From Leptolyngbya sp. Heron Island J (GTDB lineage: Bacteria; Cyanobacteriota; Cyanobacteriia; Phormidesmidales; Phormidesmidaceae): a stretch of DNA of 64,000 nt. Of this stretch, positions 1 through 64,000 are shown one piece after another. Position 1 is the first letter of the stretch. The number at the start of each line of letters is the position of its first letter. The notes beneath the pieces are model-generated. The model was given only the letters and a program-made list of their open reading frames with translations, had not been told where the DNA came from and made no database searches. The position numbers were made by a program, and so were the translations under genes. The stretch lies in assembly GCF_000482245.1 (NCBI RefSeq), contig NZ_AWNH01000113.1, positions 1-64,000 on the forward strand. The letters are read 5' to 3'.

Positions 1-1
1 G

Positions 2-1768
2 AAAGATAGAGTCTCATCAGACATCGGAGCAAGGACGCCTCTTCAACACTGGACCTCCATCAACTGGGGGCAAGTAAAGAAACGGGTGAGGAACCTGAGA
101 TACCGCATTTATCGTGCTACTCAAAACGGTCAGTGGAATCGGGTGCGCAGCCTGATGAAGCTGATGCTTAAGAGCTACTCCAACCTGCTGCTATCGGTGC
201 GGCGTGTGACTCAAGAGAATCAGGGCAAACAGACAGCGGGCTTAGATGGCCAGACTGCCTTAACCTCTGAACAACGAGTCCAACTGGTGAATCGACTGCA
301 AGACCATTCTCTCTGGCAAGTGCATCCGACTAAACGGATCTACATTCCAAAAGCGAATGGAAAACTCAGGCCACTGGGCATTCCTGCCCTCGAAAACCGA
401 GTTGCCCAGACGATAGTGAAGCATGCGCTTGAGCCTCATTGGGAGGCCCGTTTCGAGTCTCACAGTTATGGCTTTCGCCCTGGTCGTAGTTGTCACGATG
501 CCATTGAGCAGTGCTTCCTACGACTTAAAGGTGGCGGTGATACCTGGGTACTTGATGCGGATCTAAAGAGTGCATTCGACAAAGTAGATCACCGCTTTAT
601 CCTCGACACCATTGGCCCGGTGCCAGGTCGAGAGCTGATTAAGCAGTGGCTCAAAGCAGGATATGTAGAGGCTGAGATGTTTCATGCTACCCCCGAAGGT
701 ACGCCTCAGGGCGGTCCGCTTTCACCTTTATTGTTGAACATTGCCTTGAATGGGATGCAGGACTTGTTGCTGTCATTCACAACAACTCGAACCTACCAGC
801 CTTCTTCAAAAGCAAAATCACAGTCTCCGCGCAAACGTACTTCGCCAACTTATGGCTACTGTCGTTACGCGGATGACTTTCTGGTAACGGCGAAAACAAG
901 AGCAGACATCGAAGCCATTGTCCCTGTCTTGCAGACGTGGCTTAAACCACGCGGGCTAGCGCTGAACATGGAAAAGACCCAAATCGTGAACATCCAACAG
1001 GGGTTTCCGTTCTTGGGTTTCTCGCTTCGGCACTACAACGGGAAATGTCTCTGCCGACCGCAAAAGGAAAAGGTGTTGGCCTTCCTGGCGCGGCTACGGA
1101 GTTGGTTGAAGCAAAACGCCTCGGTCTCTCCAGCGGCGGTGATTCATCACCTGAATCCCATTCTGCGAGGTTGGGGCAACTACTACAAACATGGTGTCAG
1201 TAAAGACGTGTTTGGCTACGTGGACCATCAGCTCTGGAGAGGACTTTGGAAATGGTGTTGCCGGCGTCATCCGAACAAGTCGAAGGGATGGATTATCAGG
1301 AAGTACTACCAAACCTTTAAGGGACGTGCGTGGACATTTGCCACTAACGTCACTGACCGAGCGGGCAATCGAAAACTGCTGAGGCTAATACGTCTGGCGG
1401 ATATTCCGATTCAACGCCATGTCAAGGTTAAAGGAACGGCCTCACCGGATGACCCAGCACTTCAAGACTACTGGCGTCATCGCCATACTCGATATGGGAA
1501 AACCTATTGGGATAAAGGCTCTAAATACTTCAAAGTAGCTCAGAGCCAGAACTGGCGATGTCCAGTCTGTCATGAAGCCTTGTTTAATGGAGAGGCTCTA
1601 CACACCCATCATCGGTTGCCTGTAAAACAGGGTGGCAGAGAACGTGAAGAGAATCTGGTTCATCTTCATCATACCTGCCATCAATATTTACACAACAATG
1701 AGGATATGGTTTTGAATGGCTTAAGGCTTGAGCGGCTTGATGGGATGACTGTCACGAGCCGTTCTTAG
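2..1768 (+). CDS. ltrA: Group II intron-encoded reverse transcriptase/maturase (5' partial)
   Basis: Multifunctional intron protein: it stabilises the folded intron RNA for splicing and copies it into DNA during homing. The reading frame is open from base 2, with the typical N-terminal sequence (INWGQVKKRVRNLRYRIYRA), so the start is probably upstream of the window; the first in-window start codon is a GTG at 86. From 86, RT motifs run from about residue 75 (RIYIPKANGKLRPLGIP), with the catalytic YADD at about residue 261 and the GTPQGGPLSPLL motif at about 210. A maturase X/thumb region follows. A C-terminal HNH endonuclease has the CPVC pair, HTHHRLP and HHTCHQYLH. The stop codon overlaps domain V. 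All catalytic motifs look intact, so the protein is likely functional. Confidence 0.9.
   Translation, partial: KDRVSSDIGARTPLQHWTSINWGQVKKRVRNLRYRIYRATQNGQWNRVRSLMKLMLKSYSNLLLSVRRVTQENQGKQTAGLDGQTALTSEQRVQLVNRLQDHSLWQVHPTKRIYIPKANGKLRPLGIPALENRVAQTIVKHALEPHWEARFESHSYGFRPGRSCHDAIEQCFLRLKGGGDTWVLDADLKSAFDKVDHRFILDTIGPVPGRELIKQWLKAGYVEAEMFHATPEGTPQGGPLSPLLLNIALNGMQDLLLSFTTTRTYQPSSKAKSQSPRKRTSPTYGYCRYADDFLVTAKTRADIEAIVPVLQTWLKPRGLALNMEKTQIVNIQQGFPFLGFSLRHYNGKCLCRPQKEKVLAFLARLRSWLKQNASVSPAAVIHHLNPILRGWGNYYKHGVSKDVFGYVDHQLWRGLWKWCCRRHPNKSKGWIIRKYYQTFKGRAWTFATNVTDRAGNRKLLRLIRLADIPIQRHVKVKGTASPDDPALQDYWRHRHTRYGKTYWDKGSKYFKVAQSQNWRCPVCHEALFNGEALHTHHRLPVKQGGREREENLVHLHHTCHQYLHNNEDMVLNGLRLERLDGMTVTSRS
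1730..1764 (+). ncRNA. Group II intron domain V
   Basis: A 35-nt hairpin in which GAGCGGCU pairs with AGCCGUUC (one G-U), followed by an asymmetric bulge and a short upper stem. It carries the AGC catalytic triad expected of domain V. It overlaps the last codons of the reverse transcriptase gene, which is common when the ORF reaches into the ribozyme core. Confidence 0.75.
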
Positions 1769-1904
1769 GGGAGGGGGACACGGCGACGTGTGCCCTCTTA
1801 CCCGACAACGTGCACCGAAGTGCAAGAGGGGGTTATCTGCATATCCCCTCGAAAAGGTATAGTCCACGTGCGATTCGATGAGCCCCCGAAGCTATTAGAA
1901 ACAC

Positions 1905-1988
1905 CAGGGATTACGTGAAATTCCAATTCCCAAAAAGAACGGAATATTCCGCATCCTCAAGGTCCCAACCCTTGCAGATAGAGCCTGA
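1905..1988 (+). pseudogene. Fragment of a second reverse transcriptase (finger region)
   Basis: A 27-codon open stretch ending in TGA reads REIPIPKKNGIFRILKVP followed by TLADRA. This is the RT finger block (compare RIYIPKANGKLRPLGIP in the intron protein just upstream). It starts about 100 bases after the first intron ends and has no start codon, upstream RT sequence or downstream YADD. A GTGCGATTCGATGAG segment at about 1869, like a group II intron 5' end, precedes it. I read it as the remnant of another group II element, either the target of the first intron or a tandem relic. Confidence 0.4.
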
Positions 1989-2258
1989 CAATGCCTCGCA
2001 AAATATACTTTTTGAGACGTAGTGATAAGTGTGTCTCAATTCATGTCTCGTTACACGTTTCTCAGATCGTCTTAGACTTTATGAGACGCCAGAAAGCCTG
2101 ATGCAGTGTTTTTTGACCGTGTAGCTATCTGCTTTCGTAAGTAAAAGAGTCAGGTATTTCCCAGTATGAGACGAATGTATCTTATTCTGGACTATAATTT
2201 TTCGAGGGGTTATGCAGAAAAACCCAAGATCTTTTCTAGCCGCTTCGGGCAGAAGGAA
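1989..2258. other. Intergenic segment with scattered TGAGACG motifs
   Basis: No gene seen. TGAGACG occurs at 2013, 2082 and 2167, with inverted-orientation GTCTCA/GTCTCG at 2033 and 2045. They could be recombinase or regulator sites, but the spacing is irregular and no partner protein lies next to them. Confidence 0.3.
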
Positions 2259-2513
2259 CTAAAAACGCGACCAGTAAATAATCGGATCTAAGCCATATTT
2301 TTTCAAAGGTCTGCGTTCGGCGGTACGCAGGATATTGCCCAGATGGGTAGGCATTAATTCTTTTTTGTCAGGAAAGTTGTGGAGCGCAAGGCGAGTTCTT
2401 GCTAGTGTTTCTTGCTGGGTAGGGGTGAGAAAGCATTCGTTGAGCTGGCGATACTCATCTCGCTCAGCTGGGGTGAGTATCGCCAGCTCCTTGGTTTTCA
2501 ATGATGGTTTTAA

Positions 2514-2543
2514 GAGCTTCAAACGATCCCTGTCTAAGTGTTA
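2514..2543. repeat. Left boundary of IS4-family element: 11-bp target copy plus 19-bp inverted repeat
   Basis: 2514-2524 is GAGCTTCAAAC, the left target-site copy. 2525-2543 is GATCCCTGTCTAAGTGTTA, the left terminal inverted repeat. Both match the right boundary exactly. Confidence 0.9.
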
Positions 2544-3986
2544 TTTAGCCGTCAGATAAAAGTTTTGCGGTTGAGACATGAGGATGTTTAGGATCGTGAA
2601 TGCGTGGAGGTTTCTTCTTTTTCTTCTTTCTAGTCGCTTTGAGAAACGGCTTTAGCTCCACCTGTGTGGCTAAGGTTTGGCAACAATCAGCTAACTCAGG
2701 AATCGACATATCGGCAAAGCCCTGCCAATACTCAGGCGGAATTGCAATCATCATGCCTCGATAAACACCTTGTAGCTCATTGACCACATAGAAGTCCGAC
2801 AACGCCGCTTCAATTTTGCCAACTCCATGCACACTGGCTAAGGCCGCTTTAAGTGTTGCCAGAATGTTGTAAGCGACCAGCGCCAGAGCAAAACTAAACA
2901 AGGCCGCTTTAGGATAGCCTAAGGTTTCGATTTCACCATCAAAGTTCTGAGTGACTGACAAAAACAAGCCTTCTACTTGCCAACGTTCCCGGTAGAGGTG
3001 TACAACCCACTCTGGAGTGGCAAGTGTTATCGGTACGTTTGTCAAGCAGACAATGTCTCTATCACCATGGCGAGTGGGTTTGGCTAAGCGCAACACGATG
3101 CGTCGCACTCTGAGTGTTTGCTCTCCCTGCTGAATTTGAATGGTTTGTTCCCAAACCTCTCCCGCTTTAGCCTGACCGACAGCTTTGAGGTCACTGATGG
3201 CTTCCCAGGGTAAATTCTGGTGCTCACGGATAATGAACATGGCCTGTCGCTGAGCGATTCCGATGAGAAAGTCTCGTGTGCACATATTGCGGTCAGCTAT
3301 CCATAACTGATCCGCCTTGACCGTGTCTAATACCTGCTTGAATAACCGCCGTTCTTGGGCATGACCATCCTCACACGGAAAGAGATCGACCGCCAATCGC
3401 AATGCGGGGTCGAGTACGACGAGTGATTTACCCGGTAACGGGGCGGCCGCGATTGCCTGCAGGACCTTCAATCGGTGCTCGGTAGCTGCCAAGGCATTCC
3501 CATCGACAATGCGGGTTTGATACCCCTCAATCATCGCAGCAGATTGGCCACCCATCTGCTCAATCAATTGCCCTAACTCGGTCGCAGTTTCCCTTAACAG
3601 CGCTGCACTGACTTGAGGTTCGACACCATTGAGTTTATGGTAGAGCGCACTACGATTGACATTGAGTTCTTTGGCTTTTGCCTTGTAGGTGGCATTGACT
3701 GATGGCTGAATCCCACAAACTACTAAGCTTAGGAGATTGACGAGGGTTGAAAATAGGAGGTCACGGGTGTATTGCAGTTTGGCGTGCGTCTCAAAAATCT
3801 CATCTAATCGCTGCGGCCGAAACACCCGTTCCATCAATCCTCGCATCATAACGCTGATTGGGCTCTGCTCAACGAAGGCATCGAAGATACTGGCGAGCAT
3901 TGGCCAACCTCCTGCTCAAACCACGGCTTCTCAAGCTTAGCGTTTATATTTTTCTCCCCCACAGATTTAACACTTAGACAGGGATC
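2525..3986 (-). mobile_element. Complete IS4-family insertion sequence (1462 bp)
   Basis: The element is bounded by perfect 19-bp terminal inverted repeats and flanked by an exact 11-bp direct duplication (GAGCTTCAAAC), within the 10-12 bp range typical of IS4-group elements. It carries a single full-length transposase gene on the minus strand. Identical ends and an intact transposase suggest a fairly recent insertion. It lies in the already frameshifted membrane gene of the CHAT operon. Confidence 0.92.
2545..3900 (-). CDS. IS4-family DDE transposase
   Basis: A 451-aa DDE transposase that cuts and pastes the surrounding element. Visible catalytic blocks are RIVDGNAL (first D, about residue 132), LWIADRNMCTRDF (second D, about 200) and the YRERWQVEGLF signature (about 308), the Y-(2)-R-(3)-E pattern of the IS4 family. 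The C-terminus is very lysine-rich (KKKKKK near residue 425). It fills almost all of the insertion sequence. The start at 3900 is an ATG inside the right inverted repeat boundary. Confidence 0.9.
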   Translation of the reverse strand: MLASIFDAFVEQSPISVMMRGLMERVFRPQRLDEIFETHAKLQYTRDLLFSTLVNLLSLVVCGIQPSVNATYKAKAKELNVNRSALYHKLNGVEPQVSAALLRETATELGQLIEQMGGQSAAMIEGYQTRIVDGNALAATEHRLKVLQAIAAAPLPGKSLVVLDPALRLAVDLFPCEDGHAQERRLFKQVLDTVKADQLWIADRNMCTRDFLIGIAQRQAMFIIREHQNLPWEAISDLKAVGQAKAGEVWEQTIQIQQGEQTLRVRRIVLRLAKPTRHGDRDIVCLTNVPITLATPEWVVHLYRERWQVEGLFLSVTQNFDGEIETLGYPKAALFSFALALVAYNILATLKAALASVHGVGKIEAALSDFYVVNELQGVYRGMMIAIPPEYWQGFADMSIPELADCCQTLATQVELKPFLKATRKKKKKKPPRIHDPKHPHVSTAKLLSDG

Positions 3987-3997
3987 GAGCTTCAAAC
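3968..3997. repeat. Right boundary of IS4-family element: 19-bp inverted repeat plus 11-bp target copy
   Basis: 3968-3986 is TAACACTTAGACAGGGATC, the exact reverse complement of 2525-2543. 3987-3997 is GAGCTTCAAAC, the second target-site copy. Confidence 0.9.
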
Positions 3998-4390
3998 CTA
4001 GCCTTGTTTTCCTTTTCGAGGGTTCTCAGGATGTTGCTTCGTTTGATGAGGACTTGTTTGTACTGACGATAATAGGCAATGCAGGCTTGCCGAACAGGTC
4101 GAAGCCACAGGTACCAGTAACCTTCTAAAAATCGAATAATTAGGGTATCGAAACGTTGTATGGCGAAGGCAGAGGCGGCAACTATACACAGAGCACCTAC
4201 TAATGGCAAGCTGGAGCGGTTCGGGATAAGCCACGTAGCGTATGACTAAGGTGTTCCAGCCCAGGCGTTGGATGGCTGTGACAAAGCTCCCCAGCCAAAA
4301 GATAAAGACTGGAGTGAGAAGTGTCGCGACCCACTGCTCTGCAAGTTTGCCACCAAAGCTTTCCAGAGCTTTTGCTGTCATAAAATCATC

Positions 4391-4771
4391 CTACGTTGGA
4401 GCAAGCACTAGAGGAACGAGATGAGTAGGGCAAAGAGGAATCTCTTCGTTGGCTTCTCGATACCAGGTGTAGTCATTACCGATAGGGCAGACATAGCAGT
4501 CAGCAGCAGTAGGTGCAAGATTGCCAGGAATTCCGTAGTATCCTCGTTCATTGGTAGGAAGCTCTAGGAATTGATCAAGCCAGCTTTTGGTTTCAGGATA
4601 GGCCTCTAAAACGTCTAGCAGTTGATCGACCTGAGTGGTCTCGTCCAGGTCGGTTTGGTTCAGTAGCTGGGCTAGTTGTTGATCGATTTGGTCAGCTTGG
4701 GCTGGAATCAGCTTAGGCAGTAAGGGGCGGATTGCGCGGCTAGCAGATAGCGCCTGTTCATTGGTGAACAT
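4391..4771 (-). CDS. Small Cys-rich protein of the CHAT operon
   Basis: A 126-aa protein starting at MFTNEQALSASRA; an upstream extension of the frame to 4936 lies inside the CHAT gene and is unlikely to be used. The N-terminal two thirds is helical and Gln/Leu/Asp-rich (QIDQQLAQLLNQTDLDETTQ). The end has a probable metal-binding knuckle: CYVC, then about 18 residues, then CPTH, with a GNDYTWYR motif between. It starts 28 bases after the CHAT stop and is followed 10 bases later by the broken membrane gene, so the three form an operon. Small proteins with this ending sit beside CHAT proteases in other cyanobacteria as I recall them. A substrate or regulator of the CHAT protease is my inference. 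Confidence 0.75.
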   Translation of the reverse strand: MFTNEQALSASRAIRPLLPKLIPAQADQIDQQLAQLLNQTDLDETTQVDQLLDVLEAYPETKSWLDQFLELPTNERGYYGIPGNLAPTAADCYVCPIGNDYTWYREANEEIPLCPTHLVPLVLAPT

Positions 4772-4799
4772 GGGATGTATGAAGATAGGTGAGAAAGAG

Positions 4800-7700
4800 T
4801 TAAACGCCAGTGTAGCTAAAGGCAGCCCAGTGATAGGGATGAGAAAAAAGACGGTTGGTCGGGTTACGAGTTCGCTGTCCGAGGAGAGGGGCAACCTCGG
4901 CTTCGGTAAGGTTGTCTCGCAGCCAAATTTGTGCATGGCGCAGGGCTTCTGGTGGATCTATATTTTCGGTCTGCCATAGTTCGTAGAATTTGCCGAGCAA
5001 GAGCATGGTGCTAAGATCATTTACGGACCATAGCGATGCGATGATGCCAGCCACTCCAGCTTGTAGTAATCCAGTAGGCAGACTGATCACTTCATCGGGA
5101 AGATCGGTGCCGGACAGGCCGGTTTCACAAGCTGAGAGAATGGCCAGGCGCATCCCTTCAAGCTGCAGGTTAAAGAAATCTCGGAGTGACACAATTTCGT
5201 CATTAGCCATCAGCAACCCACTATCGAGAGGATTGCTGACTTTCGCGTAGCCATGACATGAGAAGTGCAGTACATCATGGTGGGGAATCGCCGATAAGAC
5301 CGCGTTACGGTTGGCCTCCTCAGATTTCAGCAAGTGATGTTGTGGGAAGTGGGTCACTGCAGCTTCTATCTCACGATCAGAACCCGGGAGAGGATTCGCC
5401 TTAGTCGGATGGGGGTCATTGATGGCCAACAGATTGTCCTCTCCCGCACAGCTAGCAATCTCTCGTGCGGTTTTAAGGGAGCGAGCATTGGGGGCATAGG
5501 TGAAAGTTACGACATCCAGCGCATAGCGGCGACCGGTAGGTGTCGTCATGTCGTCTGTCCAGGCTGCGTGAAGCGGGAAGAAGTGTAGAAATCCCATAGG
5601 AATTAGCACTGCTTGGTCAGCCCCTATAGCTTGTATATGAGTAATGATTGGGTTCATCAGGATTTTCCAGAGCCGATGAGTGACCTGGTTAAGAGTGTCA
5701 TGCCAAGTGCTTTGCTTATAATAAGCACTGAAGTATTTAGTGGTGCTTTCCTCAGGATTGCGGATAAATGCTTCTAATATATTTTCTGTTAAGTCGCCTT
5801 TAGTGGAGATTACCCCAGGCGCTATAACTTCAATCTCACTAGAGAACAGCGCCTTTAGAGTCCAATCTGTTAGGTCATCTAGCCAGATTGGGTCAATAGT
5901 CACAGGGTAATTTGCATCCTCTTTTATACGAGGCTGATGTACTACCATCACTAGGCTACCGTTAGGTGTGGGTAAACAATAGACTAATGGACAAGAAGGC
6001 CGCACTACCGCTGTAATAGTTTCAAAGCTCGGTTGGCTTGTAAAGTCTTCGTAGTTAGGGATTTGGCGAATATTGTCAATTGCATTTTTTAACTGTTGGC
6101 GGGCTTGCTGTAAATTAGTTTCTGAAACGGAAAGACGATTGGCTTCTGTATGATTACTGTCCGCCAGACGTTCCTCGATTTCAAGCTGACGCATTGCATC
6201 AACAGCATTTCTGTACTGCCTGAAAACTTCAGGCGCATCCGTTTCTAACTCTGCCAAGTCGGTGCGGTCACGCTCTAGCGCCTCACTTAGTCCCCGAGCC
6301 TTGCCAATTTCAGCTGTGACAAGCGCCTGCTCGAAGTTCCCGGCACGTGCTTGAGCATAGGCGGCTCGATGAAATAAATCGGCAGTTTCGGACAATTCAA
6401 ATTCTTGACTCCTGCGAGAGAGAGACGCTTGATACAAAAGTTCAGTAGCCTCCAAGGCAGCCTCATAGCTCGTGACAGCATCATCCCAGCGTTGATGATC
6501 GGCACAGAGATTTCCTAAATCACGGGCTATTCGTCGACAGTCTTTAGGCAGTAACTCCGGCCTAAAGACTGTCAAAGCTTGTTGGTAGGCAGTAATAGAG
6601 TCTTCTAAGTCTTGTGCTGAGTTCCTGCTCCTGCGTACTTTGTAAGCGCCTGCCATTCCCGCCATCACTCGAGCCCACCTAATAGGCGTTTGCTCTGGGC
6701 TAAACACTTCTAAGCACTCTCTGTAGAGCATTAGGGCATGTTCGTGGTTCTCTAACCAATCTCCACATGTACGTATCTTATAAATCCTTGCAATGCTGTA
6801 CTTTGTCTGCGCCCACTTGATGGGCATATCGTTGAAAGTGTAGACCTCTAGGCACTGCGTATAAAGTGTGATCGCATGTTCCTGGTTCGCTTTCTGACTT
6901 TCTCCACCGATGCGTTCACTGTAAACAGTTGCCAAACCACTTGTTGCCTGTGCCCATTCAGCAGGCATAGTGTCGCGCGTAAACACTTCCAAACATTGCT
7001 CGTAGAGTGTGATCGCATATTCCTGGTCCGACCGATCTCCGTGAATGCGTTCGGTGTAAATCGTCGCTAGATTAACTTTTGCTTTTGCCCACTGAAGGGG
7101 CATAGTGTCGCGCGTAAGTATTTCTAAACATTGTTCGTAGAATGTGATCGCAGAATCCTGGTTTATCAACGGATCTCCGTAAACGCGATCTGCATAGGCA
7201 TTTGCCAAGGTTTGCATTGCACTGAACCATAGCCGAGTTGCAAGATCTTTCTCAAAATACTGAGCTTTATTACCAAGCATTTCTAATAAGCACTGCTGAG
7301 AAATCTTAATAGCTTTTTCTAGATTCTCTGCACGATTTCCCAAAGTACGTTCATAGTAGACTGATGCTAGATTAGAAGCCGCTATAGCTCGTTCAATAGG
7401 AAGTTGACTCGCTTGCAGACACTGCTCGAATGCTATAACAGACAAATCTAGATTGATTCCTCGTTCACCTTGAGAAAAACTATTAATCAAGTCTCCAAAG
7501 ATTCCAATAGCGGTCATCACTTTACCGTTGTCATCGTCTACTAGTAGTTCTGATGCGACTTCAGGTAATACAGCTACTAGGTCAGCGTTAAGGTTCGATA
7601 AATTAGCCTCTAGTAAACGGTAGACAGGCTCTTTTGAAAATGGGTTTTCAAGTATGCATAAAATCACTTCCGCAAAAAAGGAGCGACTATCTAGGGATAC

Positions 7701-8678
7701 TGCATCAGGCTCAGATCGGAGAGATACCCTTGACCCCATATCTGCGTCTTCGGCCAGTTGAAAGGCCAAATTAAGCAACCAAGTGGCTCTCGTTTCATTC
7801 CCTTGCTGTCGGAGTTGTTTTGCTACATCGGATATGTTCTGGAGAAAGCCTTGGCAAATTAATTCTTGATGGGCTTGCAGACTCTCTTGAACTTGGCCAT
7901 CAGGGTATTTCGAAAGTTGTTCGATTAAAACGCGATCTTTATGAGCATTTACCAAGTTTTGAATTGCGCTGAGCCATAGCCTGTTTGCAATATCAATATC
8001 TTCCTCAAAATACTGAGCTTCATTGCCAAGAATTTCTAATAAGCACTGCTGAGAAATCTCAATAGCTTTTTCTAGATTCTCTGCGCGATTTCCCAAAATA
8101 CGTTCAAAGTAAGCTAATGCTAGATTATGAGTCATCACAGCTCGTTCAATAGGGAGTTGACGCGCTTGCAGACACTGCTCGAATGCTACAACAGACAAAT
8201 CTAGATTGATTGCTCGTTCACCCTGCGAAAAACCGCCAATCAAGGCTCCAAAGTTTCCAATGGCATTCATCGTTTTACTACTGTCATCATTTGCGAGTAG
8301 TTCTGATGCGAATTCAGGTAATACAGCTACTAGGTCAGCGTTAAGCTTTGACAGATTAGCCTCTAGTAAACGGTAGACAGGCTCTCTTGGAGATGGGTTT
8401 TTAATTATGCATAGAATCACTTCCACAAAAAAAGAGCGACTATCCAGGGATTTTGATAATATGCCTTCAGTCAGTTGCATGGCTAGGTTTAGCAACCAAG
8501 TAGCACTCGTTTCATTCCCTTGCTTTTGGAGTTGTTTTGCTACCTCATTCATGACCTGGAGCAAGCCTTGGTCAAGTAATTCTTGATGGGTTTGCAAAAT
8601 TTCTGGCCCTTGAGCATCAGGGCAGTTTAAAAGTTGTTCGATTAAGTTGAGGTAGGTTTGAATGCGGAGTTCATTCAT
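4800..8678 (-). CDS. CHAT-domain (caspase-like) protease with TPR repeats
   Basis: A 1292-aa protein. The C-terminal third is a CHAT domain, a clan CD cysteine peptidase fold: the catalytic His is in FSCHG (about residue 1142) and the catalytic Cys in SACETGLSG (about residue 1184), followed by the typical LWSVND and HPYHWAAF strands. The middle carries TPR-like repeats of the form AITLYEQCLEVFTRDTMP. The first 500 residues are an imperfect tandem duplication of about 251 residues. It heads an operon with a Cys-rich protein and a (now broken) membrane protein. CHAT proteases in bacteria are usually activated by a bound sensor and cleave a partner protein in conflict or cell-death responses; the trigger and target here are not visible. 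The ATG at 8678 begins MNELRIQTYL. Confidence 0.92.
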   Translation of the reverse strand: MNELRIQTYLNLIEQLLNCPDAQGPEILQTHQELLDQGLLQVMNEVAKQLQKQGNETSATWLLNLAMQLTEGILSKSLDSRSFFVEVILCIIKNPSPREPVYRLLEANLSKLNADLVAVLPEFASELLANDDSSKTMNAIGNFGALIGGFSQGERAINLDLSVVAFEQCLQARQLPIERAVMTHNLALAYFERILGNRAENLEKAIEISQQCLLEILGNEAQYFEEDIDIANRLWLSAIQNLVNAHKDRVLIEQLSKYPDGQVQESLQAHQELICQGFLQNISDVAKQLRQQGNETRATWLLNLAFQLAEDADMGSRVSLRSEPDAVSLDSRSFFAEVILCILENPFSKEPVYRLLEANLSNLNADLVAVLPEVASELLVDDDNGKVMTAIGIFGDLINSFSQGERGINLDLSVIAFEQCLQASQLPIERAIAASNLASVYYERTLGNRAENLEKAIKISQQCLLEMLGNKAQYFEKDLATRLWFSAMQTLANAYADRVYGDPLINQDSAITFYEQCLEILTRDTMPLQWAKAKVNLATIYTERIHGDRSDQEYAITLYEQCLEVFTRDTMPAEWAQATSGLATVYSERIGGESQKANQEHAITLYTQCLEVYTFNDMPIKWAQTKYSIARIYKIRTCGDWLENHEHALMLYRECLEVFSPEQTPIRWARVMAGMAGAYKVRRSRNSAQDLEDSITAYQQALTVFRPELLPKDCRRIARDLGNLCADHQRWDDAVTSYEAALEATELLYQASLSRRSQEFELSETADLFHRAAYAQARAGNFEQALVTAEIGKARGLSEALERDRTDLAELETDAPEVFRQYRNAVDAMRQLEIEERLADSNHTEANRLSVSETNLQQARQQLKNAIDNIRQIPNYEDFTSQPSFETITAVVRPSCPLVYCLPTPNGSLVMVVHQPRIKEDANYPVTIDPIWLDDLTDWTLKALFSSEIEVIAPGVISTKGDLTENILEAFIRNPEESTTKYFSAYYKQSTWHDTLNQVTHRLWKILMNPIITHIQAIGADQAVLIPMGFLHFFPLHAAWTDDMTTPTGRRYALDVVTFTYAPNARSLKTAREIASCAGEDNLLAINDPHPTKANPLPGSDREIEAAVTHFPQHHLLKSEEANRNAVLSAIPHHDVLHFSCHGYAKVSNPLDSGLLMANDEIVSLRDFFNLQLEGMRLAILSACETGLSGTDLPDEVISLPTGLLQAGVAGIIASLWSVNDLSTMLLLGKFYELWQTENIDPPEALRHAQIWLRDNLTEAEVAPLLGQRTRNPTNRLFSHPYHWAAFSYTGV

Positions 8679-8873
8679 GGGTAAGGACTGAAGCTGGGAC
8701 GAAGTTGCTCACCATTCAAAAAGTTCTAGAATGGATTGTCTTCTCTACAGACTCTATAGGCTAGCTCAGAGTACAGGGACAAAGCTAAGTTAGGTGGAGC
8801 TAGGCACTATAGCTGTAGGAGATTTGACAAGGTGATGGATAAAGAGGTGAGCTAGGAGCTAACATACACCCTA

Positions 8874-8925
8874 GAACTAACCCTCTCATGAATTCGGTTA
8901 ATCTCATTCATGAGAGGGTTAGTTC
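8874..8925. repeat. Perfect 19-bp inverted repeat with 14-nt loop
   Basis: GAACTAACCCTCTCATGAA (8874-8892) is exactly complementary to 8907-8925. No T-run follows on either strand, so a terminator is not obvious. It may be the remnant of a small palindromic element, or an operator about 200 bases upstream of the CHAT gene. Confidence 0.6.
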
Positions 8926-8986
8926 TCATTTGCCCTGGCATGGGGCGCGGCTAAGCTTCTTAGGGTAATTAAAGCGAAGCTGTTAT

Positions 8987-9130
8987 ATGGAAATCACAAA
9001 GGTCACAATCAGCTTAAATATTCAGGCAAATAGTAAGTTTGTTGCTCGTAATGAAAAAATTGTTAGGGAGATGGTAGAGTTTCTTTATTTTTCTAAGCTG
9101 GAACTTGGAAAAGAGGATATTGGCGGCTGA
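8987..9130 (+). CDS. Possible small protein (47 aa), perhaps frameshifted
   Basis: The frame begins MEITKVTISLNIQ and ends at TGA 9128-9130. Just after the stop, another frame continues with AWFTADSYYCIVESDIDEG and a natural stop at about 9198. A single frameshift would join them into a protein of about 70 aa. I recognise no family. It may be a decayed gene. Confidence 0.3.
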   Translation: MEITKVTISLNIQANSKFVARNEKIVREMVEFLYFSKLELGKEDIGG

Positions 9131-9469
9131 ACGCCTGGTTCACCGCTGATAGCTATTACTGCATTGTTGAAAGCGATATCGATGAAGGCCCAGACTAATT
9201 ACTGTTCTGCTAGTAATTAGCTTGGCGAATTAACTTACTTTCGAGAGGATTTAGATACAGACCTATACGCCACTAACTAAGTCACTGAGAAGTTAATAAG
9301 GTTAGTTTTTATAAGCACCTGTGTTCAGTAAGATTTAAACCGTTATTTCTAATACTTGAGATGACAGATATGAATTCTCGGGAAAGACAAGTAGATAGAT
9401 TCACACACAAGGTTACTTTTCAGAATTACTGGATATGAATATTACCATTGATCCTTTTTACTAAGTCCA

Positions 9470-10546
9470 TTACATATCCTCGGAAAACGGTTCAGTCTTT
9501 TCGGCTCCAAAGGTTTGTGCGGTTATCTCTTTGATAACCGTATCAATTTCCATCTCTAGTTGCTCAATAGTGGATAGACTCTGTCTAAGTTTCTCAGGTA
9601 GGCGATGTGTGGCCACAGCAATAGGTGTACTGACGTTGCGAAAGCATACTCTGCTGTTGTCTTTTTGCTGGAACGACACAACACAAGGCCGATAGTGGGG
9701 TTATCGTCGGCATGGCGAAGCATGACATCAACTGCCGAGACGTAGAAGTTCATCTTCCCAAAGTACTCCGGCCTAAATTCAGTAACCTTGAGATCGATTA
9801 CAACATAACAGCGTAGCTGGACATGATAGAACAGCAAATCGATATAGTAGTCGTCACCATCAACTTCAATATGATATTGACTGCCCATAAAGGCAAAACC
9901 TACTCCTAGCTCCAGGAGGAATTCACGAATATGATCAACCAGTGCTTTCTCAAGTTCTCGTTCTTGGGCGTCTTCTCCTAACGATAAAAAGTCAAAATTA
10001 TAGGGATCTTTGATTAACTGCCTCGCTAAATCAGACTGGGCTTGGGGTAACGTTTGCTCAAAGTTCGTTACTGCTTCTCCCTAGCGTTGATAAAGATTGC
10101 TCTCTATCTGAATCGCCAGAATATCTCGACTCCAACTATTTTCAAGAGATTTCTGTGCGTACCAGAGTCGCTGATCATACTCCTTTACCTTGTCCAGTAG
10201 TATCTGATTATGTCACCATGGAAATTATGCAGCGTATCGCTGCATAATTTCTCGATTAGGGGACGCCTGGGCAAACTTACGCATATATTTAAGGTTGCGC
10301 GACGAAAAACTTTCATCTCAGGAAAGTCTCGCTTTAGGTCTTTGGACAGGCGATCAATGACTTTACTGCCCCAGCCTTCAGTAGCTTGACGTTCCAGAAT
10401 ATTGAGCCCCAAATCCCAATACAGGAGGATAACTTCTCCATTAACAGCCAGTGCTGCCCTAACTTGCGCACAGCGTATTCGACCTTAGTCTCCGTCAAGA
10501 ATTGTTCGTAATCACCAGGAGGAGTTAAGGATTGCTTATTAGGCAT
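9470..10546 (-). pseudogene. Decayed YhcG-type PD-(D/E)XK nuclease gene
   Basis: Pieces of a YhcG/DUF1016 nuclease occur in order but in different frames. The start is MPNKQSLTPPGDYEQFLTE; then LNILERQATEGWGSKVIDRL and DLKRDFPEM; a nonsense codon near 10083; then the nuclease core (YHIEVDGDDYYIDLLFYH, CYVVIDLK, GKMNFYVSAVD, DNPTIGLVLC) in 9556-9888; and the tail (VSTPIAVATHRLPEKLR) in 9470-9679. At least three frameshifts and one stop codon are present. The active-site residues D and D-L-K survive on paper, but no full protein can be made. YhcG proteins are resolvase- or restriction-related nucleases often found in defence islands. Confidence 0.8.
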
Positions 10547-10624
10547 AAGGGGGGCAAAAAAGTTATACATGCAGCCATTGCAGCAATAGTTTACATGGCA
10601 TCAACGAGCAAACAACTTTGCCTA

Positions 10625-11758
10625 CTAATTATTTTCAGGGAGTCTTGCAGATACCTGATCAGCAAGCAAGTCTACCAGATTCTTTAATTCCGCAAGCTCA
10701 TTAGGATTTAAATCGTCTAGTAGGTTGGGAAGTCTTTGAAGATTATTGGTAATAGTGGCAATCGCTTTCTGCGATTCGCTCACCGCACTTTCTGATTTAT
10801 CAGTGAGTGCAGTCTTTACCTGTTTCCTTACTTGAGCAACAGATAGCTTATTATCAAGAACTTCCTTCAAAAGTTTCGCTCGTCGCTTTCGAGCCGTTGC
10901 ATTGGTAACATCAAGCTTAGACGCAGTTATTCGATTCAATGCGAGTGCATGAAGTCCACCCAGTCCCTGCTCTCGAATAGCTTGCTTGAGATCATCTTGA
11001 ATGCTAAGCATAGGAAAAATATTGGCATTCACAGATGATGGATTAAGTTGGAGTCCGAGTAAAGTTGAGAAAATAGCATATTCTGTCTCTGACAACTCTA
11101 AACCTTCTAGGACAGCTTCCTGTTCATCAGGAGGTGCGATCACAATTGTTGTCACCTGAGAAATTTTCTTTTTCCGTTCCAATCTTTTGACAGCAGTATT
11201 GAGTGTCTTTTGTATGGTTGCTGGTTTGAAACCATGGACTCTTTGAATTTCCTGAATCACGGCCTCAGCAATATCTAAAGCATTCAGTTCTTCACGGTGA
11301 AGGTTGGCCAACAGAACTCGACGATGAAGTTCTTCCGGCTCAGGGATAATTACCGCTTGAATTGTCTCCCACTCATTGCGCTGAGCACCTCGCCAGCGAC
11401 GCTCACCATCAAAGATAAAGAAACCACCCTCTGACCGTGCGATCAGAATAATCGGTTCCTGCTGCCCTTCTAACTTCAGGGAAAGTGTCATCCCTGCGAT
11501 GCTTTCTTCAGAAAAAGTTTGTCGAGGTTGGTCAGGGTTACGTTCAATCTGATTAAGAGGTACGTCTACAACACCACCTTGAGAAAGCTGCTGACGTAAT
11601 TCTGTAAGCTGGGCTTCTGTATCGTCCTTGCCTTGCTCGCGTAGTGCCTCAATTTCCTGCTTTAAACGCTCAACCTCTGACTCAAGCTCATACACCTGCT
11701 TTGCATTGGTTGCACCAGCAAAAGCTTTCATTACTGTCCCTTGTCCAGCTTTAGGCAT
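10625..11758 (-). CDS. parB: ParB/Spo0J-family plasmid partition protein
   Basis: A 377-aa protein that would bind parS and act with the ParA just upstream. An N-terminal coiled coil (about residues 10-55) precedes the ParB CTPase/nuclease-like domain, with IERNPDQPRQTF (about residue 70), GERRWRGAQ (about 113) and the LHREELNALDIAEA helix (about 150). A central DNA-binding helical region and a C-terminal dimerisation-like tail follow. I chose the ATG at 11758 rather than a TTG at 11764. It overlaps the parA stop codon by eight bases, which indicates translational coupling in a parAB operon. Confidence 0.9.
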   Translation of the reverse strand: MPKAGQGTVMKAFAGATNAKQVYELESEVERLKQEIEALREQGKDDTEAQLTELRQQLSQGGVVDVPLNQIERNPDQPRQTFSEESIAGMTLSLKLEGQQEPIILIARSEGGFFIFDGERRWRGAQRNEWETIQAVIIPEPEELHRRVLLANLHREELNALDIAEAVIQEIQRVHGFKPATIQKTLNTAVKRLERKKKISQVTTIVIAPPDEQEAVLEGLELSETEYAIFSTLLGLQLNPSSVNANIFPMLSIQDDLKQAIREQGLGGLHALALNRITASKLDVTNATARKRRAKLLKEVLDNKLSVAQVRKQVKTALTDKSESAVSESQKAIATITNNLQRLPNLLDDLNPNELAELKNLVDLLADQVSARLPENN

Positions 11759-12551
11759 GTGCAACAGCTCCTACTGCAGAAAGAATAGCGTCGGTAATGG
11801 GTTCAAAATCTTTACATGCTGAATGTCCTGGTCGCACTGCATGGAGAGGCAACCCACGAGCACTTGCATTCTTAAATTCACTTGAAAAGCGAATGGGCGT
11901 GAAGTAATTAATTCCTAACTCCTCAAGCTGAGGGGTAAGCTCTTCAAGAATATTTCGATGGATAGCAATCCGTTGATCATATTGATTAGGGACAATACCA
12001 AGTAATTCAGGCTCAGGCTTAAGTCGTAATTGGCGAACTGTAGAGTAGAACCACTCCAACAATTTCCCTGCTCCTGAAGTTGACTTTGGTTCTACTTGCA
12101 GAGGTACCAGAAGATGCGTCGATGCTGAGATCGCAATTTGAGGTAAGGCACCCAAGGTGGCAGGACAATCAAAAATGATAACGTCGTGCTCTACCGGAAA
12201 ATCCTGGAGACGGTCTGCTAACAGATATGCTCCACGAGCATTCAACACCAGCTCGTTCTGGGACTGCACAAGATTAAGATCGCCTCTTATAGCCTGTACA
12301 TTTTTTACGCGATCAGACCACAGAGATATAAGAGGCCAGTTGCCATCAAAATCATCACGGAGGACAGCAGAAAGAGTCTGATCTTCTTCGGGGTCATCAA
12401 GGCCACAAAAGAGACTTACCGAACCTTGCGGGTCAAGGTCAATGATGAGAACTGATAAGCCTTTGGCACCAAGAGTATATGCAAGATGGGTCGCCAACGT
12501 CGTTTTCCCACTTCCCCCAGCATTCGACAGTAAAGCCAGTCTAGTTTGCAT
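11751..12551 (-). CDS. parA: ParA-family partition ATPase
   Basis: A 266-aa Walker-type ATPase that would position the plasmid with ParB. The Walker A region is SNAGGSGKTT (residues 9-18). The usual signature lysine of the deviant Walker A (KGGxGK) is replaced by Ala. Walker A' is LIIDLDPQGS and Walker B is DVIIFDCPATLG. A TTG 18 bases upstream (12569) is an alternative start; the ATG at 12551 is preferred because the fold begins directly with QTRLALLSNAGG. A 40-bp palindrome lies 31 bases upstream and probably regulates the operon or acts as the centromere. Confidence 0.9.
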   Translation of the reverse strand: MQTRLALLSNAGGSGKTTLATHLAYTLGAKGLSVLIIDLDPQGSVSLFCGLDDPEEDQTLSAVLRDDFDGNWPLISLWSDRVKNVQAIRGDLNLVQSQNELVLNARGAYLLADRLQDFPVEHDVIIFDCPATLGALPQIAISASTHLLVPLQVEPKSTSGAGKLLEWFYSTVRQLRLKPEPELLGIVPNQYDQRIAIHRNILEELTPQLEELGINYFTPIRFSSEFKNASARGLPLHAVRPGHSACKDFEPITDAILSAVGAVAHA

Positions 12552-12581
12552 AATGATTGGCGAGTTCAACGCGGAAAGTTT

Positions 12582-12621
12582 AACATAGGATGTGGGATAA
12601 CGTTATCCCACATCCTATGTT
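12582..12621. promoter_or_regulatory. Perfect 40-bp palindrome upstream of parAB (operator or parS)
   Basis: The left half, AACATAGGATGTGGGATAAC (12582-12601), is exactly complementary to the right half, 12602-12621. Its position just before parA fits an autoregulatory operator for ParA/ParB or a parS centromere. A T-run follows on the plus strand, but no plus-strand gene ends here, so a terminator role is less likely. Confidence 0.75.
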
Positions 12622-12873
12622 TTTTGATATTTTTTCAGAGTCAAACGTCAAATCGCCAGAGAAACGGACAAGAAGTCGCGCTCAGTTCCACTGCCAGTCT
12701 TAACAGACTAATGGATAGTGGTGCTACCACGCTGTAAGTTGCACTCGGCGTCAGCATCTTCCAGCGATGTATACCAAGTGAGCTGAATATTAAGGGGCAG
12801 CATAGCTTTTCTCCGTAAATAAATAGATGAGGTCACAGCGTTTCCATGACCTCACATGAACTGACTCTTGAAA
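12622..12873. other. Intergenic segment
   Basis: Nothing recognisable. It probably holds the promoter for parAB near the palindrome and the end of the 12874-13257 transcript. Confidence 0.4.
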
Positions 12874-13257
12874 TTACCGAGTAAGCTTAGCGTCCAGCTC
12901 AGTCCATGCCCATCGACAAAAATGAAATACTGCAATCACTACCAACACCAGCGCAATCGAACGAGTACTCACAATAAGCAGAGGTGCTAAGACGCTCACC
13001 ACCATAAAAAGCCATCCCAGCAAAAAAGTAAGACACGCCCACTTGAGTAGCTCGCTAATTTCTGTTTCATCTGCAATATCGATAACTGCACTCAACCGCT
13101 GAGTAATTGGTTCAGGCACCATCGCCAGGTATGTCCTTACGTGTGCTCGAAGAGTAAGAAGCTGGCTTTTGACGTGAGCGAACTTCTTTTTCAGAGAAAG
13201 CGTATTGACTGAAGCATCGGCAGTCGGTGTCCCGATACTTGTTTTTGATAAAGTCAT
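12874..13257 (-). CDS. Small membrane protein, unknown
   Basis: A 127-aa protein with a soluble, basic N-terminal half (residues 1-70) and two adjacent hydrophobic helices at the C-terminal side (CLTFLLGWLFMVVSVLAPLL and SIALVLVVIAVFHF), ending with a basic tail. The start has a good ribosome site (AAGGA) six bases before ATG. It lies between parAB and parMR and is followed by no partner. I do not recognise the family. Confidence 0.65.
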   Translation of the reverse strand: MTLSKTSIGTPTADASVNTLSLKKKFAHVKSQLLTLRAHVRTYLAMVPEPITQRLSAVIDIADETEISELLKWACLTFLLGWLFMVVSVLAPLLIVSTRSIALVLVVIAVFHFCRWAWTELDAKLTR

Positions 13258-13293
13258 AGGTAATTCCTTTCGTCGTTGTTAGGGATTAAAGCC

Positions 13294-13321
13294 GAGGTCA
13301 TCGGTAGCCGCCGATGGCCTC
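13294..13321. terminator. Hairpin between small genes (possible terminator or attenuator)
   Basis: GAGGTCATCGG pairs with CCGATGGCCTC with one mismatch (G-U capable) around a six-base loop. It is followed by a short T-run on the plus strand. It lies 53 bases after the stop of the 13375-13629 gene. Confidence 0.35.
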
Positions 13322-13374
13322 TTTGATGTGCTAAGAAGAGCCCATCGGCCAGGGGCGCTCCCTGGAGGTGAGTT

Positions 13375-13629
13375 CTAATACAGTGACGAATTTTCACCTT
13401 GAACAAACTTGAGGAGAGCTGCCGAAAGGGGACTATTCTCAACTCGCCCGGCAACACTTATTGACAGGTGCTCAATTGCCATCGATAAGGCCAGGTTCGC
13501 AGAGGCAGTCGCTTTAGCATCGTGGCTGGCATCTGGAAACTCCCGTTTGATAGCTTCTTTTGCAGCCCCAAGAAAATCACTACCAGCGTTCGCAGCACTG
13601 TAATTAGCGTCGGATAAAGTATCAAACAT
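13375..13629 (-). CDS. Small protein of unknown function
   Basis: An 84-aa, alanine-rich, probably all-helical protein (MFDTLSDANYSAANAG, then KATASANLALSMAIEHLSIS). It starts at ATG, 61 bases downstream of the ParR-like gene, and runs in the same direction, so it may be the tail of the parMR operon. No transmembrane segment or known motif is visible. Confidence 0.6.
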   Translation of the reverse strand: MFDTLSDANYSAANAGSDFLGAAKEAIKREFPDASHDAKATASANLALSMAIEHLSISVAGRVENSPLSAALLKFVQGENSSLY

Positions 13630-13689
13630 GGTTCAAGGTATTAGGAGTGCAGCATCGATCATGGATGAAGACTTCTGCTGTGAGAGCTA

Positions 13690-13971
13690 TCAAAAATCAT
13701 CATCAAACTCAGATTCATCAACCTGGATATCAGGAGTGAGTGACCCATCAGTTACCAACGATTGAGCGTAAGGTTGAACCAGGGAAGGGGGCTGAACAGG
13801 TATCACTGATTGAGCCGTGACGGTGGGGATAAATGCTAAGTCTCGTGCGTTGTAGCTATCGATGAGCCATTTCACAAACTCGGTATGAGTCATCTCCAAT
13901 GGAATTGATAACTTATCCAGAACAGACCTAAAACGCTTCGGCAGAGTGAGTTGAACTCTTTCGTCTTTCAT
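13690..13971 (-). CDS. parR: ParR-like DNA-binding adaptor
   Basis: A 93-aa protein beginning MKDERVQLTLPKRFRSVLDK; the GAGGTG ribosome site just upstream supports the ATG at 13971 over a TTG at 13983. The N-terminal half looks like a ribbon-helix-helix domain (one strand, then KRFRSVLDKLSIPL and THTEFVKWLIDSYN). The C-terminal half is a disordered linker ending in an acidic tail (DESEFDDDF), as in ParR proteins whose tails contact ParM filaments. It begins 12 bases after the ParM-like gene. The role is inferred from position, size and layout rather than sequence identity. Confidence 0.65.
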   Translation of the reverse strand: MKDERVQLTLPKRFRSVLDKLSIPLEMTHTEFVKWLIDSYNARDLAFIPTVTAQSVIPVQPPSLVQPYAQSLVTDGSLTPDIQVDESEFDDDF

Positions 13972-13983
13972 AAAGCACCTCAA

Positions 13984-14988
13984 TTAAGCAACGCTTTGAA
14001 GCGTGTCATCGGTGATAGCTACACAACGGTGGTAGAGCCCTTCAACGTGAACGTACTTGGGGTACTCAGAATCTTCGGAACGGAATGGAATATAGAAATT
14101 TGTGTGCTTTTTTAGGAGTCCCTTGCACATACCAGGAAGGAGCACACCTCCGCCAGCCCAGATAACAGGACGAGACTCAGCAGCTTTCAATGCTTCATCC
14201 AGAGTGAGGCTGAGACCACCATCACGCCACAGGCCCAGCGCCTGTTTATACTGGGCACTCAAATCGTAACCGTCAACATTTTTAATCGCTCGAACGGTCT
14301 GGATAGCCTGCATCACTTCAAACTGATCGAAGCGAGTGCCGTAGGCAGCGGTCGCAAGTTGAGCAACTATCTCGGCCAGGGACAACACACCATGATGATC
14401 GGTCTTAAAGTCAATCTTTTGACCGTTGGCATAAGTGCTGTAATTTACGGTGCCACAGCCTAACTCCACTACCGTCACTGGCTTATCGGTAAGCCGAAGA
14501 GTAACCGTACCTTCCACATTCTGGAATGACTGACAACTAACGATGCCCCAGCCTTCGCGTTTAACGCTATGCACAGAAGTGGTGATGGTAGCTCGCTGAG
14601 TATTGGTCTGGATTGTGAGGGGTTCTGCTAATTTTTCTGCAAACAGCTCATCATCACGTTCTGACTCATAGGGCGAACTCACCACTAAATTAACGTGATA
14701 GTCACCCACAGTAATCTCGGGCAAAATGTTCAACCCTATTCCATAAAGTTGCTGAAGTTTTTCAGCCTTATACCGTCTGCTTTTGCCCGTCTGCTCTGAA
14801 GTCTCACGACTGGCGTAGCCGTGGCTGTAACGCTGCGTCTCCCCATTTACTGTGAGGGCTATCTGATTTTCGCTCATCCCAGCAAGGCTAATGACACTTG
14901 CGGTTGAATAACGTCCACTATCAGATTGAATTTTTACGGCTCCGTTGCCTGGGTCAAAGCCAACATTCACTACAGTTTTTCTCGGCAT
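13984..14988 (-). CDS. parM: ParM-like actin-family plasmid segregation ATPase
   Basis: A 334-aa actin-like ATPase. Phosphate-1 motif: NVGFDPGNGAVKI (about residue 6). Phosphate-2: VTVVELGCGTVNYS (about 186). Adenosine motif: VIWAGGGVLLPG (about 286). It would polymerise to push plasmid copies apart through a ParR-bound centromere. The ATG at 14988 has a strong ribosome site (AAGGAG) nine bases before it and replaces the longer frame to 15042. Upstream lie 11-bp-spaced repeats that look like parC. It is the second partition system in the window besides parAB. Confidence 0.85.
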   Translation of the reverse strand: MPRKTVVNVGFDPGNGAVKIQSDSGRYSTASVISLAGMSENQIALTVNGETQRYSHGYASRETSEQTGKSRRYKAEKLQQLYGIGLNILPEITVGDYHVNLVVSSPYESERDDELFAEKLAEPLTIQTNTQRATITTSVHSVKREGWGIVSCQSFQNVEGTVTLRLTDKPVTVVELGCGTVNYSTYANGQKIDFKTDHHGVLSLAEIVAQLATAAYGTRFDQFEVMQAIQTVRAIKNVDGYDLSAQYKQALGLWRDGGLSLTLDEALKAAESRPVIWAGGGVLLPGMCKGLLKKHTNFYIPFRSEDSEYPKYVHVEGLYHRCVAITDDTLQSVA

Positions 14989-15039
14989 GATTGAAGGTCT
15001 CCTTAGTTTTTTTGAAAAGTCCGCTGCATCCTTGGGGGG

Positions 15040-15502
15040 CATATGCCAGTCATATGAATGGCAAAATCAGGAAAATCTGTACGTCATATGGTCGTCAAAT
15101 GGTGCTCACAAGATTATTTCCTAATAGAAAAAATCGAAGAAAAGCAGCAAAAAAATTATATTTTTTCTGACATAAAAAGCGGGATAAGATATTTTTTGAA
15201 AAAGAGTACACGTTCAACATACAAAGCCATACGAAAGGATTTATAAAGCGTGTTTACTCCTCAAAATTCAGCTCTCTTTCTTGTAAATAGGGGCGTATTC
15301 ATCGTATGGAGGTAGTGGGCGAGCACAGGGGAGGCGTTCAGATTATTCTCGTTGCATACGTGCCTCATACTAGAAAAATTCCTTTAATTAAAAGACTGAG
15401 AGGGCATTCGTATGGAGTCAGTATGGTTTCATACGCTCATCTGGCCCTGGAAAAATAGTGTGATTTTCTTGGGTTCATAAGGGATTTTCAGCGTAGCGTA
15501 TA
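15040..15502. promoter_or_regulatory. Candidate parC centromere: 11-bp-phased CATAYG iterons
   Basis: The 470 bases upstream of parM contain many CATATG/CATACG/CGTATG hexamers. Several are spaced exactly 11 bases or a multiple: CATATG at 15040 and 15051, next at 15085 (close to three periods on); CATAC at 15355 and 15366; GTATGG-type at 15409 and 15420, then CATACG at 15430. Further copies lie at 15218, 15228, 15303 and 15497. Plasmid R1 parC is built of 11-bp repeats bound by ParR, so this is the expected kind of site in the expected place. Confidence 0.6.
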
Positions 15503-15513
15503 CCTGTTTATAG

Positions 15514-17763
15514 TTACTGATAGTTTGAAAAGCCTAAGAACTGAAAGTCTGGATCATTTTTTTCAGGAAAAACCACCACTTTTTTACTGTCTAAATAAAC
15601 CAGAACTTCTCTTAGAATTCCTACCTTCAGCTTTATCACCGATTTAAGCTGGTTAGAGGTGTTGATAAATTCTGAAGGTGTCATGATCACCCCCTGAGCA
15701 AGCTGCATCATCTGCGCCAGGATGATGGTAAAGACCTCATTGGTAATGCCCCCTGGATTCACTTTTTCTGGTGTAAGTGCCTCTGAAGTGCTCTCAGGAG
15801 TATCACTTTCCCAAACAATCTCCTGGCTATCGAGCAAGGAAGAGGTTGCGCCATAGCGCTCACGATTACTCCTATACCCCTTCAACCGGAAGTACTGATC
15901 GCCGTTAATGGGATGAGGCTCATAGGCACCTCCCTCCAATTCGATAATGAGATTGAGAATTGCTTCTAGTTCTTCTGGCGAAGCAACATCGGGGAATACA
16001 GGCCAGACTTCTTGTGGATCAATAAGACCGTGAGCATCAACATAGTCTCGTGAATTAATCTTTATCCACTGAACAAACTCTGTGGCTGTTCTCTTCTGCT
16101 CATCGGTGTATTTCACATTAAGCAGACTCTCGAACGTGATACGGGCTTCGGATGGGGTCACGAGGGAATCCTCCTCTGAAGTGGTAATGAATGCAGCATC
16201 GGGTGGCAACGGCACATCGGGTAAGCCATCACCATCAAAATCGTCTTTACTTGGGTTGATTGCTGAAAAATCTATTGGTTGCACCGCTTCTGGTTGCGGA
16301 AGCACAATCAAGCGCCATCCATCGTGACCAGCATTGGTAAGAGCAACCACAACATTCACAGGGCTCTGATTCTGCTTATGGGCCTCAAGATAAGTAGCCA
16401 GATCAATGAGAAGCTGCTTACGAGTCTCGTCATCATCAACGTAGAACTTGGTCTTAAGAGGAGATGAGACCGCTGAATAGTTGCCCGCTCGTCCCATGCC
16501 CGTATAGGAAACATTGGTCTTAAATTGATGGCCGATACCCAGAGCTTCGTTCGTATTGGCATGAGCAAAGCTCCAAATTTTTACAAGCTGAGTTCTGCCA
16601 TCAATAAGGCCAGTTCTAATCGTTGAGACATAATCATTCTCAAAGGAGGCCAATACCTCATAATCCTCACGAAGGTTTGCCTCTCGCTGCGCATTTGCTG
16701 CTGCAACAATCCCCTGATTGGTCTGGTCAATGACCACCACATGGGGCACATCACAGCCGGTATCAATCCAGCTATCTATTGACTGCAACCGCGCTTTTAA
16801 GTCAAGAGCAGCAGAGAGCAATTTCTCACCACGCTGACTCGCCGTAAAAACAAAGAGGTCCTTGGTATCTTCCATCCCAGCAAAGTCAAGCCCTTCACCT
16901 GTTTTCTGGTTACGGTTTTTGTGGGCGAAGATGGTGAAATTTGTCTGGGGGTTGTACTCCCACTGAGAACGAATTGACCGTTTCTGTAGCTCTGACTTCC
17001 CACATCCCGTAGGGGCAACCACCAAGCAGCCACGGGCATCAATGGCAATCTCATGGGCGAGATCCACAATGGGTAAACCGCAATAAGAGGGATGGCCTGT
17101 AAGGTCTACCACCCGCTCTTTCTGCTTTGTTCTGGGATTAGTGCGAGTTCCAAACTTAAGAGTCTGTGCTGGCAGTGCCTTTACGCTCGCTGCAACCAGG
17201 GCAGCAGCTCCGCCTTCTACCTCCGAAGGGTCAAGCTCTGATCGCATCGCTTCGGCACCCTTTACAAACTCTGCAAAACCATCATCACCGCTTCCATCAC
17301 CTGCCTCCTTTTGGGAAGGTACAGCTAGATCTGTTTCAACCAGGTGCTCTGGAAGGGCGCTGTTACTGACAAGGCGTTTCTGGGTAGCTGCTGCATATTG
17401 AGTAGAGAGTTCAACCGTCTCAGCATTCTGAAGCGTGATCGCCCGTTTCGTCACATGTTCCTCGCGGTGATCGTCAAGTTCGTCTTGAAAATTATCAAGC
17501 GCATCAGCTGAAGCAGCAACGAGTCCAGCTGCTCCGATGAGCATCGCCAGTTTGTATGCGGGTCGTAGTGTGGTTCCGAGTGGCCATAACCAGAGGATAA
17601 GGCCACCGATAAGTCCTGTGTAGTAGACAATCGCCCGTTTGGGTAGCGTCTCCCAGAGGTAGGCTGCAAAGGTGCTGGTTTGGGATTGAGCCCTGGTAAG
17701 CAGCGTATTCCGTTCTGTTGGATTGAGAAAATCAGTATCAAGAATACTAATTAAGTCGGCCAT
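15514..17763 (-). CDS. Membrane-anchored P-loop ATPase (FtsK/coupling-protein-like)
   Basis: A 749-aa protein, starting at MADLISILDTDF; a longer frame to 17799 overlaps the upstream gene. Two hydrophobic helices (about residues 45-85: IVYYTGLIGGLILWLWPLG and the next) are followed by a charged linker. A P-loop domain has VVAPTGCGKSELQKR (about residue 255) and Walker B-like VVVIDQTNQG (about 335). The C-terminal region of about 200 residues contains winged-helix-like segments. The layout resembles FtsK/HerA-type DNA pumps or coupling proteins, but I see no closer match. It ends an operon of small membrane and coiled-coil proteins and lies upstream of the parMR centromere. A role in plasmid DNA handling at the membrane is inference. 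Confidence 0.7.
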   Translation of the reverse strand: MADLISILDTDFLNPTERNTLLTRAQSQTSTFAAYLWETLPKRAIVYYTGLIGGLILWLWPLGTTLRPAYKLAMLIGAAGLVAASADALDNFQDELDDHREEHVTKRAITLQNAETVELSTQYAAATQKRLVSNSALPEHLVETDLAVPSQKEAGDGSGDDGFAEFVKGAEAMRSELDPSEVEGGAAALVAASVKALPAQTLKFGTRTNPRTKQKERVVDLTGHPSYCGLPIVDLAHEIAIDARGCLVVAPTGCGKSELQKRSIRSQWEYNPQTNFTIFAHKNRNQKTGEGLDFAGMEDTKDLFVFTASQRGEKLLSAALDLKARLQSIDSWIDTGCDVPHVVVIDQTNQGIVAAANAQREANLREDYEVLASFENDYVSTIRTGLIDGRTQLVKIWSFAHANTNEALGIGHQFKTNVSYTGMGRAGNYSAVSSPLKTKFYVDDDETRKQLLIDLATYLEAHKQNQSPVNVVVALTNAGHDGWRLIVLPQPEAVQPIDFSAINPSKDDFDGDGLPDVPLPPDAAFITTSEEDSLVTPSEARITFESLLNVKYTDEQKRTATEFVQWIKINSRDYVDAHGLIDPQEVWPVFPDVASPEELEAILNLIIELEGGAYEPHPINGDQYFRLKGYRSNRERYGATSSLLDSQEIVWESDTPESTSEALTPEKVNPGGITNEVFTIILAQMMQLAQGVIMTPSEFINTSNQLKSVIKLKVGILREVLVYLDSKKVVVFPEKNDPDFQFLGFSNYQ

Positions 17764-18047
17764 GCTGCTACCACTCCCAAGACAACAAAACTGCAACACA
17801 CAAGAAAATCGACAATGGTTCCATCCAGGTGCTCTAGCGCCATGTTTCGCGCCCAGCTTCGACCATTAAGAATGCCGTAAACTCTCACGCTGTAAGCAGC
17901 AAGGTAGATACAGGTGATGGCACAGGCAACTCCGATAATGGCTCTCATGGGTTGCCAGATATCAGCCAACGTTACAAGCGCTGAAGCAGCAATGGATATT
18001 AGAAGGTGTTTTGCAAACCACACGGGTTGCCGATGGGAGAGTCTCAT
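17751..18047 (-). CDS. Small membrane protein of the ATPase operon
   Basis: A 98-aa protein (from MRLSHRQPVWFAKH) with about three hydrophobic segments: LLISIAASALVTLAD, IIGVACAITCIYLAAYS and VDFLVCCSFVVLGVVAAW. The frame extends to a TTG at 18104, but a terminator-like hairpin sits in that extension, so the ATG at 18047 is preferred. Its stop overlaps the start of the large ATPase gene by 13 bases, suggesting coupled translation and a shared complex. Confidence 0.65.
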   Translation of the reverse strand: MRLSHRQPVWFAKHLLISIAASALVTLADIWQPMRAIIGVACAITCIYLAAYSVRVYGILNGRSWARNMALEHLDGTIVDFLVCCSFVVLGVVAAWPT

Positions 18048-18070
18048 AGTGAAAAACAGTGGGGTTGCTG

Positions 18071-18097
18071 CAAAGAGGGGATTATCCCCCCTCTTTG
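18071..18097 (-). terminator. Strong hairpin after the 18108-18656 gene
   Basis: CAAAGAGGGG pairs perfectly with CCCCTCTTTG around a seven-base loop. It lies 11 bases after the stop codon of the coiled-coil gene on the minus strand and upstream of the next gene. No clear U-run follows, so it may reduce rather than stop transcription. Confidence 0.45.
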
Positions 18098-18107
18098 GAA
18101 TCAAAAT

Positions 18108-18656
18108 CTAACGAGCGACTGGTATAGGCAGATGATTATTCAAAACGGTGGAACCACGCTCTGTTCCATTCCGGCTGGTATCGGTGATGCGATTAAGCTT
18201 CTCCTGGTAACCACGCTGGAACTTAGCGTATGCTACATTGAGATTTTCAACATCCGCAGCATGTTGGAATGATGTTTTCCGCCGAACCACGTTCAGTTCA
18301 TGCTTGAGGGTAAGCCACTGAGAATGGGCTTCCTCGCGAGATATTTCAAGTTTTGCTAGTTTCTTCTGAACATTTTTGAGGCGGTTGACAAGCTTCTGCT
18401 CAGCCTCAATAAGATGTTCGTAGCTCTCAAGCACCCGTTCAGCCTGGGCGCGTCCCTCGGCCATTTGAGTATTTCGGTCGATGATCTTATCTGCACCTTC
18501 TTCATTAAGGCTGATAAGTTGCTCAAGAGTTTCCATCTCCCAGCCGTCGTGGAGACCGATCTTCTCAAGATTGTGAGGATTAATTCCTGTGCCTGAGAGC
18601 CCTCCTCCTTTGACACCGAGAAGCCTGTCCAGGTTCTCTGATAGTCCAATTGCCAT
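18108..18656 (-). CDS. Coiled-coil protein of the ATPase operon
   Basis: A 182-aa protein. After a Gly-rich N-terminus (LLGVKGGGLSGTGINPHNLEK), residues about 40-160 form a long helical coiled coil (VLESYEHLIEAEQKLVNRLK, then KKLAKLEISREEAHSQW). There is no transmembrane segment or signal. It is followed by a strong hairpin and the small membrane gene. A scaffold role in a membrane complex is inferred from structure alone; the family is unknown to me. Confidence 0.6.
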   Translation of the reverse strand: MAIGLSENLDRLLGVKGGGLSGTGINPHNLEKIGLHDGWEMETLEQLISLNEEGADKIIDRNTQMAEGRAQAERVLESYEHLIEAEQKLVNRLKNVQKKLAKLEISREEAHSQWLTLKHELNVVRRKTSFQHAADVENLNVAYAKFQRGYQEKLNRITDTSRNGTERGSTVLNNHLPIPVAR

Positions 18657-18747
18657 GGGCGTTTACGCTCCTATATATCAAGATAAGTAGTGAGAAAAAG
18701 CATATTGAGCGCTATGTCATAGGCATCACCTCCTTTTGAGAGTCTCT

Positions 18748-19341
18748 CTAGTAGAGGTAACGGCTGAGTGCCTGCTCAAGGCGATCTAAACGTGCGTCAG
18801 TGTTCACCTTCGCACCAGCTACATGCCAGGAAACAAACGCATTAATAAGAAAGGCAGTACCGACCGTAAATAACGCTATATGGGTAATGGTCAACCTTAC
18901 TTTCCTCATCGCCGAAACTTCGGTACCAACAAGAGAGAGCCCCTGCTTGCATCGGGTAAGGCTTTCTTCAACAACATCAAGTTTGGGAAGCACAATTGAG
19001 AGGTGTTGGTTGCTGTTGTCAGCACAGTCACGGGTGAGATTGAACTCCTGTCTAAGGATTTTGAATTCTCTTCTTCCTCTTTCAAGGTCGGTGTGTAGCT
19101 CACTAACGGTTCCTTTGATGTCACTTAAAGAACGGGAGTGAAGCCGTCGGTAGGTTGCAAGGTCGGCAGAGAGATCGCCTTGCCGTTCTTCCAACTGCAC
19201 AAGTGAGTTAACAAGTTCAATCGGTACACTGACCGTTACTCGCTGAGGTGCCTGCTGTGTCAACTCATTAGAATTGTCTGTGTTCCTCAGATTCGCCAGG
19301 AGCTGTGATGGATTAACTTTTCGTTCTTTTTCTGCTGTCAC
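18748..19341 (-). CDS. Coiled-coil protein with C-terminal membrane anchor
   Basis: A 197-aa protein that starts with GTG preceded by a strong GGAGG site. The N-terminal 60 residues may be DNA- or protein-binding (QRVTVSVPIELVNSLVQLEE resembles a ribbon-helix-helix strand and helix). The middle is a coiled coil to about residue 145. One hydrophobic helix (THIALFTVGTAFLINAFVSW) follows and then a short helix at the end. It belongs to the same minus-strand run as the ATPase. Anchoring DNA to the membrane is a possible role, but only an inference. Confidence 0.6.
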   Translation of the reverse strand: MTAEKERKVNPSQLLANLRNTDNSNELTQQAPQRVTVSVPIELVNSLVQLEERQGDLSADLATYRRLHSRSLSDIKGTVSELHTDLERGRREFKILRQEFNLTRDCADNSNQHLSIVLPKLDVVEESLTRCKQGLSLVGTEVSAMRKVRLTITHIALFTVGTAFLINAFVSWHVAGAKVNTDARLDRLEQALSRYLY

Positions 19342-19388
19342 TTGGACACCTCCATATCCCTATGGTCACAGTGGGAATCAATCAAAGA

Positions 19389-19592
19389 TTAGTTAGGAAA
19401 AAGACGCTGAATCCTTGAGACAGCAGGACTCGACCATTCCAACGCTTCAATAAGTGGATCTATTTTGTGGCGCAGCCAAAAGCCACCAACGAAAGTGCCA
19501 GCAGCTAAGGCCAAACTCAGCACAGCTCTTATCGGCAATCGTGGTGGTGATACAGTTCGGCCAAGGCGAGGAGAGGAGGGAGTATAAAACAT
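19389..19592 (-). CDS. Very small membrane protein, start of the ATPase operon
   Basis: A 67-aa protein (MFYTPSSPRLG start) with a basic Pro-rich N-terminus and one hydrophobic helix (AVLSLALAAGTFVGGFWL). It is the first gene of the run leading down to the P-loop ATPase; a GGAGGGAG-like ribosome site precedes the ATG. No recognised family. Confidence 0.5.
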   Translation of the reverse strand: MFYTPSSPRLGRTVSPPRLPIRAVLSLALAAGTFVGGFWLRHKIDPLIEALEWSSPAVSRIQRLFPN

Positions 19593-19665
19593 CAGCAATA
19601 ATTTGGTATTGAGAACAAGGAGAGAAGGGGAAGAAGAGACGAAATTCGGGGAGCCCTGTAAAGCC

Positions 19666-19836
19666 TTATGACTTTGTGGATGAGGACGGGTGAATCATGG
19701 GAAGTTTTACCGGCTGTAAAATTTGCGTCAAAAGAGCATTTAAGTACTCCGTCATGGAGAGTTCACCACGGATTCGATCGATCTCGGCGAAATTTACTGC
19801 CGTCAGAGGAACTCTTCTATCGGGTGATTTGGTCAT
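19666..19836 (-). CDS. Short ribbon-helix-helix-like protein (56 aa)
   Basis: The frame ATG 19834-19836 to TAA 19666-19668 encodes MTKSPDRRVPLTAVNFAEID followed by RIRGELSMTEYLNALLTQIL. One strand (RRVPLTA) followed by two helices separated by a short turn is the RHH pattern, and the size fits a dimeric repressor or a small partition or copy-number regulator. I prefer it to the opposite-strand frame 19697-19948, which is cysteine- and arginine-rich without structure. It lies just before the divergent promoter region of the plus-strand genes. Confidence 0.5.
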   Translation of the reverse strand: MTKSPDRRVPLTAVNFAEIDRIRGELSMTEYLNALLTQILQPVKLPMIHPSSSTKS

Positions 19837-20000
19837 AGCTCGGAAAATTTATGAGTCAATCAGGGCGATTGTTGGATCAAATTCGGGGCGATTACCTGCT
19901 AGACTTTTTATAAGCCACCTATTTAGGTTCTGTCAAGCACTTAAATAGGTTCCAATGCAAGGGAGGGCGCTCATTCATTTACACTGAGCGCATTAGAGCA

Positions 20001-20540
20001 ATGCTGAAGATGGCCAAATTTTCTATAAATGTTCCAGATGAGTATGCTGAAGCGCTCACCGAATGGGCAGAATCGCTCGGTGACAATCGAGGAAGCCTGG
20101 TCAGTCACCTATTAAGGTTATGTTGTGAGTCCCAATACCCAGATCGGTTCCCTCAGGTACCTGGGAGCTTACCGAGTGCTCAAGTCACCACTGGAATCGT
20201 TCCGCCAAATACGCTCTTATCACAACAACTAACGCTTGCCAGCAATTTAGAAGGACGTGTGACGAGCATTCAGGCGTTAGCCGTAAAAAATCTGAGGGAG
20301 TATTTTGAAAAATTCACCAGCCGCTACCACACAGCAATAACCAGCTTTGCCAATACCAACGGGCTTACCTTTGAAGCTGCTTACGTACTCCTCACCCAGC
20401 GTTCCTATCCATATAGTGCAGAGGATTTTGAGTGGGCAAAGTCCCAGCCTACGATCCTGACAGAAGCACAATTTCTTGCAGGACAGATGGGCCAGGATAG
20501 GTCATCTCCTGGCCTAGAATCAAAAGGCACTCAACATTAA
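20001..20540 (+). CDS. Ribbon-helix-helix-like protein, unknown
   Basis: A 179-aa protein. The start has the RHH look (KFSINVPDEYAEALTEWAES, then NRGSLVSHLLRLCCES). A Pro-rich linker follows (residues 50-75), then a helical C-terminal domain (EGRVTSIQALAVKNLREYFE, then FANTNGLTFEAAYVLLTQRS). An ATG nine bases downstream (MAKFS) is an alternative start. It reads towards the replication gene and faces away from the 19666-19836 repressor-like gene. It may control copy number, which is inference. Confidence 0.6.
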   Translation: MLKMAKFSINVPDEYAEALTEWAESLGDNRGSLVSHLLRLCCESQYPDRFPQVPGSLPSAQVTTGIVPPNTLLSQQLTLASNLEGRVTSIQALAVKNLREYFEKFTSRYHTAITSFANTNGLTFEAAYVLLTQRSYPYSAEDFEWAKSQPTILTEAQFLAGQMGQDRSSPGLESKGTQH

Positions 20541-20681
20541 GACAGAAGGAGGCACCATCCTTGCGACACTACAAACACAGACCCTCAGTGCATCAAAGTG
20601 GGAAAATCAATCACAAACAAAATATTAAATTTTGTAAAGATCGGACGTTACGTCCAGTACATATGGCCTGGATCACTTAAT

Positions 20682-20972
20682 ATGCGTGAGAGCTTAAACA
20701 GTACAAGCGAACCTAAAGCCATGAGCACACCTGGACTACAAACCGCGTCCACGATCACCTTCAAGGTTGAACGGGTTCCTGCCGTCACCAGGAATCAATT
20801 CAAGAGCGCATGCGCAGCCGATGGGCTCAACATGCGTGATGTCGTGATTCCATTCATGACTCAGTACGGGCAATTCAGTGCTGCCTGTTCAGCAGAAGGG
20901 CTCAATGCCTTGGAGGTACTCACTAAAATGATGCAGCAGTTCGCCGAACAGCAAACATCAGAAGCAGCCTAG
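20682..20972 (+). CDS. Small protein upstream of the replication gene
   Basis: A 96-aa protein from MRESLNSTSEP; the frame opens further to a GTG at 20598, and MSTPGLQTAS at 20721 is another possible start. A strand (STITFKVERV) is followed by helices (VTRNQFKSACAADGLNMRDV and CSAEGLNALEVLTKMMQQF). The phrase CxAxGLN occurs twice, suggesting an internal duplication. It could be a DNA-binding regulator of replication; no family recognised. Confidence 0.5.
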   Translation: MRESLNSTSEPKAMSTPGLQTASTITFKVERVPAVTRNQFKSACAADGLNMRDVVIPFMTQYGQFSAACSAEGLNALEVLTKMMQQFAEQQTSEAA

Positions 20973-21458
20973 CAAGTACACTTGTACTGTATCGATATAG
21001 GCTTGCAGTGTATCGAGGCAGGATACCTGTAGCTGTCTTAACGTGAAAAAAGGAGGAAATGGATGAATAAGTCTTAAATAGCAAAAATCCCAACCTGTTG
21101 GCAGTAGGTGGGACTTTGCAAAACCAAAAGATATTCAGTTTTAGGGTTCGGATTCCAGAAAGCTTTGACGGCAAATTGGAAAACCGAGGGATTCGTTTAT
21201 GTATTTTAAGGCGGATCTGCGATTTTGGCAACTTTATTCAGTCGCAGAGAACAGCCAAAACCATTGACTGAATCCATCCCTGCACTCTCGGTAGTGTCGG
21301 GATAGGAACTTGTAATAGCTTTACCACTACTGGTAGTGGAAGAGCGTTTTCTTTACAACCTATTCCTTGATCCCTGGCGCTCCAAGCGGGGTAAGAGGCT
21401 TCCATTGCAGATAATTGCCTCCTGCTTCGTGTCGTGAAGTGGCAATGGGTTTTAAAGA
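20973..21458. other. Intergenic region before the replication gene, possible origin
   Basis: It contains short palindromes (AGTACACTTGTACT at about 20975; CCACTACTGGTAGTGG at 21324-21339) and two TGTATCGA copies near 20990-21015. No regular iterons are seen. Minus-strand frames here look random. The location, directly upstream of rep, makes it the best place in the window for a replication origin, but the evidence is positional only. Confidence 0.35.
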
Positions 21459-23123
21459 GTGAAGACACAGAGCATACCTGCTTCTACCTTTGTAGAAGAG
21501 CAGGATAATCCTCTCTTAGAAATATTCAAGCATCGATACGATTTCATTTACGCAAACCATCCACAACCAGGCGAAAAACCGATCTGGTTTACCGAGGATC
21601 GGCATCCGCTCTCAGATCGACTTATTGAGCAGGGCAGTTATTTATATGGAGTAAGGTTCGGCCCCACAACGAGCTATGCACTCATCGATATTGACACCGA
21701 CTCGGCCTATCACCCAAAGAGAGATCCCTTAGCACTCAATAGAATCCAATCAACACTGGAAAAAACGATGGGGATCGTTACCTCGGTAACGTGTCAGAGT
21801 TCTTACAGTCAAGGTCTCCACTTATATTTACCGCTCGCCCAGGAGTTTACTTCCTGGGAACTGGGGATAGCCCTTACCTGTGTTCTTGAAAATGCAGGGT
21901 TTTCCGTTTCGGCTGGCCAGCTCGAAGTATTTCCGAATGCTCGTCACTTTGGAAGTGACGGCCAGTTAAACTTATTTAACGGCCATAGGCTTCCATGCTT
22001 TAAGCACGGCTTCTGCTTACTTAATGATGAACTGGAACCAATCATCAACGGAGACGAAGACACATTTATTCGGCATTGGAAATTTACTCAAGTAAAAAAC
22101 GATCTAACCCCGAAAAAACTCAAGAAAGTTCTTAAGACTGCCTACCGAAAAACTTATCGCATCTCCAGCAAGGCAGAAAAGTTTCTCAACGACTTAAAAG
22201 TAGAAATTGAATATGGATGGACAGGCGCTGGACAAACCAATCGCCTTCTCGGACGCATCGTCATGTTCTACTTCGTCTTCGGCCATGTTCTTGGCGCAAG
22301 CGAGCCACTTAAAGGGGAGACGCTAGAAAAAAAAGTCGTAGAAGTTGCAAGACAGCTCCCAGGCTTTGAAGAATTTTGTAATCATCAACATGAACTGGAA
22401 AGTCGAGTCAGTGAATGGGTCTCCTGCATAGAAAATAGCCACTACTATCACTACGGCTACGACTCAATTCCGAAAACTGACCTGGACAAGACAGATAAAC
22501 GAGCTGAGAGAAATAAACAGATAGAAACCGAAGCGAGACAACGAATCAACGGCGGAGTCAAAAAACTTCTCGAAGAAAGCTCTCTCCCGTCAGGCATTAC
22601 TGCCAGACACAACGCATTGACAGCGCAAGGGATTAGTAGCCAAACACTATACAAGCATCGCGATTTATGGCACCCAAAACATATACAGACCGTAGACGCG
22701 GCACAAGTACAACTAGATTGTAATGCTGAATTTTGTGAAGGCCCCTCTGTGAGGGGAGCAGGGGCCTTCACAAAATCACAGTCAAGCTTATTATCGCCTA
22801 TAGAGTGTGATTCCTTTGAACACAACAACTCCAGCGATCAACAAAATAATAACAAAACCGATCTTGAGTGTAATCAGCCAACCAATCAGGCTTCTACGCC
22901 TCTAACACCAGAAGAAAAGGTCCAAACGATCAAAGATGACATTAGAAAGGCGCTGGCCTTTGAGCAACGACGACGCCAGAATCAGCAGACTACCTGCAAT
23001 CAATCGGATACCGCACGGATAGAGCATTCATATAGGGCACGAATGGAGCAGTGGCGCGACTCAGGCGATCCTATCTTGAGTGCAGAAGCGAAGAAATGGT
23101 TTGAGCAGAATGGGGAAACGTAA
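21459..23123 (+). CDS. Primase-polymerase (AEP)-like plasmid replication protein
   Basis: A 554-aa protein. Residues about 1-200 carry motifs like the archaeo-eukaryotic primase fold: YALIDIDTDSAYH (DxD, about residue 75), SSYSQGLHLYLPL (sxH-type, His about 121) and QLEVFPNARHFG (about 160). A helical middle region follows (KLKKVLKTAYRKTYR, GWTGAGQTNRLLGRIVMFY). The C-terminal third is low-complexity and contains a 17-bp hairpin in its DNA. It starts at GTG with a frame stop just upstream. Proteins of this kind initiate or prime plasmid replication. No helicase Walker motif is present. The position among partition genes fits a Rep. Confidence 0.65.
   Translation: MKTQSIPASTFVEEQDNPLLEIFKHRYDFIYANHPQPGEKPIWFTEDRHPLSDRLIEQGSYLYGVRFGPTTSYALIDIDTDSAYHPKRDPLALNRIQSTLEKTMGIVTSVTCQSSYSQGLHLYLPLAQEFTSWELGIALTCVLENAGFSVSAGQLEVFPNARHFGSDGQLNLFNGHRLPCFKHGFCLLNDELEPIINGDEDTFIRHWKFTQVKNDLTPKKLKKVLKTAYRKTYRISSKAEKFLNDLKVEIEYGWTGAGQTNRLLGRIVMFYFVFGHVLGASEPLKGETLEKKVVEVARQLPGFEEFCNHQHELESRVSEWVSCIENSHYYHYGYDSIPKTDLDKTDKRAERNKQIETEARQRINGGVKKLLEESSLPSGITARHNALTAQGISSQTLYKHRDLWHPKHIQTVDAAQVQLDCNAEFCEGPSVRGAGAFTKSQSSLLSPIECDSFEHNNSSDQQNNNKTDLECNQPTNQASTPLTPEEKVQTIKDDIRKALAFEQRRRQNQQTTCNQSDTARIEHSYRARMEQWRDSGDPILSAEAKKWFEQNGET
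22730..22776. repeat. Perfect 17-bp inverted repeat inside the rep gene
   Basis: ATTTTGTGAAGGCCCCT (22730-22746) is exactly complementary to 22760-22776, with a 13-base loop. It is translated in frame as part of the low-complexity tail (CEGPSVRGAGAFT). This may be a REP-like palindromic insertion or an attenuator. Confidence 0.65.
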
Positions 23124-23220
23124 GGATTGAGAAGGCAGTGGCCAGACTTGACCAGAGTTTTCTCATTTCAAAAGGGTGGAGTAATGTCCTCCACAGCAAT
23201 CAACCGCAGAGAAAATCTTT

Positions 23221-23257
23221 TGCAGTTTACAGCAAGAACTTTTTGCTGTAAACTGCA
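23221..23257. terminator. Bidirectional terminator-like hairpin
   Basis: TGCAGTTTACAGCAA (23221-23235) pairs perfectly with 23243-23257. It lies between the converging ends of the rep gene (plus) and the SprT-like gene (minus), the usual place for a shared terminator. Confidence 0.5.
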
Positions 23258-23352
23258 TGACCTCATAAGATTGCTGTCCTGGTTGCTGGCAAAGACCAAT
23301 GAGATCTCCAGGCCGAAGGCCCTTTATCACTTTGTCCTTCGAGGAATCCGGT

Positions 23353-24015
23353 TTATTCATCATCTTCATCCTGCGTCTCAGCAACTAACAGAATGACACA
23401 ATCACCACAAATGAGACGAGTCTTCGGTTTTGCCCAGGCATTGGTGCCACATTGAGGGCAAGAATATTTTGTTTTGCTGGCTCCCTTTTTAGCCTTCAGA
23501 CGAAGGCGCTCTTTACTGTGTACCTCTACGTAAGGCAGAGTTACCCCTTGGGCAATCAGCTCCTTACAGCAGGTATCAAAGGCGGAGCCTTTGATAATGT
23601 AGTGTGTCATTTTGGAGCCAGTCACTTTACCGCCAGGGGCTCCCGTCGAGGTAGGCATAAGCCCGATAGATTTCATTTTCTGAGCCCATTCCTTATTATG
23701 GTAGCCATTCTTACTGGGCTTACCGTGCCGAAACTGCCACAGGTGAACCATTTCATGGGCCAGGGTAGAAAGAATTTCCTCAACCGATCTGCTCTTAAAA
23801 TGGGCTGGGTTCAGGGCGATCTCATCAGTAGTTTCGCCGCCATCACGAGTAGTAAACCGCTGGCCTGCAAAATACCCGTAGGCACCTCGTTTCCGCTGCA
23901 TGGTGATCAGGCACCCTGGCAAAGCGTTACGAAAGAGCTTGGCATTGAAGTATGCATAGGCTCTATTTAGTTCGTCATAGGTTCGTTTTGTAGGAGTTGC
24001 AGCCGTTACCGTCAT
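23353..24015 (-). CDS. SprT-like zinc metallopeptidase
   Basis: A 220-aa protein. The catalytic HExxH is in STLAHEMVHLWQF (about residue 87), with a downstream YHNKEW that supplies the third ligand region. A C-terminal zinc ribbon has CPQC (about 188) and CGDC (about 205). The SprT/Spartan family degrades proteins crosslinked to or stalled on DNA. On a plasmid it could clear relaxase- or replication-protein adducts, which is inference. The start ATG at 24015 is followed upstream by two identical palindromic boxes that may be operators. Confidence 0.85.
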   Translation of the reverse strand: MTVTAATPTKRTYDELNRAYAYFNAKLFRNALPGCLITMQRKRGAYGYFAGQRFTTRDGGETTDEIALNPAHFKSRSVEEILSTLAHEMVHLWQFRHGKPSKNGYHNKEWAQKMKSIGLMPTSTGAPGGKVTGSKMTHYIIKGSAFDTCCKELIAQGVTLPYVEVHSKERLRLKAKKGASKTKYSCPQCGTNAWAKPKTRLICGDCVILLVAETQDEDDE

Positions 24016-24041
24016 CGGGATGGCTCATTTCAGAGTTAATC

Positions 24042-24120
24042 AATCGTACGATTTAAATGCTAGAGTATGCCCGATTGAGCTTCAATAAGTAACTTAATTG
24101 ATTAGTTTAATCGTACGATT
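24042..24120. promoter_or_regulatory. Two palindromic AATCGTACGATT boxes upstream of the SprT-like gene
   Basis: The 12-bp palindrome AATCGTACGATT occurs at 24042-24053 and 24109-24120, each followed by TAA (15 identical bases), 67 bases apart. They lie 27 and 94 bases upstream of the SprT-like start codon, suggesting a dimeric repressor that loops or brackets the promoter. Confidence 0.6.
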
Positions 24121-24187
24121 TAATTCTGAGAATCAGAGATGATTACGGTGGTTACTGGCGCTTGTATAAAGATGAATCCTAACTCAG

Positions 24188-24625
24188 CTACCAGGGCAAA
24201 CGATTTCGGGTCTTCTTAGACTCATCCCTAACAATATTGAGAATCGCTTCGTTAACCGCTTCTTGCTCTTGATGAGGCAGACTGCCAATCCACCTTTCGA
24301 GTTCTACAGCGGTGAGCACTTCGTTAGCCATGTATGCCTGCTGAACTATTTCAGGCAAAGTTGATCGGTCTCTACGTTTTCCACCAGTTGCCTTGTACAG
24401 TTCACGGACTCCACACCCGAAAAGTTCAGCGGTTTCTTCTTGTACGGCATCGTTATAACAGTCACCACCGTTAGCCTTGATGCTATCAGTGAAGCGTTTG
24501 AATATCTTTCCCCCATCAGTCCTACCTCGTTTGTCAGGTAGCCTCTCTGAATCACCTGATAGGGTTAATTGATGCTCCGATGGTTGCGTTTCCTGCTCCT
24601 GTCGCCAAAAGTCTAAGAACCCCAT
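24188..24625 (-). CDS. Unknown plasmid protein
   Basis: A 145-aa soluble protein. The central part (KANGGDCYNDAVQEETAELF, then GCGVRELYKATGGKRRDR) and a C-terminal helical region (TAVELERWIGSLPHQEQEAV) are well structured. No family is recognised. It overlaps the end of the 24552-25004 gene by 74 bases in another frame, so the two are likely co-transcribed. Confidence 0.6.
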   Translation of the reverse strand: MGFLDFWRQEQETQPSEHQLTLSGDSERLPDKRGRTDGGKIFKRFTDSIKANGGDCYNDAVQEETAELFGCGVRELYKATGGKRRDRSTLPEIVQQAYMANEVLTAVELERWIGSLPHQEQEAVNEAILNIVRDESKKTRNRLPW

Positions 24626-25004
24626 TATTTTTTACGTCCTCGCGTTCTTCGGTAGTGAAATCATCAGTCGTAAATACAACCTCTAACCCATGACGGATGA
24701 TGTCTAAACCATCCTCGAACATTAGGAACTCATCTAAAATCTGATGTCTGTATGGGTAAAGCGAATCGGACTCGCGGAAATTCAACCCGTGGGTGATCAA
24801 CATATGGGAATCGAGCGTTGTTTCATACAGCCAGGTGGAGTACAACCGGCACAACGCATTGATCCAAGTTCGCTTATACCGTCGATCTCCGTAACTACGA
24901 ATTTCAGACACGTAATTTTGCAGCGGACTGGTCAATTCACCTTTCCAAGAATTGAGCTTCCGCCAAAGTTTGAATACCTGGTCTTTTAGCGCATACATCT
25001 TCAT
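24552..25004 (-). CDS. Unknown plasmid protein
   Basis: A 150-aa protein rich in Trp, Tyr, Arg and Leu (KLWRKLNSWKGELTSPLQNY, then RYKRTWINALCRLYSTWLYE), probably helical and soluble, with an acidic middle (DEFLMFEDGLD). It is the first of two overlapping genes. I do not recognise it. Confidence 0.55.
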   Translation of the reverse strand: MKMYALKDQVFKLWRKLNSWKGELTSPLQNYVSEIRSYGDRRYKRTWINALCRLYSTWLYETTLDSHMLITHGLNFRESDSLYPYRHQILDEFLMFEDGLDIIRHGLEVVFTTDDFTTEEREDVKNNGVLRLLATGAGNATIGASINPIR

Positions 25005-25537
25005 GGGCCAAGTATACCAAACGCTGAAACGTCGAGGCTACGTTACTTCGAAGTGTAAAGCAAATGACCTGTAACACCCTGAAAACTACTTTATTCCCGA
25101 TTTAGGCAATACATTTGCCACACTTTTACACTACGAATTTATAGCATTTGAATTGCGACCAATGGGGTGATACGCCCCCACTGAATTACCCCTTTTTATT
25201 TAGCCTGGATAAGCAGACATTCAGTGTGATCGCAAACAGCTTGCGTTTTGTGCAATTCAAAACCGTAGGTTTTTCACCGAGTCCCCAGACCCATTGCCCC
25301 GACCTTGACGAAAATGAGCCATAAGGATGAAAGCATTGCCCAGTAGTAGTTACAAGCCTCAAAATTAAGCAGTCTCAGAAAAAGTACCAACTAACAGACG
25401 TTTCAACACTAGAAAGTGATTCATTAGGAGCAGTTGCGTCGCTTTGGCAGCGGATCACCTTTCCTGTGAGTACCTATGCCTAGTTGCGTTGCGCAGCGGG
25501 TCAATGATTGCTGCAGATGCCCAGGCTATTCCATGAC
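25005..25537. other. Intergenic segment
   Basis: No gene. Two related but imperfect copies of AGTTGCGTYGCNNNNCAGCGG occur near 25431 and 25483. Otherwise nothing recognisable. Confidence 0.35.
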
Positions 25538-26536
25538 TTATAGCTCTTCTATCTGGTAGCCCTGACTTTTAGCAATTTCAAGAATCGGACCAATATTTCC
25601 AATCCCCCACTGGTTACAGACAGCAATTGTATGATTATCTTCAGTAGTGAGTAATTGCTCCTCATCTAAAAAATAGCGCTTACGGCCTCCCTTTTCCTGG
25701 GCTCTTTCAAGTAGAGCTACAACACCATAACTACTGTGAATTTCATTTGGAAATACATGTTGTAATTCGTCGAAAGTTGTACCTGGGTGAGTTTCAAAAT
25801 AGTGTGTAACAATAGCCAGGACGAGCTGCCGCTTATTGAAGATATTTCCAAGAAACTGATACTTAGTATTGTCTTTACTAGACTTAGCTGCAGCACGCTT
25901 AGCCTCTGCCTGTTCTCGTACCTTAACCTGATATTCTTCCGCTTCTGGTAGAGGGATAATTTGTTCAATATTAAGTAGGAGTTCGTCCTCAAGTTTATAG
26001 GGCTGTAGGCGAACGCAACGAATATCCAAGTCGCGTTCATTTAGCCACATCACGGCGGTAGTCAGCTCCTTAGAAAAATTGCTTGATGCTAGTACAATCC
26101 TTGTATCTGTAGGGAATTGCTCCTCTAATGGATTGCTCCAGTCCAAAAAATTGAGGATTTCTGCTTCAGCATCATTCTCAACACCACGCTTGTCGAGATA
26201 CTGTTGATAAATTTCAGCAGCTCTTTTGAATGTCAATGTAGAAACCATTGCAGCATAGCGTAAGGCCTGAAGCTCCATATGTGCGCCAGTTTCATCTCGC
26301 TTCAGTTCGATGACGACAAGATTTGCTTGTTTGTCGATGCCAAGAAGGTCAATTCTTCTAGCTCCCTCAGTCCATCCTGAGAATTCTTCTGCAATCACCA
26401 AAGTGTCTGGAGAGATGACGTTGATTTTATCTCTTAAGGCAGCTTGGAGATCAGAACGTTCTTGGATTCCCTCTGCTCCAAACTGAGTAGTCTTGATCTC
26501 AGAAATCTTTTTATCTCTGAAAGTATAGATGGGCAT
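25538..26536 (-). CDS. NucS/DUF91-like PD-(D/E)XK nuclease domain protein
   Basis: A 332-aa protein. An early nuclease-like core reads RRIDLLGIDKQANLVVIELK (about residues 60-80), the D-x(n)-E-x-K pattern, followed by HMELQALRYAAMVSTL, as in NucS-type and related orphan restriction endonucleases. The middle is a variable region. The C-terminus (about 225-320) looks like a helical DNA- or protein-binding domain with repeated tyrosines. It stands alone at the left edge of the defence genes, and I see no methyltransferase partner. Confidence 0.65.
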   Translation of the reverse strand: MPIYTFRDKKISEIKTTQFGAEGIQERSDLQAALRDKINVISPDTLVIAEEFSGWTEGARRIDLLGIDKQANLVVIELKRDETGAHMELQALRYAAMVSTLTFKRAAEIYQQYLDKRGVENDAEAEILNFLDWSNPLEEQFPTDTRIVLASSNFSKELTTAVMWLNERDLDIRCVRLQPYKLEDELLLNIEQIIPLPEAEEYQVKVREQAEAKRAAAKSSKDNTKYQFLGNIFNKRQLVLAIVTHYFETHPGTTFDELQHVFPNEIHSSYGVVALLERAQEKGGRKRYFLDEEQLLTTEDNHTIAVCNQWGIGNIGPILEIAKSQGYQIEEL

Positions 26537-27122
26537 AGAGGGTGGTGAAACTATATGACAAACGTAATGTGGTGACGCTTAAGGGGCTGGGATATGGAAG
26601 TCGAGGGTCTTCATTCCGTTAGATCAATATCCTTATGCCTTTCGGATGAACAGTACAGTAATTTTTTACTAGACAATCCACAATATACCCATGTCGTATC
26701 TCGCCGATATACGCCTAATGTATAGAATCAAGTAAATTTCGATCGTTAGTGCTATCTTTATAAACCGAGTGTGCCAGTTGCCCAAACCCCTGATCGCACC
26801 GTGCCCTCTCAAAATCCTGGACTAATTGCTAGAACCCTTGCCAATATTGAGGTACAGTCGAAAATGAAGGTTGAGTAGTTGCCTATGGGTGCAACTTTGA
26901 TACATCAATCAGCCCAACTGCAATTGCCTCAGCCTCGCAAACATCTTTATCACCTCTTTACACGATGCACGCTAAGTACCATAAACCTTACTGATCTCAG
27001 AGTATTGAGTAGTAAAGGTAATTAACTGCCTGGGCATTCTGTAGGCAGACTGTTGAACATCACCCTTCAGGGGCTGTAATTTCAAATCTCCCGAATAGGC
27101 TTATTTCTTTTGGATTATTCAG
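26537..27122. other. Intergenic segment between divergent genes
   Basis: No gene or clear repeat. It should contain the promoters of the NucS-like gene (left) and of the glycine-zipper operon (right). Confidence 0.4.
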
Positions 27123-27650
27123 GTGTCTAATCAACCTCAACCCTCTAAAGCTCAGGCCAATCTGCAAATTACCCTCTGGAATAAGCAAGCTGAAGCAACA
27201 TCCGACGATGATCTCTACATTCGGATTCAAAAACTTGGCTTTTCAGAAGAAATCGTCTCCAGACTACACGACCTTGTCACCAAAGTTCAGGACATCGCTG
27301 GCAAAGTCATTCGCATTGGAAAAATGGTACTTATCAAAATCCTTGATTTTGTCGAAGAACATTTTTTCCTGGTTGCAGGTATAGGAATCGGAGCAATCCT
27401 AGGTGCAGCCATCTTCGGCCTTATGACTTCTATTCCCTTCATCGGCCCGCTGCTTGCGCCGATCTCAAAAATCATTGGTATTTCCTTGAATGTAGCCGGA
27501 GCCATCGCCGGACATCAACTGGACCAGATCATTCCCGATGTCGGGAAAAACCTCAGAGAAATTGTTGAAGCCTTCTTCAGTTTATTTGCTCAAATCCTCA
27601 ACACAGTATTTGGAACTGACAACCAACCATATGCCGTCAACGCAATCTAG
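27123..27650 (+). CDS. Glycine-zipper membrane protein (first gene of a four-gene operon)
   Basis: A 175-aa protein starting at GTG. Residues about 45-75 are an amphipathic helix (LVTKVQDIAGKVIRIGKMVL). Then come hydrophobic Gly-rich segments (FFLVAGIGIGAILGAAIFGL, then PFIGPLLAPISKIIGI), and it ends with another apolar helix. GxxxG spacing suggests helix packing in membranes. It is separated by only eight bases from the next gene, which has a strong ribosome site. I know no family. Confidence 0.65.
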   Translation: MSNQPQPSKAQANLQITLWNKQAEATSDDDLYIRIQKLGFSEEIVSRLHDLVTKVQDIAGKVIRIGKMVLIKILDFVEEHFFLVAGIGIGAILGAAIFGLMTSIPFIGPLLAPISKIIGISLNVAGAIAGHQLDQIIPDVGKNLREIVEAFFSLFAQILNTVFGTDNQPYAVNAI

Positions 27651-27658
27651 GAGGCGGC

Positions 27659-28225
27659 ATGTCTACTAAAAAAGTCAGTAAAAAAGAACTGATCAAAGCG
27701 ATCGAGCAGCTAGAAAAAAATCCTCATGACCGCATCAGAATTTTAGGCGAAATCGGGGTGGCAGGCATTGGCGCTGCTGGCGCGGGTGCATTTGCTGCTG
27801 TTGTCAGCGCTAGTTCAACGGCCATCCCGATTTATACAGCCCTGACTGGAGCAGTCTTAACAGCTGCGGCTCCAGTCACACTTGTCGCAGGCGCAGCGGT
27901 AGCAGGCGGTTTGGCAACCTATGGAGTAGCAAAATTAATTAAGAATGGAGCAACTCAAGAAGCTAAGCGGCAAGAAATGAAAAAGCGCTTAGAGGAAAGA
28001 CTCCGTAATCTTGAAGCAAAAGAGCGTCATTCAGCAATTACTCCAAAAGATAAGGACGCCTTCATTGTTTTCCTGAAGCCTCTCTTGGAGCACAATCTAG
28101 TGACGGCTGAAATAGCCCAACAACTTATTGAATCTATCGAGTCAGGTCAGATGCCATTAGAGGAAACTTATAAGTTGCTCTACGACATCATTAGTGATGC
28201 CAAAGGACTGCCGCCTGGTAAATAA
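27659..28225 (+). CDS. Glycine-zipper membrane protein (second gene of the operon)
   Basis: A 188-aa protein. After a basic N-terminus (STKKVSKKELIKAIEQLEKN), a very Gly/Ala-rich double hydrophobic region (residues about 35-100: GEIGVAGIGAAGAGAFAAVV and VTLVAGAAVAGGLATYG) follows, then a charged coiled-coil-like C-terminal half (KRQEMKKRLEERLRNLEAKE). The AGGAGGC ribosome site is ideal. It resembles pore-forming or holin-like small proteins in composition only. Confidence 0.65.
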   Translation: MSTKKVSKKELIKAIEQLEKNPHDRIRILGEIGVAGIGAAGAGAFAAVVSASSTAIPIYTALTGAVLTAAAPVTLVAGAAVAGGLATYGVAKLIKNGATQEAKRQEMKKRLEERLRNLEAKERHSAITPKDKDAFIVFLKPLLEHNLVTAEIAQQLIESIESGQMPLEETYKLLYDIISDAKGLPPGK

Positions 28226-28262
28226 AGCTCGCCATCCTTCATCACGCTCAGCATTTTCCGAT

Positions 28263-29111
28263 ATGTTTAATCACAAAGCGAAAAAGCAAGCGCTCAAATA
28301 TCTTGAAAAGACTCAGAAATCCTATGAAGCATGGGTTTCAAAAATCACTCAAACAGCCCAAGAACTTTTTGCCCTGAGAGTCGCAACTGCTGAAGAAATC
28401 ATTCGGGCCTGCGAAGACTACATCAATACCCTCGCTAACTCACCTAAGGAGTTCGACAAATCCGTAATAGAGTATAAAGTCGAATATCAGCAATTTCGAG
28501 ATTTGAGCCGTCAGATCGAGATTGAAGTCAAGAAACAAGCCCGAGTTCGCAAATCAACTGTCGGAGCAGGTGTTGCCACTGGTGCTGGCGTTGCCGCTTT
28601 TGGCCCCTCTGCGGCCATGGCCGTTGCCACTACCTTCGGCACGGCTTCTACTGGCACTGCCATCTCAACTCTTTCTGGGGCCGCCGCGACCAATGCAGCA
28701 TTGGCATGGTTGGGCGGCGGTGCGCTCACTGCCGGTGGAGCTGGGATGGCTGGGGGACAAACACTCTTAGCTTTAGCAGGACCAGTAGGATGGACTATTG
28801 GTAGTTTGGCGATCGTGGGCGGTGCTGCTTTGAGCAATAACCAAAACAAGAAGGCTGCAAAAGAGGCAACCAAATATGCCACGCAATTGAAAGCTGAAAT
28901 CCACAAGCTCGAAGCCGCTGACAAAGAAGTTAAAGCTCTCTCAAGCCTGACTCAAAGACACGCTGACGGTATACGATCTCATCTCACCAAGCTTACAACA
29001 GAGGCACCTTCGGACTACCTCCAATTCTCCAAAGATCAGAAAGAGCTGTTAGGGGTATTAATCAATAGCGTTCACGCTCTGTCATGTCTCCTCAAGAAGA
29101 AAATTGCCTAA
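28263..29111 (+). CDS. Coiled-coil and glycine-zipper protein (third gene of the operon)
   Basis: A 282-aa protein from MFNHKAKKQALKYLEKTQ; the frame extends to 28194, overlapping the previous gene, and either start is possible. The N-terminal 90 residues are a helical coiled coil. Residues about 100-195 are Gly/Ala-rich apolar segments (TVGAGVATGAGVAAFGPSAA, WLGGGALTAGGAGMAGG, GPVGWTIGSLAIVGGAAL). The C-terminal part is again coiled coil (AAKEATKYATQLKAEIHKLE). The helix-apolar-helix layout recalls pore-forming toxin subunits, but this is inference. Confidence 0.65.
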   Translation: MFNHKAKKQALKYLEKTQKSYEAWVSKITQTAQELFALRVATAEEIIRACEDYINTLANSPKEFDKSVIEYKVEYQQFRDLSRQIEIEVKKQARVRKSTVGAGVATGAGVAAFGPSAAMAVATTFGTASTGTAISTLSGAAATNAALAWLGGGALTAGGAGMAGGQTLLALAGPVGWTIGSLAIVGGAALSNNQNKKAAKEATKYATQLKAEIHKLEAADKEVKALSSLTQRHADGIRSHLTKLTTEAPSDYLQFSKDQKELLGVLINSVHALSCLLKKKIA

Positions 29112-29126
29112 TAAGAGGTTGTCACT

Positions 29127-30569
29127 ATGAAGGAAAACCATCATCAGACAACCCAGCTCATAGGGGGCATTGTCGAAGTAGCCAACCGACAGCGCCTCAC
29201 AGACCTCCAGGAAGCTTTAGTCACACAAGAACAAGCACTCACCGACGCACTTCAAGAAATCCAGAAAGTACACGAATTTGTAGGCACCCCTGAGAAAATC
29301 CTAGGTAATCACTTAACCAAGCATGGCGAAATTGCGGAACAAGTTGAAGTTGGCATTCGTAATGCTCGGGATCTCATCGAGCAAAAGCCTCCCACAGCGA
29401 CCTTTGAGACCGTTGGGCGTACAGCTCCAGCCGACTACCTCATAGATGGCGTCGAGGTGCAATCCAAGTTCATTAATGGGGCAACCAAAAACCTTGACCA
29501 TGTGTTAAAGCATATGAACAAGTATCAGAATTTTGGTCGTGACGGTTCCTACTATCACATTCCCCAAGACCATTATGACGTCATTGAAAAGATCCTCAAG
29601 GGAGAGTCGGGCGATGGCTTAGCTGCCAAAACAGTTCGCAAGATTCAGGGGCAAATTCAGGAGGTTGAACAAACTACTGGTAGACCCTTCACGACAGTGG
29701 TCAAACCAGGCGTCTCCTCCTACGCTGAAGTTCAGCAGGGCAAGATTCACGGAACGCTAGAAAAACACGAGGACGCTATTCGAGATCGCGATGCTGACCA
29801 GAGAAGTGCCATTGAAATAGAGCATCAAGCGAGTATCAACGAAATGGCCCAGGTGGCATTCAAAGGGGCTGCAATCGGGGCTGGACTTAAAGTCACTTTC
29901 AAACTTATCGAGAAAGTTAGAGAAGGCAAAAACCCCTTCAAAGGAGATTTTCGGATAAAGGACTGGCAAGATATTGGCATCTCTGCCGCTCAAGGAAGTG
30001 CTATGGGAAGCGTTTCCGGTGCCTCTATCTATGCGATGACGAGTTTCGCCAATCTTTCAGCACCCCTGGCGGGTGCCATCCTCAGTGCTGGCTATTCGGT
30101 TGCAAGTCTGGCTAATAGCTACCGTAAGGGAGAGATCGATCTTGATGAATTTCTGGATTTAGGGCAGCTGGCCTGTGCAGAATCAGCCATGGTGGCTGTG
30201 GGAGCCGCAATCGGCCAGTCGACCATTCCTATGCCGGTGATTGGCGCAGTCGTTGGCACGATTGCTAGTCGATTAGTGATCGACTTTGGCAAGAAGTACC
30301 TGACCAATGAATCTGACCAACTAGAAGTCTGGATGACACAATACCAGGCTCAATGGACAAAGCGAATTGATGCGGCTTATCACGCTGTTCTCCAGCAAAT
30401 TACGGCTGAGTTTGAGAAGCTGGGCAATTTAATGGTTTCAGCATTCGACGAGAGTAAAAATACCGCGCTCAGATTACAGGCCAGTATCGACCTCGCTAGA
30501 GTCTTCGGCGTGGTAGAAGGCTCAATCATCCACAACACCGATGAGTTAGATGAATTCATGCTGGCTTGA
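29127..30569 (+). CDS. Large effector-like protein (fourth gene of the operon)
   Basis: A 480-aa protein. A helical N-terminus is followed by a conserved-looking soluble core (ADYLIDGVEVQSKFINGATK at about residue 100, then YQNFGRDGSYYHIPQDHYDV at about 130). The D...E-x-Q-S-K arrangement could be a variant PD-(D/E)XK nuclease core. From residue about 235 come Gly/Ala-rich apolar segments (QVAFKGAAIGAGLKVTFKLI, QGSAMGSVSGASIYAM, MPVIGAVVGTIASRLVI) and a helical tail. It ends the operon. A toxin or defence effector function is inference; the family is unknown to me. Confidence 0.6.
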   Translation: MKENHHQTTQLIGGIVEVANRQRLTDLQEALVTQEQALTDALQEIQKVHEFVGTPEKILGNHLTKHGEIAEQVEVGIRNARDLIEQKPPTATFETVGRTAPADYLIDGVEVQSKFINGATKNLDHVLKHMNKYQNFGRDGSYYHIPQDHYDVIEKILKGESGDGLAAKTVRKIQGQIQEVEQTTGRPFTTVVKPGVSSYAEVQQGKIHGTLEKHEDAIRDRDADQRSAIEIEHQASINEMAQVAFKGAAIGAGLKVTFKLIEKVREGKNPFKGDFRIKDWQDIGISAAQGSAMGSVSGASIYAMTSFANLSAPLAGAILSAGYSVASLANSYRKGEIDLDEFLDLGQLACAESAMVAVGAAIGQSTIPMPVIGAVVGTIASRLVIDFGKKYLTNESDQLEVWMTQYQAQWTKRIDAAYHAVLQQITAEFEKLGNLMVSAFDESKNTALRLQASIDLARVFGVVEGSIIHNTDELDEFMLA

Positions 30570-31263
30570 GCAAAGTCAATTTAGAGGTTAAATGATGAGT
30601 CGTGCAATAACTCACGCCAAGACAGAATCGATGCTTCACTCGATGTCTTATTGGTGTAGATGATAACTTCAGCTAACATGATTTTCCTACCCATTTGGTT
30701 TCTGGGCACCGCAATTAATCAAAATAACTGGCTAAGATTTGCCTAGAAGTTGGCAAACTGCGATTGCAAATTTAGTCAACACACTTTCACTGACCATAAT
30801 CCTCGTGTTTGCTTGAACATAGAAGTTCCTTCGCAGCAACAACACCAAGGCAATTTCAACAATCTTCCCTTGCCTATTTGACTAAGACCAACGACAACAT
30901 TGCTTATATCCACTGCAAGTACTTTCAGACACAAGATGAAGCCACTCATCATTGGGCTGATTTGAGAGCGAAATCCTCAACACCATACATGAGATCGCAC
31001 CCCAAAAACCAAACGTGAGATCGCACTCCCCAAAAAACAAAATCATTCCTATCAAACAGCAAGCCCTATTGATATTGGGAGCATAATCTAGCGGATTCGG
31101 TCCAATTATCTTCTTTAGAACAATTGCACTATAGCCATGTCAGCCATTTGGCCTGTATATCAACCTTTTTTGAATTTTCTTGCCGAAGGGTGTACCCATC
31201 TTTTGGAACGTGGGGAATACCCTTTAGGATACATCTTGGTTTAAATCGCTAAGGAATGACTGG
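30570..31263. other. Intergenic region upstream of BREX
   Basis: No convincing gene. Two tandem, similar elements occur at 30990-31011 and 31016-31039 (TGAGATCGCAC, then CCCAAAAA), spaced 26 bases. They may be regulator sites for the BREX promoter or simply a short duplication. Confidence 0.4.
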
Positions 31264-31908
31264 ATGGGCAACGTTGACCCCACAACTCAAGAGCTAACGC
31301 TGTCCAAGCAACCTATTGCTGACTCGGTGTTGGACAGCATTTTAGTTTGGCAATTTGTGGTGGCTTGGGCGGGGGAAAGCCTGTGTGAGCCGTCAAGGCT
31401 GGGCTGGTGGCGAACGGACTTGATTGATAAAGATGGTGGTGGGGACTTTTTGCAGCGGCTATTGCCAAAGACCTATCTATGGGCGTCTTTAGAAGCGGTA
31501 CGGGAAGCTGCGATCCGAACCGATCAGCAAAAGCGACAGCGGTTGGCCCAGGCAGACCAGGTGAATACGCTGTTTTTCTGGGGGTTTGAGCTAGATGAAA
31601 AGCTCCAGGATCGGCTGGCAGTGCATAAGCGTGGTCAGAAGTCTCCGGCAGACCGTTTGGATTTGCCGTTGGAGCTGGGGGCAGAGTTTGACCCGGCAGA
31701 CTTGAAAGCTGTGCTCACTAGACCAGGCAGTGATAATGGTAAGGGCTATAAGCTGGTGAGTGAAGGCAGAGCTATGCAGGGAGTACCACCCCAGTCATTA
31801 GACCTGAGAGCTAAACATCTGGCGGCAGCTCTACTGCCCTTTACTGATAGCTACCCCATGCCGTTCTATCCGATGGTGGCAGACCGGGAGGCAAACCATG
31901 GGAAGTAA
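31264..31908 (+). CDS. brxE: BREX type 6 protein BrxE
   Basis: A 214-aa protein. The N-terminal half has the BrxE look (SILVWQFVVAWAGESLCEPS, GWWRTDLID, LQRLLPKTYLWASLEAVREA). The role is unknown; it is found only with BREX-6 loci. It is the first gene of an eight-gene operon in the exact type 6 order, which makes the call firm. It overlaps the start of brxA. Confidence 0.85.
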   Translation: MGNVDPTTQELTLSKQPIADSVLDSILVWQFVVAWAGESLCEPSRLGWWRTDLIDKDGGGDFLQRLLPKTYLWASLEAVREAAIRTDQQKRQRLAQADQVNTLFFWGFELDEKLQDRLAVHKRGQKSPADRLDLPLELGAEFDPADLKAVLTRPGSDNGKGYKLVSEGRAMQGVPPQSLDLRAKHLAAALLPFTDSYPMPFYPMVADREANHGK

Positions 31909-32734
31909 AGCTGGACCTGGCAATGTGATGGCTGTGTCTCAAGACTTGTCTAGCGCTTCATCTTGCTATGGCGCTGAAAGCACAGAATTCCATTCCCGAT
32001 TGTTGCGGGTGTCTATGGCCTTAGACGAAAGTCGAGCCTATTGGGAGCATGTTTTGCCGGATAGTCCTAAGGCCAAACGGGCGGAGCAGGCTTTTGAGGG
32101 GCGCTGGTTTGGCAGTAAGAGTATGGAGCGGGTGAAGCGGCTGCTGGCAGACCTTAACCGTCGCTATGATGGCATCGCCCTGGAGGTACTGACCCAGTGG
32201 CAGCCCAAGAACCCGGTGACGCGGCAAAATATTTGCCATTGGCACCTCCAGCTGACGGACCCGATGTACCGGGCTTTTACGGGGGTGTTTTTAGAGCAGC
32301 GGCGGGCAGACTCAACGGCCACGATTGATCGGGATATTGCGGCGCGGTGGGTGAACGAAAATCTGGAAACGGAATGGGCGACGGCGACGGTACTCCGCAT
32401 GGCAACGGCCCTGATTACCTGTGCCACGGCGGCGGGTCTGTGTAAGCAGGCTCCAGGGAATCGGCCTTTGATATATCCCCAGGTGACGGATGAGGCCCTG
32501 GCCTACTGGTTTTATTTATTTCGGTATGTGCAGTTTGAGGGGACGCTGCTGGCAAATCCCTATCTGGCTTCGGTGGGGCTACAGGGCAGTTTTTTAGAAG
32601 AACGGTTGCCCACCTTGCCGGGTCTGAAGTTTAGCCGTATGGGGGATTTACATGAATTTGACTGGCAGTATGCTGACCTGAGCAGTTGGGCAAGGGGAGA
32701 GCTGGATAGTGCAACCAAGGAGGATAGGCCATGA
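31898..32734 (+). CDS. brxA: BREX protein BrxA (DUF1819)
   Basis: A 278-aa protein. Key stretches are FHSRLLRVSMALDESRAYWE, FEGRWFGSKSMERVKRLLAD and DPMYRAFTGVFLEQRR. BrxA is a small DNA-binding helical protein needed for BREX defence. The start overlaps brxE by 11 bases and the stop overlaps brxB by four, so translation is coupled. Confidence 0.9.
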   Translation: MGSKAGPGNVMAVSQDLSSASSCYGAESTEFHSRLLRVSMALDESRAYWEHVLPDSPKAKRAEQAFEGRWFGSKSMERVKRLLADLNRRYDGIALEVLTQWQPKNPVTRQNICHWHLQLTDPMYRAFTGVFLEQRRADSTATIDRDIAARWVNENLETEWATATVLRMATALITCATAAGLCKQAPGNRPLIYPQVTDEALAYWFYLFRYVQFEGTLLANPYLASVGLQGSFLEERLPTLPGLKFSRMGDLHEFDWQYADLSSWARGELDSATKEDRP

Positions 32735-33372
32735 CGAATGGGTCCCTATTTGAAACGGCCTCCTTAGACCGGGCGGTACATGATCTTAAAAAGGACTTGC
32801 TGGACGAGGCCGGTCCCCGCATTAGCACCATGCGTAACTATCGGTTTGCCATTCTGACCTATGACCCACGCCATGAGTTTAAGCTGCGTCAGCGGATTCG
32901 GTCTTTAAGTGATGAACTGACGGCGCTGGGATGGCATGTGGACTCCATTTCATTGCTACAGCTGCTGTTGAATCGGCTTAAGTCAGAGGACCCTTGGGTA
33001 TTAGAAAGCATCATTGACATGGAAAAATACCTCCATGAACAAGAACCAGAACTTGGCTTAAATCATCTCAAAGATAAGCTTACTAACTACATCGAAGGGC
33101 CAGACGGCATCGCTAAGGATGTAGTGGCGTGGATTGATGATTTTGCTGAGAAAAATCCCAACCAGGCAAATCACACTCTCATTTTTCTGGGTCGTACCGG
33201 AGCGTTGTACCCCTTCTTTCGGTCGTCGGCCTTGCTCAAACATATCGACGGCAAGACTCAGAATTTGCCTGTGGTGGTGCTGTATCCCGGTAGCCGTAAC
33301 GACCTGCAGTCCCTCAGTTTTATGGAGGAGCTGGAAGCTGACCGAGACTACCGTCCCAGGGTTTATTCCTAG
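32731..33372 (+). CDS. brxB: BREX protein BrxB (DUF1788)
   Basis: A 213-aa protein with the DUF1788 pattern: TMRNYRFAILTYDPRHEFKL, then HTLIFLGRTGALYPFFRSSA and LPVVVLYPGSRNDLQSLSFM. BrxB is thought to link the BrxC ATPase with other BREX subunits. The ATG overlaps the brxA stop. Confidence 0.92.
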   Translation: MTNGSLFETASLDRAVHDLKKDLLDEAGPRISTMRNYRFAILTYDPRHEFKLRQRIRSLSDELTALGWHVDSISLLQLLLNRLKSEDPWVLESIIDMEKYLHEQEPELGLNHLKDKLTNYIEGPDGIAKDVVAWIDDFAEKNPNQANHTLIFLGRTGALYPFFRSSALLKHIDGKTQNLPVVVLYPGSRNDLQSLSFMEELEADRDYRPRVYS

Positions 33373-33446
33373 CTGCTTGCGTTATTTCTAAATCCCTTAT
33401 CTCAGACTTCTTAACTTAACTCCCTACCCTAAAGCCCGAACATCCT

Positions 33447-36400
33447 ATGAAACTCCAAGAACTTTTTGCCAACGATGTCACCAGGGATATTCCCCCGGTG
33501 GTGTATTTCCATGAGCAGGATCCGGCTAAGGTGGCGGCAGAGGTGGGCGAGTACATCATTACCGGCGGTTATCGCACGGACGATCCACGGTACCAGTACA
33601 TCAAAACCACAGGTATCCATGAGCAGTTTGTACGACTGCTGAAGGGACTGGCCAATAAGATCCAAAAAGGCAATTCTGCTCTGCCTGCATCGTGGATTTC
33701 AGGCTTTTATGGGTCGGGTAAGTCGAGCTTTGCCAAGCTACTGGGGCTGGCCCTGGATGGCATGGTGTTACCGGATGGAACCGACCTGGCGGCAACTCTA
33801 CTCAAACGGGATGATTCACCGAAATCACCAGACCTGGCTGAGGCATGGCATAACTTGAGGGGGCAAATTGACCCGCTGGCGGTGGTGTTTGATATTGGGG
33901 CAGTAGCCCGAGATGATGAGCAAATCCATTCAGCTATAAAGCGTCAGTTACAAAAACGTCTGGGCTATTGCAATCAAAATCACTACGTCGCTGAGCATGA
34001 ATTAAAGCTTGAGCTGGACGGACAATGGGAGCAATTTTTAGAGACTGCAGCAGCACAATTAGGTCGGTCCTGGACAGAAGTTAAAGACTCTTCTAATGCG
34101 GATTATGCCTTTTCTAGAGTCTTACACCATCTCGATCCGGAGTTATTTGTTGAACCTCTCAGCTGGTCAAAGGTAACCGCAGGTAGGAGGACAGGCATTG
34201 GTACTTCGGCGGAGGAAACAACTAAGGCTATTGCCCAAATGCTGAACCATCGGGCACCAGGTAAGACGTTGTTTATTGTGGTGGATGAGGTTAGCCAGTA
34301 TATCTATCAAAATACGGAGCGGATGCTGGCGCTACAGTCCTTGGTGTCGTCATTGGGACAGCGGCTCAAGGGTCAGGTGTGGTTGTTGGCGACGGGGCAG
34401 CAAAAGCTAGAGGACAGCGATGATGAAAGCAATATCAGCAAGCTAAAGGATCGGTTTCCCTCAGAGCTGCGGGTGCATTTGGCTCCCACTAACATTCGGG
34501 ATGTGGTGCATAAGCGGTTGCTGAAGAAAAAACCCGCCCGTGAACCTGAGTTGGCAGCCCTATTTGATCAGCACCGCAGCGATCTCAAGCTGTACGGTTA
34601 CCAGTGTGAATCTATTGGTAAAGAAGACTTTTTGGAGGTGTATCCACTGCTGCCAGGGTATGTGGACCTGCTGATGCAGATTACGTCTAATCTACGATCG
34701 CGATCTACCCGTGCTAAAAGTGACGATCATGCCATTCGGGGACTGTTGCAACTGCTGGGGGAACTCTTCCGAGAACAAAAGTTAGGGGAGAAAGAGCTGG
34801 GCAGTTTGATTACTATAGACAACATTTTTGATGTGCAGCAGTCGGCACTGGATAATGATGTGCAAAACACCTTATCGCGATTGTTCAACAATGATGAGGT
34901 GATTAACGACCCATGGGCAGTACGGGTGGCGAAGGCAGTAGCGCTGCTAGAGTTGATCCAAGAACAGGAGGCGACTACACCGGCTCTGGTGGCCCAGTGT
35001 TTGTATGACAGGTTGGGAAAAGGGAATAAGGTGGGTGAGGTTACCCAGGCTCTGGAGAAACTGAGGAGCCTGAATTTGTTGTCTTATTCCGAGAAAACGG
35101 GCTACAAGATTCAAAGTTCGGCAGGGCAAGAATGGGAAATTGAACGGGAACGCCATAACCCAACGTCCGATGCTATTAGCGAGATTATAGCAATCAAGCT
35201 TAAGGAGCTACTGGGTACTACCGACAACCCCAAATATAAGGGCAAAAAGTTTCGTTGGGCTGCTTACTATAGCGACGGTCGTCAGCGGCAAAATGACAAA
35301 CTACAGGTACCTAACGAGCTGGCAGTCGTCACTCTGGATTTTCATTATCTGCTAAAGCAGAAAGAGCCCCAGTCAGAGCAGTGGGTCAGAACCAGTGCTA
35401 ATAGCGATCGCATCATCTGGGTCGTCGGTAAAAATGATGCTTTGGAGAGCCAGATACGAGAACTGGCTCGTTCCAAACGAATGAAAGAAAACTATGAAAA
35501 TCGACCCACACTATCGGCAAGCAAAAAGAATCTACTGACAAATGAAAGAGGTCGCTACGAAACCCTAGAGACCCGAGTTAAGGATGCTGTAGCCGAGGCA
35601 TTTTTAGCAGGAGAGATTTACTTTGACGGGCGACCTCTAGACAAGCAAGTTTACGGCAGTGGGTTTGCTTCGTTGCTAACGCGATTGGGAGAGAGTTTAC
35701 TGCCTAACCTGTATAACTGCTATGTGGATGTGGCCGTTACCCCAAAAGAACTCGATCAGCTGTTAGGACTTGAGTTAACAGGTATTTCAGCCAAGTTTAT
35801 GCCAGATGTACTAGGTATTTTCGCGCTGGATGCTGGCAAATATACCCCCACCTGTCAGGGGGAAGTGCCCAGCCGCATTGAACAGTATGTGATTAGCGAG
35901 GGGGGACTGGATGGTAGTTCCTTACTCAGCCACTTTGGCGGTCCCCCTTTTGGATATCCGGCGGATGTAGTCAGAGCCTGTTTAGCCGGACTGCTGCGAG
36001 CCAGCAAGATTCGCATTCGGCCTGAAGCAGGGAACGATATCACGTCGGTACGAGACCCCGGCGCTCAGGATTTATTTACCAAAGACCGAGATTTGAAGCG
36101 GGCGGATGTGTTACCACCTAGTGAGGAAGGTGTAAAAGCCAGGGACCGGGTGGCCATTTGCAAATTATTCAAGGATATTTTGGGTATTGACCTGGATCGG
36201 GATAACGACACCCTGGCAGATGCTGTGTTTAAATATTTTCCAGCCCAGGCTACAAAACTGCGAGAGTTAGAACAGCGATATAACAAACTCCCCCATCGGC
36301 CTGCGTTACCCCAGGATTTGAGCAAGCTACAAACGGTCCTGGCGAAATGTATGAAATCGCGCCAGGTGGAGCCCACTCTGCAAGAAGTAAAACGGCAACT

Positions 36401-37067
36401 GGATGCCCTACGGGATGGTCTAGACGCTCTGCAGAGACTGCACAGTGAAGTAACCGACAAAGCGGTGGCAGCAGTGGCAAAGGCCGTGGATCTGCAACGG
36501 GTACAGGTGGCCCAACTGCAGCAGATCAGTCGATTGGACAAAGTAGCTGACGCCGTAAATGAATTAGAGGCTCAGCTTGCGTTGGAGAGACCCTGGCGGG
36601 ACATGGCCAGTCTGGAGCCCCAGATGAAAGAAATTGTGGACCATTACCAATGTGTACGGCAAGAGTTACTGGAACAACAGGAACAGCAGTTTGAAACTGT
36701 ACGAAGAGAGCTACAGGAACGCCAAGGCTATTACAGCCTTGCTGAGACAAAAGCCAATCAGGTTATACAGCCCCTGCGAGATGCTAAAAGCAACACCACT
36801 GCCGATGCTATATTTCCTGCCCTAGTCGAGCTGAAAGAACCCGCCCAGGCCAAATTGTTCAAGGCTAAGGAGAAAGCGCATCAATATTTGAGTGAGGCAC
36901 TGGCAGAAATAACAGGAGAACAGGTGATCGAGGTGGATTTAAAGGCCATGGTGAGCAACCAAGAAATCAGTAATCCGGCAGAAGTAGAGGTGCTGGTAAA
37001 TCGCATTCGACAAGAACTCCTGGACAAACTGGAGGGCAGTGATGATATTCGGATTCGGTTGATTTAG
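33447..37067 (+). CDS. brxC: BREX ATPase BrxC (PglY-type)
   Basis: A 1206-aa AAA-type ATPase, full length for the family. Walker A is WISGFYGSGKSSFAKLLG (about residues 83-100) and Walker B is KTLFIVVDEVSQYIYQN (about 273-290). A sensor-like WLLATGQQKLEDS follows. Large helical regions with coiled coils are near the C-terminus (about 970-1120). In BREX it hydrolyses ATP and is needed for both host methylation and phage exclusion. Coding-strand composition is G-rich here, as in brxE-brxB. Confidence 0.93.
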   Translation: MKLQELFANDVTRDIPPVVYFHEQDPAKVAAEVGEYIITGGYRTDDPRYQYIKTTGIHEQFVRLLKGLANKIQKGNSALPASWISGFYGSGKSSFAKLLGLALDGMVLPDGTDLAATLLKRDDSPKSPDLAEAWHNLRGQIDPLAVVFDIGAVARDDEQIHSAIKRQLQKRLGYCNQNHYVAEHELKLELDGQWEQFLETAAAQLGRSWTEVKDSSNADYAFSRVLHHLDPELFVEPLSWSKVTAGRRTGIGTSAEETTKAIAQMLNHRAPGKTLFIVVDEVSQYIYQNTERMLALQSLVSSLGQRLKGQVWLLATGQQKLEDSDDESNISKLKDRFPSELRVHLAPTNIRDVVHKRLLKKKPAREPELAALFDQHRSDLKLYGYQCESIGKEDFLEVYPLLPGYVDLLMQITSNLRSRSTRAKSDDHAIRGLLQLLGELFREQKLGEKELGSLITIDNIFDVQQSALDNDVQNTLSRLFNNDEVINDPWAVRVAKAVALLELIQEQEATTPALVAQCLYDRLGKGNKVGEVTQALEKLRSLNLLSYSEKTGYKIQSSAGQEWEIERERHNPTSDAISEIIAIKLKELLGTTDNPKYKGKKFRWAAYYSDGRQRQNDKLQVPNELAVVTLDFHYLLKQKEPQSEQWVRTSANSDRIIWVVGKNDALESQIRELARSKRMKENYENRPTLSASKKNLLTNERGRYETLETRVKDAVAEAFLAGEIYFDGRPLDKQVYGSGFASLLTRLGESLLPNLYNCYVDVAVTPKELDQLLGLELTGISAKFMPDVLGIFALDAGKYTPTCQGEVPSRIEQYVISEGGLDGSSLLSHFGGPPFGYPADVVRACLAGLLRASKIRIRPEAGNDITSVRDPGAQDLFTKDRDLKRADVLPPSEEGVKARDRVAICKLFKDILGIDLDRDNDTLADAVFKYFPAQATKLRELEQRYNKLPHRPALPQDLSKLQTVLAKCMKSRQVEPTLQEVKRQLDALRDGLDALQRLHSEVTDKAVAAVAKAVDLQRVQVAQLQQISRLDKVADAVNELEAQLALERPWRDMASLEPQMKEIVDHYQCVRQELLEQQEQQFETVRRELQERQGYYSLAETKANQVIQPLRDAKSNTTADAIFPALVELKEPAQAKLFKAKEKAHQYLSEALAEITGEQVIEVDLKAMVSNQEISNPAEVEVLVNRIRQELLDKLEGSDDIRIRLI

Positions 37068-37082
37068 GGGGTTACTAATCGG

Positions 37083-40000
37083 ATGACCATGACCCTCACG
37101 CCAGATGCTAAAAATAAGCTTTCTCAGACGGTTCGTAATCTGCGGGGTACGAAGGGTGATCCCTATGGTGGGTTGTTGCTAAAGGGGCTACGGGAGGCGG
37201 CGGAAAGTACCTATCGGCTGTCCATTGGCTCGGTGAACAAGGCAGGGTTGTGGGAAGCGGAACGGGAGAAGCGGCTGCGGCTGGAGGATTGGCTTAAGGA
37301 ACAGGTGCGGGCGGATGTGGCCAGTAAGATGATTAAAGATAAGCCTGAGGAAAAAGCGGCTAGTCGAGAGCGGCATTTGTTGGAGGCGATCCAGCTGGCG
37401 GGGGCGACGTTGCTAAATCGGCTGGTGGTGATCAAGCAGCTAGAGGCCCAGGGGTTAATGAAGCCCATGGTGGTGACCGACGGCTGGCAGAGTGCGGGGT
37501 ATCGGGAATTTCGGGAGTTTGCGCCGGACCTGTGTAAGGACGATACGGAGGGCTATGGGCTGCTGCTGCAACTGGTGTACGATGAGCTGGCTCTGGAGCT
37601 GCCGGGATTGTTTGGCAAGGTGGGGCTGACGGAGTTGTTTCCGGTACCGGCGCAAACGTTGCGGGCAGTGGTGGAGGCGCTGAATGTTGCGGAGTTGGAA
37701 AGTGCCTGGACGGATGATACGACGCTGGGGTGGGTGTATCAGTATTGGAATGATCCGCAGCGGGAAGCTATAGATGACCGACTAGACAATGAGAAAGGTA
37801 TTAAGGCTAAGGTAGCCCCCCATGAGATTGCTAGTAAGACTCAGATGTTTACTGAGCGGTATATGGTGGAGTGGCTGTTGCAGAATAGTTTGGGGCAGCA
37901 GTGGCTGGCGATTTGTCATCGAAATAAGTGGAAGCCGGAGGTGTTCGCTGATGGAACGATTCAGCGGCTGGAGGCGAGGCGAAAAGACTGGCGGGCGAAG
38001 CGAGAAGCGGAGGAAGTGGCGCTGGATGTGCTGATGCCCATTGAGAGCGCACAGGAAGAACGGTGGAAGTATTGGGTGCTGCAGGATGGTCTAGACCCAA
38101 AGGGAATTCCTGGGAGTATTCGAGATATCAAAATTTTTGACCCAGCCTGTGGATCGGGGCATTTTTTGGTAATTGCTTTTGATTTATTGGTGGCGTTTTA
38201 CCAAGAGGAAGCACGGCACCGGGGAGAGGGTTGGGAAGAGAAAGAGATCGTTGAAGCGATTTTAGAGAACAATCTGTATGGTTTGGATCTGGACCCGAGG
38301 GCGGTGCAGATTGCAGCGGCATCACTGTATTTGAAGGGGAAGGCTGTGTGTCGGGAGGCGCAGCCGAGGGTGTTGAATTTGGTGGCGTCGAATTTGAACC
38401 TGGCGGCGTTGCCAGAGAATGATCCGGCACGGCAGGAGTTGCGACAGGCGGTGGAGGAGAGTACAGGGATACCGGCAAAGCTGACGGATGAGATTGTGGA
38501 GGCGCTATCGGGAGCAGATGCCTGGGGCAGTTTGCTGCGCGTGGACGATGCGGTGAATAAGGCAATTGGAGGGTATGAAAAGAGTCTGGAAAAACCTGTG
38601 CAGCTTGAGACAGATTCGATTGGGCAGGTAGTCGAGGAGAAAGAGACTAATAAGTCTCTCTCGGGCATTAAGGCTAAAGATATACGGGGGTTTTTACTGG
38701 CAAAGCTTGAAACCTTTTTGAGTCGGTGTACTCGCAGTGATGATTTGGGTCTGCGGCTGAAGGGGGAGCAGTTGGCAGCTGGAGTAAGGTTTCTACGGAT
38801 TGTGCGAGAGGGTTGTTATGACCTGGTGGTAGGGAATCCGCCATATCAGGGAGCTAGTAAGATGGCAGATGATAGCTATCTTAAGAACCACTATAAACGA
38901 GGTAGTGCGGATCTATTTGCTGCCTTTCTAGAACGATCCCTCCAGCTTGTGAAGCATGATGGTATTTCATCCATGATCACCATGAGAAACTGGATGTTTA
39001 TTAAACAATACAAAGACCTACGGGAATGGTTTGTCGATAAATATGATATTCGGACGCTGGGAGATGTTTCGTGGGGTGCTTTCTCGGCAATGAAGGATAA
39101 CCCAGTCACAATGAGCGTTATCAAGAAAGCTCCAGTCAGCGGCAGATCTTTTGCGATTGCACCAACAGACCCACAAGAAAGAGTCAGGTCTGCCGAAGAA
39201 ATTCGGAAGAAAGTAGCAGGATTGTTGTGTGGCGAAAAGCGGTTTGAGTTTGAGACAAGTCGCTTCGATGTCATCAAGGAAAAGCCTCTTATCTACTGGT
39301 GGAATGAAGCATTTCTTAAGCAATATGCTGAGGCCCCAAAACTGGAAGACGAAGCCGATGTTAAACAAGGTATGGCAACAGCTGACAATACGAGATTTTT
39401 AAGAAAACCATGGGAAATCAAAAAGATTTCCTTTTTAAGAAGATGTAGTCTTGAAAGTCCCGGACATGAGGACATAACAGGACTTTGGATGCCCTATATC
39501 AAAGGTGCTTCTGGGAAAAAATGGTTTGAGCCGTTATCCGAAATCATTCTCTATCAATCGAATATGCTGCAAATTCACCTGATGGAACAAGGTGGAAAAA
39601 AGATTTCAACAGCAGGAAAAAATGAAAATTATTATTTTCAATATGGCGTTGCATTTACTTCCACAGGTAATAGTTTTACCGCAAGATGTCATCGATTTAG
39701 GAGTGTTTTTGATGTTAAAGGACAATCCACATTTCCTAAAGAACCTTTGCAAGCAGTATGTTTAATGAATTCTCAAACAGCGCAAGATATTCTCAGCGCG
39801 CTGAACCCTAGCATTAGCTTTCAAGTTGGTGACGCGAAGAGGCTACCCCTTTTCCCCATCGAATCTGCCGACAAAATCTTCGCCCAACTCGACACTGCCT
39901 TCACCGAACACGAAGCCGCCCGCGAAACCTCCGTCGAATTCCAACACCCCGGTCCCTCCTGCTGGACCTACGCCCAAGCCTGGGCACAGCAAGCCGTAGA

Positions 40001-41147
40001 CCGCCCAGCCGGTAAGCCCCTGCCCCTTTGGGACCCCACCTACGAGGAGTCACCTGCTACCGCCTGGATCTCCTATGCAGTCGGCAAAGCCCTGGGTCGA
40101 TTTCCCTTATCCTCCACTGCGGTCTGGGCTCCGCTCGACCTCCGTTCGCAGCCCCCCCGTGCCCTGAGCGGAGTCGAAGGGCTGCCCCACGGTATCCTCT
40201 ACCTCTCCGACTACTCCGGCAACAACCCCGACGGCCCCGACAGCCTCAACCACCCTGCCAGTAAACCCATCCACGATGCCTGGGCCAACCACGGCAGTAA
40301 GATCTCCAACAACAACCCTCTCCACCACTGGCTCCGCGAGAAATTCTTCCAAGATATACATCTTCCGATGTATTCAACAAAAACCGAAAAGCGCCCCATC
40401 TACTTCCCCCTCAGCTCCAAAAACAAAACCTTCGTCGCCCTGATCTCCATTCACCGCTGGGCCGACGATACCCTGCAAACCCTACTCGCCGACTACCTCA
40501 CGCAAGACAAACGCACCTTGGAAGGCGAACTCGCCGACCTGGCCACAGCCAAAACCCAGGGCGATGTCAAAACCCAGGCTCAGGCCGAAGACCGTGCCGC
40601 CACACTACAGGCCATGCTCAATGAACTAGACAAGTTCATCGCCCTCGTGCGCCAGTGCGCCGAAACCGGCCCACCCCCAGCCAAAGATACTGATCCCAAA
40701 CCCAAAGTCACCGCCCGCTACACCATGGACCTGGACGACGGCGTAATGATCAACAGCGCTGCCCTCTGGCCCCTGCTAGACCCCCAATGGAAAAAGCCCA
40801 AAACCTGGTGGAGCGAGCTGTGTAACGCCCAGGGCAAAAAAGACTACGACTGGTCCCACCTGGCCGCCCGCTATTTCCCTGAGCGCGTAGACAAAAAATG
40901 CCAGGACGATCCATCCTTAGCCGTTGCCCACGGCTGCTTTTGGAAATATCATGCCACCAAAGCTTATGAATGGGAACTACGGCTGCAGGATGAAATTGCC
41001 CCAGACTTCACCATCGACGAAACCGACTCTGATCAGCATCGACAACAGTTTGAAACTGATAACCCAAAAGAAGTTCAAAAGCTCAAAGACAAGGAGGACA
41101 AACGCCGCGAAAAGAACCGCAAGAAACAGCTAAATCTCCAAATATAA
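37083..41147 (+). CDS. pglX: BREX adenine-specific DNA methyltransferase PglX
   Basis: A 1354-aa methyltransferase that marks the host sequence. Motif I is DPACGSGHFLV (about residue 353) and motif IV is NPPYQG (about 585). A middle region of about residues 600-920 is the probable specificity domain, and a long C-terminal domain follows. Its DNA is mosaic: G-rich up to about 38,850, AT-rich in the specificity part, C-rich after about 39,840. Near residue 1027 it holds an in-frame palindromic insertion (RALSGVEG). All expected catalytic residues are present. Confidence 0.93.
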   Translation: MTMTLTPDAKNKLSQTVRNLRGTKGDPYGGLLLKGLREAAESTYRLSIGSVNKAGLWEAEREKRLRLEDWLKEQVRADVASKMIKDKPEEKAASRERHLLEAIQLAGATLLNRLVVIKQLEAQGLMKPMVVTDGWQSAGYREFREFAPDLCKDDTEGYGLLLQLVYDELALELPGLFGKVGLTELFPVPAQTLRAVVEALNVAELESAWTDDTTLGWVYQYWNDPQREAIDDRLDNEKGIKAKVAPHEIASKTQMFTERYMVEWLLQNSLGQQWLAICHRNKWKPEVFADGTIQRLEARRKDWRAKREAEEVALDVLMPIESAQEERWKYWVLQDGLDPKGIPGSIRDIKIFDPACGSGHFLVIAFDLLVAFYQEEARHRGEGWEEKEIVEAILENNLYGLDLDPRAVQIAAASLYLKGKAVCREAQPRVLNLVASNLNLAALPENDPARQELRQAVEESTGIPAKLTDEIVEALSGADAWGSLLRVDDAVNKAIGGYEKSLEKPVQLETDSIGQVVEEKETNKSLSGIKAKDIRGFLLAKLETFLSRCTRSDDLGLRLKGEQLAAGVRFLRIVREGCYDLVVGNPPYQGASKMADDSYLKNHYKRGSADLFAAFLERSLQLVKHDGISSMITMRNWMFIKQYKDLREWFVDKYDIRTLGDVSWGAFSAMKDNPVTMSVIKKAPVSGRSFAIAPTDPQERVRSAEEIRKKVAGLLCGEKRFEFETSRFDVIKEKPLIYWWNEAFLKQYAEAPKLEDEADVKQGMATADNTRFLRKPWEIKKISFLRRCSLESPGHEDITGLWMPYIKGASGKKWFEPLSEIILYQSNMLQIHLMEQGGKKISTAGKNENYYFQYGVAFTSTGNSFTARCHRFRSVFDVKGQSTFPKEPLQAVCLMNSQTAQDILSALNPSISFQVGDAKRLPLFPIESADKIFAQLDTAFTEHEAARETSVEFQHPGPSCWTYAQAWAQQAVDRPAGKPLPLWDPTYEESPATAWISYAVGKALGRFPLSSTAVWAPLDLRSQPPRALSGVEGLPHGILYLSDYSGNNPDGPDSLNHPASKPIHDAWANHGSKISNNNPLHHWLREKFFQDIHLPMYSTKTEKRPIYFPLSSKNKTFVALISIHRWADDTLQTLLADYLTQDKRTLEGELADLATAKTQGDVKTQAQAEDRAATLQAMLNELDKFIALVRQCAETGPPPAKDTDPKPKVTARYTMDLDDGVMINSAALWPLLDPQWKKPKTWWSELCNAQGKKDYDWSHLAARYFPERVDKKCQDDPSLAVAHGCFWKYHATKAYEWELRLQDEIAPDFTIDETDSDQHRQQFETDNPKEVQKLKDKEDKRREKNRKKQLNLQI
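40161..40182. repeat. REP-like palindrome inserted in frame in pglX
   Basis: GCCCTGAGCGGAGTCGAAGG and the next two bases (GC) form the well-known imperfect palindrome read on the other strand as CCCTTCGACTCCGCTCAGGG, a short dispersed repeat in many bacterial genomes. It is translated as RALSGVEG and lengthens pglX without shifting the frame. Confidence 0.6.
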
Positions 41148-41217
41148 AATGCATCACGACTGCAAAACAACAACTTAAGCTCTAACGACTTCTACCCAAA
41201 AAAGCGATTTCGATCCC

Positions 41218-44133
41218 ATGAGCAGCCTCGGCCCCATTACTACCACATTAGAAGCCGACGTCAGCCGCGAGCTGCGCCAACAGCACCTGGTCATCTGGCT
41301 CGACAAAGATAGCCACTATACCGACTATGTGGATGAGCTAGCCCAGCGCTACAGCCAGGGGGACTTTTTTGCACCGGTCATCCCGTTTCGCGGCAGCTAT
41401 TTGGAAATGATGCTGGCACTGGAAAACCACGGCAACAAAGAAACACCCGACCTGCTACTGATCCACATGCCGGGGCACACCACAAAGAGTGTCCGTCGTA
41501 CCCCCATCCTGGAAATGTATCGGGCCGGAACCCGATATCAGAAAGCCCTGGATACCCTCGTGCGCAATGCGGCTACGGGCAAAGTTAACCCCGATGACAT
41601 CGATGGCTACCTGAGCCATGGCATCTCCAGCCTGGAGGAAGCCGAGCAATGGCTCACTACCGCCCTGAGCAAACCCCAGGACGACCTCAGCCACTACCTA
41701 GAAAACCTCAGCCTCGACTGGATTTTAGACAGTCTAGTAGGTACCGACAAAACCTTAAAAACCAAATTTAGCGATCCAAAATCTCTACCGCTGCTAGAAG
41801 AACACCTCTATCGCTACACCGGCCTGGACAAAGACTTTATTCAGTTTTACCTAAACCATCCCGTAGACAAGTTTGATGACCTGGGCGATACCCTGGCCGC
41901 CTGGTTGATGTGTGTGGAGTATGTTCACGATTTGAAGCGAGAGCCAAAATTAGAACAATTACAGCCGCTGAAACAACTCTCTAAACCGCTGCGTGAAAAT
42001 TGTGAAACTCTGGTCAACCATTTACGCCATGACCACTCTGACACGTATGTTGGCCTAGCTAACAGGGTTGAAACACTTCTGGCTCAAGAGTTCGACAATA
42101 TTCAACCTGAAGACCTAGGTAAAATCGACACGTTTAAGGAAGAAGAAAATACTGTTTTTAGTAAAGGAGCCCTGACCGCCCTGGAAAACAGCAATTGGCA
42201 ACAGGCCTTGTATTGGACCCATAGCCGCCTCAAAGCTGACTCATTTTGGCTCCCCAGAGACCCGCAACGCCGTTTAGAGTGGAGCCTGATCCAAACCATG
42301 GCCCACCTGGGCACCACCATGGACCGTGTAGGCCAGCCCTTGGATCCTGGCCAAACTCTACCGGAAGCCCTAGATGCCTATGCTGGAGATAGCCAGGACA
42401 GCCAGGGCGATTCCCGAGGCCATCGGGTGGACAATGCCCACCGCAAAATGGAACAAGAACTGTCGGAAAAGCTCGACAGTAAGCTGCCCCATTTTAATAA
42501 ACTGCGAGACTGTGCCGACCAACTTCGCCAGCACTACCGCGCTTGGGCCAATGGCTGGGCTGAAAGTTTCGCCCAAATTTGCGAACACCAGAGCTTTTTG
42601 CCAGACTCATCCCTACAACAGCGCACCCTTTACGAAGATGTGGTCCATCCCCTGCTGGAAAGCGGTGCCAAAGTGGCCTATTTTCTGGTCGATGCCCTAC
42701 GCTATGAAATGGCTGCAGAACTGCGAAACACCCTCCAGGGCAGCGGTACCCAGGTAATTCTCAAAGCTCGCTATGGAGAACTGCCCACCCTCACATCCGT
42801 AGGAATGAATGCCGTAGTCCCAACGGCCAAGGGCGGCAAACTCACCCTGGCAAAAGGAGACTTTAAGGGCTTCAAAACCGGTGAGTTTACGGTGAAAGAT
42901 CCGGATACACGGGTGAGGGCGATGTGCGATCGCAGCCTTTCTAATAGCCGAAAAGCCGAACTCATCACCCTGGCAAAAATGAGCGATCCGTCTACAAAGG
43001 GTCTTAAAAAACTAGGTAAAGCAACTTTAGTCATCGTCCACAGTACCGAAATTGATGACTCTGGAGAAGCCAATGTGGGGGTGGTCACCTTTGAGCGCTG
43101 GCTACAGCAGCTTAAGTCTGCCTGGAACCAACTGCGAAATCTAGGCTTTGACGAATTTGTATTTACCGCTGACCATGGTTTTCTCCTGCGAGAGCCCAAC
43201 CCCAACAACGAACATTCCTGGGGCAACAATCGACGTGTCCCCAAACGACGCCACCTACTCAGTCCAGATCGCCGCAACGAAGACTGGCTGACGACTGTAT
43301 CTCTCAAGTCCCTGGGCTACGAAGGTCAGGAAGGCTATCTCCACTTTGCTCGCGACATTGACCCCTTTTCCACCGGTACAACCGCCGCCGCCAACTTTAT
43401 CCACGGTGGCAACAGTTTACAGGAACGGGTCATTCCAGTACTCACGGTTTCCCATCGGTCCAACAATAAGCCGCTCAAATTAAGAAACTACCAGATTGAA
43501 GCCAGAGCCAAGAAATCACCACCCGGTTTGAGCCGCATCCAGGTGCGAGTCAAACCTGTTGCTACAGCCCAGGGGGTTTTAGGATTTACCGGAGCCAAAA
43601 TTATCAACCTAACGCTGCAGGTGCCCAAGCGCCCAGATATTGACGTCATCCTCTCTGAAACCTCCGATGTCCCCATCAACAATCAACAGGCAGCAATCAC
43701 CATCGAAGAAGACTGGGCAGATATCTGGTTTGACCTCAAAGGACCTCAGGATGAACGGGTGAGAATTCAAGTCTACCAGTCTGACGGGGCAGAAAATGTA
43801 GACCCCACCCTGGTGGATACCTACTTCGATGTGGCCGGATCTAAACTCAAGCAAGAGAGTAATCAAGAAACCAAGCAGGAGACTAAACCCAGCCCGACCA
43901 ACGATGACGATTGGCAATCTAGCTTTGAAGATGAAACTATTCGCCAGGTGTTTATCCATATCGACACCCATGGAGCCATTACCGAAACCGAGCTAATCAA
44001 CATGTTGGGTAACGCCCGTAAGTCCCGACGATTTGCCCGTAACTTCGATACCTACCAAGCAAAAGTCCCCTTTGAAATGCGCGTAGAAGCCAGCGGCAGC
44101 GGTAAACGCTACGTCAAAGGAGCTCGGGAATGA
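41218..44133 (+). CDS. pglZ: BREX type 6 phosphatase-like PglZ
   Basis: A 971-aa protein with an alkaline-phosphatase-superfamily PglZ domain: VAYFLVDALRYEMAAEL (metal-binding Asp about residue 492) and FVFTADHGFLLREP (about 652). The N-terminal 450 residues are helical. The C-terminal part is a beta-rich domain plus a short helical tail. PglZ is the hallmark of BREX. Spacing to pglX is 70 bases, so it is probably in the same transcript. Confidence 0.93.
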   Translation: MSSLGPITTTLEADVSRELRQQHLVIWLDKDSHYTDYVDELAQRYSQGDFFAPVIPFRGSYLEMMLALENHGNKETPDLLLIHMPGHTTKSVRRTPILEMYRAGTRYQKALDTLVRNAATGKVNPDDIDGYLSHGISSLEEAEQWLTTALSKPQDDLSHYLENLSLDWILDSLVGTDKTLKTKFSDPKSLPLLEEHLYRYTGLDKDFIQFYLNHPVDKFDDLGDTLAAWLMCVEYVHDLKREPKLEQLQPLKQLSKPLRENCETLVNHLRHDHSDTYVGLANRVETLLAQEFDNIQPEDLGKIDTFKEEENTVFSKGALTALENSNWQQALYWTHSRLKADSFWLPRDPQRRLEWSLIQTMAHLGTTMDRVGQPLDPGQTLPEALDAYAGDSQDSQGDSRGHRVDNAHRKMEQELSEKLDSKLPHFNKLRDCADQLRQHYRAWANGWAESFAQICEHQSFLPDSSLQQRTLYEDVVHPLLESGAKVAYFLVDALRYEMAAELRNTLQGSGTQVILKARYGELPTLTSVGMNAVVPTAKGGKLTLAKGDFKGFKTGEFTVKDPDTRVRAMCDRSLSNSRKAELITLAKMSDPSTKGLKKLGKATLVIVHSTEIDDSGEANVGVVTFERWLQQLKSAWNQLRNLGFDEFVFTADHGFLLREPNPNNEHSWGNNRRVPKRRHLLSPDRRNEDWLTTVSLKSLGYEGQEGYLHFARDIDPFSTGTTAAANFIHGGNSLQERVIPVLTVSHRSNNKPLKLRNYQIEARAKKSPPGLSRIQVRVKPVATAQGVLGFTGAKIINLTLQVPKRPDIDVILSETSDVPINNQQAAITIEEDWADIWFDLKGPQDERVRIQVYQSDGAENVDPTLVDTYFDVAGSKLKQESNQETKQETKPSPTNDDDWQSSFEDETIRQVFIHIDTHGAITETELINMLGNARKSRRFARNFDTYQAKVPFEMRVEASGSGKRYVKGARE

Positions 44134-44219
44134 TGGAGATACCCATTTAACACAGCAATCCTCAACAACATCTTGACAACAACAGAAAAAAATCACCCCA
44201 GGCGCAAGGAGAATCCACA

Positions 44220-45545
44220 ATGGCAATCAGCGAACGCAATCTCAACCACATCTTTGAACGACTACGCTCAGGCGTGGTACCAGAACGCGCCCTGGAAGCC
44301 TTTGCCGTGGGCATCGACAAACAACGAACCGAACTCCACCGTCAGCTCAAACTAGCCGCTGACAGCGAAGGGGTATTTAAGTTTCTCCGAGGGGGTTACG
44401 GCTGCGGTAAAACCTTTATGTCCCGTCTGGCTGCATTAGATGCCCAGACCCAGGGCTTCGCCACTAGCTTTGTCGTTGTTTCTGACAATGACCTGCACTT
44501 TTACAAATTTGACGATGTGTACCGCAAAGTAGTGCAGGAACTGGGCACCAGCAGCTGTCCCCGAGGAGCCCTAAGCGACATCATCGACCGCTGGATTGGC
44601 AAGGTGGAAGACGCCCTAATTGCCGGGGGAGCCGACGAAGACAGCGACGACTTTGACAACCGGGTACAAACTCGCCTGGAAGAAGAACTAGCCTCGATGA
44701 CCGGTGGTCAGGCCCCAGAAGACATGGCCCGTGTCCTGCGCACCATCTTTAACCTTAAACAAACAGGCAATATCGCCGAGGCCAGCGCCCTAATCTCCTG
44801 GCTATCGGGCAGTGAAAACGTAGCCGCCAGCGCAAAAAAAGCAGCAGGTATTAAGGGAGACATTGGCAGCCGCGAAGCCTTAGACTACCTCCACGGCATT
44901 TTAGAGATTGTCAAAGCCGCCGGGTATAAGGGTCTGGTCATTATCATTGACGAAGCCGAAACCATTCTCCGCATGCGCACCGATGTGCGGGGTAAGTCCC
45001 TCAATGGCATTCGCCAAATTTGCGATGCCGCCGACCGCTACCGAGGCCTGTTGTGGATATTTACCGGCACCCCAGAATTCTTTGACACCAAGCGAGGCGT
45101 AGCCGGTCTCGCCCCCCTCTATGACCGCATCAAGTTTGAGAGTAAAGGGGGATTTGTTAACCCACGTCAACCGCAACTGGAACTCAAACCCTTTGATGCT
45201 GACCGCCTTAAGGAAGTGGCCCTAAAACTACGAGAGATTTATCCTGCTGATACCCCAGCACGACTAACCAACAAAGTAACAACCGACTTTATTGAAAAGC
45301 TGGTGGATAAAGTCACCACTGGATTTAAGGGAGATGTGGGCATCGTTCCAAGACAGTTCCTACGGACGTTTATCAATGTTCTCGACCTTGTTGACGACGA
45401 TGAAAATGATGCCTACGACCCCATGGTGGTGGAAGGCTTTGAACCCAAAGACCTCACCGAAGATGAAACCCGTGTGCGCGAAGGACGCCCCCCATTTGAT
45501 CCAGAACCTCAAGACGAAAAAGATTACGCCCTAGTTGAGTTTTAA
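44220..45545 (+). CDS. brxD: BREX ATP-binding protein BrxD
   Basis: A 441-aa ATPase. Walker A is RGGYGCGKTFMSRL (about residues 57-70) and Walker B is LVIIIDEAETILRM (about 240). The sequence FTGTPEFFDTKRGV and a C-terminal winged-helix-like part match BrxD. A good ribosome site (AAGGAG) precedes the ATG. BrxD is paired with the helicase BrxHI in type 6. Confidence 0.9.
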   Translation: MAISERNLNHIFERLRSGVVPERALEAFAVGIDKQRTELHRQLKLAADSEGVFKFLRGGYGCGKTFMSRLAALDAQTQGFATSFVVVSDNDLHFYKFDDVYRKVVQELGTSSCPRGALSDIIDRWIGKVEDALIAGGADEDSDDFDNRVQTRLEEELASMTGGQAPEDMARVLRTIFNLKQTGNIAEASALISWLSGSENVAASAKKAAGIKGDIGSREALDYLHGILEIVKAAGYKGLVIIIDEAETILRMRTDVRGKSLNGIRQICDAADRYRGLLWIFTGTPEFFDTKRGVAGLAPLYDRIKFESKGGFVNPRQPQLELKPFDADRLKEVALKLREIYPADTPARLTNKVTTDFIEKLVDKVTTGFKGDVGIVPRQFLRTFINVLDLVDDDENDAYDPMVVEGFEPKDLTEDETRVREGRPPFDPEPQDEKDYALVEF

Positions 45546-45593
45546 CTCAGTCTTACCTGTCCTGCGTTTATCCCTGAATTATCGCTGCCGCTC

Positions 45594-47732
45594 ATGACCT
45601 CAGCCTTTGCCCGCTTTCCAACCCGTCTACAGGAAGCCATCGTTTCTCGCCTGGGTTGGACTTCACTGCGTCCGGTGCAGGAACTGGCCAGCCATGTCCT
45701 ACTGGACGGCAAAAATGCCGTGATTCTGGCCCCTACCGCTGGAGGCAAAACTGAGGCCTCCATGTTCCCCATGTTGGCCCAGCTGATCGCCAACGAACCC
45801 AAAGGAGTAGGCTTGCTCTACATCGCTCCCATTAAAGCCCTACTCAACAACCAGGCAGAACGTCTGGGGCTGTACACCGAAATGGTAGGACTGCGCCGCT
45901 TTCTGTGGCACGGAGATGTCAAAGCCCAACAAAAAAAGGCCTTTGTCAAAGAACCCGCCCAGTTACTCATGACCACCCCGGAATCATTGGAGGTCATGCT
46001 GCTATCGTCCAAAATTCCCCATGCCAAACTGTTTAGCGATTTGCGGGGTATCGTCATCGATGAAGTCCATGCTCTGGCCGGTTGCGATCGCGGAACCCAT
46101 CTGCTTTCGGTGCTAGAACGCATCGCCCGCTTTACCGAAAATGACATTCAGCGGGTAGGTCTGAGCGCCACCGTGGGCAATCCAGAGGCCATTCTACAGT
46201 GGCTCCAGGGCACCTCCCAGCGGGACGGCTGTGTGGTTGATCCACCGAAACAGCCTTCGCCCAAGGATTTGAAGATATATCTGCGGGAAACTCTGGGTGC
46301 GATCGCAAATGATGCCAGCACCCTGGCCCAGGGTAGAAAAAGCCTATTCTTTTGCCAGAGCCGTTCCCTAGCTGAAGACATTGCCGAGCGAATGCGCGAT
46401 CGCGGCACCGATGTCTTTGTCCACCACAGTTCCGTTTCCCTAGAAGAACGCGCCGCTGCTGAAGAACGCTTCCATAGCGGTACCAATGCCAGCATCGTTT
46501 GCACCTCCACCCTAGAACTAGGAATTGACGTAGGCGATCTTGACCTGGTTCTCCAGGCCAATGCCCCTTCCACAGTGTCTTCGTTTCTACAGCGCCTGGG
46601 CCGCACCGGTCGCCGCAGTGGACAGCGGGCCAATACCACCTTCTACTGCGAAGACATGGAACCCGCCCTCCAGGCCATGGCCATTATCGAACTGGCTCGC
46701 CAGGGCTGGGTAGAATCGGTCCCTGTCCAAACCCGCACCTGGCCTGTACTGGTTCATCAACTATTGGCTCTCACCCTTCAATTTGGAGCCATCAGCCCAG
46801 AACGATGCTGGGAACAACTATCGGTCATTTCAGACTTTTCAGGCATTACCAAAGAAGAATACGACAGCTTGATTCACCACATGATCAAAGAAGATTTTCT
46901 CTATTCTTCTGGTGGTCTTCTCTCCATGGGTACCCAGGCAGAACGTACCTTTGGGCGCAAGAACTTTATGGAAATCTACGCTGTTTTTAGCAGTCCCCAG
47001 CTCTATAAAGTCCAAACCAAAGCAAATTACATCGTAGGCTCCCTGGAACAAGCCTTTGTGGACAAACTAGTTCCAGATATCAACACGTTTCTACTCGGCG
47101 GTCGCGCCTGGATCGTCCTCAACATCAGCCATGATGACCGCAGTGTGCGCGTAGCCCCTGCCCCCAGGGGAAAAAAACCCAGTTGGGGAGGATTTATCCC
47201 CCAGCTACTAAGCTTCGACCTCTGCCAACAGGTTAAAGCTATCCTGCAAAGCAACGATCCAGTTCCCTACATCGATGGCATTAGCCAAGCCGCTCTAGAT
47301 GAAGGCCGTCAGGACCTACAGCCTCTCCTGGCCAAAACCGGACTCCAGTTTGAAGCCGACCGAGTCCTTTGGTGGACCTTTGCCGGTGGACAAATCAACC
47401 ACACCCTTAAATATGGCCTCCAGTTCCACCACGACTGGAAAGTTGTTGCCGACAATTTCAAAATTAAAATCGAAGGCGATAGCGTTGGCCCTGGCACAGT
47501 GAATCTATCCATCCGTGAAATGAGCCAACCTGGCTTCTGGTCAAAACCTGCCGTTGAAAGGTTTATCTTTTCCCAACTCCCCGACTATCGCCTCAGCAAG
47601 TTTCAAAAAGCCCTACCCGAAGCCTTTGCTCTGGAAATTATCTATGACTATCTACTAAATCCAAGAGGTACTAGTAAGTTCCTACAAGCAATGGCAAACA
47701 AGACATCCAGCCAATCACCACAAAAAGTCTGA
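45594..47732 (+). CDS. brxHI: BREX helicase BrxHI (DEVH-box)
   Basis: A 712-aa superfamily 2 helicase of the Lhr-like type. Motif I is ILAPTAGGKTEAS (about residues 45-57), motif II IVIDEVHALAG (about 151), motif III LSATVGNPEA, motif V LELGIDVGDLD and motif VI QRLGRTGRRSGQR. It completes the type 6 set. The C-terminal 250 residues include a winged-helix and an unassigned domain. Intact by sequence. Confidence 0.9.
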   Translation: MTSAFARFPTRLQEAIVSRLGWTSLRPVQELASHVLLDGKNAVILAPTAGGKTEASMFPMLAQLIANEPKGVGLLYIAPIKALLNNQAERLGLYTEMVGLRRFLWHGDVKAQQKKAFVKEPAQLLMTTPESLEVMLLSSKIPHAKLFSDLRGIVIDEVHALAGCDRGTHLLSVLERIARFTENDIQRVGLSATVGNPEAILQWLQGTSQRDGCVVDPPKQPSPKDLKIYLRETLGAIANDASTLAQGRKSLFFCQSRSLAEDIAERMRDRGTDVFVHHSSVSLEERAAAEERFHSGTNASIVCTSTLELGIDVGDLDLVLQANAPSTVSSFLQRLGRTGRRSGQRANTTFYCEDMEPALQAMAIIELARQGWVESVPVQTRTWPVLVHQLLALTLQFGAISPERCWEQLSVISDFSGITKEEYDSLIHHMIKEDFLYSSGGLLSMGTQAERTFGRKNFMEIYAVFSSPQLYKVQTKANYIVGSLEQAFVDKLVPDINTFLLGGRAWIVLNISHDDRSVRVAPAPRGKKPSWGGFIPQLLSFDLCQQVKAILQSNDPVPYIDGISQAALDEGRQDLQPLLAKTGLQFEADRVLWWTFAGGQINHTLKYGLQFHHDWKVVADNFKIKIEGDSVGPGTVNLSIREMSQPGFWSKPAVERFIFSQLPDYRLSKFQKALPEAFALEIIYDYLLNPRGTSKFLQAMANKTSSQSPQKV

Positions 47733-47859
47733 CTTAAGTACTTTGACAATGCCCTTTCAGTAGTTGCGATTTCAAAATGATCCTATGCTGTCTTTGCAAT
47801 CTCAAATCAAGTCTGTCAATCCTCAAAAACTAAAACACAGCTGCAGCTTCCGTGATTTC

Positions 47860-48300
47860 TGTCGCACCTCCGGCAACGGTTCTGGCTCAACCTCCACTGC
47901 CGAACAATACTTCGCATGCCAGTTCACCAATCACCGCTTCCACCTGCCGTCGATGCTCATAGGTCACCTCATAGGTCACCCGCCCCCCCGTGCGCAGAAA
48001 TAACAAACTCATCCGTCGCAACAATTTTCCATAGCGCTGCTCCAACGCCAAACTATATAATCCCAGCTGCAGGTCCACCGTGTCAGACTCAGGCAACACC
48101 GGATTTTTCGCCGACTTATAATCAATCAGCTCCAGACCATCTTCTAAACTATCCAATCAGTCATAACGCCCCGTCAGCCTAAACTCCAGACCATTCACTT
48201 GGGCCACCCCCTGAATTCTGCCCTCCGTTGCCAACGGACGTAACATGTTTTTTTGCAACACGGCCCCCCTTACAGCTATGTTCGCCGCATCCCAATAAAA
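47860..48300 (-). pseudogene. C-terminal relic of a Cas4/RecB-like nuclease gene
   Basis: On the minus strand it reads PLATEGRIQG, NGLEFRLTGRYD, an in-frame TGA, then LELIDYKSAKNPVLP, LQLGLYSLALEQRYGK and a Cys-rich end in another frame (CRRCDRNHGSCSC). This is the C-terminal half of a PD-(D/E)XK exonuclease with a probable iron-sulphur Cys cluster, broken by a stop codon and a frameshift. It aligns over about 140 bases with the second copy at 52.75-52.9 kb, with scattered differences. Confidence 0.7.
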
Positions 48301-48398
48301 CCATGCTGTATGGAAGCTTTGCACGGTAGCTTAGCTTCACAGTCATTTTCTTAGATTAATGGCATATTTACAGAGTAGGTGAATGATTGTTACTAGCT

Positions 48399-51300
48399 AT
48401 GCTGGAGTTTCTAACGTTAGCTGGGTTGAGTGCTGGGGCAAAATGGCTAGTGAAAGAGGTGCTTGGACCTTTGACGAAGGCGGCAGCAGAAGATTTTTAC
48501 AAGGATTTCTTAAGGCAGTGTGTATCCGAAGGGGTGACTCAGAGTGCACCAGGAGCGCTGAAACGAGCGGTGTCAACGTCAACCAAGGAATTTCTTGTTC
48601 TTTTTCAAAGTGAGCTGGAGAATTGCGGCCTTCCAGGAGCGCTGACAAGGCATGAATTTGCGGCCTCACTGAAGCATCTTCTAAACGATTCAGCAGTTCG
48701 TCAGTTTCTAGGGCGTGCGTTTAATACAGATGTAAAAGAGTTGGATGGGCACTTCTTAGCAAAGAAGTGGACTAGCGTAGGTGCTGACAAACTGCCAGAA
48801 GACTTTGACTGGGTGCAACTGACGAAGAACTATGTGCGTAGGGTCAAAGGGCTAATTCGATCGGATCAGGAACTGGCGCGGCAGCTAGAGCTGGATTGGC
48901 AGGCGAGGGTGATGGCGAACACAAATGAAATGGTGGGCATATCGATAGATTTTGACCTGCGTCAATATCAGGAGTCGCTAAAGGAGAAGTTTGGAAGTCT
49001 TAATTTAGATTCGCTAGATATGACTGGGGCAGCTTACGACAGTTTGCGACTGTGGAAAGTTTTTGTAGCACAGGGTGTACGTGAATGTGCTGAGTTTGCG
49101 CCGCAGATATATGAGATGCCAAGAGAGCGACTGTTGAAGCTGCAGATAGCAGGGGAAATTGATGAAGTATTGTCGATGGATGCATTGGCACAGCAGCGAC
49201 GAAGCTATGCGGAGAAGCCGATTGAGTCCGTGCTAGGTGTGGTAGGGCTGAATGAATCACCAAAGGTGAAGCGGGTAGTGATTTTGGGCGATCCGGGGTC
49301 GGGGAAATCGACGTTGCTGAGAGCATTAGCGCTTGATTGGGCAGAGCAGTCGCAGATAGACTTACAAGGAAAGCCAGTTCCAATTTTGATCGAGCTGCGG
49401 CTATACGCGCAGGATAAAAGTAGCGGAAAGTGCAATAGCTTCTTAGATTATTTGCATAAAGGAAATGCAGTCTGCCGATTGAATAGAATCGAGATGGACA
49501 AGCTACTGAAAAGTGGGGGCGCGATAGCGCTATTTGATGGTGTAGATGAAGTGTTTGATCCGCTGCTACGAGAAGCGGTATTGACGGATATTCACCGCTT
49601 TAGTAACCAGTATTCAAAGGTACAGATAGTAGTTACTTCTCGCTGGCTTGGATACAAGGCAGAGGCTTTGCGAAAGGCGAAGTTTCAGCACTACATGTTA
49701 CAAAACTTAGATGAGAAACAAATTGAGGAGTTCGTGCAACGGTGGCACAATATGACATTTACAAATGCACAGGAGCAAGAACGGGAAAGGAAGCGGGAGC
49801 GATTGCAGCGAGCAATTTCTGAGTCTAAGACAATTCAAGAGCTAGCAGGAAATCCACTGCTATTAACTATGATGGCAATCTTGAATCGAAATCAGGAGTT
49901 GCCAAGAGATCGGGTACGGCTGTACGAGAGAGCAAGTGAGGTGTTGTTGTATCAGTGGGATGTAGAGGAGAAACTGTATGAACAGGAGGATTTAAAGAAC
50001 TGGAGAATTGATGTACGTGATAAGCAGGCAATATTGCGGAAAGTGGCGCATCATATGCAGGGGAATGAAAATGGGCTATCTGGAAATGTGATTAGTCGGG
50101 ATGATTTAGAAAGGATCCTGACTGAGTATTTGAAGATATTGGAAGTAGATAAGGCAAGGGCAGTTGCAAAGATAATGATTGAGCAATTGCGAGAGCGGAA
50201 CTTCATCCTGTGTTATCTCGGGGCTGATAACTATGCGTTCGTTCATCGTACTTTCTTAGAGTTCTTCTGTGCGAGCGAGTTTGTCTGGCAGTTTGAAAAG
50301 GAGAGGGCTCTAGATAAAAATACTTTGCTTAGTCTCTATGAAGAACACTTCATGGATGAGTCTTGGCATGAGGTATTGAGATTAATCGCTGGAATGATTG
50401 AACCAGTTTTCGTTGGAGATATAATTCAATGCTTGATGCAACAGACAGTAAAGCGTTCCGATTATTTAGTTCAGGATGACTTTGTTGGATATCGCCTTCA
50501 AAGAGGAGGGTTAAGTAACATTTTACTGGCGGCAAACTGCTTATCGGAAATTCGCACTCATAGCGAGATCTCTCAGAGAGCAAAAGATCTCTTAGATAGG
50601 CTCAAACTGGAGATCAAAAATGAATCAACTTATCGCTTGGATAAAAGCAGCGCAGAACATCTAATCCAAGGAGTTATTAGTAACTGGAAAGATTCTTCTA
50701 AAGCTTTGTTCTGGCTACATGAATGCTTGTCTTCTGATGATCTTTCATATGTTCCAGATGAGGCTCTACGATACATATCGCGAAACTGGAAGAATGAGCC
50801 AAATAATCTTGCTTTTCTGAAAGATGTAGCGCAGGAGTTTCATAATTCGGAAGTACAATGGACTGCTAATGAGGTATTAGCAGAATTCTGGAAAGATGAT
50901 CCAGATACTCTACTTATACTAAAAAGGTCAGTTCACAACTATAACGATGAGTTTGTAAGAAGCTCAGCAATTGAGGAACTTGTAGAAGGTTGGAAAAATG
51001 ATCCAGATACTTTGCTAATACTCAAAAGGCTGATTCTGGAGGAAGATGAGAATGAATCTGTGCGAAGCACAGCAGTGCAAGGACTTGTAGAAGGCTGGAA
51101 AAATGATCCAAATACTTTGCTGATACTCAAAAGGCTGATTCTGGAGGAAGATGAGAATGAATTTGTGCGAAGCACAGCAGTGCAAGGACTTGTAGAAGGC
51201 TGGAAAAATGATCCAAATACTTTGCTGATACTCAAAAGGCTGATTCTAGAGGAAGATGAGAATAAATCTGTGCGAAGCACAGCAGTGCAAGAACTTGTAG

Positions 51301-52505
51301 AAGGCTGGAAAAATGATCCAGATACTTTGCCAATTCTCAAAAGGCTGATTCTGGAGAAAGATGAGAATGAATCTGTGCGAAGCGCAGCAGTGCAAGGACT
51401 TGTAAAAGGTTGGAAAAATGATCCAGATACTTTGCCAATTCTCAAAAGGCTGATTCTGGAGGAAGATGAGAATGAATCTGTGCGAAACACAGCAGTGCAA
51501 GAACTCGTAGAAGGTTGGAAAAACGAGCCAGATACTTTGCCAATTCTCAAAGGTTTCATGCAAGAAGAGGCGAGAAATAAGAGTGTTCGCCTTCAGGCAG
51601 TAATAGGAATAGTTAGTTTACAAAGGTATGAGGACGCAAAGCCAGATCTGATTAAAAGTCTAATCAGAAAAAATAATGATGATTATATTCGACGCTTTGC
51701 AGCCGACGAATTGATTAGATTTTGGAGGAATGATCCAGATACTTTCTCTTTAATAAAACAACTAGCTCAGGAAAATAAATACGGAATGGCTCAGGTGCTA
51801 GCCATTGAGGCACTCACTACAATCTGGAAGGAAGAAGAAGATGTATTGCCTTTACTGAAAAAACTAGCTCAAGATTATCAAACTCCAAATAGTTTAGCTG
51901 TTTGGAATATTGCGTTACAACAGCTAGTAAAGGGATGGAGAAGAGATTTAGACGTCTTTCCTATGCTCCATAGCATGGCACAGGATGCTGAGTATGAATC
52001 TGTTCGGAGTATCGCTATTTTAGAGCTTGCTAAGTATTGGAAAAATGACGAACATACATTATCCTTTCTCAAGTCTTTAGCTAAAGAAGATGAAAATGAA
52101 TACACACGATGTGGAATTATTCTAGAGCTTGCTAGGGATTGTGAGAAAGATAGCATATTACCTTTTCTCAAGTCTTTAGCTAAAGAAGACGATTGTGAAG
52201 ACGTAAAAGTTTTAGTTCTTTCAGAGATAGCGCGTAGGTGGAAATATGACTCAATGTTGTTTGATTTTTGGTGTGACCGCGCACTTCAAGACTCATTTAT
52301 AAGAGAATATGAAATCCAACAAAACCCACGCCAGATGGCTCTTCGAGTCCTCATTCAGCGATATCCCGATTGTCCAGAAACAGTCGAACTTTTACATGAT
52401 AGAATTCGAAACGACGATGACGAAAAGCTTCGAGGCTGGGCAACACAACAACTTACTTATTTGGAACCAATTCGCACAATGGCGTATCCCCTCTCAGATG
52501 GATGA
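48399..52505 (+). CDS. NACHT NTPase with HEAT-repeat sensor (STAND immune protein)
   Basis: A 1368-aa protein (ATG 48399; a TTG at 48387 is less likely). An N-terminal helical domain of about 280 residues is followed by a NACHT domain: VVILGDPGSGKSTLLRAL (Walker A about 294-311), IALFDGVDEVFDPL (Walker B about 376-389), QIVVTSRWLGY and NPLLLTMMAIL. The C-terminal half is HEAT-like repeats, including six 35-residue units (five nearly identical). This is the plan of bacterial NACHT antiphage proteins: repeat sensor, NTPase switch, N-terminal effector or adaptor. The effector is not an obvious enzyme. It sits between two nuclease gene remnants next to BREX. Confidence 0.9.
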   Translation: MLEFLTLAGLSAGAKWLVKEVLGPLTKAAAEDFYKDFLRQCVSEGVTQSAPGALKRAVSTSTKEFLVLFQSELENCGLPGALTRHEFAASLKHLLNDSAVRQFLGRAFNTDVKELDGHFLAKKWTSVGADKLPEDFDWVQLTKNYVRRVKGLIRSDQELARQLELDWQARVMANTNEMVGISIDFDLRQYQESLKEKFGSLNLDSLDMTGAAYDSLRLWKVFVAQGVRECAEFAPQIYEMPRERLLKLQIAGEIDEVLSMDALAQQRRSYAEKPIESVLGVVGLNESPKVKRVVILGDPGSGKSTLLRALALDWAEQSQIDLQGKPVPILIELRLYAQDKSSGKCNSFLDYLHKGNAVCRLNRIEMDKLLKSGGAIALFDGVDEVFDPLLREAVLTDIHRFSNQYSKVQIVVTSRWLGYKAEALRKAKFQHYMLQNLDEKQIEEFVQRWHNMTFTNAQEQERERKRERLQRAISESKTIQELAGNPLLLTMMAILNRNQELPRDRVRLYERASEVLLYQWDVEEKLYEQEDLKNWRIDVRDKQAILRKVAHHMQGNENGLSGNVISRDDLERILTEYLKILEVDKARAVAKIMIEQLRERNFILCYLGADNYAFVHRTFLEFFCASEFVWQFEKERALDKNTLLSLYEEHFMDESWHEVLRLIAGMIEPVFVGDIIQCLMQQTVKRSDYLVQDDFVGYRLQRGGLSNILLAANCLSEIRTHSEISQRAKDLLDRLKLEIKNESTYRLDKSSAEHLIQGVISNWKDSSKALFWLHECLSSDDLSYVPDEALRYISRNWKNEPNNLAFLKDVAQEFHNSEVQWTANEVLAEFWKDDPDTLLILKRSVHNYNDEFVRSSAIEELVEGWKNDPDTLLILKRLILEEDENESVRSTAVQGLVEGWKNDPNTLLILKRLILEEDENEFVRSTAVQGLVEGWKNDPNTLLILKRLILEEDENKSVRSTAVQELVEGWKNDPDTLPILKRLILEKDENESVRSAAVQGLVKGWKNDPDTLPILKRLILEEDENESVRNTAVQELVEGWKNEPDTLPILKGFMQEEARNKSVRLQAVIGIVSLQRYEDAKPDLIKSLIRKNNDDYIRRFAADELIRFWRNDPDTFSLIKQLAQENKYGMAQVLAIEALTTIWKEEEDVLPLLKKLAQDYQTPNSLAVWNIALQQLVKGWRRDLDVFPMLHSMAQDAEYESVRSIAILELAKYWKNDEHTLSFLKSLAKEDENEYTRCGIILELARDCEKDSILPFLKSLAKEDDCEDVKVLVLSEIARRWKYDSMLFDFWCDRALQDSFIREYEIQQNPRQMALRVLIQRYPDCPETVELLHDRIRNDDDEKLRGWATQQLTYLEPIRTMAYPLSDG
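50896..51525 (+). repeat. Six tandem 105-bp repeats in the NACHT-HEAT gene
   Basis: Units begin at 50896, 51001, 51106, 51211, 51316 and 51421, each encoding 35 residues (of the kind LILKRLILEEDENESVRST). Units two to six are almost identical at DNA level; the first and the flanking units are diverged. The pattern means recent amplification in the sensor domain. Confidence 0.9.
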
Positions 52506-52648
52506 TATCTTTAGATTATCCATTAGATATCTCCAAAATATAAATGAGGATAAAAAAAGCGGTTCCGACGCAAAAAAGCGGCATCCGTTGCGATCTCAGT
52601 GTAAGCTGAGGCGTCATTGAGCATATTTACCCATCCCCTATGGCTGCC

Positions 52649-53209
52649 TCAGAACCGTTTAAGTGGCATCACTTCCAAGGTTAAACATCCTGCTGAATGT
52701 GAGGTGGTATCTGCGCTATGGGTTAAGCTACCGGGATTTGTAGGCATAGTTGGATTCTTCGCCGACTTATAATCAATCAGATCCACCCCCTCTTCCAAAC
52801 TATTCAATCGGTCATAACGCCCTGTCAGCTTAAACTCCAGACCATTCACTTGGATCAAACCCTGAATACGTCCCTCCGTCGCCAACGGACGCTGCATCAC
52901 CCTCAAGGGCACAATCTCAGTTTCAACATACCGCCGCAGAATCTGCCACCTCTCTTCCACCTGGGTCGCAGTCAACGCACCAATCTGATTTTCCCAGCAA
53001 TACCGCAACCATTCCTCAGACGGTAGCGGATCCTGATAATGCCAATCCTGATACAGTTGCGCCAGGGCACCATGCAATGCCGTACCTAAAACTGCCGCAC
53101 CAAATACCGACGGCTGTTTCAAACCATACTCATACCGGTAGTAGTACGCCCTGGGACGCTGGGCATAGGACATCAGTTTAGTTGCCGAAAGAAGATACGC
53201 CATAGTCAA
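52649..53209 (-). pseudogene. N-terminal part of a Cas4/RecB-like nuclease gene (truncated)
   Basis: It starts with MTMAYLLSATKLMSYAQRPR and continues AYYYRYEYGLKQPSVFGAAV, GTALHGAL, RPLATEGRIQG, LTGRYDRLNSLEEG and DLIDYKSAKNP. It then diverges into an unrelated tail (TMPTNPGSLTHSAD) before the stop. The core D...DYK active-site motif is present, but the C-terminal half with the Cys cluster is missing. That half is found, in a diverged copy, 4.5 kb away beyond the NACHT gene. Confidence 0.7.
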
Positions 53210-53301
53210 TATTCTAATGAGCTACGGTCATCAGACAACCGTCTGTGACGTATCGTTATCCAATCGCAACTGCCTCAAACTCTCTCGTCAGCACGCTTTT
53301 A

Positions 53302-54945
53302 TTACCCAGGAGACACTTGGGTCGCCGCAACATATCGTTGAGCCTGTTGGAGATAAGTCTCGGGCGTAATCTTAACTTTGGCCAGAGGCGTTCCATCCGC
53401 AATAGATAAATACCCGGTCAGCGGCGGCAACATCTGCAGCTCTGTTGGCATCACCGCATAGGTTTCTCGGATATGCTCACTCCGACTGCCCGGCTTTAAG
53501 CCAAACCATCGAGTCGTGCGCAACTGTTCCAGACGTTCCTGTTTCCCCAACAACTGCGCCATCACCTGGGCCGTCTCCCCATCACGACAGTTCAAGATCA
53601 CCTTAGTCGCTGTCCCTTGTAATATCGTACGCGTTATCTCCGGGCCATACACATGACGAATCTGGGCTTCCGTTTGGGTGCCAATCATGGCACTTCCTCC
53701 ATACTTTCTCGATTCAGACAATAGTCGCGGCAAACTATTTAACCGGTTCAACGCCCCCAACTCATCAATCACCACCGCTGTCTTGAGCCGACGATCCGCC
53801 TGGGAGAGTAACCCTTTCAACATCAGTTCAAAGGCCATCGAATGCAAGGGCTTAAACAGGGCCACATCATCTTCAAAAATCGGCAAAAACAACCAGCGTG
53901 GATCATCACTCCTGGCCCAGCGACTAAAGCTAAAGTTACCGTCCTCATTAAGCTTGCGATAAAACCGCAACACATTCACCAGAGTACTGAGCACACTAGC
54001 GCCTGTTTTTTCAGCCGTAAAATACCGAGTCGACATACTACCCGCCAAAAAGGTGGACAATTCCTCCACACTCAATTGAGTGACCACCTGCCATAAGGCA
54101 TGATTATTCGGACACCGTTCATACAGGTCAGCCAGCAGACTGCGGGCCGCCTCACTAAAAAAGCGCTCTTTTGAATCATCGGGCACCAATGCTGTGGCAA
54201 TCGTCTCAGGTTCCATCCCTTCACTACGGTGGCTCCAGCTTACCGACCGACTATCGCGAGGATTAAACAAAATATCTCGACCATCAGTATAAAACTGTTG
54301 AAGCAATTCACCATTGCGGTCCAAGATAATGGCCCGCATATCGGGCCGTTGTTTAAGGCGATAGAGCAGCTGTTGGATCACTTGGGTTTTACCTGAACCA
54401 GGAGAGCCTGCACAGAAAACACCCAGAGTCTCCAGAGAATGAGGTAGTGTGACACCCCCGATCGCCAACTGAGGTTGATACGCTAATAACTTTTGATTGT
54501 GATTGTTCTGATTCAGTCGGTGCTGTACTTTCCCCACAGATGTCAGTTGAGCCCCACGTAAAATCCTTCCCCCAGGCATCCGGTTCATGATGATCAAGAC
54601 AGCCCAGGCACACAGCAACATACACACGGCTGCAATGCCACCCGCCAGCAAACAAAAGCTTTGAGGCGACTCCGGTGTTGTGCCTTTGCGGATTTCCCAC
54701 AGCCCCCAAAGATAGCCCAACACACCCGAACCACCCACTAACACAACAGGTAGATACGGTTGAACCTGGCCCCAACGCAACCGGGGATAACACACCTTAG
54801 CCAGACCATACATCAAGCCAAGTGTCGGCAACAGAATCAAACCACACATCGCCGCAATGGCGATGATATAAACCACAACACGAGTGGCCACTGCCAGCAA
54901 TGACAGCACCAGCATAAACAGAATGAGTGGGTAGACATTTTCCAT
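53302..54945 (-). CDS. Type IV coupling protein (TraD/TrwB family)
   Basis: A 547-aa protein. The N-terminal 130 residues hold about four hydrophobic helices. Walker A is VFCAGSPGSGKTQVIQQL (about residue 178) and Walker B is TAVVIDELGALNRLNSLPRL (about 390), followed by GGSAMIGTQTEAQIRHVYG. Such proteins pump the relaxase-DNA complex to the conjugation channel. It lies 18 bases after the relaxase gene, as expected for a trwBC-like pair. No channel (type IV secretion) genes are in the window. Confidence 0.88.
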   Translation of the reverse strand: MENVYPLILFMLVLSLLAVATRVVVYIIAIAAMCGLILLPTLGLMYGLAKVCYPRLRWGQVQPYLPVVLVGGSGVLGYLWGLWEIRKGTTPESPQSFCLLAGGIAAVCMLLCAWAVLIIMNRMPGGRILRGAQLTSVGKVQHRLNQNNHNQKLLAYQPQLAIGGVTLPHSLETLGVFCAGSPGSGKTQVIQQLLYRLKQRPDMRAIILDRNGELLQQFYTDGRDILFNPRDSRSVSWSHRSEGMEPETIATALVPDDSKERFFSEAARSLLADLYERCPNNHALWQVVTQLSVEELSTFLAGSMSTRYFTAEKTGASVLSTLVNVLRFYRKLNEDGNFSFSRWARSDDPRWLFLPIFEDDVALFKPLHSMAFELMLKGLLSQADRRLKTAVVIDELGALNRLNSLPRLLSESRKYGGSAMIGTQTEAQIRHVYGPEITRTILQGTATKVILNCRDGETAQVMAQLLGKQERLEQLRTTRWFGLKPGSRSEHIRETYAVMPTELQMLPPLTGYLSIADGTPLAKVKITPETYLQQAQRYVAATQVSPG

Positions 54946-54963
54946 GGTTAATCAGGTAATGCA

Positions 54964-57900
54964 CTATCGTTCAAGGTCTTGATCATGCTGACGTTGGTGA
55001 GTTTGGCCCCGCTGTTGAACAACCGCTCTCACCTGTTGTTTGACATAGTCAACTGCTGCGGTGCGGCTTTCTTGTTGCCGCAGTTGCCGCGCCCGAGGCC
55101 CTTGAAACAAAGTACGAGTCACCTCACGCAGCTGTGCAGGCGTCGGGTCGCTCCCACCGCAGTGGGTTTGAAGCCATCGATGGGCAATCAGCCGGTCCTG
55201 TTGTTCTTCTGACATCAATGGCAACTGAGCCGCATAGTGGTCATAGGTTTGCCGGTCTTTGCGGGTTAGGGCCACTCGGCGTCGATGGTTTGCAAGGACT
55301 GTTGCCAGCTGTCGAGAAAGGTCTTGAACTGTTGGGTCTGGGTCTCGTCGAGAGCGTTCACCTGCTCGATTAACGCGGCCAACATCTGTTGTGAGGCCGC
55401 TTGTGCTTCGAGTGACGCGGCCAATTGTGTTTTCAACGTCGCGATTTCCGCATACAGTGGCTGCAAGCTGGCGAGCAAGGCACTCTCCAATGCGCCTGCC
55501 GTCATCTCGACGGTCAACGCGGGGGTGGGGGGCTTGGGTTTTCGAAGTTTGGGCATTCGGAATTACCACATGATAGAGGGGCAAATAGTCACTGGCATTT
55601 TGGTTCGCTCTCGATTGTTGAGCCACTCGAACCAGGTCTTCTTTACTCGTTGTGTACAGGTGTAACTCTCGTTTGGCACGGGAGACCGCCACATAAAATG
55701 CTTCTCGGCTCAAGGTGGTATCGGCTGCCACAAGTACACGTTCTGCCGTCTTACCTTGACTGCTGTAGGTGGTGCTCACCAGGTCATAGTCCACATATTG
55801 GTGACCGCTCAGGTCAATGGATTTTATGGCTCCGTCCGCCGTCAGGATTTGGGCCTGGCCTTGAGTATCCAGGGCTGTGATGGTAAAGCGTTGACCATTG
55901 CGAACACCTGAGTCTCGATTGTTCCGTGTCCACCGCAGTTGTTCACCCACTGCAATTGGCACCGTCTGCAGGCGATAACAGGTTTTCTGAGCACAGTGAA
56001 TCGGGTTAAGGGTCAGGGGTTGTCCCGTCGGACTCGATAGGGAGAGTTGGTTACGGGTCAGATCAATGCCAGTCACCGTATATTGCTGATGGCGTTTTAG
56101 GCCATGGCGACGATAGTCACGTACCGGAACAATCACATCGCCGATGTCATAGTGACGCACATATTGGGCCTGGGCCTGGGTTAAGTCTTTTGGACGTAGC
56201 GATCTTAACGTAAACCCATCCACGGCTAGACTCCCCTCTGCCTGCAGTTCTGTGCGAAGCTGTTGAATCAGCTCCAGACGCTCGGCATTGGTACCACTGA
56301 GAATAAGCGTCTGTTGTCGTTGTTGCGGAGACAGTTCTAAATAGGTCTGAATCAACTGAGTAAAGCGTTCTTTTAGGGCCACGTCATAAATCATGCCTGC
56401 CGCATCCAGTTGGGAGATACCAGCCTCGATCTGACCTGCTGAAATCTGAGTCACCGCCGTTTTGAGCACGTCCGTTTGTTGGCGACGTGATTCGCTTAGC
56501 ATCGCCATTTCAATCCCCGCCGCTTGAAGCGACTTAAATGGATTCCCCGCTTCCACTGCAGACAGTTGACGGATATCCCCCACCAGCACCACCCTCGCCT
56601 GGCAGTCTTCCGCCCGTTGAAGCAGATCATGGGCCGCTTTGGCACTCAGTAACCCCGCTTCATCCACAATCCAAATCGGATGATTAGCGGATGAGGAATC
56701 TGTGTCCTTCGTATGGAGCAACCCGGCAACGGTGTCACTCTGGATACCCGTCTCTCGACCCAGGGTGCTGGCCGCCTGGGCACTGGGCGCATACCCCGTA
56801 ACCGTATAGCCATTGCGTGTAGCTAGCTCTGCATAGAGTTTGAGGCTATAGGTTTTACCCGCTCCAGCCACCCCCTGCCAGGCAATCACCCGGTCCTTTG
56901 TCATGGCAGACAAAGCCACCGCCTGTCGTTGACCTTCCGTTAAGCTGGGCACCTGAGTTAAGTACTGGTCTACCTGCTCTGATGTCGCCAGCGGTTTCAC
57001 CTGTCCCCGTCCCCGCTGCATCAACTGAATTGTTTTTAGCTCTCGGTCAATGGCCGTTTGAGTCGTGGCTAACGAGCCATCCACTGGAATCAGCTCAGGA
57101 TGCTCTGAGATCGCCTGGCGTAGATCTGAAAACCGCTGCTCTCCCAGGGCATGTTCCAGGGCAAAACGTTCTGCTTTAGCTCGGTGAAACACACTGTCGC
57201 GCTCAGCCGCATGATAAATGCCAGCCGTTGCCGCATCCATGGCATAAGTCTGACTGGCTTGGGTCAAATCAAGGGTATGGGTGGGCACCTTAGGCAGGAC
57301 CAGGCCCTGCTCGCGAATCGTATGTGCCCAGCCATCAAGCAATACCTGACGCGGCACGGTGGTTTTACGACGACGGGTATCTAACGTGGCCTGCTTTTGT
57401 TGACTGCGATGAAGCGGCACACCCCCAGCGGTCACCAACTTGGTTTCCCAAGTATTGATATAGGCCTCAATCTGCTGAGTGCGTGTGGAAAACGTATCCA
57501 ATAAATCCGGGCTATAGCCCGTCAGTTCAAACTGACCGTTAGGACGTGGCTCAATGCCATATCCAGATTGACGCAGTTGAAACGCCAGTTCATTTTGGTA
57601 GATCTCACCCAACAGTTTTTGGTTAGCTACCAGCGCGTCATTACTCAAACTACACCAGCTACCATCCGCCAATTGAGTCGTGTTGATAATGACGCAGTGA
57701 CTATGGAGTTGGGGGTCTTGTTCACGACTGGTTTCATGCCGAAAAACTGCTGCTACCAGATTGCCAGTCGTTACTTTCTCGCGCACACCCTCAGGACGTC
57801 GCACTCGGGTTTGGGCATAGCGCTCTTCTAAAACAGAAAGGGCTGTTTTGACTGCATGGGTATGTGCTGTTAACACCCGCGAATCGTTTTGAATTAACGC

Positions 57901-58206
57901 GGCAATCGACACACTTTTGGGTGCAGAAAAGGTACAGTCTGTCGCAGCACGATGGCGGTCTGGATCAATCTTGCGAGCATGCAACGATTGACCATTGGGA
58001 GCCTGACCATGAAGCAACGATTGAAACGTAGATTGATCAAACTCACCCGTTAACCCCAGGGTCCGAGCACCGGCACCATACCAGATCGCATTTGGATCCA
58101 GCGCCTCATTAGCGACGCCATCCTCGTCTAGCGAGCGGGTATAGTAATCATCTTTTTCGTAGTAGTTTTCGGCCTGAGCCGCTGACACATTGGCAATGGA
58201 CAGCAT
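54964..58206 (-). CDS. MobF-family relaxase/helicase (TrwC/TraA-like)
   Basis: A 1080-aa protein from MLSIANVSAAQAENYYEKDD; the extra frame to 58227 is not preferred. Relaxase part: paired tyrosines YYEKDDYY (about residue 15), FSAPKSVSIAALI (about 85) and the metal-binding histidines in REQDPQLHSHCVIINTT (about 160-175). Helicase part: WQGVAGAGKTYSLK (about 450), IWIVDEAGLLSA (about 515) and the C-terminal VSRAKRELHLYT. It nicks oriT and unwinds the strand for transfer. Near the C-terminus there is a Gln-rich tail. Intact by sequence. Confidence 0.92.
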   Translation of the reverse strand: MLSIANVSAAQAENYYEKDDYYTRSLDEDGVANEALDPNAIWYGAGARTLGLTGEFDQSTFQSLLHGQAPNGQSLHARKIDPDRHRAATDCTFSAPKSVSIAALIQNDSRVLTAHTHAVKTALSVLEERYAQTRVRRPEGVREKVTTGNLVAAVFRHETSREQDPQLHSHCVIINTTQLADGSWCSLSNDALVANQKLLGEIYQNELAFQLRQSGYGIEPRPNGQFELTGYSPDLLDTFSTRTQQIEAYINTWETKLVTAGGVPLHRSQQKQATLDTRRRKTTVPRQVLLDGWAHTIREQGLVLPKVPTHTLDLTQASQTYAMDAATAGIYHAAERDSVFHRAKAERFALEHALGEQRFSDLRQAISEHPELIPVDGSLATTQTAIDRELKTIQLMQRGRGQVKPLATSEQVDQYLTQVPSLTEGQRQAVALSAMTKDRVIAWQGVAGAGKTYSLKLYAELATRNGYTVTGYAPSAQAASTLGRETGIQSDTVAGLLHTKDTDSSSANHPIWIVDEAGLLSAKAAHDLLQRAEDCQARVVLVGDIRQLSAVEAGNPFKSLQAAGIEMAMLSESRRQQTDVLKTAVTQISAGQIEAGISQLDAAGMIYDVALKERFTQLIQTYLELSPQQRQQTLILSGTNAERLELIQQLRTELQAEGSLAVDGFTLRSLRPKDLTQAQAQYVRHYDIGDVIVPVRDYRRHGLKRHQQYTVTGIDLTRNQLSLSSPTGQPLTLNPIHCAQKTCYRLQTVPIAVGEQLRWTRNNRDSGVRNGQRFTITALDTQGQAQILTADGAIKSIDLSGHQYVDYDLVSTTYSSQGKTAERVLVAADTTLSREAFYVAVSRAKRELHLYTTSKEDLVRVAQQSRANQNASDYLPLYHVVIPNAQTSKTQAPHPRVDRRDDGRRIGECLARQLAATVCGNRDVENTIGRVTRSTSGLTTDVGRVNRAGERSRRDPDPTVQDLSRQLATVLANHRRRVALTRKDRQTYDHYAAQLPLMSEEQQDRLIAHRWLQTHCGGSDPTPAQLREVTRTLFQGPRARQLRQQESRTAAVDYVKQQVRAVVQQRGQTHQRQHDQDLER

Positions 58207-58897
58207 GGCAACCGTTTCGCAAAACAACAGCCACAGGCGGTTTGGAGAGTGAAATCGTTAAACAGATTAGCCTGTGGGAATTAGGGCGATTTTTCAGGAA
58301 TTCGGTGGCCCACCGTGGGCGTAATGTCTGAACCCGCGAAGCCCCGAAACCGTTAATCTGGCGTGAATCCTACAGAATCACTCACGGGGCGTAGCTCATA
58401 TGGCCTAATCCTGATCCCACAAATCCGATCCGGAGACTTATCCAAAGTCGCTACATTCGTTTACAGTCGATGCAACAACGGAAACGCCTCGATAATTCAA
58501 TCGTTAACAGCAAAGGAAATCTGATCGTTAATGATGCGTGAATCCTATCTTTAACAGTAGAGAAATCTTTCTGGACAATCTTTGTGATAATAATCAGCAA
58601 TCACTCAGATACGGTTTCTTATGAAGTCGTGAATCGATTAATAAGAGTTCTTCCAGTTGATCAGGGAAAACAACCGTGAACTGAATCGCTCGTCTCAGCA
58701 CTTAGCCCTAGAGAAACGAAAACGAAATCGCTGACATATTCTGAACAAACGCAATTCGATACACCATTGCAATATCAGGCTGTTGAATATAGCGGCAATC
58801 AAAGTTAATTCAATCGTTAAAGGAATCGAAGGTTTCTGGAACGCATCATCAGAATCACTCTATCTATGAAATTAGAGTCCCTTCGTTACGTCTTGTC
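58207..58897. promoter_or_regulatory. Candidate oriT and divergent promoter region
   Basis: A 690-base gap between the relaxase (left) and the stb-like genes (right). Repeats seen: AATCGTTAA at 58253, 58499 and about 58811, with an exact 13-base ATTCAATCGTTAA at two of these. A longer pair, CGTTAAT, three to four bases, then GCGTGAATCCTA, occurs near 58351-58372 and 58526-58547. This is the expected place for the relaxase nick site and for accessory-protein sites; the nick itself I cannot place. Confidence 0.55.
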
Positions 58898-59299
58898 ATG
58901 GCAGAGGATGTGTATTCTGCGGAAACAATCGCGGCATGCAAACAGGATCTGATTGACCTAGCCCAAGAACCGCGTACCCACTTCAATAAACGTGAAGCGG
59001 TGGCGGCACTCTTTGAGGCCATTGAAGAGGCATTAGTGAATCACACCTATGCCGAGGTCGCACAACGCCTGGGGAAATCAGGACTGACCATCTCTGCGGG
59101 TAGTTTGAAGCAATACATGCTCAAACTCAAACGTGAACGAAGCGGTAACTCTAAAAAAACGTCAGGGTCATCAAAACGTAAACGCGAGGGTAACACCAAG
59201 CGCATCGCTGAAAAACCATTGGGGCAAACACCGACATCGTCTAAACCGACGACGCGGGTACTCCCAGATGCATCAGACGAGGTCACACTCGCATACTAA
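58898..59299 (+). CDS. HTH-like accessory protein (StbA-position)
   Basis: A 133-aa protein. The N-terminal half contains a probable helix-turn-helix (TYAEVAQRLGKSGLTISAGS, then LKQYMLKLKRERS). The C-terminal half is a basic, Ser/Lys-rich disordered tail (KKTSGSSKRKREGNTKRIAE). It is first of three rightward genes facing the relaxase operon across the candidate oriT, the place of stbA in R388. DNA binding near oriT is likely; the exact role is inferred. Confidence 0.65.
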   Translation: MAEDVYSAETIAACKQDLIDLAQEPRTHFNKREAVAALFEAIEEALVNHTYAEVAQRLGKSGLTISAGSLKQYMLKLKRERSGNSKKTSGSSKRKREGNTKRIAEKPLGQTPTSSKPTTRVLPDASDEVTLAY

Positions 59300-59304
59300 A
59301 GGGG

Positions 59305-60081
59305 ATGACGATGACCGTTACAAAAGAGAAACACTCAACGCAAACGAATCGGAAACTTGAAAGTGAACTCGGCGTTAATCAACGGATTCACTTTGCCGAT
59401 GGCAATAAGGGTGGCGTAGGGAAAAGTGTCCTCTGCCGTACACTCTATCAATGGTTCCTGGACCGGAAACACCCCGTTATCGGCATTGAAGCTGATGTGA
59501 ATAGTCCTGATTTCAAAGGCATTTATGGGGACGTTAAGGTCGCGCAATTCTCAGAGGATGAAACCATTGGGGCCAGAGCGAACACCATCGTGAATACGGT
59601 GGTCGATAGCCAGAAAAACGCCGTCGTGAATCTACCGGCAACGGTCTATGAAGCGTTTCGTATCTGGTTGCGCGATTATGACATTCTTACCCTGGCGGCT
59701 GACAACCACATCGAGTTGGTGAAGTGGTTTGTCATCACTGGGGAATTTGACAGTCTCAAAAGTTTAGAAATTTCTCTCAAAACCTTTGACCGACGAATTC
59801 CCCATGTCGTGGTCAAAAACTTGAAGTATGCCGATTGGTCTTTCTTTGATGAGGCGGATGAACTCCAGGCGTTGATTAAAGCAACCCAGACACCCGTCAT
59901 TGAGTTACCTAAACTACCGGTGCGGGTGGCCAGTACTGTCCTGCAACAGCGGCTCACCTATGCCAATAGTCAAACCTATCGCGGTAAAGGCTTTGGTGTG
60001 GTGGAACAGGCCGCTGTCAAAAGCTATCTGCGCTCGGCCTATGCCGCCTTTGAATCCACCGGTTATTTACCGGGGCATTAG
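59305..60081 (+). CDS. ParA/MinD-like ATPase (StbB/TraL/MobD type)
   Basis: A 258-aa protein. The deviant Walker A HFADGNKGGVGKSVLCR (about residues 30-46) has the signature lysine intact, unlike the ParA at 11.7-12.5 kb. Then GIEADVNSPDFKG, VVNLPATVYEAF (Walker B position lacks the usual D) and LAADNHIELVKWF. The shape matches conjugation-linked ATPases (StbB, VirC1, TraL, MobD), which move the relaxosome to the transfer site. It is six bases after the HTH-like gene. Confidence 0.75.
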   Translation: MTMTVTKEKHSTQTNRKLESELGVNQRIHFADGNKGGVGKSVLCRTLYQWFLDRKHPVIGIEADVNSPDFKGIYGDVKVAQFSEDETIGARANTIVNTVVDSQKNAVVNLPATVYEAFRIWLRDYDILTLAADNHIELVKWFVITGEFDSLKSLEISLKTFDRRIPHVVVKNLKYADWSFFDEADELQALIKATQTPVIELPKLPVRVASTVLQQRLTYANSQTYRGKGFGVVEQAAVKSYLRSAYAAFESTGYLPGH

Positions 60082-60096
60082 GCGAGGAGGCTTCAC

Positions 60097-60735
60097 ATGA
60101 AACCAACCACAGATGAGCAACGACGTTTAGCCGGGGCCATGGGGGTGGACCCGGACGATCCCTTGATTACGCTCCTCAAACCCATTGCTGATCTCGCTGA
60201 GGAAATGAAGGCATGGAAGGACATCGACATCGAGTTACTCAAGTTTCTACGCAGCACCAGTCAGGGGGTGGAACGAACCGCGACCAACTTCTCCAGGCTC
60301 GCCAACTCTTACACGATATTGGAAGAGCAATCGACCGAATCCACCAAGCAAATTCAAGCGGAGAAAAGCATCTTGATGGCCTTGACCCAAAACATCGAGC
60401 AGTTGAGCTCTCTCCGACAATCCAGCCACAGCGAGATTCAGAACAAACTCAGCAGCATCCATTACGATCTCAATCAGACCAAGGTCTTGAGCGCTAGGCG
60501 ACCGATTCAATGGGTACCCTTAGCTCTGGCAATTGTCATTAGTGCCTTAACGGGTTGGGTTGGCTGGAAAGAGGGACGGCTCAATGGCTATCGGTTGGGA
60601 CGTTTGGAAACTACCGGCGCGTTTGGGGGTGAGACTAATACGCATTATTGGTCACAGGTGCGAAAGCTGAATCGGGATGTCATTAATGGCTGTCGCGAGC
60701 AAGAGAAAGAGACCTGTTCGGTGGAGTTGCCGTAG
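60097..60735 (+). CDS. Coiled-coil protein with one membrane helix (StbC-position)
   Basis: A 212-aa protein. Residues 20-130 form a helical coiled coil (FSRLANSYTILEEQSTESTK, IQAEKSILMALTQNIEQLSS); one transmembrane helix follows (PLALAIVISALTGWVGWKEG, about 147-166), then a short C-terminal domain with two Cys residues. A good ribosome site (GAGGAGG) precedes the ATG. It is third in the three-gene run; the family is unknown to me. It could anchor the ATPase-relaxosome at the membrane. Confidence 0.65.
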   Translation: MKPTTDEQRRLAGAMGVDPDDPLITLLKPIADLAEEMKAWKDIDIELLKFLRSTSQGVERTATNFSRLANSYTILEEQSTESTKQIQAEKSILMALTQNIEQLSSLRQSSHSEIQNKLSSIHYDLNQTKVLSARRPIQWVPLALAIVISALTGWVGWKEGRLNGYRLGRLETTGAFGGETNTHYWSQVRKLNRDVINGCREQEKETCSVELP

Positions 60736-60775
60736 GGGGAATGGGTTGGAGTGATTAGGTTGCGATCGCAGATTG

Positions 60776-60803
60776 TGGTTGGAGTGCGATCGCATTCCAA
60801 CCA
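60776..60803 (+). terminator. Hairpin with HIP1 core after the stb-like genes
   Basis: A 28-base near-perfect palindrome (TGGTTGGAGTGCG pairing with CGCATTCCAACCA around AT, one mismatch pair) lies about 40 bases after the last stop. It contains the HIP1 octamer GCGATCGC at its centre; another HIP1 is at 60762. Possible terminator. Confidence 0.4.
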
Positions 60804-61038
60804 CACACCAACCATGAAAACCATAAACAACGTTCAATTACACTGAAGGAATATAGGCCATACTGCCGTCAAACAAGCCTTACAGCCCACACGACCCACC
60901 CTAGTTAAACCAAAGCACCCCTCAAGCAACGTTTGTTGAAACCCCGTTGATTATGTCTTGCTCCAATGTATGAGGCAATTGAGTCATGGCTACCGACATT
61001 TAGATCAATGATGTGACTGAATATCAGATATATCTGCA

Positions 61039-61317
61039 CTAGCTAGCCGCTACGGCTTCCTTGAATCCCTTCCCAGCGGAAAATGCAGGCACGGTTGTCG
61101 CCGGAATGGTCATTGTTTCACCGGTTTTCGGGTTCCGCCCTTCACGTTCCTTACGATCCCTGGGTTCAAAGCTCCCAAACCCCACAAATGTAACCTTTTC
61201 CCCATCGGCTACAGCCTCCATGATGGTGTCAATCGCTGCCGAGACGATCGTGTCGGCCTCTTTCTTGCTAATCCCTGCCTTAGCAGCCACAGTAGTGATT
61301 AATTCGCCCTTGTTCAT
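61039..61317 (-). CDS. hup: HU-family DNA-binding protein
   Basis: A 92-aa HU protein. The start MNKGELITTVAAKAGISKKE has a GGGAGA ribosome site; the frame to 61371 is an extension. Conserved features are VTFVGFGSFEPRDRKEREGR, NPKTGETMTIPA and the C-terminal AFSAGKGFKEAV. It bends DNA. On a plasmid it may assist replication, transfer or silencing. Confidence 0.92.
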   Translation of the reverse strand: MNKGELITTVAAKAGISKKEADTIVSAAIDTIMEAVADGEKVTFVGFGSFEPRDRKEREGRNPKTGETMTIPATTVPAFSAGKGFKEAVAAS

Positions 61318-61573
61318 ACCTATCTCCCATAAGTCGAGATAAGTTCTAGCACGAGTCTCCAGGGAGTACAAGCATTATTCATAACGGTATACATCCACCG
61401 TCAAAGCAAGCCAGTGTATCGGCGTTAATGGTGATAGCGATAGGCCGAACTATGATTGAAACGAGACGTTGAGTTTCGAGTCTCTGGGGGCATCCACTCA
61501 GCATCTATCCATCCGCATTATTCTTCATGCAGGTTAGTGACCCATTCTGAACTCGAAGCGTTTGGGAGCGCTC

Positions 61574-63448
61574 ATGTCACATCCATCTCTATCCAAGGCA
61601 TCTCCCCCACGCATCCCTGCAACAGAGATGCGTAGCTTAGTTCAGCAGCTAGAGCATCCGGCTCGTCTGATTGTGGATGAGACGCGCTTAGATCTCGATA
61701 GTCTATGCCCCTTTCAGATTGCGCCGTGGCATCCGACAACTAACGTGGTTCCCTATGAGCAGGTTCCCAAGCTGTATTTAGATATCGAAACCTTGGGATT
61801 AGACCCAACAGTGGATCGGATTATTGCGATTGGCCTACGGGATGAACGGCAAATTTCTTACAAAATTACCCATCAGGACGAAGGCTGGATTCTGCGTCAG
61901 GCACTGGCCGCTATCTCAAAGAAACAGCCAAAGCTGTTGTTAGGCTATAACCACCTGGCTTTTGACCTGCCATTTATCATCGAGCGCTGCCGCATTCATA
62001 AAATCCCTCATCCGTTTACGGTCAGTAACCGTGAAAAACGGATTGGAGCTGCTCGTATTAACGGAAAAGCGATCAGGTTTCATCCGATTTATGCCAAGGG
62101 TATGGATCTGGTTGATGTGTATCACCAGGTCCTAATCAATGACTTCTCAGCCCGGCATCTGACCCGCTACACCCTCAAACAGGCGGCTCTGCAAATGGGT
62201 GTTCGGGATATTCCCAGACTTGATCTGTCCTATCCAGACATCTGTGACCTTTGGGCCAAAGGGCAAACCGAGCCGATTCTTGAGTATCTGGAATACGATT
62301 TAGAAGATACTGAACGGCTGGCTGACTATCTGATCCCTAGCATCTACTATCAGCAAGAATTTATTCCTGGAATGAGCGTGCAGGCCCTGGCGGTCAACGG
62401 CAATGGCACCAAATGGCAGCGAATTTTAGAAGACCAGTATCCAGACCAGTTGGCCCCTGCAACCGATGATGTGGTTGAGTTTGAGGGCGGCCTAACTCTG
62501 GGTGTAGCTGGACTGCATCGTAATGTCTCGAAAGTCGATGTCAGTTCACTGTACCCCTCTATCATGCTGCGGTATGGCATCTATTCTCGAAAAGACCCCG
62601 AAGGCAAGATGCTCAGCATTCTGGCCAGTCGTTTAACGGAACGGCTACGCTTGAAGGCCCTGGCTAAGCAAGGTGACCGAGCCGCCCATCAAAAGCAGCA
62701 AGCTTCAAAAATCATGATCAACTCCTTGTATGGGTTCTTGGGTACCCCTGGCGTTGGCTATAACGACTATGAAGCGGCTGCGTTAGTGACGGCTTACGGG
62801 CGTGCGATCGCACGCCTCATGATGACATCCATTGAGCAAGCTGGTGGTACAGTAGCCGAGGTCGATACCGATGGCGTGCTCTTTAGTGCTCCACCAGGTG
62901 AGAATGAGCGCATCTTTCAAGCCGTGCAAGCGGCATTGCCGGACGGGATAACTGTTGAGCACGAGTTTCAGGCGGAAGCGGCATTTATCCCAGCGGCCCA
63001 GGATGGGAAAACAGGGCTTTGCAAGAACTATCTGGTGTTCTTTGCCGATGGTCAGGTGAAAGCCGCTGGACGGTTTCGTAGTCGAGATCGCAGTGAGCTA
63101 GAGCGCACCTATCAAGGTACCTATATCCAGCGATTCTTGAGGGCTCCAGAAATGGCTGAGACCCATCATCAGGACACCTTAGCGCAGCTACGTGCGGGGC
63201 ATTATCCGATAAACCAGCTCAGCGTCACTCGCAAGATTCGTCGGGGTGAAAAAGCCTTGCTTGCGTTGGGGAATGAAGGCGACATGGTGACGTTCTATGA
63301 GGGACCGAACGGGGTGAAGATCAGCAGTGGTCCTTACGATAGCCGTCATTACTGCACGCTGATTGAGGAGATGCGAACGGATGTGCTTAAGGTGGCCGAT
63401 CCTGAGCTACTGATCACGACCCAACCCACACAGTTAACGCTGCTGTAG
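61574..63448 (+). CDS. Compact family B DNA polymerase with 3'-5' exonuclease
   Basis: A 624-aa PolB. Exo I is LYLDIETLGL (Asp about residue 70), Exo II GYNHLAFDLPFI (about 124-135) and Exo III YDLEDTERLADYL (about 238). Polymerase motif A is KVDVSSLYPSIML (about 321), motif B SKIMINSLYGFLGT (about 378) and motif C EVDTDGVLF (about 430, DTD). At 624 residues it is shorter than E. coli Pol II (783). I chose the ATG at 61574, with GGGAGC upstream, over a TTG at 61562. Plasmid-borne PolB genes are unusual; it may copy or repair the plasmid. Confidence 0.92.
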   Translation: MSHPSLSKASPPRIPATEMRSLVQQLEHPARLIVDETRLDLDSLCPFQIAPWHPTTNVVPYEQVPKLYLDIETLGLDPTVDRIIAIGLRDERQISYKITHQDEGWILRQALAAISKKQPKLLLGYNHLAFDLPFIIERCRIHKIPHPFTVSNREKRIGAARINGKAIRFHPIYAKGMDLVDVYHQVLINDFSARHLTRYTLKQAALQMGVRDIPRLDLSYPDICDLWAKGQTEPILEYLEYDLEDTERLADYLIPSIYYQQEFIPGMSVQALAVNGNGTKWQRILEDQYPDQLAPATDDVVEFEGGLTLGVAGLHRNVSKVDVSSLYPSIMLRYGIYSRKDPEGKMLSILASRLTERLRLKALAKQGDRAAHQKQQASKIMINSLYGFLGTPGVGYNDYEAAALVTAYGRAIARLMMTSIEQAGGTVAEVDTDGVLFSAPPGENERIFQAVQAALPDGITVEHEFQAEAAFIPAAQDGKTGLCKNYLVFFADGQVKAAGRFRSRDRSELERTYQGTYIQRFLRAPEMAETHHQDTLAQLRAGHYPINQLSVTRKIRRGEKALLALGNEGDMVTFYEGPNGVKISSGPYDSRHYCTLIEEMRTDVLKVADPELLITTQPTQLTLL

Positions 63449-63581
63449 ATCGAAGGCCCGAGCATGGATAGCGACTGACCTGACTTTGAGCGGAAAAGAA
63501 CGCATTGCTCTGGACTGTTGAGTGGCATGAGTGGTGGCATACCCGAAAGTTTCTAGCCATATAATCGCTCCAGAACAAAGA

Positions 63582-63812
63582 ATGATCTGTCACATGCGTC
63601 CAGAGCCGTTACTTCATCTACGCGCTGCGATTAAGCGTGGTTGTCATCCGGACCACCGGGATCTTCGTTGGTTGGCGCAGAATCTGAATTATCTTGATTC
63701 TTTAGAGACGGATGTCAAAACGACTGCTCAATATTGGTTAGACGAAGAGAACGAATTTCTTTTGTTACCACCTGCCACAAGGTCAGGGAGCAACCATAAT
63801 CTGGCAGAATAA
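63582..63812 (+). CDS. Small protein of unknown function
   Basis: A 76-aa frame from MICHMRPEPLLHLRAAIKRG; a longer frame begins with GTG at 63531. It is helical and His/Arg-rich early (HPDHRDLRWLAQNLNYLDSL), acidic later (YWLDEENEF). It follows the polymerase by 133 bases. No family recognised; it may be real because its composition looks protein-like. Confidence 0.4.
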   Translation: MICHMRPEPLLHLRAAIKRGCHPDHRDLRWLAQNLNYLDSLETDVKTTAQYWLDEENEFLLLPPATRSGSNHNLAE

Positions 63813-64000
63813 CGCCTATTGGCATTACACCACATTAGGATGTTCAACCATCAGGTCTGCCCAGGAAACATCTTGTGATGTATTCCCATTGAGGCTTCGC
63901 ACAATTCAAGGATGGCCTCTTTAGCGACAGCAGGTATAGTCTACAGGAGGACAGTGGAGCAGGAATTTCAATCGATTGAAGGGGGGTAGGCTACTACGTA
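63813..64000. other. Intergenic end of the window
   Basis: No gene or repeat recognised in the last 190 bases. Confidence 0.4.

Follow-up and report, generated by a model that had tools for sequence, protein, structure and literature searches.

A compact family B DNA polymerase on a plasmid-like Leptolyngbya element and its relation to plasmid clamp-loader cassettes

Introduction

A family B DNA polymerase (PolB) gene lies near one end of the window, i.e., the whole 64,000-nucleotide stretch analysed here (positions 1 to 64,000 of contig NZ_AWNH01000113.1, hereafter C113, of Leptolyngbya sp. Heron Island J). This polymerase is the sole PF00136 match in its genome, which also encodes DnaE. The locus raises the question of what such an enzyme does for the element that carries it, and with which partners.

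Results

An intact proofreading polymerase gene

The polymerase is encoded by one intact open frame, which is preceded by GGGAG; an in-frame TTG at 61562 offers an alternative start (628 aa). In Pfam, PF00136 (DNA_pol_B) scored above its cut-off, as did the exonuclease/RNase H-type profiles PF13482, PF10108 and PF03104. PHROGs matched phage DNA polymerases (phrog_262, 3e-43), and the best solved relatives by sequence were archaeal PolBs (best 4.1e-20). The features of the gene are as follows.

61574..63448, + strand: family B DNA polymerase, exonuclease-positive, 624 aa from ATG 61574 (frame, Pfam, PHROGs, alignment)
61781..61789, + strand: Exo I, D70-I-E72; the N-terminal domain of canonical PolBs is absent ahead of it (alignment)
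61949..61966, + strand: Exo II, N126 to D131, GYN...FD, unlike the GWN of the Pol II-like clade (alignment; GWN rule from passages of PMC7544198)
62285..62299, + strand: Exo III, Y238 to D242 (alignment)
62537..62557, + strand: motif A, DVSSLYP, D322 to P328 (alignment)
62708..62734, + strand: motif B, K379 to G387 (alignment)
62858..62875, + strand: motif C, E429-V-D431-T-D-G434, the glutamate being a G3/PolEpsilonN mark (passages of PMC7544198)
63023..63031, + strand: KxY, K484-N-Y486 (alignment)
63431..63445, + strand: C-terminal QLTLL, residues 620-624, a weakened beta-clamp binding tail (compared with QL[ST][LI]F of plasmid relatives)

In a 13-sequence alignment including the window polymerase, D70/E72 (Exo I), D131 (Exo II), Y238/D242 (Exo III), D322 (motif A), K379/N383 (motif B), D431/D433 (motif C) and K484-N-Y486 (KxY) were invariant, and N126 of Exo II was nearly so. 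This alignment bears out an earlier reading made from the sequence alone (the sequence-only reading), according to which all exonuclease and polymerase motifs fit within 624 residues, fewer than in cellular Pol II (783 aa in E. coli). Compactness is a family trait, with 595-631 aa across the cyanobacterial plasmid and isolate-phage relatives; the viral-contig PolB frames, read from the first start, span 657-692 aa.

Leptolyngbya sp. PCC 7375 has a 94% copy of the polymerase on a contig of 344,561 bases (G004:C3), and the Exo I of this copy aligns with D70 of the window protein. Third codon positions account for 91 of the 128 base differences between the two genes, and dN/dS was 0.115, 0.158 or 0.144 by three methods. 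This third-position bias and a dN/dS of 0.12-0.16 indicate a gene under purifying selection and no chance frame. The same values, together with the occurrence of the gene in two strains whose replicons are rearranged, make it very improbable that the element merely acquired the polymerase from a phage and has no use for it today. That possibility is suggested by the fact that, apart from the PCC 7375 copy, the closest proteins by identity are two viral-contig PolBs (51% and 48%), whose tree joins to the window pair are unsupported (54/27.5 and 47/56.6 in two trees).

The AlphaFold model of the window polymerase was of low-to-moderate quality (mean pLDDT 59.3, pTM 0.51), and Foldseek with this model retrieved archaeal PolBs (best E 3.4e-22, TM by query 0.48), matches that speak for the predicted fold class alone. 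A promoter and terminator scan was uninformative (4 promoter-like sites vs 2.8 expected; 1 terminator-like site vs 2.5 expected).

Placement among family B polymerases

When the window polymerase was searched against plasmids, 51 of 72,556 records matched, of which 18 were covered over at least 80% of the query, all of them cyanobacterial; a second query, the Calothrix PCC 7716 PolB, returned the identical 18 records and 9 Deinococcus records. Among 50,697 phage records, 31 matched, 7 of them over at least 80%, all from Nostoc, Anabaena or Dolichospermum phages. A scan of viral contigs with the window protein as sole query found no relative, and four PolB relatives were found with an alignment as the query. 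Identity to the window protein was 35-46% for the 18 full-length plasmid PolBs and 40-44% for the 7 phage PolBs (A-1 and N-1 among them), the compact size being common to both.

These relatives include a known group. In passages of Chenard et al. 2016 (PMC4916379), the PolBs of phages A-1 and N-1 and three plasmid PolBs form a distinct group, and passages of Kazlauskas et al. 2020 (PMC7544198) assign the PolBs of Nostoc phages to bacterial G3, a group akin to the active half of eukaryotic Pol epsilon. A phylogeny among PolBs, which the sequence-only reading had proposed as a check, placed the window polymerase in the plasmid/phage clade: the whole cyanobacterial set formed one branch (100/100) against Deinococcus and Salinibacter-phage PolBs, and within it lay the window copy, phage N-1, the N-1 relatives Elbi and Dfl-JY23, and Gloeothece pP742402. 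The A-1, Nostoc 7120 and split A. variabilis PolBs were outside the tree sampling, and EcPolII, T4gp43, Natrono and G004chr were omitted from these trees as long branches (in the last tree phM31CR too).

In a separate tree with Pol II and T4, the placement of the cyanobacterial set against them had weak support (51/8), so the window polymerase is excluded from Pol II by its motif and its profile scores. Exo II reads GYN, not the GWN of the Pol II-like clade (G1), and the NCBIfam Pol II models gave 60 bits or less, far under cut-offs of at least 570. The sequence-only reading is thus supported in part: the polymerase is distinct from chromosomal Pol II, is the sole PF00136 match beside a host DnaE, and belongs to a plasmid/phage clade.

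Could it nevertheless serve, like E. coli Pol II, in the damage response or in lesion bypass, as a gene carried for the fitness of the host? The two share the family B plan, proofreading motifs, a C-terminal clamp-like peptide and a solo gene, and passages of PMC12926913 describe Y-family polymerases as absent or depleted in several groups, Cyanobacteria included. We consider this role quite unlikely, as the profile scores and the Exo II motif differ from those of Pol II. In addition, no LexA-like site, taken here to follow the pattern GTACNNNNGTWC, was present near the gene: a scan of the window found two palindromic sites (four matches on both strands, 1.5 expected), the nearer of which is more than 11 kb away. 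LexA-type control of the polymerase thus received no support from the scan.

Other PolB classes fit less well. PolB2/G2 enzymes, according to passages of PMC7544198, have an inactivated exonuclease and a single conserved motif C Asp, whereas D70, E72, D131, D242 and both motif C Asp are present here; the DNA_pol_B_2 profile of protein-primed PolBs (casposon, phi29 type; PF03175) gave 11.4 bits vs a cut-off of 25.8. By contrast, the window polymerase resembles G3, as characterised in passages of PMC7544198 and PMC12926913, in its intact exonuclease and polymerase sites and in its motif C glutamate (AEVDTDG), a residue absent in Gcit7424, N-1, Elbi, Dfl-JY23 and L104-L106. Where G3 is reported to have a beta-clamp motif, the window protein reads QLTLL, with a final L instead of F. 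The N-terminal domain, canonical for G1-G3 in passages of PMC12926913, is missing: 69 residues precede Exo I, which starts at residue 70, vs 145-170 residues (starts at 146-171) in four Deinococcus/Salinibacter-phage PolBs. The window polymerase belongs with the cyanobacterial plasmid and phage PolBs described in 2016, which branch off G3 and lack the N-terminal domain; within this clade it forms a separate lineage.

A different, longer PolB (783 aa; L014:5298-7649) is encoded on the largest contig of G004 (PCC 7375), and G007 has a related but shorter frame (L015:3974-5233); both stand among genes resembling a phage replication module.

A clamp and clamp-loader cassette around the plasmid relatives

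The plasmid relatives have a constant genomic context. In all 18 full-length plasmid PolB records, dnaN lay within 5 kb and on the PolB strand. The 11 records inspected gene by gene all had the order dnaN-dnaX-polB-holA-holB, with small frames intervening in some; genes were identified by annotation, or by position where annotated as ATPase or hypothetical. Pfam confirmed the clamp, gamma/tau, delta and delta' for the Gloeothece cassette and delta' for that of Anabaena cylindrica, while the Trichormus polB is split by an insertion sequence. Public annotations of these plasmids already name dnaN, dnaX and holA. Prim-Pol (PF09250) was present in 11/11 inspected plasmids and DnaE (PF07733) in 0/11; for DnaE, a plasmid-wide search proved too broad (2021 records matched) and was replaced by direct record searches, and PF00136 itself was imperfectly sensitive, recovering 10 of 11 known PolB plasmids. 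Eight of the 11 plasmids were typed as MOBP, two (Calothrix) as MOBV, and one had no relaxase listed.

The same arrangement was seen in genomes. Of 386 cyanobacterial genomes drawn, 12 had a PolB match at 1e-20, five at full length including the window copy. Clamp-loader genes adjoin all four other full-length copies, although two of these contigs (G203, G269) end before the expected dnaN. Seven genomes had PolB fragments, and three of the four inspected showed decayed or cut cassette genes nearby.

The converse does not hold: in five hand-picked PolB-less cyanobacterial plasmids with dnaN, Prim-Pol, DnaE and PolB were all found in 0/5, so the idea that every dnaN plasmid needs PolB fails in each of the five. 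Four cyanobacterial plasmids (L082-L085) carry dnaN-dnaX-holA and gave no PolB, Prim-Pol or DnaE match; their polymerase-less clamp sets are perhaps served by the host DnaE.

Because of the cassette order, the presence of Prim-Pol and not DnaE, and the clamp tail of the PolBs described below, these gene sets point to putative plasmid-owned replisomes with PolB in the DnaE seat. A known counterpart is the T4 replisome (gp43 with gp45, gp44 and gp62), in which a mobile element likewise encodes a PolB and its own clamp and loader; genes 43, 62, 44 and 45 were all seen in the T4 record. This parallel is functional only, and it applies to the cassette relatives, not to the window: passages of PMC7544198 describe the T4 clamp and loader as structurally archaeal/eukaryotic-like, whereas the plasmid cassettes have bacterial DnaN and DnaX/HolA/HolB.

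Additional observations were made on individual plasmids. In the cassette flanks of L018, L019 and L024, E2-like, ThiF (E1-like) and Mov34/JAB genes lie between the primase and clamp genes, which places a ubiquitin-like conjugation set inside their replication region. Motif A SLYP is replaced by SMHP or GMH in the PolBs at L019:19956-21773, L023:11956-13773, L025:13986-15812 and L026:13986-15794, which thus have histidine at the tyrosine position that we take to be the steric gate against ribonucleotides.

A putative clamp-binding tail in the plasmid PolBs

Each of the 14 intact PolBs encoded next to clamp-loader genes, 10 from plasmids and 4 from genomes, has a peptide of the type QL[ST][LI]F within its last seven residues, and the C-terminal half of the split Trichormus PolB has it as well. 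Passages of PMC3716654 give QL[S/D]LF as the clamp-binding consensus and describe the Pol II peptide QLGLF in complex with the clamp; QLGLF is also the C-terminus of E. coli Pol II in our comparison. Since a clamp motif is reported for G1 and G3 in passages of PMC12926913, the tail as such is expected; it is for its pairing with a plasmid-owned clamp that no account was found in the literature searched. Among the outgroups, QPGLF occurs close to the C-terminus of the Deinococcus deserti PolB, and the D. grandis protein gave no match of this kind.

The distribution of the tail was determined by scanning for the strict motif on mechanical ORFs (ATG start, at least 150 aa). It occurred on 21 of 247 ORFs of the cassette plasmid stretches, 11 of these being PolBs (one the Trichormus half), on 1 of 62 ORFs of PolB-less dnaN plasmids, on 0 of 31 at other loci, and on 0 of 243 ORFs of the window contig and G004:C3 (6 kb of the window counted twice).

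Ten cassette-plasmid frames other than PolB also end in QL[ST]LF-type tails. Four are 155-160 aa frames straight after Prim-Pol (L018:11125-11592, L019:8226-8708, L021:2690-3157, L023:256-738), four are 220-224 aa frames after holB (L019:24678-25352, L022:16668-17330, L023:16674-17345, L024:17653-18324), and two are Calothrix frames of ~1,730 residues (L025:18459-23654, L026:18718-23919), one of which has Pfam methyltransferase and helicase domains. Several proteins of the plasmid may use its clamp as a common hub. TDGHRL-like and LVMP-like segments, which presumably line the peptide pocket, are kept in most of nine aligned plasmid clamps.

Phages show a mixed picture. One viral contig has a DnaB-like helicase (by eye), a PolB with QLSLF and DnaN in a row (L103:5757-11040), and another of the same lineage (L109) has a helicase and a PolB with QLSLF, with no dnaN found within ~6 kb either side; QL[ST][LI]F thus stands at or near the end in 2/2 viral-contig PolBs of this lineage. 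Neither the tail nor a clamp match was found in the records of N-1, Elbi, Dfl-JY23 and L104-L106; among these, L105 measures 15.8 kb, and the viral contigs may be incomplete. A strict link between tail and own clamp across phages is therefore imperfect, given L109.

The window polymerase without a cassette

Unlike the plasmid members of the clade with tail and cassette, and unlike N-1, Elbi and Dfl-JY23 without a tail, the window polymerase has an altered tail and no cassette on its contig. A search of 25 cassette proteins against C113 (72,477 bases) and the joined G004:C3 returned PolB only, the dnaN-dnaX-polB-holA-holB order was not encountered, and no Prim-Pol match was found on C113. As C113 is a 72-kb contig in a 119-contig draft, replicon partners elsewhere could be missed; clamp, DnaX and HolA were searched genome-wide. 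The window genome and that of PCC 7375 each have one PF02767 clamp match, one DnaX over the model cut-off and one full-length HolA (DnaX itself also passes the HolA cut-off). In a sensitivity check of PF02767, the Gloeothece plasmid clamp scored 57.4 bits vs a cut-off of 27, so a comparable plasmid clamp in the window genome should have shown.

We then asked how the window polymerase relates to the cassette PolBs. With viral rows included, the 14 cassette PolBs formed their own branch (90/94; 89/91) with the window pair outside; without viral-contig rows, the window pair joined Gloeothece pP742402 (92/94; 90/86), a join flagged as two long branches meeting. Constraining window and cassette rows together was not rejected (p-AU 0.471), nor was cassette monophyly without the window in the tree without viral rows (p-AU 0.235). 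A loss of the cassette from a cassette ancestor was accordingly dropped as a claim, as the viral rows put the window pair outside and the p-AU values reject neither arrangement. The window polymerase is a lineage separate from the cassette PolBs, with a weakened tail and no cassette, and appears to represent a third configuration of the family, a solo one.

These data bear on whether the polymerase replaces host DnaE once priming is done and serves as principal replicase of the plasmid that encodes it. The relatives would suggest so, with PolB in a cassette with clamp and loader, dnaN within 5 kb in 18/18, Prim-Pol in 11/11 and DnaE in 0/11. C113, however, carries no cassette partner, and the five dnaN plasmids without PolB, Prim-Pol or DnaE suggest that host DnaE can copy such plasmids, which leaves the replicase role unlikely.

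Genomic neighbourhood

The polymerase lies in a contig with transfer genes, whose features are listed below.

53302..54945, - strand: TrwB/TraD-type coupling protein (context)
54964..58227, - strand: TrwC/MobF relaxase-helicase (context)
61039..61371, - strand: HU-type DNA-binding protein, a neighbour outside the shared block
61444..64000, + strand: window part of the block shared at 93% with G004:C3 (PCC 7375)

The plasmid nature of the element is suggested, though not proven, by matches to a relaxase, a coupling protein and ParB and by a ParA-like frame at 11751-12569 (by eye); neither C113 nor G004:C3 showed an exact overlap of its ends. The sequence-only reading had placed the gene next to HU, which is correct, and 1.5 kb from the conjugation genes, which is not: the nearest one identified, the TrwC-type relaxase, ends at 58227, ~3.3 kb away, and the frames between it and the polymerase include a ParA-like one just over the cut-off.

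The two contigs share a PolB block (contig 61444-65772, 93.2%) and a transfer region (52741-60799, 92.6-93.1%), but in the sister replicon G004:C3 PolB and the same relaxase are ~190 kb apart. Given this distance and the position of HU outside the block, the neighbours form no conserved unit, and a conserved adjacency of PolB to HU and relaxase was rejected. Nor was a constant rep and relaxase partner, as the sequence-only reading had considered, supported: ten of the 11 plasmids inspected are MOBP or MOBV, the window MobF, and the sister relaxase far removed. The constant partner of the plasmid relatives is instead the clamp and clamp-loader cassette, absent from C113.

Several other features of the contig were observed. 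BREX genes stand in a row at window 31264-47732 (BrxE, BrxA, BrxB, BrxC, PglX, PglZ, BrxD, BrxHI), a set that we take to be BREX type 6. A NucS-like gene 3' of PolB (C113 64616-65658; L011:6616-7658) is one 354-aa frame in PCC 7375 and two frames here, with inverted sequence at the break. Between RRM and NucS-like genes, 58 bases (C113 64513-64570; L011:6513-6570) are 81% identical to part of polB and are likely a remnant of a second PolB copy.

Discussion

What, then, does the window polymerase do? We hold it somewhat better than an even chance that it is a clamp-tethered accessory polymerase borrowing the host clamp. According to this proposal, the gene would make a compact proofreading polymerase of the cyanobacterial mobile-element PolB lineage, whose C-terminal QLTLL would dock on a beta sliding clamp. 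This clamp would be the host DnaN, because no second clamp gene was found in the window genome. On the clamp, the polymerase would extend primed ends of element DNA, for instance when the second strand is made after conjugative entry, when gaps are filled or during repair, and in this way would copy or repair the element.

The individual parts of this proposal differ in standing. At the sequence level, the catalytic residues are intact, the gene is under purifying selection within a mobile-element clade, the plasmid relatives carry the clamp tail, and the cassette is missing here. From these features we infer the polymerase activity of the window enzyme, clamp binding by its altered tail and the step that it would serve. 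Both Leptolyngbya copies (window and PCC 7375) keep QLTLL at the same place, and both end in L instead of F; together with the strict scan (0/243) this means that clamp binding may be weak or lost. L109 offers a parallel to the window state, being a tail-bearing PolB without dnaN found in its flanks.

The gene adds a member to a published PolB group; the cassette link, the tail pairing and the solo lineage are new here. In the literature searched, to which most subscription journals and all preprints did not belong, no published account of the cassette or the solo lineage was found, and one may be in print.

In the usual view, the bacterial Pol III holoenzyme is a set in which DnaE or PolC works with its clamp and loader. 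To judge from the cassette relatives, conjugative plasmids may have a set of this kind in which a PolB replaces DnaE. We tentatively propose, as a possibility that we rate below even odds, that this PolB family is the catalytic core of chimeric plasmid-owned cyanobacterial replisomes, of which the window gene is a solo branch that uses the host clamp and whose tail has changed from QLSLF to QLTLL. In such a chimeric replisome, a PolEpsilonN-related family B polymerase would occupy the place of DnaE. The bacterial beta clamp, its DnaX/delta/delta' loader and the Prim-Pol primase would all come from the plasmid, together with SSB in some records and other clamp-tailed partners. If this is true, polymerase exchange on a bacterial clamp would become testable in a natural system, which bears on evolutionary polymerase swaps, and the window gene would be the matching case without a cassette, so that clamp choice and tail sequence may be compared between the two.
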